64,000 nucleotides of DNA from Paramacrobiotus metropolitanus (Eukaryota; Tardigrada; Eutardigrada; Parachela; Macrobiotidae). Each line of letters starts with the position of its first letter. Position 1 is the first letter of the stretch. The notes under the pieces were generated by a model. The model was not told the origin of the DNA, did not search any database, and was given only the letters and a program-made list of their open reading frames with translations. The DNA lies in contig NW_026570228.1 in NCBI RefSeq assembly GCF_019649055.1, positions 1,178,001-1,242,000 on the forward strand, in the 5' to 3' direction. Below, one piece after another: positions 1 to 64,000 of this stretch. The position numbers and the translations under genes are program-made.

Positions 1-1202
1 GCATGGGTAGCGCGGTGTTCGAGACGATGTTCCACGGGAGTATGCCGGAAGCCGGCGACAAACCTATCAAAATTTCCGACGTCACGGCGGAAACATTCGG
101 CAACGTGTTGAGGCAAGTGGTGCATGTTGTTTTTACTGCAAATCTGAAAATGGTACTGCAGACTGCTATCAAAAACTATGTGAATGTGCTATTGTGAATG
201 TGCTTCGAAGGCTCTAGGCAAGATGCAGCCAAAGCGTACTGCTGCTTTCCTTTAAATCGACGCAAATTTACCCGTTAATGTTTTCCGAAGATTCCTTTAT
301 ATAAGACCTCTTCTTTGATGTACGTCAGTAGCTATTTGTACACGGATCGTACGGATGATATGAAAATGGAAAATGCTTTTGAAACTCTGTATTGCGCTGA
401 AAAATACGGGATTCCATCGCTGTTCACACACTGCTCCCAGTTTATTGTCAGCCGGTTGGACAGCAACAATTGCTTGATCAATCTGGAAAAGGTTCGTACT
501 TGAAAAAAGCATCACTGAACATTGCCGAACAGGTCCACCGATTATAGCAGTTTTACTTGCATATTTTATAGGCACTGCGCTTCGGTGCCGACAGTGTGAT
601 CAAGGGTTGCCTGGAATTCATCGACGCCAACTGCAAAGCAGTGCTGGATACCCCAGAGTTCATAGCTGTCCGACACGAGATCCTGGAGAAGATTCTGCAG
701 CGCAATACGTTAGCTGTTGATGAGAATACGGTTTACAAAGCGGTCGAAAGGTACAAAACAATCAGCATTATCGATGCCTTTTTAAGCGTGTTGCAGTTCG
801 AAGTTGTAAATGTTTATATAGATGGGCGGCGAACGCTTGCGCCGAGGCCGGAATCGACAGTTCCGCAGACAACCGTCGTCAGGTGTTGGGAACGGCGTTG
901 TACCTGGTGCGCTTTCCACTGCTGACGGATGGGGAAATCGCCAATGGCCCGTTAAAGGTCAGTCAAATTCGGCATGATACATTCTTCCAAAAAGCGATAA
1001 CATTGGTTTATGAACGTTGCAGAGCGGATTGCTGTTGAAGGAGGAATTCTGCGCCATCTACGAGTATCTGTATAAGCACGGCGCCGATAAGCCGCATATT
1101 CCGTTTCCGGCTACGCCGCGTGTTCATCTTTTGTCAGACCACCCGGTGCGCCATGCCAGACAGCGACCCAGCGCATTTTTTATTCCTCCGCGTCGCCGAT
1201 GA
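1..1202 (+). CDS. B1: BTB-BACK protein, BTBD1/2/3/6-like (5' partial)
   Basis: Probable substrate adaptor for a Cullin-3 ubiquitin ligase. The window opens inside the second BTB exon. Exons read 1-112, 332-491, 572-750, 822-957 and 1023-1202, with splice phases shared with the other B genes. Visible are the end of the BTB domain (VFETMFHG, then YLYTD, LYCAEKYG), a BACK domain (VIKGCLEFIDANC, ILQRNTLAVDENTVYKAVER) and the BTBD6-type segment NRRQVLGTALYLVRFPLLT. The last exon (SGLLLKEEF) matches the hinge that precedes the PHR domain in BTBD1/2/3/6, but it ends after an Arg/Pro-rich tail with TGA at 1200-1202, so there is no PHR or Tudor-like domain. The first visible intron has a GC donor (AG|GCAAGT at 113). 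The acceptor of the next exon is a CAG-TAG tandem; the downstream AG gives the family length of 160 nt. The N-terminus lies outside the window. Confidence 0.8.
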
Positions 1203-1636
1203 GATAACGTCTGCCTTAATCGTAGCGAGCTGTTTCTCGGGATAACGACCGGACAGTATGTCAAGAATTTCACGTCAGGTTTGCAGCCGCTCTTATGTCT
1301 GGAAATTTCGTTCAGAAGTGTTTGGTGCGGCAGTAAAGTAATAGTTTTTGACGCGTAAAAGCTTATTTACAGATACTTTGTAATTTTGTAATTCTACTTT
1401 CAGTTATTTCAAGTACGTAATTTTTTAAAATTTGTACAGTCAAACTGTGTTGAGCTTGCTGCTGAGTTTGGCAACTGTCTCATACCTACGGTGATTTTTC
1501 ATCTTTGTTCCTGTTAATTTTGGAACTTGTTTTTTTGTGAAACGTAGAGCGGACCAGCGGCGTTGTACGTGGTACCTGCGGTTCGGCTTTTGTATAACTG
1601 GATCTTTGTACCGTTGTATAATAATTTACGCAGTAC
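1203..1636. other. Intergenic, nothing recognised
   Basis: AT-rich sequence after B1. No exon of either family and no repeat was recognised. Confidence 0.5.
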
Positions 1637-3170
1637 CAGGGCAGATCTCAATACAGGCAATACCACTGACTCGTTACGTCATCCCTAGAGTAGCTCGCAT
1701 ATTAGCGCGGCTATAGTAAAATGCTGGGGAAAATCGGTTTGCTCCCCTTTTTCTGTTTCTGTTGAATGCGATACGAACTGCAAAATATGCGTATTAACTT
1801 CCTCTATTTTTATAAATAAAAGAATCTTTAAATGTGTAACGTGCATAACTTAAAATCAATTTCCCACTATCCTATATATTAATAAAATAAGCCTTAGCGA
1901 ATTCCATTTCTGTCACCCTTTTTTGAGCGATCCACTGAGCCAAACTTTGATGTCTATATGTCATTTAATAGCCGTGAGTTTGCAGATTTGCAGAAACCAG
2001 TCAGTTTTTTGAAAGTGTGTGAAGCTTTAGAGAAAATCCTAAAAGAACTTAACATACAAAGTCTATCACTGGATTGTTTTGTCGGGACGCACTGACTAAA
2101 ATTTAACGAAGCTCCGAATGGTATCTGAACCAGTAGAAGTACTGCAATACGGCTACAAAAATTTCAGTAATTATGGAGTTTTTTTTATTTGTAGTTCTTG
2201 ACAACTGACCGGCATATGCTGCTAATTGCGAGAAGCTTAAAAACTTTGTTATAACTGCAAACAAAAAGGACATATTCCTGGAAATTTTCAAATTTTTCGG
2301 GTCTAATGTAAGTTTAAATCTGAAGTCGGCGGAACGCGACAATTTTTTCTCAAAACGGCCTTAAACATTTAATTAGTAAACTGTGATACATTCTAACTGC
2401 TACCAATCTGTCAGTGAACTATGACCAAAGACCCAAAATAAAGAATTATTTACGACATTAGTTATGATAAGCATAACCAAACAGGTATTGGGCAGATACT
2501 GTTTGTCTCTGCCTATGAAACTAATCAAACTGTATTATTATTAATATTCTTATACGCTCCGCTCAATAAAACTAAATTTGCAGTCCTGGGTTTGTACTTT
2601 GTAGTTTTCCTAAATAAAAATTTATCGCCGATTTATTCCGCGCAGTTTGCGCGGGGTCTACTAGTTTTTTAATAATTTCCCCATACAAATGCAGTGTGCG
2701 GTACTGTGGGCAACTGTTCATATTAAATCACCGATGCGTGATTCTATCTCGGTATTCTCCATGTAAATTAGTCCAATTAGTTCTTTAATTTTGCACATTG
2801 TTCAGTTCAGTATCTGTTTCATTTTTTTCTTAGATTTTGAAAAGTTTCATTTGAATAAATCAACAAAACCAACTCGTGCAGTAATAATTTTGCCGTATAC
2901 CGGTAGAAACCAATAAGTTTCCAACAGCCGCTTTGGAACTTGCCGCACCGTACTTAATCATGTTGCCTCTTCCTATTGCTTATTTTATATTAGAAATAAA
3001 ATCCCAACTGCAATAAAAGAGCGAAAACGACTAAAAAAACACAAATAAGCTTTGAAAAGCTTAAAAAACTCTGGCTTTCACGGTGTTCTTCGGCAATTTG
3101 GGCTACTCTAGCGCTTTCGTCATTCCAAATCCCGCCCTCAGTGGGGTTGCCTGTATTGAGATCTGCCTTG
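1637..3170. mobile_element. 1.5-kb element with terminal inverted repeats, non-autonomous
   Basis: The two ends carry a perfect 21-bp inverted repeat, GGCAGATCTCAATACAGGCA plus A, at 1640-1660 and 3147-3167. Imperfect similarity extends inward to about 60-70 bp, including TAGAGTAGC near 1690 and in inverse orientation near 3110. The interior (~1.4 kb) is AT-rich and has no convincing coding sequence, so this is probably a non-autonomous DNA transposon. The outermost bases read CAGGG at the left and its near-inverse CCTTG at the right, which recalls hAT ends, but no matching 8-bp target duplication was found. The superfamily is therefore open. Confidence 0.65.
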
Positions 3171-3514
3171 TTTGTATCTATGATTAGTACTTAATATCTA
3201 ATTCTACTGAAACTCTACCGAGCGCCAAACGCACTGGGACGGCAGCGGCATGCAATACTCGTGCGAGCAGTACTCGTGCGTAAAGCATTTGACTCAATCA
3301 CTCAATGCCAAAGATTTTTGGAAACTTTGTCACTTGTGTTAATTTTCGTTCACTTTGGGATTGATCATTGCTATCACATATTTCTGTCAGGGAATTCTGC
3401 GCTTAATTCTTATCAGCTGTTTGAGGCTGCCTGATTTTGTCCTGTAGCCTACAAGCTGCAAGTGTACAACTGTGTAAGCTGTTTCTACGATCGCCGTTAG
3501 CAGCTATATCGACG
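3171..3514. other. Upstream region of B2
   Basis: Presumed promoter and 5' UTR of B2. Nothing specific was recognised. Confidence 0.4.
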
Positions 3515-5933
3515 ATGGCAGCGAGCCAGGAACCTGTTGCAGCCCCAGGCATCGCCAGTCGTCTGAAACGCACGCTGGCCAGTGGGAACCACCACGACGT
3601 CGAATTTGCAGTTGGCCGACAGTTCGGGGAGGCGAAGAAGCTGCAGGCACATAAGTACGATCGCCTGGGAAGCCGGGATATCAGCTGTGTGCTGTGTGTA
3701 TTCTTCCAAAGTGCAGGACGTTGTTCTGCCTGGCTTACTGATGTCGTGTTGCGTTGCAGGTTACTGCTGAGTATCAGCAGTGATATCTTTGATCGGATGT
3801 TCTACGGGAGTTTGTCAGAGAAATGCGACGCACCGATTAATGTTCCTGATATACTGCCAGATGCCTTCCTCAATATGCTCAGGTGCGCACTTAAACAGAG
3901 ATGCTGTTTTCGTCTACGTTGTCCTAAATGCAGATGCCACGCAGTCCTCAGAATCCTGTTGAGTTTTTTGTTATTCTGAGTTTGCTATGATAAAAATATT
4001 CCGCGTTTTCGTTTTCCCCTTGGCACAGGATTACTGTACCAATTTTTCTGCTTGCTACAGTGCGGCTCCATTAATTCAGACACGAAATAAAACAATTAAA
4101 AGATTTGATTAATGTGTATTCGATTTTTTATAATTACGAGTGATACTAGATGATGATTACCAGATTTCCAGATGTATTTTTAGAAAAAGCGGCTAACGGT
4201 TTAAAACGACAAATTAACTAATGAAAAAGTAAAGTTTAAATGCACTCCACATGTAAGTGCAGTTCTTGTTCCTTCCGTTTAATTCACTGCTTTCGTTCGC
4301 AGTTTTGTGTACACGGACACCGTGAAGAGCCTGACCATTAACAACGTGGTCCAGACGATGTTCTGCGCGGAAAAGTACAACATGCAGCCGCTATTTGATC
4401 TGTGCTCGGAGTTCATCATTGGTCAACTGAACGTGGACAACTGTCTGACGGTTCTGCAGAGTGTGCGTAATGTTTTCGTTTTGCTGGCACCAGTGTGTGA
4501 TTCTGATCAATTTTGAATCTTGGCGTTTGGTAGGTGAAGCAGCTGGGCGCGGATGCCGTTGTGGAGAAATGCCTGGAAATGGTGGATACCAACTCCGACA
4601 CCGTTCTACAGTCGCAGCAGTTTCTGGAGATTGATAACAGCAATACGCTGCAGTTGATCATGGCACGTGACACACTGTCCGCTGCAGAGAACCTTATCTA
4701 CGCGGCTGTAGAGAAGTAAACAGTGAAAACTACGGAAACCTACGGTACAGTGGGTGAATATCGTTTTACTCGTCTTCAATATGGTAATTTTTGGGCAGTA
4801 AACACTCTCCAGTCGATACTGCAGTACTTGATTCGGAAATTTCATTTTTCTAAACAAGTTCATTCTATTTCAATATTGTTTATTGGGTGTTTTAACGAGT
4901 ATTTTTGTAACCCTTGTTATTGTTGATTTGTGTGCGTTTGGTAGATCTACCTTCCTCTTGTAGGTGGGCGGTGAATGGCTGCAGAATACGCGATGTGGAT
5001 CCCACTCCAGCCAATCGTCGTGAGATGCTGCGACCGGCGCTGTACTGTGTGCGCTTTCCGCAGATGTTGGATATCCAACTGGCGGACGGCCCAGTCAAGG
5101 TGTGTGGGATAATGCAGTTCGCAAGTACGGATAGTCCTGGACTCCTGGGTTATCACTCAGCGCACCCAGAACCACCCTATGCTAAGATCAATTAGTTTTG
5201 TCTTAATAATAAAGTATGTTTCAATTTAAAGAAAAAGGTTCATTAAAATTTAGCCGATCTTATAGTATTAGAAATTACAATATATTATAAATATCAGTAG
5301 CTTATTATTTCCTTAATAGCTTTTCAGTAGCTTGTTATTTCCTCTGCTGTAGTTAGAAAATACAACATGCACGGTTGTTTTAATTATTTGCAGCATATAT
5401 CATTCACATTAAAATACTTTGTAGACGGGTTTACTGTATTTTGATGAGCTGCGGAATATTTACCGATTCACGCACGCCACCGAAAAGCCGCTCTTGATTT
5501 CCCCACCGAAGCTCGCCGTCCCATCCAGTACCTGGCAACTTTCCAGATTGGAGAAGCAGTGTTTTTCCAATACGAGGAAGTGATCGCCAAGAAGTATAAC
5601 AATTGGCACGCGGCGTACCTTAGAGGGATCGACGGGGAAATGTTCTGTGTTGAATGGGCGGAGGATTTAGCGGTGGACATTCGCATTCCGGGGGAGATCA
5701 TGCGTGCCGCGGACATCCTGCAGAGTTGGCAGAAAGTGGTGGTGTTGGCTGGGACTGGCCATTATGAAGACGATAAGCCGGCATTTTATGATAAGCGTCT
5801 AGCGGTTGGACATCAAGTTGTAACCTTTCAGCCGGTCATCATGACAGCTGCGTTCGGGGAGCTGGTGGTGCTCCATGACGATGTACTGCAGTGGAAAGCG
5901 AAGATGGCGGCGTGCCGTTTACTGGAGGAGTAG
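3515..5933 (+). CDS. B2: BTB-BACK protein with Tudor-like tail (last exon frameshifted)
   Basis: Probable Cullin-3 adaptor. Exons are 3515-3654, 3760-3882, 4303-4462, 4534-4715, 4964-5099 and 5425-5933. The ATG at 3515 (MAASQEPVAAPG) is chosen because B4 starts homologously. The BTB domain (residues ~25-130) shows HHDVEFAVGRQFGEAKK, LQAHK, DIFDRMFYGSL and YTDTVKSL. BACK follows (VVEKCLEMVDTN). The BTBD-type segment is NRREMLRPALYCVRFPQM. The last exon starts TGLLYFDELRNIYRF and should carry a Tudor-like domain (VFFQYEEVIAKKYNNWHAAY, CVEWAED). Compared with B4, one base is missing near 5491-5500. The exon is 509 nt; restoring one base gives 510 and an uninterrupted reading of about 416 residues. 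This is either a real frameshift or a base-call error. No PHR domain is present. Confidence 0.8.
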
Positions 5934-6164
5934 GGCTGCTCATTTTGTTTTGAAAGGGGATTTTGTCGTTGATGCTGGCGTTTTGTACGACTATGTAATA
6001 CGGAACTGTTGCTTACCTGTTTTTATTGCATTAGTTGATGATATCGTGTCCTTGGCGTCTTGAGCGTGTTAAATACAAGGTAACCTCGCGCATCCGCGCT
6101 CGGCACTTAAGTACTGGATAGTATTGGCTTTGTTTTGGAGAGGTCATTATAAATATATAAAGGC

Positions 6165-6525
6165 TGACGTTCGGAATTTCTGACGTTCTGACATTTTTAA
6201 TTTTTCACGTTCTGAAGTTCTGATGTTCTGACGTTCTGATGCTATTACTTTATGACTTTATGACGTTCAGACGTTCTTCCGTTGCTATTACTTTATGACT
6301 TTATGACGTTCAGACGTTCTTCCGTTCTGGTTCTGACGTTCTATCGTTCTAACGTTCCGATGTTCTTACTTGATGACGTTCTAACGTTCTGATGTTCTTA
6401 CTTCATGGCTTTTTAACGTTCTGACGTTCTAACGTTCTGATATTCTTACTTTATGACGTTCTAACGTTCTGATGTTCGTACTTTATGACGTTCTGACGTT
6501 CTTACGCTATAACGTTCTGATACAT
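6165..6525. repeat. ACGTTCTG minisatellite, block 1
   Basis: Degenerate tandem repeat built from ACGTTCTG and ATGTTCTG words mixed with TTACTTTATGAC words. No coding potential. Confidence 0.85.
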
Positions 6526-6879
6526 ATTAAATTTTGATATGCAGCCGCTATAGTCTTTACAGTCATTATGTTTTAAAGCATTTTATTGCTGTGCAGTGAA
6601 TACTTTTTCGATTCTATACGTAAGACCTGGTGAAACCATCTTCTGACCACTGGTTATTAAAAACAAACAAAAATCTATTGGCCCACCTATGGAAAATATG
6701 GAATTTTTTAAGACCAAGCTGGACTTAAACTGACCACGAGTTATCGAGGAGTTAAAAACGGCGCATAAATACGCTTTGGTCGGTAAGCTTGTATGAATAC
6801 AAGGTAGCCTCGCGCATCCGCGCTCTGCACTTAAGTACTGGATAGTATTCGCTTTATTTTGGAAAGGTCACTTTAAATA

Positions 6880-7405
6880 TTAAAAATCTAGAGTTCTGAC
6901 GGTCTAACGTTCTTAATTTTATGACGTTCTGATATTTTGACGTTCTGAATTTCTGGCGTTCTTAATTTTTACGTTCTGGCGTTATGATATTTTCACGTTC
7001 TGAAGTTATGATTTTCTGACGTTTTGATGTTCTGACGTTCTTAATTTTTCACGTTCTAACCTTCTGATATTCTGACGTTTTGATGTTCTGACGTTAGGAC
7101 GTTCTGAATTTCTGACGTTTTGATGTTCTGACGTTCTTAGTTTTTCACGTTCTGACCTTCTGATATTCTGACGTTTTGATGCTCTGACGTTAGGACGTTC
7201 TGAATTTTTGACGTTTTGATGTTCTTCACGTTCTGACCTTCTGATATTCTGACGTTTTGATGCTCTGACGTTAGGACGTTCTGAATTTTTGACGTTTTGA
7301 TGTTCTGACGTTCCGACGTTCTTAATTTTTCACGTTCTGACCTTCTGATATTCTGACGTTTTGATGTTCTGACGTTAGGACGTTCTGAATTTCTGACGTT
7401 TTGAT
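6880..7405. repeat. ACGTTCTG minisatellite, block 2
   Basis: Same word family as block 1, arranged into a longer period of about 80-100 bp (CACGTTCTGACCTTCTGATA followed by TTCTGACGTTTTGATG) that repeats several times. From 7410 to 7530 it gives way to an AAATTATAAAACTTATTGG repeat. Confidence 0.8.
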
Positions 7406-7614
7406 GTTCTGACCGATAAATTATAAATTACAAAACTTATTGGAAATTATAAAACTTATTGGAAACTTATTGGAAATTATAATTATAATTTGGAAATTAT
7501 AAATTATAAAACTTATTGGAAATTAGGAAAGTATGGAAAATGTGATCTGTTTTAGAATAAGACTGAAATCGCATCTACGCTTTCGCAGTCGGGTTCTATA
7601 AGAAGTATTACCGT

Positions 7615-8115
7615 TCCAAGGTTTTAATTTTTTACATTCTGACGTTCTGATGTTACACGTTTTGATTTTCTGACGTTCTGATCTTCAGGCGGTTTTAACT
7701 TCTGACGTTCTTACGTTCTGATGTTTTCTTATTTTTCACATTCCGACATCCTGATGTTCTGACGTTCTAACTTTCTGATATTCTGACATTCTAACGTTTT
7801 GATGTTTTTAATTTTTCACGTTCTGACGTTCTGATCTTTTGACGTTTTAACGTTCTGATATTCTGGCGTTCTAACGTTCGGACTTTTTCTTATTTTTTAC
7901 ATTCTGACATTCTGATGTTCTGACGTTCTAACGTTCTAACGTACGTTCTGATATACGTTTTTAATTCACCTTCTGACATTCTGATGTTCTAACATTCTTA
8001 CGTTCTGATATTCAGACGTTCTGAATTTCTGACGTTTTTGATTTTTCACGTTCGGATTACCTGACGTTCTGCCTTTTGACGTCCTAACTTCTGATGTTTT
8101 TACGTTCCGACGTAT
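7615..8115. repeat. ACGTTCTG minisatellite, block 3
   Basis: Further degenerate ACGTTCTG/ATGTTCTG words inside the second copy of the duplicated unit. Confidence 0.8.
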
Positions 8116-8520
8116 AGATACTGTACAGGCGACATACTGGGCGATGTACTTTTACCTTTATGGACGTTTACGTAATTTGCTGCTCACATAATAATTTTTT
8201 CATCTACATTAAAAAAGAAGTATTTATGTATCCGCTATAGTCTCCGTGGTTACAGTCATTGTGTTAAGGACTTTTTATAACTGTGCTGTGAATACAATAC
8301 TTACTTCTTCGAGTGCTCTTTACGTTTCCTATACTTAAAACCTGGTGAAACCATCTTCTGACCACTGGTTAATAAAAACAAACAAAAATCTATTGGCACA
8401 TCTATGGAAAATATGGAATTTTTTAACACCAAGCTGGACTAAAACTGACCACGCGTTGACGAGTCTCTAAAAACGGCGCATAAATACGTTTTGGTCGGTA
8501 AGATTGTATGAATATAAAGA

Positions 8521-9400
8521 TAAAGATAATTAAAATATCAGTTGCGTGGTACTTTCACTTCTTTCCTAAACGGATCACGCACAGTTAGCTTCTATTTGCT
8601 CACGTGATCGCGTGCTTTAGAATTCTGGATGTTCTGTACCCATTCCGGGATGTCTGTGGTCGGAGGGAAACTGTCAAATTACGAGCATTAGGCAATTAAG
8701 GTTTATGAGTAAAATTTAATGTGGTTCAGTCTCATAGCTGGTGGTTCTGGAAATGGTTTCATATAGCCCGTATGATTTACATTGTATGTACTGTCCGTAC
8801 CAGCATCGGCAAAACGTTAACCCTTGGCCTTCGGCCAAAACCGTGACATGTTGGGTCGACGCGGGAAACCTATTTCCAAAGCCAGCCCGTGACCTTTAGG
8901 AAATCGGCACCAGCGCTACCGAGCTGGAACATTTAGAAATAAAGAGTGGAAGCCGACATTATTGTCGTATTGAATTTCGTACGTGACGCACTAGACCTCA
9001 TTGGGCTTTTTGTCGGTAAGACACTGATCATGACTAACTAAATGATATGCCTGAATGCCGCATCAAGCTTGGTCAAACAAAATAGTGTTGCTGCGCGCAA
9101 CTAGTGGCGCGCGCGGCATTACTCTACAGATATGGTGTTTTGCATGGGGGACGTTTTTGCTGGTCGCGGCCGTACCTTACCATTGCCCTAACCATAAATA
9201 ACCAACACATGGGAAGTATACACGTTCGCAGTAAACATTACTGTTATTATTTCATTGGATCGAACAAAACGTTGCTACCGTTAAAGGCTGGGCCTGCTCC
9301 GTTTTAAGGCGATGACAATTTCTTGGAAGGACGCCTATCATGGCCACCAACTAAACTTTTCGACAATCATCAAAAGCGGTTGCATTTTCCAATCGCATTT
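8521..9400. other. Intergenic, nothing recognised
   Basis: Sequence between the minisatellite domain and the 3' end of F1. No exon, clear repeat or RNA gene was recognised. Confidence 0.4.
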
Positions 9401-11548
9401 CTAATCGTCGTCGGATTCAGATTCGGTTTCGTCTTCGGATTCAGACTGACCACGCTCGCTGTCCTTAGCTTCCGATTCGGACGCCTCACGCTCGCCGTTT
9501 TCGGATTCCGATCCGTTCTCGGATTCAGATTCGTCCTCGGATTCAGATTCAGACTCGTCCTTGGATTCAGATTCACACCGCACGCGCTCGCTGTCTTTGA
9601 CTTCGGATTGCATACGCTTGTCCTTCCCTGATTCCGATTTGGATTGTGCACTGTCATCCTCCGCGTATTCGGGCCACCAGAACGGCATATAACGCGACAA
9701 GGCATACAAGCAGAATAAATTCAGCTTGCTCACGTCCACGCGGGTCACATTCTCCAGCGTCCACTCGTGATTTCGGTAATGCGCCGACGGACGCGGATCG
9801 CAGGATTGGTAGTATTGTAGAACCTGCAGAATAACGTAGCAGGACTAAGCAGGTTAAGCATGTTAACTGCTCCAAGAAACGAAACAAAATATTATATACG
9901 GATTCTTAATAACACTTTTGTAAGACCGGTTCCGTTAAGAATTATACGCCAACCAGTTTAAATGATTTGTGCAAGCAAGGCAGTGACTGCATGTCAATGC
10001 CGTACCTGCATCAGTTTCTCTTTCTTCAATTTATCATCGATGTGGGAGGCCATCAGCTGGCCAATGCCATCAACATCCAACGGCGGCCCCTCGCAGCCCA
10101 GATGCAGCTCCAACAGGTCCGCAATGTGCACCTCATCCACATGTCCCGGTGTGAAGACGGCAGCAGGAATGTCGAACGCCACCAGGCACCAGCATTGCCA
10201 GGTTTCCCAGTTTAGCAGTCTGACCACCGCGTCTTTCCAGATCAAACGATCGCAACAAGACAGCAGCTTCACGATATGCGCGGTCATCTGCGCGAAAAGC
10301 GCGCAGTTCTTCCCCTGATCGGTCACTGACGGCGAGATCCCCACCGACAGCTGGTGCAGGATGATACGGTCAAGTCGGCTGCCGGCGTCGTCCACGATTT
10401 TCCGAATAAGGTCCAGTGTTTCATCGGAAACTCTCATGTCCCAGTGGTGACCGGCAGACACTTCGGGATTGCGGATACAGACGGTGCGAGTGGCGGGCGT
10501 GAGGTGTTTGACGATGCAGCCGTACATGGCGTAATTCCGGTCCCACGTTACGGGCAGTGCGGAGCTGGTCTGCTGCCGCGAAACAAGCAAATCTCGGCAC
10601 AGGTCCTCCGAAGTAAGAATGCCTTCCCACTGTTGACAGGTGCGACGGCAGCGCTGCCGGTCGACGGTGTCCAGTGAATGGAAGATCTCCTTCAGCACTT
10701 TTAAGGGCAATTCTAATCCGCTTCGAAAGAAAAGCAGAGTGCTTTTGCGCTTTGGCTCAACATCCGACTCTTCGGTTGTTTGGCGCATTTCACGGTGAAA
10801 TACAGGTAAAGAATCCATCTCTTTTTCGAACACGCTTGTCTGTGGCAAGAAAAAGCATGTCAATAGTAGTAATACTATAGATTTATTAATTATGACGCAA
10901 GTTTACTTAAACTGGACGTACCAGGTTTTGGTATCCCAAGGGCCGCTCATTGCGCCGCCGTAAATAGTGTATTTCCTGACTGAGAACCTTGATGAATCGC
11001 AGATGCAATTTGCGCTGAACTTGTTGAACAAGCATCACTGACAACTGGGGGTCCGTAGTCCAGTAGCCGTCAGGTACGCTGCAGGTGTCCATAACGAAAT
11101 GGTCTGCTGCAAGGCGTCCTGGTTGAGCGATTTGTACAGCTGCATCTCGAATTTGTCGACGTGGCACGAGTTCGCGACGACGCTGCCCGGCAATCATCAC
11201 TTCTACCAGCGCCACACAATTCAGGTTCTTGAACCAGGGGATCAGCATCTTCCCGGGATACCATTTCCAGGGGCGCCGCGGGCTGTCGTGCAGCAGGACT
11301 TGTACAGCGGCGCCCTCCCGAGCCTTGCTGCACCAGTGTGTGGAGCAATCGTAGATCGTCCCGTGAGGAACTAGCACCTGCTGCTGTGTCGGGCATCCAA
11401 AGTCGACAATCAGACGCGGCGGGGTGCTGTCGTTCTCTGACGTCTCTTCCAGGCCGATGACATATCCGTGCTGCAGATGACCGTCAATCTCCACATCCAC
11501 AGCGTTCCATGTGTACACTGATCGTTCGGAATTTTCGTACAGGTACAT
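9401..11548 (-). CDS. F1: Tudor/Agenet-like plus F-box protein with acidic tail
   Basis: Probable SCF-type (Cullin-1) substrate adaptor. Exons on the minus strand are 11548-10922, 10839-10006 and 9823-9401, all joined in phase 0, giving 627 residues. Exon A (MYLYENSERSVYTWNAVDVE) carries two Tudor/Agenet-like stretches: GHLQHGYVIGLEE with RLIVDFG, and AAVQVLLHD with WKWYPGKM and ELVPRRQIR. Exon B carries the F-box (LPLKVLKEIFHSLDTVDRQR, then RRTCQQWEGIL) and a ~200-residue region probably used for substrate binding. Exon C begins VLQYYQSCDPRPSAHYR, like the last exon of F4, F5 and F6, but continues into a Ser/Glu/Asp-rich tail of ~70 residues ending ESESDDD. The start is the ATG matching the start of F2. 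No other F copy here has the acidic tail. Confidence 0.8.
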
Positions 11549-11999
11549 TCTTAACTGTCTCGGCTGAGAGGAAGAATATAAGCCTGATGTAAAGGGCAAG
11601 GTTAGAATGATGTATTTCGTAGCGCTGCTAAAAAACGTCGAAAAGGACAAAAAGGCTTAGTGAAAGCTTACTAAAGTTCAGAGTAGTAATTACAGATACA
11701 GGCGCACATACCGTATTATGGCCGTTATTTGCAAAGCGACAGAAAGAGGCTAGCTAGCTAGGCTAGCTCGCTACAAAGAAGATACGTGCGAGGACGAGTT
11801 CACCGTTAATTGGCTGAATGTTACGTTAGGAGAATAGCGAGAACATACCGTTGCAGAGGCCGAAGAGTTTCTCAATACTTGAGAGTTTTGACAGTTATTT
11901 AAGTTCTTGCAAACGCAAGGCTCATTCACGGAAGAATGCTTAAGCTTTCACACTCGTAGTTCATACAAAATGGCCACTTCAAAGGTTCAAGAGTATCCC

Positions 12000-12130
12000 G
12001 GAATACGGAGTACAGTACTGACTCCATAGTAGCAGTACATAGCACATAGTACGTATGCAACGCTGTAGCAGTGCTGCTACCATAATACGAATGCAGTACC
12101 CTACTGCGTACTACTGTATTGCGATTTGTG
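12000..12130. repeat. GTAC/AGTACTGT-rich palindromic tract
   Basis: A dense run of short, partly palindromic words (AGTACAGTACTG, CATAGTACGTATG, GTAGCAGTGCTGCTAC, GTACTACTGTATTG). It looks like a degenerate simple repeat able to form small hairpins. Confidence 0.55.
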
Positions 12131-13016
12131 TTTCTACTACAGTACTGTATTACTATTATCGAAAAGCGGTGGTAAAAACCCTGCTTTTCCAAGCGGCAGT
12201 ACGATGACGTAAGTGTGAGATGTTAGTTATGTAAGTGAGTGTCGAAGTACAATTTGCACAGTACAATACCGATGGCCACTACTACGAACGGTTTTGCTAC
12301 CCTTAGACAGCATTCCAAATCACACCCGCCTACGATTTGGACACGGGAAGCCAAAGGTATTTCCTGAACAATGAAAAACAGACTGTTTGTCCACAAGAAC
12401 CTGGTACACTTGACATTACAAAAGCAAAATTCAGGGTAGATTTTGATTGTTCTGGTTCTGCATTCGCGTACAGTACATTCACGAAACTCCCACTTTCTCG
12501 AACTTCCAACCACTTTTTTTGTTGTTTTAAATTTTCTGTAGCCCATTAACTTACTTACAATGACGTGAAAACAGTTAGCTGGCGCGCGCGACATCAGACT
12601 TAAGAACCACTAGGTACGAAACTCGAGCCTTGCTGTTTACTCTAACTGTTTACAGTGATTCACTGGATTCGGAGGAAAATCGTTGCGTATCATCACTAAC
12701 TAAATTACGAAATGATTCCAAATAATTCACAGTCTATCATGTTACTATTTTTACTTGACTGAACAGAAAAAAGGATCGTAATGTCGTAAATTACACCGAA
12801 CTGGGAAAGACGCCAGCACAGCTTCCCCGTACATTCAATCCTTACGCCGCGCTAACCCGTGGGGCGTGTTAGCTCTGAACTCCGAAGTGATCGGTGAAAG
12901 ATTAAAGCATATTTTTCGTTTCGTGAAACCATGAATGAGAAACAAATTTTCGACTGCCCTATCTATACTTCTATAGTTGAACAACTGGACACCAAAATTA
13001 TTCACACATCTCATAA

Positions 13017-13165
13017 TATTCTGCCGGCGTTTTGACCACAAGAAATTCGGCCGGCGTTTTCACCACCAAAAATTCTGTCGGCAGGAAATTCGGTCGGCGT
13101 TTCGACCACACAAAAATTCGGTCGGCAGGAAATTCGGCCGGCGTTTTGACATTGGCCGAAAAATA
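13017..13165. repeat. Minisatellite, AAATTCGGTCGGCGTTTTGAC words
   Basis: About five diverged copies of a 25-35-bp unit (AAATTCGGCCGGCGTTTTGA, AAATTCTGTCGGCAGG, AAATTCGGTCGGCGTTTCGA). A related GTCGGTCAGCGAATTG series lies in the B4 intron near 35920-36015. Confidence 0.7.
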
Positions 13166-13410
13166 ATTACGCCCCCGAAACAGGCCCCATCGAACGCGTT
13201 CAAACTATGTATTTCTATTTTGTATCAAAAGGGCACCAATTCGATAAGCTCGGTATTATTTTCAAAATTCCTTAGTGTGCAAAATAGAAAAAGATCCATC
13301 CATATTCAGACTTTTGGTACTCGTACACCTGTTCGCATTTAAACTTTTGGAATTAAGCAACTGAATTGAGGCAGGATGTTGTGAAACAGAATTTAGCACG
13401 CGCTCCATGG

Positions 13411-15032
13411 CTATAAGTACCATGTGAATACTGAATACCATACCTTTAGCAATTTCTTGGCCTTCTTTTTGCTAACATCCGGACGAGCCAGGTACTGGGC
13501 AATACGTTCCACGTGCAACAGCGCTCCCTCCCAGTGCAGATGTTCCTCCAACAGACCGACAATGTGCACCTCATCAACATGTGCTGGCGTGAAGACGGCC
13601 ATGGGAATCCTAAACTCCATAAAGGTCGCATGTCTCTCGTTCAGTAGAATGAGGACAAGATCCTTCCAAATCACACGGTCACAGCATGACACCAGTTTGG
13701 ACAGGTGCGCGACGATCAGGTCAGACAGTACGCGCAGTTCTCCTCGGTTGTCATCATAATCTGATGGTTCGATTTCGATCGATCGATGGTACATGATAAA
13801 ACGGCGAATACGTGTTCCCCTGTCATGCACGACCTGCTTGATACAGTCCAACGCTTCATCGAGGTAACTCAGATACAAGCGATGTTCAGACGTTTCGGCA
13901 TCGCCAATGCAGATGGTCTGAGCGCCGGTGGTGATGTGTTCGAATATGCAGGCGTACAGAGCATAATTATCACCCCACTGCACGCGAGAAGAAGGACTGG
14001 GCTGCTGCGGCGATACGCGCACTTCCTGGCACAGCTCCGCCGAGGAGAGAAGCGTCTCCCATAGTGCACAGGTGCGGAGACAGAGTTGTCGGTGAACTGT
14101 ATCCAGAAAATGGAAGATCTTTCGTAGCACTATGAGTTCCAGTTTAGATAACAAACACTCTTCTCCGACATCCAACGGCTTTTTCCGCTTTGGCTCTGAC
14201 TCTACGCTTTCCTGGAGTATTTTGGGGATGTACGACTCATTCGCACGTCTCTCTCTCGCAAACACATACGCCTACAATAAAGGTCAATAACAACAACAGA
14301 ATGCGATTTCCCATTACAATAAATTATTAACTGTAACAAGCAGAAGCCAATTCAAGCCAAGCTTCCAAAAGAGCCACTTACAAGAGCTTCATCGCCAAGA
14401 GGATCGTCGTAATCAGAAGGCCGCCATAGATAGTGCATCTGCTGACTGAGAACCTTGACAATTCGCAGCTGCAGAAACATCTCAACTCGGCGCAGCAGGA
14501 ACGCTGCTACAGACCGCTGCAGAATCCAGTAACCGTCCGGAACATTGCACGTTCCCATGACGAAACGGCCCGCTGCGAGGGGTTCGGGCTTCCCGGTCTC
14601 TCCCTCCTCCTGTGCGTCTTCCCATCCTCTGTCGCGAAGCTGTTGATGGGGCACCAGCTCGTGACGGCACTGCCCGTCCAGCATAACCTCCACCAGTGCC
14701 ATATCTTCTAGCTTACTGAACCATCGGACCAGCAGTTTCCCCGGATGCCATGTCCAAGGGCCTTCTGGACCGTCGTGCAGCAGTATCTCGACTTTACCTC
14801 CTTTGCGCGCGGTGCTGGATCGATCGATGGAGCCGTCGAAGACGGTCCCATACTCCACCTCTTCGGGCTTTTGTGCAGAGAATCCAAAATCGACGAATAG
14901 GGGTGGCGAAATGTTGTCGTTCTCTGACTTCTCTTCCAAGCCGACGACATCGCCGTGCTGCAGCACGCCTTTAATTTCGACATCCACAGCGTTCCAGGTG
15001 TACAGGGCGTCAAGATCCTTGTACAGGTGCAT
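13411..15032 (-). CDS. F2: Tudor/Agenet-like plus F-box protein lacking the C-terminal exon
   Basis: Closest to F1. Exons are 15032-14382 and 14271-13444 (minus strand), joined in phase 0. Exon A starts MHLYKDLDALYTWNAVDVEI and repeats the two Tudor/Agenet-like stretches (GVLQHGDVVGLEE; VEILLHDGPEGPWTWHPGKL; HELVPHQQLRD). Exon B has the F-box (LELIVLRKIFHFLDTVHRQL, LRTCALWETLLS) and the region that follows. A consensus donor (AAG|GTATGG) ends exon B at 13444, but no exon resembling the family C-terminus (DPRPS..YR) was found downstream. Reading through, the frame stops at 13411 after VWYSVFTWYL, giving 503 residues. F2 is either 3'-truncated, uses an unrecognised last exon, or ends by intron read-through. 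Confidence 0.72.
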
Positions 15033-15524
15033 AATAATGCCTATGACCTATCCAGAGTAGTGAAGAGGCAGATTCTGAGCCGTTTGTAACGGCATGGTAT
15101 GCTAAGGAGTAAGGATGGTAGAGATTTCCGATTCCGGTGACGTCAAAGAAAGAAGCTGCTGGTCCTGAGCCAAATTGGTATGAACCATGGATTATCTTCG
15201 GACTTTGGGGGTCAAAAATTCAAAACCCAGCTGGCAACGAGAAACGACAGAAAGCACCTGCATGCTGACGTGTCACTATGGTAACCCGGACCGCCAGCTC
15301 TGACGGTGAGCTTGCACGTAAGTAACCGTTGGTAGACGTAAGGTTTTTTTCATTTTGTGGCGCAGTTGGGAAGCTTGGGATTGATACATTAGGCGCGGTG
15401 CGCCACTAGTACTAACCGATTACATGTGCGGAAATATCGTAGTCGTCATTTGCCGATGGCCCCAGACAGCGCTATGGTTCACTTGGTTTACGAGTACTCA
15501 CTTTCGTCGATTTGTGGTAGGATC
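15033..15524. other. Intergenic between F2 and the satellite array
   Basis: Presumed upstream region of F2 and the edge of the array. Nothing specific was recognised. Confidence 0.4.
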
Positions 15525-18500
15525 TGCTCTGCTCGCTGCGCTGCGCTTGCTCGCGCCGCAGCTCGGCGTCGCCTTTGGCTCCGCCTTCGGTTTCCGCTAC
15601 CGTATTAACACGGTAACGAAAAGTTCAAGCGGAACTGTGAGAATTGCTTCAGAATATAGGGGCAATAGAATTCTCTAATTTTACTTTCTGCTCCGCTTGC
15701 TGCGCTACGCTTGCTCGCGTCGCAGCTCGGCGTCGCCTTCGGCTTTGCCATCAGTTTCCGCTACCGTATCATCACGGTTGCGAAAGGTTCCAACGAAACA
15801 GTAGAAACTTCTTCAGAATAAAAGGCAATAGAATCCTCTCATTTTTCTTGCTGCTCTGCTCGCTGCGCTGCGCTTGCTCGCGCCGCAGCTCGGCGTCGCC
15901 TTTGGCTCCGCCTTCGGTTACAGCTACCGTATCAACACGGTAACGAAAAGTTCAAGCGGAACTGTGAGAATTGCTTCAGAATATAGGGGCAATAGAATTC
16001 TCTTGTTTTACATTCTGCTCCGCTTGCTGCGCTACGCTTCCTCGCGTCGCAACTCGGCGTCGCCTTTGGCTCCGCCTTCGGTTACAGCTACCGTATCAAC
16101 ACGGTAACGAAAAGTTCAAGCGGAACTGTGAGAAATGCTTCAGAATATAGGGGCAATAGAATTCTCTTGTTTTACATTCTGCTCCGCTCGCTGCGCTACG
16201 CTTGCTCGCGTCGCAGCTCGGCGTCGCCTTCGGCTTTGCCCTCAGTTTCCGCTACCGTATCATCACGGTTGCGAAAAGTTCCAACGAAACAGTAAGATTT
16301 TTTTCAGAATAAAAGGCAATAGGATCCTCTCATTTTCTTTGCTGCTCTGCTCGCTGCGCTGCGCTTGCTCGCGCCGCAACTCGGCGTCGCCTTTGGCTCC
16401 GCCTTCGGTTACCGCTACCGTATCATCACGGTTGCGAAAAGTTCCAACGGAACAGTAAGAACGTCTTCAGAATAAATGGCAATAGAATCCTCTCAATTTC
16501 CTTGCTGCTCTGCTCGCTGCGCTGCGCTTGCTCGCGCCGCAGCTCGGCGTCGCCTTTGGCTCCGCCTTCGGTTTCCGCTACCCTATCAACACGGTAACGA
16601 AAAGTTCAAGCGGAACTGTGAGAATTGCTTCAGAATATAGAGGCAATAGAATTCTCTTGTTTTACATTCTGCTCCGCTTGCTGCGCTACGCTTGCTCGCG
16701 TCGCAGCTCGGCGTCGCCTTCGGCTTTGCCCTCAGTTTCCGCTACCGTATCATCACGGTTGCGAAAAGTTCCAACGAAACAGTGAAAACGTCTTCAGAAT
16801 ACCGCAGCTCGGCGTCGCCTTTGGCTCCGCCTTCGGTTTCCGCTACCGTATGAACACGGTAACGAAAAGTTCAAGCGGAACTGTGAGAATTGCTTCAGAA
16901 TATAGGGGCAATAGAATTCTCTAATTTTACTTTCTGCTCGGCTTGCTGCGCTACGCTTGCTCGCGTCGCAGCTCGGCGTCGCCTTCGGCTTTGCCCTCAG
17001 TTTCCGCTACCGTATCATCACGGTTGCGAAAAGTTCCAACGGAACAGTAAGAACGTCTTCAGAATAAATGGCAATAGAATCCTCTCATTCTTCCTTGTTT
17101 CTGCTCGCGCTGCGCTTGCTCATGCCGCAGCTCGAGCGTCGCCTTTGGCTCCGCCTTCGGTTTCCGCTACCGTATGAACACGGTAACGAAAAGTTCAAGC
17201 GGAACTGTGAGAATTGCTTCAGAATATAGGGGCAATAGAATTCTCTTGTTTTACATTCTGCTCCGCTTGCTGCGCTACGCTTGCTCGCGTCGCAGCTCGG
17301 CGTCGCCTTCGGCTTTGCCCTCAGTTTCCGCTACCGTATCATCACGGTTGCGAAAAGTTCCAACGAAACAGTGAAAACGTCTTCAGAATACCGCAGCTCG
17401 GCGTCGCCTTTGGCTCCGCCTTCGGTTTCCGCTACCGTATCAACACGGTAACGAAAAGTTCAAGCGGAACTGTGAGAATTGCTTCAGAATATAGGGGCAA
17501 TAGAATTCTCTTGTTTTACATTCTGCTCCGCTTGCTGCGCTACGCTTCCTCGCGTCGCAACTCGGCGTCGCCTTTGGCTCCGCCTTCGGTTACAGCTACC
17601 GTATCAAAACAGTAACGAAAAGTTCAAGCGGAACTGTGAGAATTGCTACAGAATATAGGGGCAATAGAATTCTCTTGTTTTACATTCTGCTCCGCTCGCT
17701 GCGCTACGCTTGCTCGCGTCGCAGCTCGGCGTCGCCTTCGGCTTTGCCCTCAGTTTCCGCTACCGTATCATCACGGTTGCGAAAAGTTCCAACGAAACAG
17801 TTAAAACGTCTTCAGAATAAATGGCAATAGAATCTTCTCATTTTTCTGCTCTGTTCGCTGCACCGCTTGTCTGCGCCAGTAACTCGGCGTCGCCTTTGGT
17901 CTGCCTTCGGTTACCGCTACCGTATCATCACGGTTGCGAAAAATTCCAACGAAACAGTGAAAACGTCTTCAGAATAAAGGGCAATAGAATCCTCTATTTT
18001 CATTGTTGCCTATGCTGCGCTGCGCTTGTTTGCGCCGCAGCTCGGCGTCGCCTTTGGTCTGCCTTCGGTTTCCGCTACCGTATGAACACGGTAACGAAAA
18101 GTTCAAGCGGAACTGTGAGAATTGCTTCCAGAATATAGGGGCAATAGAATTCTAATTTTACTTTTCTGGCTTGTTGCGCTACGCTTGCTCGCGTCGCAGC
18201 TCGGCGTCGCCTTTGGTTTTGCTCCCTCAATTTCCGCTACCTTATCATCACGGTTGCGAAAGGTTCCAACGAAACAGTAGAAACTTCTTCAGAATAAAAG
18301 GCAATAGAATCCTCATTTTTCTTGTTGCTCTGTTTCGCTGCACAGCTTGCTCATGTTGCAGCACGGCGTCGCCTTTGCCTCCGCCTTCGGTTTACCGCCA
18401 CCGTATCATCACGGTTGCGAAAGGTTCCAACGAAACAGTAAGATTTTTTTCAGAATAAAAGGCAATAGGATCCTCTCATTTTCTTTGCTGCTCTGTTTCG

Positions 18501-21500
18501 CTGCGCTGTTTGTTTCGCGCTGCAGCTCGGCGTCGCCTTTGTCTGGTTTCCGCCACTGCATCAACACGGTAACGAAAAGTTCAAGCGGAACTGTGAGAAT
18601 TGCTTCAGAATATAGAGGCAATAGAATTCTCTTGTTTTATTGTTCTGCTTGCTGCGCTACGCTTGTTCGTCGTAGCTCGGTTTCGCCTTCGGCTTTGCCC
18701 TCAGTTTCCGCTACCATATCTTCACGGTTGCGAAAAGTTCCAACGAAACAGTGAAAACGTCTTCAGAATAAATGGCAATAGAATCCTCTCATTTTTCTTG
18801 CTGCTCTGCTCGCTGCGCTGCGCTTGCTCGCGCCGCAACTCGGCGTCGCCTTTGGCTCCGCCTTCGGTTACCGCTACCGTATCATCACGGTTGCGAAAAG
18901 TTCCAACGAAACAGTGAAAACGTCTTCAGAATAAATGGCAATAGAATCCTCTCATTTTCATTGCTGCTCTGCGCGCTGCGCTGCGCTTGCTCGCGCCGCA
19001 GCTCGGCGTCGCCTTTGGCTCTGCCTTCGGTTTCCGCTACCGTATGAACACGGTAACGAAAAGTTCAAGCGGAACTGTGAGAATTGCTTCAGAATATAGG
19101 GCAATAGAATTCTCTTGTTTTACATTCTGCTCCGCTTGCTGCGCTACGCTTGCTCGCGTCGCAGCTCGGCGTCGCCTTCGGCTTTGCCCTCAGTTTCCGC
19201 TACCGTATCATCACGGTTGCGAAAAGTTCCAACGGAACAGTAAGAACGTCTTCAGAATAAATGGCAATAGAATCCTCTCATTTTCCTTGCTGCTCTGCTC
19301 GCTGCGCTGCGCTTGCTCGCGCCGCAACTCGGCGTCGCCTTTGGCTCCGCCTTCGGTTACCGCTACCGTATCATCACGGTTGCGAAAAGTTCCAACGAAA
19401 CAGTAGAAACTTCTTCAGAATAAAAGGCAATAGAATCCTCTCATTTTTCTTGCTGCTCTGCTCGCTGCGCTGCGCTTGCTCGCGCCGCAGCACGGCGTCG
19501 CCTTTGCCTCCGCCTTCGGTTACCGCTACCGTATCATCACGGTTGCGAAAGGTTCCAACGAAACAGTAAGATTTTTTTCAGAATAAAAGGCAATAGGATC
19601 CTCTCATTTTCTTTGCTGCTCTGCTCGCTGCGCTGCGCTTGCTCGCGCCGCAGCTCGGCGTCGCCTTTGGCTCCGCCTTCGGTTTCCGCTACCGTATCAA
19701 CACGGTAACGAAAAGTTCAAGCGGAACTGTGAGAATTGCTTCAGAATATAGAGGCAATAGAATTCTCTTGTTTTACATTCTGCTCCGCTTGCTGCGCTAC
19801 GCTTGCTCGCGTCGCAGCTCGGCTTCGCCTTCGGCTTTGCCCTCAGTTTCCGCTACCATATCTTCACGGTTGCGAAAAGTTCCAACGAAACAGTGAAAAC
19901 GTCTTCAGAATAAATGGCAATAGAATCCTCTCATTTTTCTTGCTCTGTTTCGCTGCGCTGCGCTTGCTCGCGTTGCAACTCGGCGTCGCCTTTGGTCTGC
20001 CTTCGGTTACCGCTACCGCATCATCACGGTTGCGAAAAGTTCCAACGAAACAGTGAAAACGTCTTCAGAATAAATGGCAATAGAATCCTCTCATTTTCAT
20101 TGCTGCTCTGCGCTGCCGCTTGCTCGCGCCGCAGCTCGGCGTCGCCTTGGTCTGCCTTCGGTTTCCGCTACCGTATGAACACGGTAACGAAAAGTTCAAG
20201 GAACTGTGAGAATTGTTTCAGAATATAGAGGCAATAGAATTCTCTTATTTTATTCTGCTCCGCTTGCGCTACGCTTGCTCGCGTCGCAGCTCGGCGTCGC
20301 CTTCTGGCTTTGTTCTCAGTTTCCGCCACCGTATCATCACGGTTGCGAAAAGTTCCAACGGAACAGTAAGAACGTCTTCAGAATAAATGGCAATAGAATC
20401 CTCTCATTTTCCTTGCTGCTCTGCTCGCTGCGCTGCGCTTGCTCGCGCCGCAACTCGGCGTCGCCTTTGGCTCCGCCTTCGGTTACCGCTACCGTATCAT
20501 CACGGTTGCGAAAAGTTCCAACGAAACAGTAAGATTTTTTTCAGAATAAAAGGCAATAAGATCCTCTCATTCTCTTTGCTGCTCTGCTCGCTGCGCTGCG
20601 CTTGCTCGCGCCGCAACTCGGCGTCGCCAGTGGCTCCGCATTCGGTTACCGCTACCGTATCATCACGGTTGCGAAAAGTTCCAACGAAACAGTAAGAACG
20701 TCTTCAGAATAGATGGCAATAGAATCCTCTCATTTTCCTTGCTGCTCTGCTCGCTGCGCTGCGCTTGCTCGCGCCGCAGCTCGGCGTCGCCTTTGGTTTC
20801 GCCTTCAGTTTCCGTTACCGTATCAACACGGTAACGAAAAGTTCAATCGGAACTGTGAGAATTGCTTCAGAATATAGGGGCAATAAAATTCTCTTGTTTT
20901 ACTTTCTGCTCCGCTTGCTGCGCACCGCTTGCTCGCGTCGCAGCTCGGGGTCGCCTTCGGCTTTGCCCTCAGTTTCCGCTACCGTATCATCACAGTTGCG
21001 AAAGGTTCCAACAAAACAGTGAAAACGTCTTCAGAATAAATGGCAGTAGAATCCTCTCATTTTTCTTGCTGCTCTGCTCGCTGCGCTGCGCTTGCTCGCG
21101 CCGTAACTCGGCGTCGCCTTTGGCGCCGGCTTCGGTTACCGCTACCGTATCATCACGGTTGCGAAAAGTTCCAACGAAGCAGTAAGAACTTTTTCAGAAT
21201 AAAAGGCAATAGAATCCTCTCATTTTCATTGCGGCTCTGCGCGCTGCTCTGCGCTTGCTCGCGCCGCAGCTCGGCGTCGCCTTTGGCTCCGCCTTCGGTT
21301 TCCGCTACCGTATCAACACGGAAACGAAAAGTTCAAGCGGAACTGTGAGAATTGCTTCAGAATATAGGGGCAATAGAATTCTCTAATTTTACTTTCTGCT
21401 CGGCTTGCTGCGCTACGCTTGCTCGCGCCGCAACTCGGCGTCGCCAGTGGCTCCGCATTCGGTTACCGCTACCGTATCATCACGGTTGCGAAAAGTTCCA

Positions 21501-23400
21501 ACGAAGCAGTAAGAACTTTTTCAGAATAAAAGGCAATAGAATCCTCTCATTTTCATTGCGGCTCTGCGCGCTGCTCTGCGCTTGCTCGCGCCGCAGCTCG
21601 GCGTCGCCTTTGGCTCCGCCTTCGGTTTCCGCTACCGTATCAACACGGAAACGAAAAGTTCAAGCGGAACTGTGAGAATTGCTTCAGAATATAGGGGCAA
21701 TAGAATTCTCTAATTTTACTTTCTGCTCGGCTTGCTGCGCTACGCTTGCTCGCGCCGCAGCTCGGCGTCGCCTTTGGCTCCGCCTTCGGTTTCCGCTACC
21801 GTATCAACACGGAAACGAAAAGTTCAAGCGGAACTGTGAGAATTGCTTCAGAATAAATGGCAATAGAATCCTCTCATTTTCCTTGCTGCTCTGCTCGCTG
21901 CGCTGCGCTTGCTCGCGCCGCAGCTCGGCGTCGCCTTTGGTTTCGCTTCAGCTCTGCTACCGCATCAACACGGTAACGAAAAGTTCAATCGGAACTGTGA
22001 GAATTGCTTCCAGAATATAGGGCAATAAAATTCTCTTATTTTACTTTCTGTCTGCTTGCTGCGCACCGCTTGCTCGCGTCGCAGCTCGGGGTCGCCTTCG
22101 GCTTTGCCCTCAGTTTCCGCTACCGTATCATCACAGTTGCGAAAAGTTCCAACAAAACAGTGAAAACGTCTTCAGAATAAATGGCAGTAGAATCCTCTCA
22201 TTTTTTGTTGCTCTGCTCGCTGCGCTGCGTTTGTCTCGTTGTATCCTGGCGTCGCCTTTGGCGCTCTTCGGTTACCGATACCGTATCATCACGGTAACGA
22301 AAAGTTCAACGGAACTGTGAGAATTGCTTCAGAATATAGGGCTATAAATTCTCTTTGTTTTACTTTTCTGCTCCGCTTGCTGCGCACCGCTTGTTGCGTC
22401 GCCTGTCGCTCGCCTCAGTTTCCGCCAGCATCACAGTTGCGAAAAGGACTCAACAAAACAGTGAAAACGTCTTCAGAATGGCAATAGAATCCTCTCATTT
22501 TTCTTGCTGCTCTGTTTATGCGCTGCGCTTGCTTGCGGTAACTCGGCGTCGCCTTTGGCTCCGCTCTTCGGTTACCGCTACCGTATCATCACGGTTGCGA
22601 AAAGTTCCAACGGAACAGTAAGAACGTCTTCAGAATAAATGGCAATAGAATCCTCTCATTTTCCTTGTTGCTCTGTTTCGCGCTGCAGGCTTGCTCGCGC
22701 CGCAACTCGGCGTCGCCTTTGGCTCCGCCTTCGGTTACCGCTACCGTATCATCACGGTTGCGAAAAGTTCCAACGAAGCAGTAAGAACTTTTTCAGAATA
22801 AAAGGCAATAGAATCCTCTCATTTTCATTGCGGCTCTGCGCGCTGCTCTGCGCTTGCTCGCGCCGCAGCTCGGCGTCGCATTTGGCTCCGCCTTCGGTTT
22901 CCGCTACCGTATCAACACGGTAACGAAACGTTCAAGCGGAACTGTGAGAATTGCTTCAGAATATAGGGGCAATAGAATTCTCTAATTTTACTTTCTGCTC
23001 CGCTTGCTGCGCTACGCTTGCTGGCGTCGCAGCTCGGCGTCGCCTTTGGCTCCGCCTTCGGTTTCCGCTACCGTATCAACACGGTAACAAAAAGTTCAAG
23101 CGGAACTGTGAGAATTGCTTCAGAATATAGGGGCAATAGGATTCTCTTGTTTTACTTTCTGCTCCGCTTGCTCGCGTCGCAGCTCGGCGTCGCCTTCGGC
23201 TTTGCCCTCAGTTTCCGCTACCGTATCATCACGGTTGCGAAAAGTTCCAACGAAACAGTAAGAACTTTTTAAGAATAAAAGGCAATAGAATCTTCTCATT
23301 TTCCTTGCTGCTCTGCTCGCTGCGCTGCGCTTGCTCGCGCCGCAACTCGGCGTCGCCTTTGGCTCCGCTTTCGTTTATCGTTACCGTATCATCGCAGTGC
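15525..23400. repeat. Satellite array, ~163-bp unit, roughly 45-48 copies
   Basis: Head-to-tail units of about 163 bp. Each has a GC-rich half (GCTTGCTCGCGCCGCAGCTC, GGCGTCGCCTTTGGCTCCGC) and an AT-rich half ending TTCAGAATA..GGCAATAGAAT. Two main types exist. Type A reads TACCGTATCAACACGGTAAC and AGTTCAAGCGGAACTGTGAG. Type B reads TACCGTATCATCACGGTTGC and AGTTCCAACGAAACAGT. They alternate in irregular runs, and longer blocks recur (for example ~389 bp around 16.55-17.4 kb). The half with ACCGT..ACGGT can form a short hairpin. Because 163 is not a multiple of three, the many ~100-codon ORFs change frame from unit to unit, so they are not genes. Units near 17.83-18.75, 19.93-20.3 and 22.0-22.7 kb carry many small indels. 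Confidence 0.93.
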
Positions 23401-23439
23401 AGCTAGGCGTTGCCCTCATTTTTTTTATCGAAACGGTCA

Positions 23440-23745
23440 ATTATTAAAGTAAGGGCAACTCATTGGGACAACCGGCGATGCTAAAAGTCAGCAGTAACGG
23501 TTACGGTTACCTGAAACGGTGACAAAAATATGCACGGTAATCTGTTACGGTAACGGTAGCAGTAACAGTATCCCGCCATAGTAATCCGTTAAAGAACGGT
23601 TTGCGGTAACGGAAACCAGTTACGCTAAGGATTAATTATTATAGAAGTTCAGTAATGATCGCCCGTTGCATAAAAAGTAATCCGTTGTGGTAACAGTAAT
23701 ACCCTGCTAAAGTAATGTATTGCGGGTACGGTAATTTTATTGATA
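23440..23745. repeat. Degenerate GGTAACGGTTAC repeat
   Basis: A run of words such as GTAACGGTTACGGTTACC, CTGTTACGGTAACGGTAGC and GGTTTGCGGTAACGG follows the satellite directly. The words resemble the ACGGTAACG segment of the satellite unit and may derive from it. Confidence 0.65.
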
Positions 23746-23874
23746 GTATTTAGAAATGGTTGCAAGAACTCACGATAAAACCAAACCACCAACACCGGGC
23801 AAAGTGATTGGACAGGGCTCATAAGTTAGGCCACCTATATAAATGCACCGCGGACTCCGGAAGAATGAATAAGT

Positions 23875-24480
23875 ATTTCCCAAAACGTCAGTTCCCAAAA
23901 CGCCACCCACCCGGGGCCGAAAAGTAATCATTCCCAGGTACAAATTTCACGAGCACCCGTATATTACTGGGTTCGTCAATAATGACCCGGTTACATTTAA
24001 CGTTGCGGTTCCCAAAAACTGTTCCCAACCTAAAGAAATTTAGACCGGGTCCAAATTTCCAGGCACACCGTCTATTACTATGGCGGGTTCGTCAATAATG
24101 ACCAAGTTATAATTTACGTTACGGTTCCCCAAACAGCTCCACCCGGGGGCGCAAAAAAATCCGGACCGGGTCCAAATTTCCGGACCCCTCGTATATTACT
24201 ACGGCGGGTTCGTCAATAATGACCGGGTTATAATTTACGTTACGGTTTCTCAAAACAGTAACACCCGGGGGCGCAAAAAAATCCGGACCGGGTCCAAATT
24301 TCCGGACCCCTCGTATATTACTACGGCGGGTTCGTCAATAATGACCCGGTTATAGTTTACGTTACGGTTCCCCAAAATGCCACCACCCGACGCGGTCTAA
24401 GCGTTTGCACTGGGTCCAAATTTACGGTCGAACACATATTTCCCCATTGGGTCCGTCAATTATAACCCGGTTAGGTTTAC
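23875..24480. repeat. Tandem repeat, ~120-bp unit, about five copies
   Basis: Units contain ACGTTACGGTTCCCCAAAAC, CCACCCGGGGGCGC, GACCGGGTCCAAATTTCCGG, CGTATATTACTACGGCGGG and GTTCGTCAATAATGACCCGG. Unit starts near 24001, 24118, 24238 and 24358 give a ~120-bp period. The outer copies are more diverged. Confidence 0.85.
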
Positions 24481-24504
24481 GATTTTAAACTACCTTCTCA
24501 ACTG

Positions 24505-24650
24505 CCGAGGGCTGCGCCCCCGCACTTCTTATATTGGGGCTCCGCCCCAAACCCCGAAGCCAGGGGCTTCGCCCCTGGACCCCGGGAACCCGGTTCTCCG
24601 GTTCGCCCCGTTACACACTTTAAATTAAAAACGCTTCGCTCGCTCGCTTG
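24505..24650. repeat. GC-rich short palindromes
   Basis: Consecutive small hairpin-forming words (TTGGGGCTCCGCCCCAA; AGGGGCTTCGCCCCT; GGAACCCGGTTCTCC) followed by GCTTCGCTCGCTCGCTTG. It marks the end of the 9-kb repeat block. Confidence 0.6.
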
Positions 24651-24828
24651 ATTACAGTGCTTTCATTCGACCATCCATCGAAACCATCATTATCAATATC
24701 AGTATATTCTGATGTGTCATATCCTCGTTGAATGGTAACTGGGTTTATTCACAACGCAGTGCAAAACACCGTTATGCGTACTAAGCGTAAGCAGCTCCTG
24801 TTGCCTCGACAGTCTGCCCACTAAAAAT

Positions 24829-27065
24829 ATGTCGCAGTTGACAGCATCTCCATCCGCATCATCCCTGGTCCAGAGTGACTGGGGCTGGCAGGGGCGTACT
24901 GCAGGCATCGCCAATCGCAACAAACATCTGTTGGCTACCGGTGAACACAGTGATATCCAGTTTGTCGTCGGACGCAACCGTGGAACCACACAGACATTCC
25001 TTGCACACAAGTAAGATTCCAGTTTGCAGTCGTACCCAGCGTGTAATAGTTCTGTTTCAAGGAACTTCGCTATTTTGTACAGATTTGTGCTGAGCACTGG
25101 CAGCCAGGTGTTTGATCGGATGTTCCACGGGGAAACACCGGTGCAGGATAACGGTTCTCTGGACGTGCCGGATGCGACGCCAGAAGCCTTCCACAACTTG
25201 CTGTGGTGAGTGTTGCTTTAGCGAACGAAACAGCAATTTGTCAGAAATAATTGGCATTCAATTAATGACGAATAAAATTAGTACAGTGTTAGTAAAAAAA
25301 TACGAATGGTGCTGCATTGCCACCGGTTCAGAAACGCTCCAGGGACCGGGCAGCGCACACGGATTGTCGGCCCCTTTGAGATGAAAACCGCCGACAGCAG
25401 GTGTGTGCTGGCCAGGTCTCCACCGTGAACTCTGTGGCAGGGCGGTACAGTATTATATATAAATAAACTTGTAGCGAATAATGGATTATATTTATGTTAT
25501 TTATTTGAATCCCTCTTGTTTAACAGTTTTATAAAATTGTAATTTTTGCAGTTTTTCGTTGCATGTGTTGTGTTTTAGGGAAATGAAATACTATACTGAA
25601 ATACTATATTTTTTGGCAGTAATTTTGAAAAATTTTCTGTCATGGTTTGATTACGCGCTTGAGTATATTACCGTTACAGTGAGTTTTACGCGTAAAAATA
25701 GATATGGAGTTGTTAGAGACTTCTATAATAATAATTATTATCGTCTTTTTTTCTGATCTGGTAAACCGATCTATCGGTAGCAGTTTGTTTTAACTCATTT
25801 TGCGGGTCCGTGATTGCTACAATTATAAATCCCTGCTATTTTCTTGACCTTTTTATAGTTATCTGTACACGGACAGCGTGGGAAATCTGAATTCGCATAA
25901 TGTTTTCGACACACTGTCCTGCGCGTCAAAATACAAAATTCAGCTACTGTTTGATCTGTGCTCGGATTTCATCATCGCCAGCCTGAACATGGACAATTGC
26001 TTGACAATGCTGGAAAAAGTAAGCAATTAATTAACTGAATATTATGACAATGTCTTATAACAATTCGCTTCCGTTGTGCGCACTGCGCAGGCCGAAGAAG
26101 TGAACGCCCAGCGGGTGATCGGGAAATGTTTGGAGATACTGGACGCCTCCAGCGCCGAGATTCTGCAGTCGGACAGATTCCTGACGGTGAAGAAAACGAC
26201 ACTGGACGCCGTTCTGCGACGCAGCACACTGACAGCGGATGAGTTCATCGTATATACAGTCGCCGAACGGTATCTAATTTTAATTTTTATCGGGTTTTTG
26301 ATTATTTTACTTTTAACGCAGTTCTAGGTTTGATATAAATGTTCCGTTGGCTGCAGAAAATTTGATACTGCATTTTCTAGATTACGAAAGTATCGCTTCC
26401 ATCGCCAGATCGACCGGGTTGATCACTGGCGTTTTCTTGCAGATGGGCGAAATATGCGTGCCAAGTGGATAAGATCCCCGTCAGCAGTAAGAACCGACGC
26501 GCTAAACTTGGCCGGACCTTGTACTTCATCCGTTTTCCCTTGATGACAGATGCCCAACTGGCCAATGGACCGGGCGAGGTAACCCCGTATAACAAATAAG
26601 GAAGTAATGTAATATTTTGTTCGAACTGATACCTTATTAATTTTGATATTTCCATAAAGATTTCTTTCTTTTAACGCCTCGATTAGGAGTTTCATCTTTA
26701 TTTATTAACTTCACTGCAGTTGCTTACGGCCTTTTTCGTGAATACGTTTTACCCCAGGATGCTCCAGGAGGAGCTTGTGAACTGAACTGTTTTGCGATAA
26801 ATATCGCAAAACAGTTCTATTCACAAACTTTACTTATTAGTAAATACTAATACTTTTACTGTTTTACTAATATCACGATCTACCACAACTTCCTGTGCAT
26901 TATTCTTTGCAGACGGGATTGTTGACCAAGGATGAGCTGTGCGATGTCTTCCGCTACAAGCATGCCAAGACCAAGCGCTGCATCCCCTTCCGCGCCAAGC
27001 CCCGCTCAGCGCCATCGCGACGTGCGGCGCCTTATCGCGTTCCCACCCAGACACCGACCGGTTAG
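24829..27065 (+). CDS. B3: BTB-BACK protein, short form without Tudor-like tail
   Basis: Probable Cullin-3 adaptor of 310 residues. Exons are 24829-25010, 25083-25205, 25859-26018, 26091-26269, 26443-26578 and 26913-27065; they sum to 933 nt. The start is the only in-frame ATG (MSQLTASPSASS). The BTB domain shows GEHSDIQFVVGRNRG, FLAHK, FVLSTGSQVFDRMFHG and YLYTDSVGNL. BACK shows VIGKCLEILDAS and LRRSTLTADEFIVYTVAER. The BTBD-type block is NRRAKLGRTLYFIRFPLMT. The last exon starts TGLLTKDELCDVFRYKHA and ends after a basic, Pro-rich tail with TAG. It resembles B1 and has neither PHR nor Tudor-like domain. A 34-bp palindrome sits in the last intron. Confidence 0.87.
26784..26817. repeat. Perfect 34-bp palindrome
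   Basis: GAACTGTTTTGCGATA, then AA, then its exact reverse complement TATCGCAAAACAGTTC: a 16-bp stem with a 2-nt loop inside the last intron of B3. Confidence 0.9.
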
Positions 27066-27574
27066 CCGAATACTTCCTGTATCTACCGTGTACTCGATCC
27101 TTTGTATGGGGAAAAATATGGACACTGTGTCGCTGATCAACGGCGGTTGGAATATGCGGAAATGGTTGCCTAATTGCGCTGAGGAAATGGACAGCATGCT
27201 TGATTGATATTAGTCTGTTTATTTAATTGTTTAATGAGATGAGCATGTCTGCGACTTATTGAGGTATGCCCGGCACGAGATCTTGGACTGACGCAAAACA
27301 AAATGTAACTTTTTTTTTATTGGTCTTAAAATGCTCTGGATTTATCGACTTCTAATGGAGACTTACGATAGCAAGGCACACAAGTTTTGTTTGGTGCTAT
27401 AGACCGCATTGACAACATCATTTCTTAGATGAAAGTATGCAGAGTGGAAATGCTGTTTAGGGATTTGATTATTGTTTGATATGAAAGTTCAAATAAAGCG
27501 ACTGATTTACCGATGCGGCTTTACGTTTGTGATTTGAGAACAATAAGTAGCTGCACTAAAATAAATTTTCGATA
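27066..27574. other. 3' flank of B3, nothing recognised
   Basis: AT-rich DNA between B3 and the inverted-repeat element. No gene seen. Confidence 0.45.
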
Positions 27575-28129
27575 GTATACTGTATTCGCTCGCACATCTT
27601 GGACCACAGAGTGTGTGTACGGGAAAAACGCGCATTCAATATACACACTCTAACCGGGCCAAACGCGCGATTCGCGATTTGATAAATTTCTGATGTCTTA
27701 CAACATCTGGACTGGAGAACTTCTTGAATAATGAAAAAAATTAGAGCTCTAACAATTTTTATCATGTTTAGGCTCGAAAGCAGCCATTAACATACAGCTT
27801 TGGCGTAAGCACGAGCTACAAACGGATTTTGTTGTGGTTTTTGGGGTGCCCCTGGAGGGGTACGTTCGCGTCAACATTCTTGATGGCGATGAACCACCGA
27901 ACAATGCGAGCTTTCAGCTACAGAACCTTTTTTTTCCAGAGTGAATTGCCATTTAAATGAAAAGACTTGATTTAATAAACAAATTCACAAGAAGAACTGT
28001 TCATCTTGAAACCAAATGAGGAATATTTCGTAGTCGTGCATTTTGCCCGGTTAGAGTGTGTATATTGAATGCGTGTTTTTCCCGTACACGGACTCTGTGG
28101 TTCAAGATGTGCGAGCGGATACAGTATAC
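27575..28129. mobile_element. ~555-bp element with ~85-bp terminal inverted repeats
   Basis: The left arm (27575-27660: GTATACTGTATTCGCTCGCA, CATCTTGGACCACAGAGTGT) is inverted at 28043-28129 (GTTAGAGTGTGTATATTGAA, GTGCGAGCGGATACAGTATA). The arms match at most positions. The ~380-bp interior has no clear ORF. It is a MITE or foldback-type non-autonomous element. No target duplication is obvious at the ends. Confidence 0.8.
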
Positions 28130-28435
28130 GTTTCAGTAATTTTATAACGTATTAATTTGGTACCGCATCAAGCCGTATTTTTGCAGTGAAGACTCAAAGT
28201 CATAATATTATGTAATTTATGTGGCGGTGTGCTTCAGACGTTAGAAAAACTGATCCAGGATGCGCGCAGCCGGCGCGTTTTACCCTACAGATTTACAGTT
28301 TGTTAACCTGCTCTAAATAAAATCTCTCTTCCTAGGATTTACCGGTTGAAATTATTGCTAATTTTTGTGGCTCCCGTATGCGTAGTATCTTCTGCTTGTG
28401 CCCGTCTTTGATCGCATTACATACATATCGGTGAC

Positions 28436-28770
28436 AAGCAACTGTATTTTGTATCGGTATGTTTTTGCTGAGTGTCACACCATGGTAGCTTCAAAAGAGG
28501 AAGTTATATTGCATGACCCGCGAAGGTCTCACAACGGCATACATAAATCCGGGTGGCCAAACTCAGGAAATCTTCACAGTAAAGAAAGTTTCTCCTAATG
28601 TTATTTTTGATGGCGATCGCACGCTGGGGTACACCTGGTTTCCCGGTTACACATGGAAGCATGCTATTTGTAGAACATGTTTTAGCCACCTTGGATGGCG
28701 GTATGACGCAGTGCGCAAAGATGTGAATCCACAGCGATTCTTTGGTCTTCGGCGAGAAGAGGTTTGGTAA
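28436..28770 (+). pseudogene. CULT (cereblon-type) domain, frameshifted
   Basis: The reading frame from 28513 to 28770 gives a nearly full CULT domain: AYINPGGQTQEIFTV, then WFPGYTWKHAICRTCFSHLG, WRYDAVRKD and PQRFFGLRREEVW with TAA at the end. This matches the cereblon pattern: the NPGG turn, the WFPGY.W tryptophan-cage strand, the second Cys-x-x-Cys zinc pair and the FWGL-like end. The first part of the domain (ECHTMVASKEEVI) lies just upstream in another frame (to about 28512), so a frameshift separates the halves. The first zinc Cys pair also has only one visible Cys. A signal-peptide-like hydrophobic stretch (KLLLIFVAPVCVVSSA) precedes it near 28347-28400, without a clear ATG. Secreted single-domain CULT proteins are known in animals. 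This copy may be decayed or mis-sequenced. Confidence 0.7.
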
Positions 28771-28870
28771 CTGCTCAGTAAGACTTTCAAGCAGTTATAA
28801 TTATCAGCTTGTTTGATTCTGCCGCATGGGAATGACAAGGGGCCACGAACGGCATACCAGACCACCTGCA

Positions 28871-28940
28871 GCATGTTCTGAGCATGCTGTATTCGAGTCG
28901 ATTGCGCAAGGGAGTGTACCGGAAACCGGCAGCCGCTACG
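28871..28940 (+). pseudogene. Relic of BTB exon 2
   Basis: HAVFESIAQGSVPETG matches B1 (SAVFETMFHGSMPEAG) at both protein and DNA level. An acceptor-like CCTGCAG and a TTCTGAGCATG stretch precede it, as in intact exon 2. A few codons are missing and no other BTB exon follows. Confidence 0.6.
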
Positions 28941-29440
28941 CGCTACACCGATATCTAATGTCGAGCGAGCTACGACGTATCGAGACTGTCAAGTATTTCA
29001 AGTTTCTGTCTTATCGTCGTTTATCTCCGCTGCCCTGTCCCAGGACCAGTTGCGAATCAGTGGTGTTAAATTAATCCCAAATAACGTCTGGATGGGTGAC
29101 TCACCGGGTTTTGCATGGTTGGACTGCGGCATACAGGGGTGCCGGCCCGGGCCAAGTTTGGGCAATTAAAAAAATTCCTGTGCTTCTACCAACGAAGTCT
29201 AATTTTTTTAATTTTTGCATGATAGTGCTTGGTCTGTTGCAACTTCGGTAATTTCGTTTTCATGGAAAACGATGAGGCTCAGGGAACGGGAGCCACATTT
29301 CTAATGTAACTTTTGGTGCGAACATCGCACTGCTTACTAAGAAATAATCAAGTTCATAATGCTCATCCGACAAGTATTAAAGTGGAGGAGGTTGAAAGGT
29401 TTTAAACGATAGCATGGTCACCTAGCGGGACCTTCTTGCT
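28941..29440. other. Intergenic, nothing recognised
   Basis: No gene or repeat recognised after the BTB relic. Confidence 0.4.
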
Positions 29441-29720
29441 TCTCTTTCGAGCACTAACGTCTTGTCTGATGGTACCAGTGGTCTTGGCAACAGTACTTCT
29501 CCGAAGGTGCTCCTTAACATACAAGTCTATGGGAATGCGCCTTGTCTCGAGGTCATCTCGGGCACTGATGACGTAAGTTCCCTCTGCTGACCCTAACAGA
29601 TACCTTCTGGCTCACCTGAAATCAAAATCGCCCACCCCGAAAAGTCAGCTGGTACATTTTAACAGGCGCAATTAGAAGCCACTACCCCTTTCCCTAAACT
29701 CTCGCCCCGCCCTTTTCTTT
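29441..29720. repeat. Dispersed repeat, copy 1
   Basis: Shares an ordered set of words with 54350-54600: TTAACATACAAGTCTATGGG, a TACCTTCTGG-like word, and an ACTACC..TTCCCTAAA word. The core ACATACAAGTCTATGG also occurs in the foldback element near 51.83 kb. Probably a diverged mobile-element family. Confidence 0.5.
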
Positions 29721-30116
29721 CATAGCGAACGATTTCATTTAACACTTTTCGGTTTACGATTAAAAGTTGCACCAGAAAACACAAAAACGAAAAACAGACT
29801 TGCATACCGTAACTTTTTAAAATAAAGTTTACGTACTGCCTGAATGTAGCCCGGCACCCATTCCATGTAAATAGGAATTTCTGACGAATTTGTCGGAAAA
29901 AAGACAGGGAACCAAAGTAGTTGAACTACTATGCAGCGCAATATTACAAAGGTTTTTTTACAAAGGTGTGTTTTCATTTTATCTATGGTTCGTAACAGGC
30001 ATAAAGTGTAAATTGTAAAACTTCCAAAATCAGAATGCGCCAGAACCTTCCTACCCAGAGCACCCCCGATACGTAATTTCATACCCAAGGCTCAGAAACG
30101 GTAATTTGTACTGAAA
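29721..30116. other. Downstream flank of the Gln/Gly-repeat gene
   Basis: AT-rich. A minus-strand ORF at 29735-30088 has no recognisable similarity and is not called. Confidence 0.4.
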
Positions 30117-30122
30117 TTTATT
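30117..30122 (-). terminator. Poly(A) signal AATAAA for the Gln/Gly-repeat gene
   Basis: AATAAA on the minus strand, 138 bp beyond the TAG at 30260-30262. Its position suits a 3' UTR end for that gene. Confidence 0.5.
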
Positions 30123-30259
30123 GCACTCTTTGCGTATTCGTGTCTATGGCATACAAAGGTAAATCACATTAATGAGGGTGGCATAAAAACTGCCATACAT
30201 GATTCTAATGAATTCGCTCATAGAATTCATTATTATGCGACAAAAACAATTTCTTGAAA

Positions 30260-31138
30260 CTAATTGCGAGGAGGACCTTGTTGGCCTCCTTGCTGCTGAC
30301 CACTTTGCTGTCCTCCTTGTTGGGGAGGTCCTTGCTGGCCGCCTTGTTGGCCTCCTTGTTGGCCTCCTTGTTGCTGACCACCTTGTTGTCCTCCTTGCTG
30401 GGGAGGTCCTTGCTGACCACCTTGTTGACCCTGTTGTTGCTGGGTACCTTGTTGTCCTCCTTGTTGGGGAGGTCCTTGCTGACCGCCTTGTTGGCCTTGT
30501 TGCTGGCTTCCTTGTTGGGGAGGTCCTTGCTGGCTACCTTGTTGGCCTTGTTGTTGCTGACCACCTTGTTGTCCTCCTTGCTGGGGAGGTCCTTGCTGAC
30601 CACCTTGTTGTCCTCCTTGTTGGGGAGGCCCTTGCTGACCACCTTGTTGTTGCTGACCACCTTGTTGACCCTGTTGTTGCTGGTTACCTTGTTGTCCTCC
30701 TTGTTGGGGAGGCCCTTGCTGACCCCTTGTTGCTGTTGACCTCCTTGTTGTCCTCCTTGCTGGGGAGGTCCTTGCTGACCGCCTTGTTGGCTGCCTTGTT
30801 GAGGAGATTGTTGCTGACCACCTTGTTGCTGACTGCCTTGTTGGGGTGGTCCTTGCTGTTGCGGAGATGGGCGGGCGTGCATAACGGCGACAAGGCCTAT
30901 AATGTAACAGTGAGCAAATAACGGTGTACAAGCCACAGAAGTTTACATGTCAGTCAGTCAGTCAGTCCCCTTTGATATGGCTGATGAGTTATGACGACTG
31001 CATTAACATTATGTCGGTAAATGTTTTTAAACAGTGGCATAGAACCACATACAGTAAAATATTTGCAATGTAAATCTGAAGTACAGTACATTAAATTGAC
31101 TCACCGGCTAATGCAAGGAATACCAAAGCTGCCTTCAT
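30260..31138 (-). CDS. Secreted Gln/Gly/Pro-repeat protein (one frameshift)
   Basis: Two exons. The first, 31138-31105, is 34 nt and encodes MKAALVFLALA plus one base. The second runs 30896-30260. Joined, the N-terminus reads MKAALVFLALAGLVAVMHA, a typical signal peptide with cleavage expected before RPSPQQQ. The rest is a low-complexity array of GGQQGPPQQ units with GNQQQQG and GSQQG variants, ending QQGPPRN and TAG. The frame breaks near 30724: a repeat that elsewhere reads GACCACCTTG has lost an A. Exons sum to 671 nt and one extra base gives 672, or 223 residues. Without correction the frame would run into a Lys/Asn-rich shadow ending at 30205. A TATA box and poly(A) signal bracket it. 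Function unknown; an extracellular matrix, cuticle or adhesive role is only a guess. Confidence 0.8.
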
Positions 31139-31247
31139 GGTTATTATTTAAAGTAAATCACACGATTTAATGAAATTCTCACCAAAAAGGCTAATTTTGG
31201 TTAAGAAAAGGAAAAGTGACTGTGCCTTTAAACTGAACTTTGGTGTA

Positions 31248-31255
31248 CTTATATA
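31248..31255 (-). promoter_or_regulatory. TATA box of the Gln/Gly-repeat gene
   Basis: TATATAAG on the minus strand, about 110 bp upstream of the ATG at 31138. That is compatible with a transcription start near 31220 and a short 5' UTR. Confidence 0.55.
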
Positions 31256-31259
31256 GCGA

Positions 31260-32554
31260 AGTTGTTGTTCGTTGAGCGTCCTCCAACCGGATGTCTATCG
31301 TCTGTAGATACCGTAAAGTTTTCACACGATGCCCAGTATTGCGTACGAAGTGGTAAAAACTTGCGCACGCAGCGCACACTTGGACATCCTGCTCCACAAG
31401 CTTTGCTAAAGGCAGCAGAAATAGCGTGCTTTGTTAATTATGACATCCTGTGGTAACGCGTTCGATTGAAGTGGCAGCACGTGGTACTTGAGTTTCATAT
31501 CAAGCATTTCATGATTTCAACTACCCCAGAAAAGAACACATACAAGTAATTAGTATCATAATGTCCACCAGTTTTCTACTCGTACATTTAACGGCAACGC
31601 AAGTGCAAACATGCGTACACGGGGTGCTTCACAGTTATTGCTATTAATTTTTCGTAATATTTTCCGCCTTATATCCAAATGTTTTTCAAAATTTGCGCAC
31701 AATTAACGACAGTTGGATGCAGTTGAAACGTTGAAATTATTTAGTTCACTGCTCGGAAGGATATAAGTACGTATGTCGTTATTACTTCTGCGGGTAAATT
31801 TTTTTCTTATCGGGCCAATTCATATTACCTGCTCAAATGATTCCCGACATCAAAAATAATATCGTCACATTTACAGCTAAACAGCCTTAACTTATTGAGC
31901 TACGGCAACAAGTTAATGAGTTACCATAATATCAATTTTGATCATGAATTTGAATTTCTTATATCTGTATAAGAAATTTAGTACCTGCAAAATACATAGT
32001 TTATCAATCTGGGCAGCGTCAGTTGTAATAGAGCTTTAGAAACGTCCTTGTCCTTGTTAATGGATTTTCGGCTGGAATATCAGTGCCTCTGCTCTAGAGT
32101 GGCCCATTTGAACCAGTGATCACCTGTAATGGTCACTGGAATGGTTATCCCAATAGCTGTTTGAGTGGGTGGACCAGATATGCTTCTAGATTTTAATCTG
32201 TGCGTCGGTGAAACGCTGTAGGAGACCATGTTCTAACTTCTATGGCAAGGGTACCGTCGATCACCGATATATCGTTTCCGGTTTCCCATTTCAACATGAA
32301 GCCGCAAATACTAGTACATACTAGCCAATATTATGCGGAAGTAAACGGTGCATATACCGTTAAATTTTTGGCATTAACCTGTTATAGTGCTTACAGAAAT
32401 AACACTTTCGCATGAATAAATAACATAGAAAGCATAGTGGCATCGTAGTAAATAACATACCAGCTTAAATAACAATTTGGAGGCTCTAACTATTTAAGTT
32501 TAATTCATTAACGTCCGCACACAATCTGGGTTAAAACCCAATTCGGGGTAGCAG
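31260..32554. other. Intergenic, nothing recognised
   Basis: AT-rich sequence without a recognisable gene. Confidence 0.4.
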
Positions 32555-34014
32555 ACACGCCATAAGTAAAAAAAGAGAAGCATAGAACAACATAGAACAA
32601 CAACAGGTCAGCATTTCCGCAAGTATTTACATTTCCAGTAAAATCACATGTTCAGAATGGTAAAACTTTTTCAAGGACACGACAGATTTCCAGTTAACTC
32701 GATTCAAAGCTGCAGAAAATCTACCAAAACTTTGATAAGCTTCTGCCGGAATCTCCAAATCATTCCATATTCTCGCCATCCGGTAAGCAAACGATCTGTC
32801 CAATGGGGGCAGTTGGTGGCCGCCGAAATTTGATCCAGTGGCACGAATCGGGCAGGGGTGTTTGACCATCCGTTGTTGAAGACGCGATTACCTGCAACAC
32901 CAGAGCGCACGGCAGTATCTTTACAAAATAACTTGTTACCATAAGGAATTAAGTTGTACATGAACTTGTAAGTGAGCTGTAGGCTGCGCTTTAGATTTCG
33001 CAGTATGATCGGCTCCCATTCTAGTTCTTTTAGTCTTCCAATATAGTTGTTACTTTCGCTTTTAAGATTCAACGACTTCACGAATCTTTTTTGAACGTTT
33101 TCAGTATTATCGATTAGACCCTTCTGAGTGGAGAATGTTACGGAAGCACACTAATCAGAAACAGAAAGAACAAGACTGGTATACAATACACAGCGTGCCG
33201 ACAAATCACGAGCAGGAAACAATATGTTTAAGTATCTTAAGCGCTTCAGCATTCTGCTAGACACATTTTCGGACTGCAACTTCCACTTGTGGCTACGGTC
33301 TAAATAGATGCCCAAATACTTGGCCGACTCTACTACAGGCACACTCTTCCCGTTAACCTGATAGGACTGAGGAACTTTCACGCGAGATGAGAACTTAATA
33401 CACACCGACTTTGTCGCATTGAAAATCAAGTTATGATTACGTGCCCATTCAGTAATTGCATCAAGATCTTTCTGAAATGCCACCTCATCAACATCTGACT
33501 CAATAATCTTACATGCCATTACATCGTCAGCAATATCATCATATCAGTGCCATGGACACAAACGTTAGGTAAGTCATGAAGCATACAATTGAACGCAGTT
33601 GGTCCGACACGGGAACCCTGGGGCACCCCCACTTGTAGCCGGTAAGAACGTAGATTTTACGTTATTCACAACAACTGACTGAATCCGATTTGACAAGTAA
33701 TCACTTACAAGATTCACAACATCTGACGTGACATTTAGCCTAGATAACTTTTCAAGCAAAATTGAGTGGTCAACTTTGTCAAATGCTTTACTGCAATCTA
33801 GCAAGACAACATCAACACGCTTATTACGAGCTCTTGCATCTGCTAATTTTTGACAAAATAAAGTTAAAAGCAGCTCGGTTGAGTGCTTCTCGCGATAAGC
33901 AAACTGTTTAACTGCGGTTTTGTCCGTAAAATAATCTTTAATTTTCCTAATTTGTGTAATATCTTTGTTGGGGGAGGGCTGTAATTTAATCAAAAACGGG
34001 TGTTCATACTTCAT
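32555..34014 (-). mobile_element. LINE (non-LTR retrotransposon) remnant, reverse transcriptase
   Basis: A 5'-truncated, mutated reverse transcriptase on the minus strand. It shows motif A (VLLDCSKAFDKVDHSILLEK). A block in a shifted frame reads VPQGSRVGPTAF (motif B). IADDVMAC stands at the YADD position (motif C), followed by WARNHNLIFNATKSVCIKFS and the thumb block KYLGIYLD. The C-terminal region (RSFAYRMARIWNDLEIPAEA) lies at 32.63-32.87 kb. At least two frameshifts break it. Endonuclease and ORF1 are absent. A short TTGTTCTATG repeat near 32580-32605 may be the 3' tail. The motifs suit the Jockey/CR1 group; the clade is not resolved. Confidence 0.85.
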
Positions 34015-34504
34015 AGTCCATCAGTACTTGAAGAAATATCACTATACGCGAGCCGATCAGCTGTATTTTAGTGGCAAGTTTATTTTATTTATGTACAGCA
34101 TCACGTGAAATGGATAAGCAGTTGGACTGTTAGACAGCAGCCTTTGGAGTTTGGACAGACAAAATCAAGAACGCTCTGTCAAGCCCACATGGACGGCAGC
34201 GACCATGAAAGCAGTTTCCACAGCGTGCATATGCGTGAACCAGTACTGCTACAACTCGTCGCATTTGGACAGTCCCACCAGTTTTACAAGGACTTATGTC
34301 AATTATCTCTGCGAATTTATTTGTTCTGCGTTATCTGTTCTGCGAGGTTATTTGTTCTGCGCAATTTTTCCATAGGAATTTGGAAGGTTTTTCACCGACT
34401 AGCGCATGGTCGTGCACAGCTGCAGAATATTCTTAAATCTGTAAAAACCTGTTCCTCGTCGTTAGCATGTGCTTTGCTTTCTCTGAGACTGCAAAGAATT
34501 AAAT
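34015..34504. other. Upstream region of B4
   Basis: Between the truncated LINE and B4. Contains a TTATTTGTTCTGCG direct repeat near 34318-34362. No coding exon recognised. Confidence 0.4.
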
Positions 34505-37643
<3,139 letters not shown>

Positions 37644-39379
37644 TTCTGTTGATGGATTCTACTACTGTGTTAATGTTTTCTTATTAACCTCTATACTACT
37701 GTTGACTGAGCGCAAATTAAGTATGGGTTGCGCGATAAATTTACGTTTCTCAGGTTCGTAGGATCTATATGTAGTGACTTACTGTGTTCTTCGACTTAAT
37801 TGGCCCCATCAGCTATCCTGATCACTTTCGCTGTATATTTTGCATTCCAGGAATTAGGATACAATAATTTCAACAATACTGGTTTTTAGATATTATGTAG
37901 CTACCACATTTTGTCTGATTTTGTGAATACTTGTGCCAATCACACGCACGAAAAAAAGAATTTAATGTGCTTAGTAAAAACTCTGACGCAGACACACAGC
38001 ACAACTGATTGCATCTTTATGTGTAAAATTGAAATGAAAGTGATGAATATTAAGTACTAAACTTTTTTGACCTTCTGGAAGTTGAGAACGTTGGGAATCT
38101 CTTGTTCAATATGCAGCAAAACTGCGAAAGTGGTCAACTGTTAAGAAAAGCAAAAATCACAAATAATTATTGAATCTTCATACTGTAAAATCTGTATTAC
38201 CAAACAAATGCCATTGATATAGTTAGTACGAGTGATTAAAAGACTGCCGAAAAAATTTCATTATGATCGTACTAAGTTGTTCCATCCTATTTTGTTATAT
38301 TGTCCATTCGATATCAAGGTTTCTTAATACTGAGCGGATTGCATTCTGGCTAATATCATTTACGAAAGACAGTCAAGATCTGCGCTTTGGCGCACGTATG
38401 ACGTTGAATGCGAGAGCGGTAACTGGCACCCCACACAGGAGATGACCCAAACGCCCAGGAAGATAAATCTTCGATTATTCATAATTTTCGCTCTTCTTGT
38501 TTAACTAATTATTTTCGTCGGTGCGAGTCCACCACGAAAGGCTCCACGGTTTCGTACAGCAACCCGCCCGAGTACGAGTGCAGTCATTACTGGTCAGTGG
38601 TCAACAGCGTAGTGCACACAATACACAGAACGATCGGAACGGTCTACGTCTTTCCCCATGCGGCAATACCAACCGGTGCAATCAAAGTAATATAAGCCGG
38701 CATTCTAAATGTGTTTTGAATGACTTCGACTGTGGAATAGACTGTGACTCTCCAGCTCGTCTAGTCTCAAGAGAAGCCATTATGGTCTATGCTCATTAGG
38801 AAATCATTTGTTTGGTTAAAGCCGCTTTTAACTGGAATTAGAAGACAGTGGGCATTGGCGTCGGCGGCGGGTCTGGCTGAATTAATCCACATGTGAGACT
38901 AGGAGAGTAAGTGCTCTGTGCTGGACTATGTCGGAGTTTCGGCACATGTACAGATTGCCGACAGGGTTCTCTCTTCTTTCGCGCATCGCTGGGTATCGGG
39001 AGGTGCATCAAGACAGCAGCAAGCGGTGAGATGTTATCGCAACCATCCATGATCATTACTGTAGCTGCAATGCTCATGGTTACATGCTGCACAAAATAGA
39101 GAGGTCTGGAAGAGGTAGACAGGTGGGAAAATACGGAATGCGTAATGCCTGTAAGGTTTATTACAATCGTAGTACTGGCCGTCTGGCGCCATCAGCATTT
39201 TCCTGATATGGCTTATGTCACCTACAGCTGCTAATATTTTTTAAGAGTCCCAGTTTCATTTCGCAACATATTGCCTTTACTGTATGTCTTCTTAAATTTG
39301 ACACATATCTTACAGGACACTTTATGACTCTAATGTTGTACTCGGATTTTTGTCAGTTGGAAAGCAAAGACTCCATAAG
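37644..39379. other. Intergenic between B4 and B5
   Basis: No family exon was recognised. ORFs at 38263-38445, 38521-38799 and 38838-39092 have no recognisable similarity and no splice context, so they are not called. Confidence 0.4.
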
Positions 39380-42300
39380 ATGTCCAGCAGCAAAAAAGCC
39401 ACTTTGGGCATTGTCAGTCGTCTACGGAGCACATGGACCAGTGAGAAGCACAGTGATGTCCAGTTTACTGTAGGCCGTCAGTACGGGAAAGTGCATGTGC
39501 AGACGTTCCAGGCACATAAGTACGAAGATACTTATATTTTTTACTGTACGAAATTGTCTCAGCGCCGAATTGTATCTAAGGTTGTTAGTACTTTGAAGGC
39601 TGATCTTGAGCATCGGCAGCGAAGCCTTTGAGCGGATGTTTTTCGGAAATACGGCACATACAGGAGACGCTCCTATCGATATTCCAGATATACTTCCGGA
39701 GGCCTTCAGTAATATGCTCAGGTAATTTATAAGGTTTATAACTACTAATTCCCAATTATTTTTAAAATAAAGTGATGTTATAGAGGTGCTGATGTGAGTA
39801 AAAATTCCATTTCGTACGTATTACAGTGATGAGTGGGCGGAGCGAGCAGTCACCGTTTTTCGGCATGCAATTATTATAGCTCGCGTGTATGGTATAGCAC
39901 GGTACTGAATTGTGCAGCACACTTTGCATTATTTTGTTTTAATTTGTTTTACTAGCTGCTAAACAACTTATTTCGAAGTTTTTTTTCGTCTGCTCCACCC
40001 GGCGCTGTATTCCCGTATAGTAGACGCGCTTTTAATAAAGGCATCTGTGTCACTTTGTTACATTGACCTATCCAGATTTTCGAATTTGTTTCGGCCGTTT
40101 TCGAGTTTTTTTCGTCGGGCAGGAAGAAATTCAGAAATTTTGTTTTGCAAATACTGGTGTGAAACGTGAATGTTGGACTGTAAAATGCAGAGCAGGGTGA
40201 CCAATCAAACACAATTGACTCTGCAGCTTTTACAAGATGACCCTTCCTGGTATATCCCCGGGTGACAGGTGTTTTGTTGGGATTATTTGTTTTCTATCGA
40301 ATTTTTACTCGTATAACAAATTCTGCCGTGGCTTACCGTTCAAATGTAAATGTCGATTCTGCTCGTTTTCCTTTCAGTTTTATTTACACGGACGCCGTGA
40401 AATGTCTGAATGGCCACAATGTTTTCCAAACCATGTACTGCGCCATAAAGTTCGGTTTTCCGGGACTTTATGATCTGTGCTCGGAATTTGTTATTGCTCA
40501 GTTAAATGTGAAGAACTGCCTCACTGTCCTCCGAAATGTAAGTACTGACTTCAGTTTGTTGTCGGTGGTCACAGTATACGCGGCGAAATAATATTCTCTT
40601 TCCTATGAATTTGCCGACCACTGCACTATGACGCCACGAAGAGCGTCATGGCTCACTTTTCCAATTCCACAACCCCAGTACTCAGTGGAATTGGCGCTCG
40701 CGCTCGTGCAATAATCTGGTTAACAACCACCGCTAGTAATAAATAATGATCTACAGATCTACGGCAAAATAGATCTGTACATGCTATTTTGCCGACTGTA
40801 CTTCGGCAAAATAACTTCGTAACTCTAATTTATGCCGTTCGTATGGTGCCTGGTCAGGCACATTTCGAGGCATTCGTGAGGGTGGACCGCGTGGTCATCA
40901 TAATGTACAGATTATCGGTGCGGTAGGTGAGACATCTTAATGCCCATCACATTAAGGATACCGCAACCGAAGCCGTGTTACAATCGCTACAGTGGATAAG
41001 CATCGACCAAGAGATGCTGAGGATGATTCTGTCCCGGAATACGTTAGCCGCCGAAGAGCATATTATCTACAAGGCGGCTGAAAGGTAGAGCAGTGAAATC
41101 TGTGGAGGCGACCTATTGTCGTCTTTGGGGACGACTGTAATCTGATAGTGAAATCTGTATTCATCTTGAAGGTGGGCGGCATGTGCCTGTACAGTACGCG
41201 GTCTTGAACGAACACCGGCCAATCGCCGCCACGTGCTGGGATCGGCACTGTACTATATTCGGTTTCCGTTGATGTCGGATGCTCGCTTGGCGTGCGGCCC
41301 ATACAAAGTACGGACACGATTGGACAGTTCCTTGTCGTACAAACGCAGATATTCCTCTTCTATGAGCCTGCAATGACAGAGCTTTCTAAATGAGCACTGA
41401 ATTACCGAAATGATTCAAATATTTATTCGTTCCGGTAATGCCGCACCGGCACAGATAGCGCATAGATTTCGGTAAGACGGAACGGCATTCAAAGTACATT
41501 CAAAGAATAGGAGTGGTTTTCCATAAAAAATAGCGTGAAGTGATTCAAGTGTTGAATATTAATGAAATCACCACGCACTGGCACACTGCGTAGGACGCAG
41601 TGAGTCCAAACGCAACAGCAACGCAACGCATTAACAGCAACGCAACGCAACAGCACGCAGTGGACGCATGTAGCCGGCAGGAAGGTTGATGACCTTTAGA
41701 AAAGGTTGATCAAAAAGGTTGATGACCTTTAGAGAAAGGTTGATGACCTTCATTGAGCATCAACCATCAACCCGTCAACCTTCCTGCCGGCTACAGACGC
41801 AACAGCAACAAAATCTCGTGGGCGTAAATCAAGATCATTGAGTACGCACAGATAAGCGCCTGCGTGATCAATGCGATTGCGAGCTAGTGTAAATTAAAAA
41901 TTATTTAAAACGAAACATAAATTTTTGTCGCAATTTGTGCAGTAATTACACGGTCATATACAGTACTGACAGCAAAAATGTTTTGCACAGTCACGCTAAC
42001 TTGATTATCAGTCATGGTCTGTGCTCTGTAGTCAGTATTTAAAATGGGAACTTAAAATCTCGAATCGGTCAAGATGCATGGCAAAATCGAAATAAAAGCT
42101 TTTTATAAAGATTTAATAATTTCTTAAACTTTTCATAAAATTGTGAACAGCACAGCGGCAGAATGAATAAATGTGAACGTTATAACCAGCTTACAGTTTG
42201 ACCTTGCTGAATTTTAAACAGTTTCGTTCGCGTAGGATTTTGCGATTTTGCGAGTTCGTGTTTTCGGTGATTGTGTTTTCCCAAGAGAACGTCTGTAGTA

Positions 42301-43007
42301 ACTAAAAAGTGAAGCAATTTCCGGCCATTACTGCGGATGATTTTACACAACATATTGCCTCCTTAAGCGACATTCTTTAGCGCAACGCTTTTGAAACTTT
42401 CAAGCTTCAAGCGCCAAGAAGTCCCTTACCATCGGACTTTAATAATTAGCGTGATATAAATTCAGTAAATATGTGATTTTTCCGATAGACGGGTCTCCTA
42501 AGGCAGGACGAGATGCAGGACATCGACAAGTTTAAGTATGCCACCAACAAGCCGGTTCTTTATTTTGCCTCCGAACCGCGCCAACCGACCGCGCGCCTTA
42601 CGGTTTTTCAAATTGGTCCCACAGCCTTTCAGTGTGGGGAAAAAGTATTCGCCAAAAAGAACGAAAACTGGCACGCCGCTCGCATTAGGGGGATTGATGG
42701 AAACCAGTTCCGCTTGAAGTGGTATGACGATGAACAGAGGGATGGTCGGAATTCGGAAGACATTATTCGTGCTATCGACATTCTGCAGCGCTGGCAGAGG
42801 GTTTTATTGCTGGGTGAACATGGCGAAAGCGATCAGATCCAGATGGCTTTCTATCTGAACGTGAGAGAATCTTCGGCAGATGAACATATGGTCGTTACAT
42901 TCCAGCAGGTTGTTACGATTGCCGAATTTAAGGAGTTTATCATTGTCCATGGCGATGTGGTGCAATGGAAAGCTAAAATGGCAGCCCAACGTTTAGTCAG
43001 CAGTTAG
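39380..43007 (+). CDS. B5: BTB-BACK protein with Tudor-like tail
   Basis: Probable Cullin-3 adaptor of 411 residues. Exons are 39380-39519, 39599-39721, 40378-40537, 40927-41084, 41172-41307 and 42489-43007; they sum to 1236 nt. The ATG at 39380 gives MSSSKKATLGIVSRLRS. BTB shows EKHSDVQFTVGRQYG, FQAHK, EAFERMFFGN and FIYTDAVKCL. BACK is shortened: the VKCLEMV helix seen in B2 and B4 is absent after HIKD (about five codons deleted in frame), while LRMILSRNTLAAEEHIIYKA remains. The BTBD-type block is NRRHVLGSALYYIRFPLM. The last exon starts TGLLRQDEMQDIDKFKYA and carries the Tudor-like segment (GEKVFAKKNENWHAARIRGI, FRLKWYDDE) and the end domain (EFKEFIIVHGDVVQWKAKM). Intron 5 (1181 bp) contains a MITE. 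Confidence 0.88.
41669..41795. mobile_element. 127-bp MITE with 6-bp target duplication
   Basis: It begins TGTAGCCGGCAGGAAGGTTG and ends with the exact inverse (21-bp perfect terminal repeats). GGTTGATGACCTTTAGA is repeated inside. Direct copies of GACGCA flank it at 41663-41668 and 41796-41801. It sits in a short GCAAC/GCAACA simple repeat within B5 intron 5. Confidence 0.85.
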
Positions 43008-43565
43008 CATTGCCTGTGTCGTCTGCCGTTGATGGTGCGTGGGACATGCAGTGTGCTGTTTATGTTTATTTCTGGTAATTTATGCTTTTGTGCGAGTGAC
43101 TCGACATTGAAGTATGATAGAGCGCGTACCATAATGCTTAATCCTAAAATTAAAATTCAGACTCTCGGTTTTCTCTTTCGGTATGTAAACGTTACAAGAA
43201 CTCCCGTCGCTGTTTAATGATACGTTCGTTCGCAAATTTCGCAAAATACAGTAAACTCAATTTGTATTAGGGATAGAATTTATGGATTTTTATATAGCAT
43301 ACGCACCGTAAGCTATATAAAAATATTACGCACAGTGAAAGCTATACATCCTGGGAACGCAATCAATAATTATAGTTCTGCTATGCCCGCTTACTGCATT
43401 GAGATGAATGAAATTACGCAATGAATTCCAGGAACTAATGAATCAGGAAAATGGTGCCAGATGATTATGATAAAAACCGGAGTTTGAGAGGGACTGAACT
43501 TAGTATGGAATAGCGAACAAAAACAAAAAAGACGGCAATCTTAAAACCACGGTTCGGGATCGATC
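43008..43565. other. Convergent gap between B5 and carbonic anhydrase
   Basis: 3' flanks of two converging genes. It holds a hairpin at 43287-43323: stem TTTTTATATAGC paired with GCTATATAAAAA around a 13-nt loop. No gene seen. Confidence 0.5.
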
Positions 43566-45606
43566 TCACGCGACCGCAACAAGGAAAAGTAAATACACTG
43601 AAAGCGGAAGGATGAGGATCTCGGCAGTCCGCGAACCGGATCCTCGTGCATCTTCCGGTTTTGCCGTCGTCGTTGTCGGCGCGGCCGTTATGTCCGCCGG
43701 GTGACCATGTGTGGGTTCCGTCACCGCCACTTCCGTAGTCAGAAAGGGACCTTTGGTAGTCGTTGTCAGTACTTGTCCGCTGTACACCTTCACCTCGCGT
43801 CCGTTGCGCTGCTGTACCGGGCGGAAGTTATCAACCAAGACGTTGGTAGTGTCATTCATACCCGGGTGTTCCCGTAGACTGCGGAACATGTTTAACTGGG
43901 CTTGCGTAATCTGCATGGGTTCTTTGAATACCGTCCAGATCACCGCTTCGGCACACGGGGGAGTGGTTAGCGAACCCAGGTAACGATAGTAAACCGGGGA
44001 TGACGGGAGAAGGTCCAAAAGGCGGAAGCCTTTCAAGATCACGTCGTGGGATTGACCTTTCAACCAAAAATTCATTTTAGTACATTTCGTGCGCGCATGT
44101 ACATCACTTCAGTAACATATTTTTATCGTCATTAAATTTGATAGTTAGACAGAAATATAAAAAAGCCATGTTATATGAGCCTACATGAAAATGCAGTATT
44201 AAAATTAATGTTTTATAAATAATGTTTTTATAAAACACAAAAGTGTTACACGCCTTTAGATTTTCGTGAAGCACAGCAATAAACTACAGTATGCGTCTTA
44301 TCTTTTTTGGCCCAAATACGTAAGTAAAACTTTTTGATTGCATTTTACATAAAATATCTAATCTACAGCAACATGGAAAAAATGCAATTTTAGCGATAAA
44401 ACACTTGAATTGTATGTTTTACGCGTTACCGGGATTGGTGACCTCGGAAAGGGCGCTGATCATGGAATTAATATGCACGAAATGGGGATCATTTGTGTCC
44501 ACAGGATTCTCCGATACTTCGAACATAATGCCCAGCACCGCCAACCCTGTGGAATCCCCGGCCGCTTCGCTGTCGTAAAACGCACTTTTCCGGTGGACAA
44601 TGTGAAGCTGCACATTGAAACAAATGAATACAGTACACAATGCTGGAGAGGGAAAAGAAAACAACATGACTAACTTCAAGTGGAAAACGCTGCTCATCGA
44701 TCACATGTTCGGAGCCGCGCGTATTCACCGCTCCCCAATGGAAATGGAACTGCAGGAAAACGTAATCCTCTCCCAGACTTCCGCCGCGGATCTCAGGTGG
44801 AGTTGCGTAATGACCGCTAAACTGCGCTGCAATGACAACCGGTGAAAAGTCATTTATCGATTTCTAATCATCTTTAACGGTGATTGAATGCTACATCGCT
44901 TGAACGAGCGTACCAACGTGACCGTTATTGACCACCGTCCAGTTATCGTTGCGCGAGGAAGCATCGTAACGAACAAACGTGAACGGCTTCAGCGCCGGAT
45001 CATTGACGATGAAACGCGTCTCAATGGCAATCGGTGACTGCCGATGTCCGTCGCAGATCGGATATGCTTTAGACCACGTATCCGGTAAAAGATCTAATAC
45101 AAATAAGAAAATGAACTTACCGAATAATGCCGAAAACTGTAAATTTAAAAAAAACTGTAAAAACAATTTAATTATATTTCTTATGGGATAGCCTTATTAA
45201 CAGAACATATTTAGCAAAAGTATTCAACGCATTTGATCGTTTTTGACCTTCCGTATGATTTCCTTTTCCAACATAGCCCCAATGCGGTGGCGCGGGAGGT
45301 TTGGTAGCTTCAGGTGGAACACCTGGGGCTGCCGTTGCCGGGGCATTTTGTGGTTCATTCGGCGTACTCGCTAAAAATTAAATACAGCACGTTATTATGG
45401 AGAGAGTAATTTACTATACTTTTAATATGCTTCTACGGCGACTAAATTTAAATAGTTTTTACGAATAACAAAAATTGATGTTGGAGCTCACCACTCGCTA
45501 AGGTTAAGAATCCCAAAAGCACACAAATTCGATAAAACCAGCGAAACGTATATGGTCCATAAAGAAAGACCTTTAGTAGACAGTCGCAAGAGAAAAAAGG
45601 CGCCAT
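43566..45606 (-). CDS. Alpha-carbonic anhydrase, secreted and GPI-anchored
   Basis: Interconverts CO2 and bicarbonate at the cell surface. Six exons on the minus strand: 45606-45492, 45370-45248, 45093-44914, 44826-44675, 44607-44430 and 44056-43566. They sum to 1239 nt, or 412 residues. An N-terminal hydrophobic segment (FYRICVLLGFLTLAS) acts as signal peptide or anchor, followed by a Pro/Ala-rich linker. The catalytic domain opens HWGYVGKG and ICDGHRQSPIAIE. Zinc ligands are the two His of FHFHWG and the His of LHIVH, which spans the exon 4/5 junction. NNGH supplies the proton-shuttle His. GSEH and SLTTPPC are also present. After the domain come a Thr-rich stalk and a hydrophobic C-terminus (ILILPLSVYLLFLVAVA), a GPI-attachment signal as in CA IV-like enzymes. 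All active-site residues are present, so it should be active. Confidence 0.93.
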
Positions 45607-47400
45607 GTGATTGATGCAGGTGATGAGAAATTATTATAATTTATACGCAAAGCTTATTCCGGTATTATTGATGCTCCGTTAGCTGCTGATGCCTAACAGG
45701 CTATCACCGATTAAGTATACCAGAAACACATACGCCTCGCAGCCCAAACGATTTATGATGTCGCGTTTACCTTTATTCTGAACTTACGGCGGAGACAGTG
45801 TTACGATTAAACGCTCGGTCTAACATGTTTCGACAGATTTCTTCGGTGTTGTAAAAGGTGCAGCTAACCTATTGTGCATGAAGTGTTTATGGTACTTTCC
45901 ATGCTCTCTGATTGACAGGAAGACAGGAGCACTTGAGCGTTCTTCCCTTCAAAATGGCCGTAACCGCAACAATCAATCCATTGTCTACGACTATTATGCG
46001 ACGTTGCCTACTCATGGTCAGATCCAAAAACAAGACCTCTCTACGTACAGGGTACAGCTAAATCCAAAGATACGACTTTTGTCCAAAATAATTTATGTAC
46101 GAAGAAAATGCATGAAACCAATTAAACAGTTTCGATCGCGAGTTTAATCAGACTGCAATTTAATGCTAAGCCACTAACCAAACAGACTTTTCGACTTAAA
46201 TATCGTACAAACAGTGGTTAATCGATCGATGAAATGTCTAATAGTAAAGAGTATAACGACGAACATGCCCACATTATGAAACTGTAGGCGTAACAAGTAA
46301 ATTTTTTTTCTTCCAGTCATTGTTAAGTTGTTAAGTGGTAACAGTTTCTGGCAGTAACACTAGTCAGCTAATCACTAGCACTGTAAATACGGTAAAGGGC
46401 ATCACTCAGCCGCAAAACTGCTGCAGACTAACACATCCACCTAATGCCTATATTGTACAGTATTGTCGATACTTGTACAGGTGGCTCTTGACAATAAATT
46501 CAATAATCAACACAAATGACACTTGACACAATCAGTTAATACTACTATATCACATACGGCATGATCCGACATCTTATGTAGCTTTTTTCGTTTTTATCTG
46601 TACCAGATTTGAGTTTACGAAGTCAGTGTCTGGCTGGTTTAGTTGCAGTGTGTTGCACTGCTTTCGTGCATGCACCGTTACAATACTTTTTACTTTACTC
46701 TTTCAAAATGCTGCCATGAAATAAAAAAAGCAACTAAAAATTTTTAAAACCACCCTGATTTTAATGGTATGCAGGTGAGTAGATGTAGACTATAAGCGAG
46801 CGAACCTAGACGAATCTAGACTAACAACAATAGACTGCGAGTGTTATGCACTAATTCTCTCGCTGTTCGTTTCAACATACCAAAGTTTCCAAATACGTAA
46901 AAACTGCACACCTGCGATTTTCTACCCGAGTACCGTATGAAAAAGCGACACGGTAGTAAACTCGCACAAGAGTGAAGGGAATTTCATGCCATCTGGACTG
47001 TGATAACCTAACCATTCAGAAAAATCAAGACACTTAGAAAGTTAAGTTCAGAATCTAGGAACCGAAGGTGTGTTTGACGGACAGGCACGAAATGCATACA
47101 TGTAATATCCAAAAAACGCTATATAACTGTATGTCACTATTTGGCATATTAACCAAAAACTATATGTCACTGTAAAAACAAAATACCTGTAAAAATAAAA
47201 TAACTACAACTGTCTGATTCTGTAACAACAAAATAACTGCAACTTTCGTGCGAAGGAAATTCCCCTGATGAAATTAAGCGACATCAAGTGTTTGTTGTGT
47301 AAAGGACGACAAGGAGAAAGATGTTTACATCCTTCAAAATCTACCGCGACAGCATCTGCCAAGATGCACACAGCCCGAACGCTTAGGAATCCCTTGAAAA
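45607..47400. other. Intergenic, nothing recognised
   Basis: Upstream of carbonic anhydrase. AT-rich; short ACTATATGTCACTGTAAAA-type repeats near 47110-47230. No gene recognised. Confidence 0.4.
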
Positions 47401-47682
47401 TCCGACCACAGAGAGGAACCCGCAAAGTATGACGAGGTCCGCATAGCACTGCTGCCACCGGCAATTCTGAAAGAAATCGTCCATTTACTGAACACCAATG
47501 ACCGGGTGCGCTTCCGGCGCACTTGTCAATTGTGGGAACAAATTAATAGCTTGCCGGAACTGTGCCGCATTATGCATGTGCTATTCCATAATGAGCATAT
47601 CATTAGTACTGGGAATTTCAGCTACTGCTCCCAGACGTTTGGCTTGCTACGGGTTGGATTCCGCGAACGGTCACCGACTTAA
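47401..47682 (+). pseudogene. F-box exon relic of family F
   Basis: The frame 47401-47682 reads LLPPAILKEIVHLLNTNDRV, then RFRRTCQLWEQINSLPELCR. This matches the F-box of F1 (LPLKVLKEIFHSLDTVDRQR, RRTCQQWEGIL..EDLCR). It has no ATG, a TGA shortly upstream and TAA at 47680-47682, about 60 codons past the F-box core. No N-terminal or C-terminal family exon was found nearby. Most likely a broken copy related to F1 and F2. Confidence 0.72.
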
Positions 47683-48661
47683 ACAGTGTAACGGAAACTG
47701 GCTTTAGATTTGGGAAACGTGAGATGTCGGGCCATCATTGTTACACAAGAAACTTCATAAAATCATTATCAAAATTGCAGCTCGAATGCCACATTGCGTT
47801 GGCACTATCATTTTATGCAAATCAAATAATAATCATTACACTGCAGCGTATAATTCTTATAAAAGCAGGCAATCATCCTGCAGGCCTATAAAAAATCTTT
47901 CTGGAACGCTTTGGCCAAACTTTTAAAATAAGAAAACCAAGACATTATAAATTTTTCCTAAAGAAATACTAATTTTGCTTTAAAATGAAGTTTTTGTATA
48001 GTTTTTAATACCGAACGATGACCCCAACACCCATTTTAAAGAGATACTCTAGGGTTTTAGCGTACAACCGGCAACCCCGTTATTCGACGTCCTGAAGAGA
48101 CATGTTCGCGCATTTTGCCTTTGATTTCTTCCTTGTCATTTACTGGATCTAACCATAACCGACTCGCAGCCAAATGTAGAATTTTTCTGACGACTTAATC
48201 GGAAACCAAACCAGAAGAAAATCTTGCTGGCAACATGAAAACGGGGTGGCAGTGATTCGGTATGTTCGCAGGAGTTGCCAAAAGGGACTGTCACTGGCTT
48301 AGGCAAGGGCCGCAAGGCATCTCTGTACTCGCTGCAATTATCTGGCTGGCGTGTGGCGTTGCGGCAATACATACCTGTACAGCTTAGGACTAAAAAGACG
48401 AATAACCTCATACAAAGATATCCGTACGCATGTGGCAAGTGCACTTTACGACAACCGGATATTTTAGCTGAGTCGTACAGCCGCCGCATGCGTTCGGAAT
48501 GCTGTGGGTGGGATTATGCGTCTTTTTGGTCCTAAGCTGTATGGTTGAATCAGGTCCGGTAGATCTACATTAGCGATGTTTAACCACAAGTCCACAACGT
48601 ACAACACCGGGTGACAGAGTGCGGCAAGTACTGGAAGTGCGTGCCCAATTGTCAATCCCTT
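47683..48661. other. 3' flank of F3, no clear last exon
   Basis: The expected C-terminal exon of F3 (DPRPS..YR pattern) was looked for on the minus strand and not found. ORFs at 48136-48489 and 48464-48655 (minus) do not resemble it convincingly. Confidence 0.4.
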
Positions 48662-50400
48662 TTATTTAGATGTGGCTCTTACTTTGCAAACTCCATTGCG
48701 ATGCACCCAGTGCCAACCGTCATTCCCCGCCAGGATCTCCGCTAACCACTTTGACAGCGCCCGCAACTCATTCCTACTTGGTGCCGGCAGCGTCGCCTCC
48801 AACGCTTCCCACACTGCAGACGCGCAGTTACCGTTCAGCGGCACACGCGCCCTGGGGATGACGACGTTTAGCTGCATAGGTTCTCGAGCATAGCGCATCA
48901 GCTCGTACTGCAGGTTCATGTTGAACCGGACCAGATGGATGGTATTACACGGCAGACCACAATAAGCTGCAATGAAATCATCCAAGCAACCATAGGAAAC
49001 AATCCGTTTACCATCCACGCTGTCCGGGTTATGCACTGTGCAGCTTTCATGCGTCACGTTCTCCGGCCCATCGCGTTGATCTAAGACCAAATTGGAGAAT
49101 CCCACCACATAGAGCGCATTCAGGTGGATCCCGGGCCGAGCCTTCGCCATTTGGTGGATGACGTCCAACACGGTGAAAAACTCCCCCAAAGTTGTATCCG
49201 TCGCCCGGATTCTACCAAAGCTGCGAACGATAATGTTCTTAGTTGAGGAGCACAGAAACTTGACAATGGGCGCCGTTAGTTCATAGTCACTGCGTTGCCG
49301 CTCCAGTGGATTCCCGATGCCAACGCTCGTCTCAACAATAATGTTGGTGGCCAAAGTAGGAGCATCCAGAATAGAGTTCCACAAAGGGCATACCGCGCGC
49401 AGCCCGGTCTGCGTCATCGTGTCCACATTGGAGAACACATGTAGCCACTCATCGGCTCCCAGCGCACGCGATTCGTCAACAAGCCTGCGTTCAACCGGTG
49501 CCGTGGCTTCAAGCAGGATGCCGGGGAGGCGCTGAATCAATACATTATGTAATGGCTGAATTATTTCCTGCAAGAAAAATTCGGTAAACCGAGTAACACC
49601 AAGCGCACCAGATATGGTCCGTGAAACACGCCTTACACGGAAGTTCCGAGTCGGAACCATGAGACCGAGACACATACCTGCCTCGCATCTTCAGGCAGCG
49701 GAAGCACGACCCCATCGTCCAGCAGCACAATGTACTGCAGCTGCGCATCCATGACATCGATGCAGTCCACCTGACCTTTGAAGGCTTTTTCTTCCTCCAT
49801 CACCCGTTGCAGGTGTGCTTTTGACGCCCCACGACAGTCGTCCGGCAACGGCATACTGCGCTTGACAAATCGTCCCTGTTCAATACGCAGCGGCAGCGTC
49901 GTATTCGGCACCATTGCACCATTATGGTGCTCCATCGTCCACCAAGTGCTCGGCACGGGCCAGCGGATGCGGTGCTTAGAGAAGATTTCCGTCCAGGTGA
50001 CGGCGGGTCGGTCTTCCGTGACGGCCATGTCCTCCTCCCCCTGGACGACCGCCACACTGCAGCATACCCAGTACGTACGCCAGAATAATGGGCCCGGCGC
50101 CTGCCGCGCCATCACTTTCCCGGGCCACCAGCGCCATGCACCGCTAGAATCATCACGGCGCAGTACTTCCACAGAGACCGCCTCCCCCGACTCTCCGTCC
50201 AACATCCCACTATAATCGCGTGATGTGCGTTCAGTGCGCTGTGACAAGGCGAGTTTGTGGAAAGGAAAGAATTCGCGGCGACGACCGGAGCACAGTAGGT
50301 CCATATAGAGCCCGTTGTCCGCCACGTCCACCACACGGCCATACAACAGAGTGTTGTTGTCACCCAGAACGTTGACATAGCTGGTCCGCTTTGAAAACAT
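48662..50400 (-). CDS. F3: Agenet-like plus F-box protein
   Basis: Probable SCF substrate adaptor. Exons are 50400-49678 and 49567-48683, joined in phase 0. Exon A begins MFSKRTSYVNVLGDNNTLL and has two Agenet-like repeats (GRVVDVADNGLYMDLLC, then AVSVEVLRRD, WRWWPGKV and WTEIFSKHRIR). The linker GRFVKRSMPLPDDCRG and the segment QLQYIVLLDDG follow. Exon B starts EIIQPLHNVLIQRLPGI and has the F-box (LGADEWLHVFSNVDTMTQTG, LRAVCPLWNSIL) and the family's ~200-residue C-terminal region. Exon B ends at a donor (AAA|GTAAGA at 48683). No matching third exon was found, and read-through stops at 48662 after VRATSK, giving 542 residues. The upstream in-frame ATG at 50469 is not used because paralogues start at the equivalent of 50400. 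Confidence 0.78.
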
Positions 50401-51397
50401 GGCTGGATACTGACGGATTTCCGGGTGGTTTCTAACAAAGCGCAACGACCGAAACATTAAGAAAAACAAACAGAAACATTATTATTTCTTGCGGGCCCGT
50501 TGTCGAACCGCGAACTGTTTAAGCTTATTTGATAGAGAATTTATTCGACTATCAAATCAACAAAGCGTTCTTAAAAGTGTTTAGTCGTGCTCGTTTGTAC
50601 TGGAGCCACTTGAAATCGGGTGATTTTTTTTCGTGTCCTTGGTCTCAAAACCCAGAATTTCGTAGCACTTCCTTCCAGTACGTACTATTTGAAAAATCTC
50701 CAGTGTTCTATCTAGAGCATGTCTACTTTGATTAAAAAAAAGTTGTAGACATCGTGCATTCACGGGAAGAGTTATGCAATCAGAACAGTTTGTAACTTTC
50801 CGAAAAAATGATGGTTTTTTAATTAATTTTTATGGGATTTTTAATCTAACCTTTGGCATTACGGACTGCACCAAAAAATTCCAGTTTTAGCTTTTTACAG
50901 TAGCTAATGTACTGCGCTTGCAGAGTCAGTGTTGAACCAGATAAACTTCTGAAGGGCTGGCCAGAAATTTACTATCAAAATCCCTGCTTACGAATTTCAT
51001 GAAAATTGTTCCGTGCCTAATCGCCGAAATTCCGTGTACTCGTATTGATCGAACACGGTTACCAGAATACAGCAGTTCGGTAGCAGAAAAACTAGAGACC
51101 ACCCCTCAACCCGAAACAGCAACGTTAGACAGTCGTTAGTTACATTAACGCTCTTTGCTGAACAACTGCAATTTTTAGTTTATGATAAGGTAATTTCAGA
51201 CTTCTCTTTTCAGGACATCATCAAAACCTGCCCAATTTTTAAAAGAAACAATTTAGGATGAAATCAGACCTTTGCCTAATATAATCCGAGTTTAATTTTT
51301 GTATGTACGAGGAGGGGGTAAATCAGCTCGATGCACCCGAGCAATGGGTAACAGAGCTCGTTATCTGTGCCCGCGCCTGTGCAACACGGTTAGCCAC
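50401..51397. other. Upstream region of F3, nothing recognised
   Basis: AT-rich flank. No exon recognised. Confidence 0.4.
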
Positions 51398-51905
51398 AAG
51401 AGATAGCTGCAGAACACCTGAAGCAGTTGAGCCCGATAGTTTTCTGTCTCCATAGACTTGTATGCTAATCGAGCACTTCTGTTTTTATTGGGAACGAAAC
51501 CAAGAATAACAAAGAATTAGAAAATTCACGAGATTTTTGATACTAAACAAGTTCTGATTCATGGGCAGGACACAAGTTATAGTTTTTGCGTTTCTCGTAG
51601 ACATAGCATAGAATTCGAATCAACGGTTGGGTTCCAACTTCCACGCACAAACTCTATGCTGTGTCTACGAGAAACATAAATGGCCATAACTTGTGTCCTG
51701 CACCATGAATCAGAACTTGTTTAGTATCAAAAATCTCGTGAATTTTTTCTAATTCTTTTGGAATGTTATTTGCTTGGTTTCGTTCCCAAATATGCAAAAC
51801 AGAAGTGCTTCAGTTTAGCATACAAGTCTATGGAGACAAAAAACTATCGGGCTCAATGACTGCTTCAGGTGTTCTGCGTGATAGCACGGGCTGCCGTCTC
51901 TTGGC
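51398..51905. mobile_element. Foldback element, arms ~210 bp
   Basis: Long inverted repeat around a centre near 51630. Matching words include GAACACCTGAAGCAG with CTGCTTCAGGTGTTC, CATAGACTTGTATGCTAA with its inverse near 51818, CACGAGATTTTTGATACTAA with its inverse near 51720, and GTTTCTCGTAGACATAGCAT with its inverse near 51655. Arms are highly similar with small indels; the spacer is ~40 bp. No ORF. A transcript through it would form a strong hairpin. Confidence 0.85.
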
Positions 51906-52313
51906 AAACAGTACAGTACTTATCGTTACTTCGGAAACTGCTCGAATATTCTCCGTACCTGACTACGTGCCTTGGCGGGAATTACTGTAATAAAGAAAAC
52001 TAATCCACATTGACAAGGAAGTAGAGTAGGAAATTAGACACAGGTAGTGCTGCCAAAAAAAAACAGTGAGAAATATCAAGTTATCAGCAGCAAACAGCAG
52101 ACACAACAAAAATCTCGTTCTGCAACAGTTATAGCAAAAACGTGAAACTGCACGCACTGGATGGCCAATGCGCCACGTGCTCGGGTGACCGCCATCTGGT
52201 TTATGACTGGTATATTGATAACACCATGACTACTCGTACATTCGATGACTAATCGGCTGTTGCCTGTTGGGCACTTAGTTGGCAGGGGCAAAACATAGCA
52301 GTTCACACGATAA
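51906..52313. other. Intergenic, nothing recognised
   Basis: No gene or repeat recognised. Confidence 0.4.
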
Positions 52314-52589
52314 ACACGGACTTTGAAAGCAATATTTGCTTTGTTGCCAACCGCCCAGGGTGTTGGTCAAAAAAAGCGTTTTATACCAGCTTGCGACACC
52401 GGAATCGCGTGGCGCATATTTTGCATCCAAACCGGCGGTAACTTAATCCACTTACATAATGGAGAACAGCTGTCGAAATCGCACCCGCCCATGCATTCGA
52501 AACCCTTCATGGGCATTGGCGTTGGCAGACGACACAAGTTTTTGACGGACTGTGGTCGTCTACGATTCAACTTCAAGAACCCATATTAG
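52314..52589 (+). CDS. Hypothetical C-terminal exon with poly(A) signal
   Basis: An open frame to TAG at 52587-52589 is followed only 9 bp later by AATAAA (52599-52604). It encodes 91 codons without an ATG near the start (KRFIPACDTGIAWRIFC, then PFMGIGVGRRHKFLTDCGRL), so it would be the last exon of a gene whose earlier exons were not identified. The opposite strand over the same stretch is also open and Cys-containing, so coding is uncertain. No family recognised. Confidence 0.25.
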   Translation, partial: TRTLKAIFALLPTAQGVGQKKRFIPACDTGIAWRIFCIQTGGNLIHLHNGEQLSKSHPPMHSKPFMGIGVGRRHKFLTDCGRLRFNFKNPY

Positions 52590-52978
52590 ATATTTTTGAA
52601 TAAAGCGCTATCAATTATACCTTGTTGATTTATCTCCGGTTTATTTGTTCATCCGCTAATTAGTTAATTAGCACGACCTACGATAAAAAAAAGCTTGAAA
52701 AGCTTAAAAAGTTTGAAATTAGCGATTTTTGCGCACCTATTGTTCTTAATTGACTTAAGACACAAGTTCAAATTATGTTTATAACGCTGCTTTAAAGTCC
52801 CTTGTTGCTTATTACATTAAGGGATAGCGAATAACTGTAGCCGATCGCTGGGGGAAAAAATCGAAACACCTTGTCGTTTCCAGACACCAATGCCCGTCAA
52901 CGGGCAATGCCCTAAATCAAATGGACTGTGGTGGAAGCGGCGTACTGGCCAGAATGCTCATTAGCCGCCCGCTCACGC

Positions 52979-54799
52979 TCATAGCCACGTGCAGCGAACC
53001 AGATGCAAGACATCACACGGCAGACCGCGGCATGCTGCGGTGAAATCATCCAGGTGGCCAGCGGTAAGATCCTGCGGCATCTCAGCGTTATGCACCCCGC
53101 AGAACTCATGCCAGATGGATCCGGAGAAAATGTGTTCATGGCCCAGTTTGGACCGCAAGTCCGTGACGCCTACCACGTACAGCACCGTCAGATGGATCCC
53201 GGGATGAGCCGCGCCACATAATGGATTATGTCCAACATGGCGAAGAACTTCGGTAAACCGATACTGCCCTGCTGTCGGTCGTGGATGATAATGCGATTAG
53301 TGGAAGGACGCAGGCATTTGAAGATAGGCCCCGTTAGGATGTAGTCAAAATTTCCGGGCTCAGCGCTGGTGTCGATGAGAATGTTGTTCGTCAAAATAGG
53401 CGCGTCAAGAACAGCGGTCCATATGGGACACGCTGCGCGCAGCGAGGTCCGCGTCATCGTGTCCAGATGGGCGAATACTTGCTGCCATTCATCCACGCCC
53501 AGTGCATGGGATTCATCCACCGGTTTCGGTTTAACACGAGCCGTCATCTCACGCAGGGTGGCTGGGAGATATTTTATAAGCGCCTGATGCAGCGGTCGAG
53601 CAATTTCCTGTTACAGACTCACAATAAGTATAAATTTATCATGACCGCAACTCGATGAACAGACGAAATTAAACACAAAACAAACCCGCGGACTGCTCTC
53701 GAGAACGGAAATGTGGTTCCCTTACCAGACGCGCGTCCGGCGCGTATTTGGTACTGAGGGCCAGGGGCGGCAACCGGGTGCACTTTGGTAAACAAGTTGT
53801 AGGGGGCGGACGGAAATTTTAAACTAAATTTGCAAACAAGTCGAAAAGATAAAAAACAGTAATTTTATAAAATCAACAACTTTTATAAAAAATTTTTCTA
53901 TATAAATTCAAAAAGAGTTTATGAAACTTGAAAACAGATTGAAATTTATTACGATTTTATTACGATTCAGTCAAGCCTCTATGACCTTTGCAGTGCTTCC
54001 GCAAGCACTATCAAAGTGAAGGGTAACCTTATTTGCGAGATTGCCTCGCAGCCGCAGAATGCCAGAGAAAGTTGTTTCTGATGAAACCTCGTTCCCAAAG
54101 CACTAAGCGTTAGCTTCAGGTTTACAATCTATACTGAAGTATAGGAGGGCGAAAACACGCGGCCACAAACAGCCACCATGACTTTTTGTTGCTACCGCTT
54201 TGTTGATTTTTTCTTCCGCTCTTCTGGCGCTTCCATCTCCCCGCATGTGAGGCAAATGTTTCGCGGCACAACAAAATCAACTAACAGGACCTATAGTTTA
54301 TTCATGAAAAGTGTTGGTTTTAGGTTATCTCAATTTATGCGCTAGGCAACCACAATTCTCGGTAGGGCATTTTTAACATACAAGTCAATGGGACATACCC
54401 CTTGTTGCAGCGCTAAGCCAACAACTGAACGCGAAAGATTTTTGTCTTGGCCCGTGAAAAATACCTTTTGGGTCATTCAACAGTTTACAGAAAAGTTCGC
54501 GCAAAAATATCGATCGGCGAATTTGTTAGAGGGGCAGGTGTAAGCAGCCTAAAAAGGACTACTACCTCTTCCCCTAAATCAACGCTCGGCCCGCTACTGA
54601 CACTGAAAAACCACTTTCCTGCCAGGCTCGCCAACAGTCAACAGGCCAATATATCTGCCGGCTAAAAACGTCGACGCTCGGGGCACAGCAGATCGATGTA
54701 AAGCCCGTTATCGGACACGTCCACCACACGACCGTACAGGAGGACGTTGTCATCGTCCAGTTCCACAACACTGATGTGACTGGACCGTGCCACAAACAT
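52979..54799 (-). pseudogene. F7: broken Agenet-like plus F-box gene
   Basis: Relic of the F3/F6 subfamily. The exon A remnant, 54799-54662, reads MFVARSSHISVVELDDDNVL and GRVVDVSDNGLYIDLLCPER, then hits TAG where paralogues continue into EFFPF. The sequence beyond is foreign and carries a dispersed repeat. Exon B begins at 53607 (EIARPLHQALIKYLPATLRE) with the F-box (LGVDEWQQVFAHLDTMTRTS, LRAACPIWTAVL). A one-base deletion near 53210 shifts the frame within the HYVARL..PGIHLT block. The rest (LYVVGVTDLRSKLGHE to LHLVRCTW) is in another frame and similarity stops near 52979. No C-terminal exon seen. Three independent lesions make it a pseudogene. Confidence 0.85.
54350..54600. repeat. Dispersed repeat, copy 2, adjoining the F7 break
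   Basis: Shares ordered words with 29441-29720 (TTAACATACAAGTCAATGGG; ACCTTTTGGGTCA; ACTACCTCTTCCCCTAAAT). It lies just beyond the point where F7 exon A is interrupted (54662) and may belong to the insertion that broke the gene. Confidence 0.5.
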
Positions 54800-56053
54800 G
54801 GCTGCTGAGCGGATGGGGTTCTGAGCGGTGTCTAATCAATGATAATGAATGCTGCAACTGCGGGCACTCCGCAAACTGACCACTGGGCAGTTACGAAAGC
54901 AACTAAAAGCCACTTGCCAGTAATTAACGTATAAGTGAGGAATTCCCCGTACCACTCTTTGTTCCTTGCGGATAAAACTACAAAGCTCATCCACAGTATC
55001 CTTAAATTAAACAGCGCGCTGCAGAGCATAAAATAATGTAAACTAGCTTATTACAAAGTATAAACTACCCGGTACCTATGGGAAGTTGAAATAGGAGCAG
55101 CAGAGCATATCTATACCTACAGACAACAGCAGAATAGACAAGGCCGAAAAGCTGTTTAATCTGTCACCTCCCAAAGCTGCCATCACACTTGAAATTCTAG
55201 CAATGACAAACCATTGACATTGAAATGACAGATGCAGGAGGTCGATGCTCCTCGATAGACGCACAAACTGTGTAGAATCTTGACAAGTCGTACATAAGTA
55301 GTACTCGTACACGAAATACATGCCAGAGGCTGAGAGATGTGTGCTTTAGCTGATTGCGTATATTGCACCGGAACTGATGAGTACTGTACAGATACGTACA
55401 GTATACTGTGCAGGCCACCAGTGAAGAAATTTTTTTCTGATTATTATTCTCAGATTGTAAGGCTTGCCTAATTATTCGTTGTTTCTAGCTAGCTCTTCAC
55501 TGTTTCTGCGGATTTTCCCTGTCTGCTCGCTGCATGCACTTTTATGGGACGTGCAACACAGTCTAGTCGTATTAGTGGGCTGATTAGAGGTCTGTGACTC
55601 TATGACTTGTCAATATCGCCAATAATGTAAATATTTCCGGGTTGTTTCGCCGATGGTTTCCGGGCAATCATTCGGTGCCGTGTGACACCGTTAATTCTGG
55701 AACTTCAAGCTTTCCTTAACTGCCGGAATATCCAAATCTTGCGTCTCATTAGGTGAGACTTTTCACTTATAAAGTGACAATACAATTTTGTTGAAATGCT
55801 GCATGGTCGCGGAGGCCAGTGGCTCGCTCTGTTTCTGTTATTCTACCATTGAAAGGTCATGCAGTACACTTCTTTTCGCTACGCTCATTTCTGCGATTCT
55901 GATTTTGAAGACCAGTTATTTTTGCTAGGACAAATTGTGTTTGTCTTTGCAGATTGTCAACTGAGCTGTTTAGAAAACTGAATTGCGAAGTGTGTGCCGT
56001 GTGCAGGTCATTGTGCTTCGTCAGCCTGTACCCGGAAATTCATCGCGTCAGCC
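54800..56053. other. Divergent intergenic between F7 and F4
   Basis: Shared upstream region of two head-to-head copies. From about 55480 it resembles the flank upstream of F5. No other gene seen. Confidence 0.45.
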
Positions 56054-58680
56054 ATGTTTGCGGCACGGACCAGTCATATCAACATCGTGGGCGACAACAA
56101 GACCCTGTTGAACGGCCGTGTGGTGGACGTTGAGGACAACGGTCTCTACATTGATCTACTGTGCAAAGACCGTCTCTGCGAATTCTTCCCATTCAACAAG
56201 GTCTTCCTGTCCAAGGCCTGCGAATTCAAAGAGTACAGTCGTGAGGATGAGTCATGGGAGACGGTTTCGGTGGAAGTACTGCGTCGTGAATATCCCGGCG
56301 GTGCGTGGCGGTGGTGGCCCGGAAAAATTATCAGTCCGCTGGTGTCAGGCTCATCATCGTGGTTGGTGTACTGCACCGTGGCCGTTGTCCAGGGGCAGGA
56401 TGACAGCGGGGCCACCTGGACGGATATCTTTCCAGAACACCGCATCCGCTTCCACGTGCCGGACTACTGGTGGGCGGAGCGATTGAAGGAGCGACAGAGG
56501 ATTCCGAATGTAACGCGGCCAGCGTGCATTAAACCGGGGCGCTTTGTCAAGCGCAGCATGCCATTGCCAGCTGGCTGCCGTGGGACCTCTGCAGTTCAAC
56601 TACTGCAGGCACGGAATGAGCCGAAGATGGCCCTGTTGAATATCTGGGACTGGCTGGGTAAACCATCCGGCCAGGTGGTTTGCGTCGACGTCGTGGACGG
56701 GCAGTTGCAGTATATCGTAGACCTGTACGATAGCATGACGCTGCCGCAGCGTGAAGACTTAGCAGAGGTTCGTGAGTAACTTATTACACCTGGGTGGACC
56801 TTGTTTCCCGGGAAATTGGGTTACGTTTCTTTTTCGGCGGTTTGCTGAATGTCGTTGTGGTTGTTTGCAGAAGATCATTGAGCCGCTGCACGCCGCATTG
56901 ATTAAAAGCCTTTCGGAAATCCACCGCAAGAATGCGGCGTGTGCGGAACGTGGGATGATGGATGGGTCCCCTGATCTGGGTGTGGATGTGTGGCAGGAAG
57001 TGTTCGCTCATCTGGACACGGTAACGCGGACCATGCTGCGCACGGTGTGCCGTGCCTGGGACGCTATTCTGGACATAGCGGCAATGACCGGCGACATTGT
57101 CATCGATTTATCCGACGAACTCCGCTCTTTCCACCTCAGAGGATACGCCCTAACTGCGCCCTTCTTCAAGTGTCTGCGGCGCTCTATCAAGCACGTCATT
57201 TTGCACAACAACGGCCCCAAAAATCACATCTCTTCAGAGGGCATCTTCAGCGTTTTAGAAGTGATTAGCTTCATGGTGCGCACCCATCCCGGGATCCATC
57301 TGACGGCACTGTATGTCGTCGACGTGAGAAACTTGCTCGCGGAACTCGGCCATTTTCTAACTGAACCTGCAGAGCCCGAGAGCTGTGAAGTGCATGATCT
57401 CGACGACTTAGCCGATGGAATGCCGCTTTTTAACTCAGGTCATCTGAACCATTTCATCGCATCGTGCCGCGGTCTGGCGTGCGATGCCGTTCATCTGGTC
57501 CGATGCAAGATGTGCCTGCAATACGACATGCAGGACCATTTCGGCGAGGTCATTCAGTTTGAAGTCGATATGCCGATGACCCGAATGGTTGTTAACGGAG
57601 ATGTGGCATCCTCGGTGTGGGATGCGTTGGAGACGGCGCTGCCGGCGCACAGCGACGACGAGGTGCGGGCTCTGTCGAACATGTTAACTGCGATTACGGC
57701 GGACAACAGCCAATGGTTTCCAAGCATGGCGGTCGGCAAGGTAAGGACTAAGGTTGAATGAATGTGGAATGGCATCCAGTCCTGGGCTCAAGCTTAGAGT
57801 TAGCGCATATCCACGGATTACTTATACGTTCATGTATGTTGTAACGGTTAGCGTTGTTAATTCTAAATTGAAGTCCCTCGTATAAATATTTACCTATTTA
57901 TATCTTACAATCGAGCAGTGACAAACGAGCACCAACACAATGAAGTTTTATGATGGAACAGACGTAACTGCTTCACAGTTTACATGGTCACCACAATTTG
58001 TCCAACTAAGTTTTGCACTTAAATTTTCTATCAGAGTTAGTACTTGATTTCGCGCCTAAAAACAAAAACCATACTTAAAAACAAGAAATACAAGTAACGG
58101 CGATCATCGATTCATCGTGTTAATTCATTTTCGTCCTTGCTTATAGGTGTTGTGCACGGTGCAGACCGCGGATCCGCGTCCGTCCTCGGCTTACCGCGGG
58201 AAGAGATGGTGCAGGGATGGAGTGCAGGATCTGCGCTGGGAGAAGCTGTCCCGCATTACTCTGTGCTTCCTTCTCAAACTGTCCGATTTTCTGCGTGGCT
58301 ACCTTGATGAATCTCCGGCGTCATCGGACTCGGAATAACTAGCGGCGGTTTTCATCCAACGTCCCTCTCCTGTTGCTGTTGTAATTCATTGTTATCGCTT
58401 CTGTAGCGACTTTAGTTTGTTAGCTTGTTTATTTGATTGGATTGTGAGCGTTCTCGATTGGCGGATGTCTTGTGTTTGCTTCAGCAGAGCGTCTGCTCTA
58501 CATGAGATTCTGTTGTTTTGTAATGGTGCCGGAGAGGCGGGATGTCCACGCTACACAATGATTTCTTCAGTTTCGAGTTCAAGTTGCCACGGCGATGTTG
58601 TGAATCCAAATGATCCAATAAAATTCAGTTGGTCGCGTCGCATCACTGCAATCGTAGAACATCATGCAAAATGGATGTAG
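55480..58680. repeat. Segmental duplication, unit 1 (F4 and flanks)
   Basis: The upstream flank (from GTTTCTGCGGATTTTCCCTG near 55502), all three exons, and the 3' flank (to about 58680) recur around F5. Shared 3' words include ATGAGATTCTGTTGTT, AATGTCCACGCT-like and TGATTTCTTCAGTTT. Confidence 0.75.
56054..58338 (+). CDS. F4: Agenet-like plus F-box protein, intact
   Basis: Probable SCF substrate adaptor of 591 residues. Exons are 56054-56767, 56871-57740 and 58147-58338, all phase 0. Exon A (MFAARTSHINIVGDNKTLLN) has Agenet-like repeat 1 (GRVVDVEDNGLYIDLLCKDR, then CEFFPFNKVFLS) and repeat 2 (VSVEVLRREYPGG, WRWWPGKI, VAVVQGQDD, WTDIFPEHRIR). It then has GRFVKRSMPLPAGCRG and a KH0-like end (GQVVCVDVVDGQLQYIVDLY). 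Exon B starts KIIEPLHAALIKSL and carries the F-box (LGVDVWQEVFAHLDTVTRTM, LRTVCRAWDAIL), then a ~220-residue region (HVILHNNGPK, HPGIHLTALYVVDV, FIASCRGLACDAVHLVRC). Exon C is VLCTVQTADPRPSSAYRGKR, then WCRDGVQDLRWEKLSRITL. It is tandem with F5. Confidence 0.88.
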
Positions 58681-59009
58681 ATATTGCCTATTTAACTTGT
58701 CCTACCTTCAACGGAAGTCGTCTGTAATGAATGTTGACGTTCTGCCAGCGACTGCTGGATCGGCTGCATTAATTTTGCATGACGCGTATTATTTTCTTCA
58801 TCCCGCGCGCTTGCCGGCTTTACCGGCGCAGTTACAGAGAATACTTGAGTTGTTGTACTTTATGCATTGGTGGTACATATGTCTAATCTCTGCTCATCTA
58901 TCTGATCAGGTGCAATTATGTACCACCCGTGCATAGGGGCTTTATTCGGGAATTTTTGTTTCAATTGGTAAGGTTGGCCTGCTAACGCCGCCTACTCTAC
59001 CACTGTTCG

Positions 59010-61880
59010 TAACTATTGGGAAGTTTCCTTGTCTGTGCATTTCATGCGTTTTTATCAGCTGCCGTGGCTACTCGTACAGAAAGCTTTTTCGTTTTAGTGG
59101 GTTGATTCAAAGGTTTTGTGACAATATCATCAATAGCGCTAAAATTTCAGGGTTTTTTGTCACAAAGTTACTCCGGCACTCATCAGGTGCCGTGCGACGC
59201 TTTGAAACTCGCATTTTATACTTTGCTTGAGCGCGGGATGTGCAGATTTGTTTGAATCATAAGGTGAGACTATTCACTTGTGTCAGTTACGTGGGAAAAC
59301 TAATAATGTTGAAGTCCAGCATGCTCGCTAAAATCATTGGTCTTCTCCACTTTCTATTGAAAGTGTCTACATGGCATACCCCCTGTGTCTACAGTACATG
59401 GATGGTGTCTGCATGGACTGAAGTGTCAGTTACCATTACTGGGAAAAATTATGTTCGTCTTTGCAGATTTTTACCTGAGCCGAGCGAAGTGTCTTGCGGA
59501 TGATCGTACGCTGTACACCAGTACCTGAAAATCCTTCGCGTCAGCTATGTTTGCCGCACGTACAAGTCAAATCAACGTTGTGGGCGGCAACAACACTCTG
59601 CTGTACGGTCGTGTAGTGGACGTGGCGGACAACGGTCTCTACATCGATCTGCTGTGCCGCGACACTCGTCCCGAATTCATTCCTTTCGACAGAATCTTCC
59701 TATCGAAAAGCAGTACACTGGTAACAGAATATCGTCGCACGGCGGAGCCTTGGAACTGGAAAACGGTTTCAGTGGAAGTGCTGCGCCGTGAATATCCCGG
59801 CGGTGTGTGGCGTTGGTGGCCCGGGAAAATTATTAATCGACTACTGTCAGCCTCGTCATTTTGGCCGATGCATTACAGCGCGGCCATCGTTCAGGGACAG
59901 GAAGACAATGGCGCCACCTGGACGGACCTCGTCCCCCAGCACCGCATCCGCTTCTGCGTGCCGGAATACTGGGTGACGGAGCAAACAAAGGACCAACGGC
60001 AGGTTCCGCATGTGACGCTGCCAGTGCGCATCCCTCCGGGAAGCTTTGTGAAGCGCAGTATGCCACTGCCCGCTGATTGTCGTGGTACATCAGCAGTACA
60101 GCTACTGCGGGTGAGGAACGAGGCGAAGATCCACCGGCAGAATGTTCTGGCCTTGTTAGGTAAATCTGCCGGCCAGGTGGTTTGCGTCGACATCGTGGAC
60201 GGGCATGTGCAGTATATCGTGGAACTATACGATAGTGACACTCTTCCGCAGCCTGAAGACCCGGCACAGGTTTGTCAATATTTTAATAAATCCGATGAAC
60301 CTTAGTGTCATCATGTCATCGGAAAATAGTGTCATCATGTTTGTCGTCCGCTTGCTGATCTACTGCTATGATTGCTTTATTTGTTCCTAGAAAATCGTTC
60401 AGCTGATGCACACCGCGCTGATTGAACGCCTTCCGGACATCCTCCGCGAGGCGGCGGGCTCGGTTGAACGGGGGATGATAGATGGATTTCCGGCACTGAG
60501 AGCGGATGTGTGGCAGGAAGTGTTCGCCCCCCTGGACACGATGACGCGGACCATGCTGCGCGCGGTGTGTTCGGCTTGGGATGCTATTCTGGATACACCT
60601 GCTCTGGCGGCTGATATTGTCATCGAGATAAGCACGGCCGGCGAACACCTGCGTCGTTTCTACTATGGAGGATACACCTTAACGGCGCCCATCTTCCGGT
60701 GCCTGCGTCCCTCTACCAAGCACGTTATCTTACATAACCGGGGCCCCAAGAGCGACATCAGTTTAGATGACACCCTTGCCGTTTTAAACGTGATTTGCTA
60801 CATGGCGCGGGCCCATCCCGGAATCCATCTGACTGCATTTTATATCGTTGGCGTTAAAAACTTGTACGCGGACCTCGGCTATTATCTCGTTGAACCCTCG
60901 GGGCCACACAGCTGTCCAGTGCATGACATGAACGACTTTGACGGAAATGGGGTGCCGCAGTTTAATTCGGGTCACTTGAACCATTTCATCGCATCGTGCC
61001 GGGATTTGGGGTGCGACGCCATCCATCTGGTCCGATGCAGAATGTGGCTGCACTACGACATGCTGGACATATTCGACAAGCTCATTCAGTTTGACTTCGA
61101 CATGCCCCTGACGCGGCTGCTGCTGAGCGGGGATGTCACGTCGAAGGTCTGGGATGCGCTGGAGGCGGCGATGCTGGCGCTCAGCAGCGAAGAGATGGGA
61201 GCGATGTCGGATTGGTTGGCCGCAATCACGACGGATAACAACCAATCGTTTCAGCGCATGGCAGTCTGCCAGGTAAGGTCAAGTTTTGAGGGCTATTAGC
61301 CGAAGCTTCTCACAGTCAATATGGTCTCGTATTTGTGACGTCACTCTATAACCGTATAAGCGATTGTTTTCAGGTCTTGTGCACGATGCAGATCGCGGAT
61401 CCGCGTCCGTCCTCGCACTACCGCGGGAAAAAGTGGTGCAGGGACGGCTTGCAGGATCTGCGCTGGGAGAAGCTGTCTCGCATTACGCTGCGCTTCCTTC
61501 TCATGCTGCCCGATTTCTTGCGTGACTACCTTGCTAAATCTACGGTGCCACCGGACCCGGAGTAACAAGCGGCGGGTTTCACCCAACATCCGTCTCCTCT
61601 TGCTGTTGTAATGCACTGCTATTACTTTTTTTTGACTTTAGTTTGTTAGAGGGTTTATTATTTTTCGTGCTGGCGTTTTTGTTTGGCGGCTGTTTCCTGT
61701 TTGCTTCTGCTCCTGCTCTTTATGAGATTCCGTTGTGAAATGGTACCGGATCGGCGCAATGTCCACGCTTTATGGTGATTTCTTCAGTTTGAAGTTCAAG
61801 CTGCACACGACCATTTGATAAAACCATAGTTATGATCGAATAGAATTCAGTTCGTCGCATTGTTCTTTCTGCCATGAATG
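59010..61880. repeat. Segmental duplication, unit 2 (F5 and flanks)
   Basis: Diverged copy of 55480-58680. Exons are strongly conserved, introns and flanks less so. Matching flank words are GGGTTGATTCAAAGGTTTTG upstream and GGTGATTTCTTCAGTTTGAA downstream. Confidence 0.75.
59547..61565 (+). CDS. F5: Agenet-like plus F-box protein, intact
   Basis: Tandem paralogue of F4, 598 residues. Exons are 59547-60269, 60391-61272 and 61374-61565, all phase 0. Exon A begins MFAARTSQINVVGGNNTLLY. It has repeat 1 (GRVVDVADNGLYIDLLCRDT, EFIPFDRIFLS) and repeat 2 (VSVEVLRREYPGG, WRWWPGKI, AAIVQGQED, WTDLVPQHRIR), then GSFVKRSMPLPADCRG and GQVVCVDIVDGHVQYIVELY. Exon B carries KIVQLMHTALIERLPDILRE, the F-box (LRADVWQEVFAPLDTMTRTM, LRAVCSAWDAIL) and the shared C-terminal region. 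Exon C is VLCTMQIADPRPSSHYRGKK, then WCRDGLQDLRWEKLSRITLR. It converges on F6, with about 675 bp between the gene ends. Confidence 0.88.
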
Positions 61881-62239
61881 CTGTAGCGGCTGCTTTATGC
61901 AATTCAGTCCTTGGAACTGTTTCTTCGCATGCGAGCTAAGTACTCTGTAGAACAATTTTTTTCATTTTAATGATGTCGATCTGGGCGCGGCGCAGCCATT
62001 AAACTTATCGAATAAAGTTTCACGAATGTTATGGTTAGACTTATTAGAAAAGCATATCGAGGATAGCACAAATCCTCATCCCCATTGCGCTACGATAGCA
62101 TCTAATTAGAAACAGAATTATCGCTGCTAAAGCGAGAACTTAAAATCAAGACACTGACAGAACCACAAAAACGCCAATGCCCATAAAAATTATAAACAGT
62201 GCGAGTAATTATAGTAAGAAATGTGTATCAGGATAAAAC
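61566..62239. other. Convergent gap between F5 and F6
   Basis: The first ~300 bp are the duplicated 3' flank shared with F4. The rest has no recognised feature. Confidence 0.5.
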
Positions 62240-64000
62240 CTATCCTGGGGACAGGCAATTGCGAAGGAAATCGGGCAGGATTAAAAGAAAACGCTGCGCA
62301 ATGCGGGACAATTCCTCCAAGCGCAGATCCTGCAGTCCCTCCGCGCACCATTTCTTTTCCCGATAGTGCAAAGACGTCCGTGGATCAGCGGTCTGCGTCG
62401 TGCATAACACCTACCAAACAAAGGAATGCTCTTGAGTGAAAATAATCGGCACCATCACGCCAGTGCCAGTGCCAAACAGTTACTGGACTATATTTTTACG
62501 CTTATTTAATTACTCGTATTTTGATCCTCTCCCTAATTTATTATTATTTATCATCATATTTATCTGAAATATTTTGATTAACATTTTATGTTGACTAGGT
62601 AAGAAAATCCAATAAGTACTCTGTGCTACTCTTACATTGCCGACGGCCTTGCGATGCAGCTCGTAGCCCTCCTCTGTCGTGATCATCGTCAGCCATTTCG
62701 ACAGTGCCTCCATATCCTTCACGCCGGTCACCGACAGCGCCCCCTCCAACGCAGCCCACACTGAGGACGCCGGATCTCCGCTCAGCGGCAGACGCGTCCT
62801 GTTCATGATGATGTACAGCTTCATGACCTCGTCCCACTTTTGCCGCAGGTTGTACTCCAGGAGCCACGTGCAGCGGACCTAATGCAAGGTATCACACGGC
62901 AGACCGCGGCATGCCGCGATGAAATCATCCAAGTTACCAGCGGTACGGTCCTGCGGTATTTCAGCAGTATGCACCCCACAGCGCTCATGCCAGATCGATC
63001 CGGAGAAAAGGCTCTGTTCATGACCCAGTTCCGAGTGCAGATCTGTGACGTCCACCACATACAGCGCCGTCAGATGGATCCCGGGGTGAATCCGCGCCTT
63101 GTAATGGATCATATCCAACAACACAAAAAACTCGGGTAAACCGATGCTTCCCTGCTCTCGATCATGCACCATAACGCGCTTAGTGGAAGGACGCAGACAT
63201 TTGAAGATGGGCGCCGTTAAGGTATAGTCGATGTTTCGGCGCTCAGCGTTCGTCTCGATCAGAATGTTAGCCGTCAAAGCCGGCGCACCAAGGATTGCGG
63301 TCCATATTGGACACACCGCGCGCAGCGAGGTCTGCGTCATCGTGTCCAGATGGGCGAACACCTGCTGCCACTCATCGACGCCCAGTGCAAGGGATTCATC
63401 CATCGGCTCACGTTCTGCAGGAGGCCTCATCCCACGCCCGAGAGATCCTGGATCAGCGCCTTGTGCAACGGCCGAAGAATTTCCTATTACAATCACAACA
63501 ACTCGGTAAACTGCCTACAAGACGCGAACTAGTGGTTATTTTCCTCTTAAACTGTTCTCGCAAACGTGACATGGCTAATCCAAATCAACCAGAACAGTAG
63601 TACTTATATCTGTCACAACAACAACAGCTGTCACGACAACAGAATAGATAGCGGATTTTCTAAGCCCAGTCAAGCTGGCTGACATAACAGTCAACCGTGG
63701 ACGGTATCATTATCCCACAGCCCCATTCTAGGTCCCCATAACAATCCACCGCGGTTGGTTGCAGCGTGTGATGGACACACGCAATGTTGGGTAATACATA
63801 GATCGGCATGAGATCGTTAAATCCGCTACCACTGTCGATTGCACGCCTTCCTGTGCGTAGAATGGGACATGATGCTGAGTAGTGCGACAGCGGTTTTCCT
63901 GTCACGGATAGAAAAACTGACGTACCTGTGCTGCATCTTTGATCTGTGAGTACCCGACGCCCTCCTCCAACGCTACAATATACTGCAGCTGCCCCTCCGC
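62240..64000 (-). pseudogene. F6: broken Agenet-like plus F-box gene (5' end outside window)
   Basis: Exons on the minus strand: the end of exon A at 64000-63926 (GQLQYIVALEEGVGYSQIKD, donor CAG|GTACGT), exon B 63483-62636 and exon C 62410-62240. Exon B begins EILRPLHKALIQDL. Relative to F5 it lacks seven bases near 63425-63450, which shifts the frame before EREPMDESLALGVDEW. The F-box (LGVDEWQQVFAHLDTMTQTS, LRAVCPIWTAIL) follows, then HPGIHLTALYVVDVTDL. A TAG at 62881-62879 replaces the Leu of LHLVRC, after which the same frame continues to RKAVGN. Exon C is intact (VLCTTQTADPRTSLHYREKK, WCAEGLQDLRLEELSRIAQR). Two lesions indicate a pseudogene, although splice sites are kept. The 442-bp intron 63925-63484 holds nothing else. 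Confidence 0.85.

Follow-up and report, generated by a model that had tools for sequence, protein, structure and literature searches.

A multicopy family of F-box genes with an FMRP-like N-terminal module in a tardigrade genome

To our knowledge, the N-terminal module of FMRP has been described in Fragile X proteins alone, and which natural ligands it binds is a matter of continuing dispute. We also know of no FBXL protein with an FMRP-like module, and UHRF1, a ubiquitin ligase that offers a functional analogy, is itself a RING ligase. The tandem Tudor of UHRF1 is described as similar in arrangement to that of the FXR proteins, with UHRF1 reading through Tudor 1 and FXR through Tudor 2 (PMC2970552). 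In FXR1, the methyl-lysine pocket of Tudor 2 is given as Y95, W97, V66, and E104 (PMC2970552), where we read the printed W97 as W79, since position 97 of the FXR1 chain is an alanine. The tandem Agenet of FMRP is reported to bind FUS and LSM14A as well, and F32L and Y96L weaken binding (PMC5430443). Nematodes, in turn, have expanded F-box families, and their F-box A2 class has captured a transposase HTH domain (PMC12062965).

The genes that we compare with these systems lie in a 64-kb stretch of the Paramacrobiotus metropolitanus genome (hereafter, the window). Two complete tandem genes, each with three exons (A, B, and C), occupy positions 56054-61565 of the plus strand, where 56054 is the ATG of gene 1 and 61565 is the final base of the gene 2 stop codon. 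GT-AG sites are present at all four introns, and the spliced products are open, at 591 amino acids for gene 1 and 598 for gene 2. The exons of genes 1 and 2, respectively, span 238 and 241 codons (A), 290 and 294 codons (B), and 64 codons with the stop (C). The features of the pair, with the evidence for each in parentheses, are as follows.

56054..56767, plus strand: gene 1 exon A, FMRP-like Agenet 1 - Agenet 2 - KH0-like module (splicing, translation, alignment, Pfam Agenet)
56871..57740, plus strand: gene 1 exon B, helix, F-box, and probably an LRR-like region (splicing; Pfam F-box)
58147..58338, plus strand: gene 1 exon C, C-terminal tail and stop (splicing, translation)
59547..60269, plus strand: gene 2 exon A, FMRP-like module (genome search, alignment, PDB profile, model, Foldseek)
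59556..59714, plus strand: gene 2 Agenet/Tudor barrel 1 (five strands in model residues 13-59; hhalign to host FMR1)
59769..59960, plus strand: gene 2 Agenet/Tudor barrel 2 (five strands in model residues 78-140; spanned by the PDB profile matches)
60030..60269, plus strand: gene 2 KH0-like region, strand, helices, and two strands (model secondary structure; Foldseek to KH0-containing FMRP chains)
60391..61272, plus strand: gene 2 exon B, helix, F-box, and probably an LRR-like region (profile, model, Foldseek, splicing)
60502..60630, plus strand: gene 2 F-box (Pfam F-box-like E 0.053 and F-box E 0.074, both under the cut-off)
61374..61565, plus strand: gene 2 exon C and stop (splicing, translation)

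The motifs singled out in the first-pass annotation, GRVVDVADNGLYIDL, VSVEVLRREYPGG..WRWWPGKI, HRIR, and FVKRSMPLPADCRG, are all found in exon A of gene 2, and gene 1 shows single-residue differences from them. The F-box that it had placed in the exon following exon A was confirmed in both genes.

Our data show that exon A resembles the FMRP/FXR N-terminus both in sequence profile and in predicted fold. A profile of 45 exon A paralogues was run blind against 177,635 distinct PDB sequences, and the top six of its 10 matches (E ≤ 10) were FXR1, FXR2, and four FMRP chains, with E values of 0.0021 to 0.04 and in order through both Agenet domains; the seventh was a ribosomal protein (E 0.21). FMRP/FXR was detected among the PDB sequences only with this 45-member profile; for exon A of gene 2 alone, the best match was amyloid precursor protein at E 1.1, which is not meaningful. 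Among the five exon A frames of the window scanned with Pfam, two had Agenet matches, all under the cut-off; exon A of genes 1 and 2 scored E 0.0053 and 0.047, respectively, which for gene 1 corresponds to 17.6 bits against a cut-off of 27. Across the 45 members, Pfam gave weak matches to Agenet (4 of 45, E ≤ 1), the FMRP-specific Tudor (1 of 45), and S1 (4 of 45).

The AlphaFold2 model of exon A, obtained from the 45-member alignment (pLDDT 80), displays two five-stranded barrels followed by a strand, helices, and two strands. Foldseek analysis of this model against PDB uncovered 10 matches at E ≤ 0.001, every one of them from FXR1, FXR2, or FMRP. FMRP chains comprising Tudor-Tudor-KH0 take the first six places (E 2.3e-8 to 1.9e-7, 224-233 columns aligned), and Tudor-only FMRP/FXR chains score worse (E 1.5e-5 to 7.7e-5) than the chains that contain KH0. 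For the six FMRP chains, the TM-score by target length is 0.43-0.47 and the rmsd 7.3-8.4, modest values that we take as a caution and read as probably reflecting different domain placing and longer loops. Collectively, the profile and fold searches both returned FMRP/FXR and support the Agenet-Agenet-KH0 order that had been proposed for exon A from its letters. We regard Agenet 1 as secure, Agenet 2 as good, and KH0 as supported mainly by fold.

The host genome also contains an ordinary FMR1, in which Tudor_FRX1, KH_9 (KH0), and KH_1 (two stretches) are recognised and the end of the protein is rich in RGG. It is located at L054:4250-6142 (minus strand) as a single open frame of 630 codons inside which no intron was seen. 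The exon A profile aligned with this protein in order over residues 4-151 (hhalign probability 95%, E 3.1e-8), and the first 212 residues of host FMR1 scored 54.8, whereas 200 shuffles averaged 13.1 and never exceeded 22.9. When the parts were aligned separately, Agenet 1 scored 39.2 (maximum of 14.6 among 60 shuffles), Agenet 2 scored 18.3 (equalled by 1 of 60 shuffles), and the KH0 region of exon A scored 16.7 against the host KH0 (equalled by 0 of 60), a marginal result at the sequence level. Extending the KH0 region with the start of exon B did not improve the match (15.7, equalled by 2 of 60). On these separate scores, it is Agenet 1 that provides the sequence evidence, whereas order and fold support Agenet 2 and fold is the main support for KH0.

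The KH0 model, when run against the genome at E ≤ 1, found FMR1 as its sole match. Recognising degenerate KH domains from sequence is reported to be difficult (PMC9603430). Among the 45 members, the start of KH0 is conserved at F171 (41 members), K173 (37), L178 (38), and P179 (39), and an arginine occupies the place of FMRP R138 in 21 of the 45, in a register aligned by eye. KH0 may obtain its last helix from exon B, which is predicted to open with one. In common with the N-terminus of FMRP, FXR1, and FXR2, the family has the domain order, the modelled barrel topology, and the positions of the WW pair, of the R-[IL]-R with which barrel 2 ends, and of the F-x-K...LP with which KH0 starts. It differs in having longer loops between barrels 1 and 2 and before KH0, a mostly incomplete methyl-lysine cage, and an F-box joined on. 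In addition, Pfam found no KH_1 in exons A and B at E ≤ 10, and both spliced proteins lack an RGG-rich C-terminus, whereas host FMR1 has both.

The Pfam F-box model (PF00646) matched 28 of 29 exon B rows at E ≤ 1, with a best E value of 2.1e-9; one row among them duplicates gene 2, having been taken from an overlapping locus. Relative to the cut-off of 20.5 bits, gene 1 scores 20.3 and gene 2 is weaker, at 13.5. The model of exon B is only fair (pLDDT 68) and opens with a helix at modest confidence. Foldseek analysis of exon B against PDB gave zero matches at E ≤ 0.001, and the best two were FBXL5 with SKP1 (E 7.8e-3) and FBXL2 with SKP1 (E 0.044). We read exon B as an F-box with, probably, a degenerate LRR-like region behind it. 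With FBXL5 and FBXL2 it shares the F-box and a beta-alpha region, and it differs from them in that its modelled repeats are not clearly defined and an FMRP-like module stands in front.

The association of the two exons extends well beyond the window. After removal of eight duplicate loci, 47 distinct copies of exon A (from the fetched loci and the window) reached the C-terminal part of the profile, and in 44 of them an F-box exon adjoins exon A on the same strand within 1.5 kb. In the other three, the F-box exon was not found within view. By eye, a piece resembling the first helix of exon B can be seen at L016 (after 1816, plus strand) and at L023 (downstream of exon A, minus strand); at L042, not even the start of exon B is visible beside exon A. 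The reverse check of four high-scoring F-box loci revealed an exon A-like module upstream in two (E 5e-16) and its absence within ~2 kb upstream in the other two. The fusion, an architecture that the first-pass annotation said would be unusual, stands in 44 of 47 copies. Among the matches listed from open-licence PubMed Central papers, none describes an FMRP module fused to an F-box.

At least five more relatives were found on the minus strand of the window, and their features are as follows.

49678..50412, minus strand: relative, exon A (alignment)
48665..49576, minus strand: same relative (48.7-50.4 kb), exon B with F-box (Pfam F-box E 0.00094, 19.5 bits, cut-off 20.5)
10910..11656, minus strand: distant relative (the 10-kb relative), exon A-like open frame (E 2.9e-10 to the exon A profile)
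9997..10902, minus strand: distant 10-kb relative, F-box exon (Pfam F-box E 1.2e-8, 35 bits, over the cut-off)
14355..15047, minus strand: second distant relative, exon A-like frame (E 6.2e-12 to the exon A profile)
13411-14271, minus strand: second distant relative, F-box-like exon (E 5.7e-63 to exon B of the 10-kb relative)
62510..63514, minus strand: relative at the window end, exon B pieces (locus 62510-64000, running past the window)

Exon A of the relative at 62510-64000 lies mostly outside the window, at C8:1241911-1242621, which is equivalent to window positions 63911-64621. A fragmentary relative is also present on the minus strand at 54668-54787 and 52979-53610, with only the first 40 residues of exon A and with exon B spread over two frames. 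Moreover, a lone F-box fragment was observed at 47398-47679 (plus strand), a 94-residue frame similar to the F-box exon found in the distant 10-kb relative (E 2.3e-9).

For exon A of gene 2, the search of the genome (169.8 Mb, 533 contigs) scored 150 of 763 first-look candidates and yielded at least 152 matches at E ≤ 0.001. Members of two other branches, used as queries, had at least 153 matches (150 of 865 candidates scored) and at least 150 (150 of 1004 scored). A figure of more than 150 copies is therefore rough and likely low, since split genes are counted twice and copies with stops are included, and since most candidates are unscored. The similarity is not due to chance, given these genome matches (at least 152) and the alignment of the exon A profile with host FMR1, which exceeded 200 of 200 shuffles. 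For the Pfam F-box, the genome search yielded 1080 candidates, and all 150 of those scored were matches.

Other loci in this genome carry FMRP-type Tudor domains as well. Four genes on the minus strand (L058:1014-2042, L060:1654-2484, L061:1612-2577, and L062:1332-2339) have an FMRP-type first Tudor in one long exon, with Tudor_FRX1 E values of 0.00013 to 0.023, under the cut-off, and no F-box was recognised in the 3-3.5 kb fetched for each of them. They are perhaps a second FMRP-like family. In addition, short exons of 94-102 aa at L055:1221-1517 (plus strand, 30.4 bits), L056 (plus strand, 27.9 bits), and L057:1402-1710 (minus strand, 26.4 bits including neighbours) encode an FMRP-type Tudor 1 that exceeds the cut-off.

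We consider it moderately probable that the F-box genes are lineage-expanded animal SCF (Skp1-Cul1-F-box) substrate receptors with an FMRP-like recognition module. What the analysis establishes is the gene structure, the fusion, the similarity in sequence and predicted fold, the copy number, and purifying selection among close members. The F-box would dock on Skp1-Cul1, and the FMRP-like module, perhaps together with the LRR-like region, would bind RNP or chromatin-associated proteins of the kind that partner the FMRP N-terminus and present them for ubiquitylation. Skp1 binding is a prediction, in line with the structural matches to FBXL5-SKP1 and FBXL2-SKP1, and substrate recruitment, ubiquitylation, and the identity of the substrates are predictions as well. 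The family would have grown by duplication and divergence, and different copies therefore probably recognise different targets. As in the expanded nematode F-box families, it is a large lineage-specific family with an extra domain, often N-terminal in those families, and it differs from the nematode F-box A2 class in that the added part is an FMRP-like module and not a transposase domain (PMC12062965).

Such a family has broader significance for FMRP biology. Its more than 100 diverging copies of the module, most of the fetched ones tied to an F-box, amount to a natural mutational series in which kept and changing surfaces can be compared, and this series bears on what the module binds in the absence of KH1, KH2, and RGG. 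The catalogue of expanded F-box families also gains an unusual candidate for a substrate-binding domain, and the family suggests receptors that would pick targets in the molecular neighbourhood of FMRP for destruction.

One of these targets could be FMRP itself. The N-terminus of FMRP takes part in self-association and partner binding, and the normal FMR1 of the host carries the same module at its N-terminus, so that the module of the F-box proteins might pair with or compete against FMRP/FXR or their partners, and the family might regulate or degrade the host FMR1 protein. Indeed, SCF-Fbxo4 is reported to target Fxr1 directly (PMC5688124). However, more than 150 matches would seem far beyond the need of a single target, and exon A paralogues are 26-70% identical to gene 2, outside which range fall the two distant relatives in the window, at 19 and 25%. 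We therefore consider this possibility unlikely.

Quite unlikely, in our view, is that exon A acts as a methyl-lysine reader for chromatin or RNPs, comparable to Tudor 2 of FXR1/FXR2, steering ubiquitylation to methylated proteins in the manner of UHRF1. In gene 2, the residues at the FXR1 Y95, W79, V66, and E104 positions are G121, W95, V82, and D131 (alignment numbering). Across 45 members, the E104 position (131) is acidic in all 45, the V66 position (82) is V or I in 41, and the W79 position (95) is W, F, or Y in 31, a pattern that favours a reader, as does the FXR tandem Tudor arrangement, which is like that of UHRF1 (PMC2970552). By contrast, W, F, or Y occupies the Y95 position (121) in only 16 of the 45, and both gene 1 and gene 2 have G there. 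The complete four-position cage is found in 7 of the 45 members and is incomplete in 38, including genes 1 and 2, and the suggestion in the first-pass annotation of a reader of methylated lysine or arginine is a weak one. Moreover, FXR1 and FXR2 themselves are reported to bind H4K20me3 weakly, with a Kd of 448-692 micromolar (PMC2970552), and histone binding by FMRP has been questioned (PMC5430443). Given the weak H4K20me3 binding by FXR and the binding of FUS and LSM14A by FMRP, RNP proteins are at least as plausible as histones as partners of the module. Based on the cage counts, a reader function is possible for a minority of the family and unlikely in its classical form for genes 1 and 2.

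In a tentative and less probable extension of the substrate-receptor reading, an animal lineage might have made the front end of FMRP the part by which a large ubiquitin-ligase receptor repertoire recognises its targets. More than 150 diverging Agenet-Agenet-KH0-F-box adaptors would then survey RNP or chromatin proteins, and some of them, the complete-cage members, would do so by reading lysine methylation.

We also weighed convergence, i.e., that exon A consists of two ordinary Tudor-like barrels with neither a KH0 nor common descent with FMRP. Identity to the ten PDB chains is 13-18%, and the Pfam KH0 model (KH_9) is silent in the family, unmatched by all 45 members, as convergence would lead one to expect. 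Against it, the next fold match after FMRP/FXR is the SETDB1 Tudor at E 6.9e-3, ~90-fold worse than the weakest of the ten; domain order and spacing agree with FMRP/FXR; and the FMRP-specific Tudor model of Pfam independently reaches family member C65:323715-323840 (22.1 bits, under the cut-off). Convergence thus appears very unlikely to us, and we infer that the exon A module descends from, or shares ancestry with, the FMRP/FXR N-terminus, FMR1 being its putative source.

Three other origins were rejected. The viral fold library contained zero matches at E ≤ 0.001, and a search of plasmids in 'near' mode gave no match. Capture of a transposon domain by an F-box gene has been described in a screen of 10 million eukaryotic proteins for gene families with transposon or viral domains, and the main text of that report is without Agenet, Tudor, or FMR (PMC12062965).

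Pairwise dN/dS values (Nei-Gojobori) among five close members, 10 pairs for each exon, ranged from 0.25 to 0.44 in exon A and from 0.34 to 0.54 in exon B. It is hardly credible that the family is dead or decaying and kept only as relics, as the internal stops in some copies, the broken-up window member at 54668-54787 and 52979-53610, and the three of 47 copies without an F-box exon nearby might suggest, since dN/dS is well under 1 for both exons in 20 of 20 comparisons, which indicates genes under constraint, and most of the listed genome matches have, by eye, an open frame of >200 aa. Only in a 23-codon linker ahead of KH0 does dN/dS exceed 1 (1.20 when 10 pairs are pooled), and this stretch is too short for a claim. 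Overall, these pairwise comparisons of close members gave no signs of adaptive evolution.

Several further features were observed in the window. Three related frames on the plus strand (5448-5930, 37122-37640, and 42489-43004) carry a motif like GEKVFAKKNENWHAARIRGIDGNQFRLKW and may encode another small barrel domain; they gave no significant match to Pfam. Repeated frames with near-identical peptide stretches extend over 17200-22020 (plus strand), and because of these stretches we regard the region as a tandem or dispersed DNA repeat. A long TA repeat, which reads as poly-Tyr-Ile, occupies 36500-36880. Finally, BTB and BACK fragments are present at 3425-3976 and 572-922, and a carbonic anhydrase exon (Pfam E 9.1e-28) is located at 43569-44108 on the minus strand.
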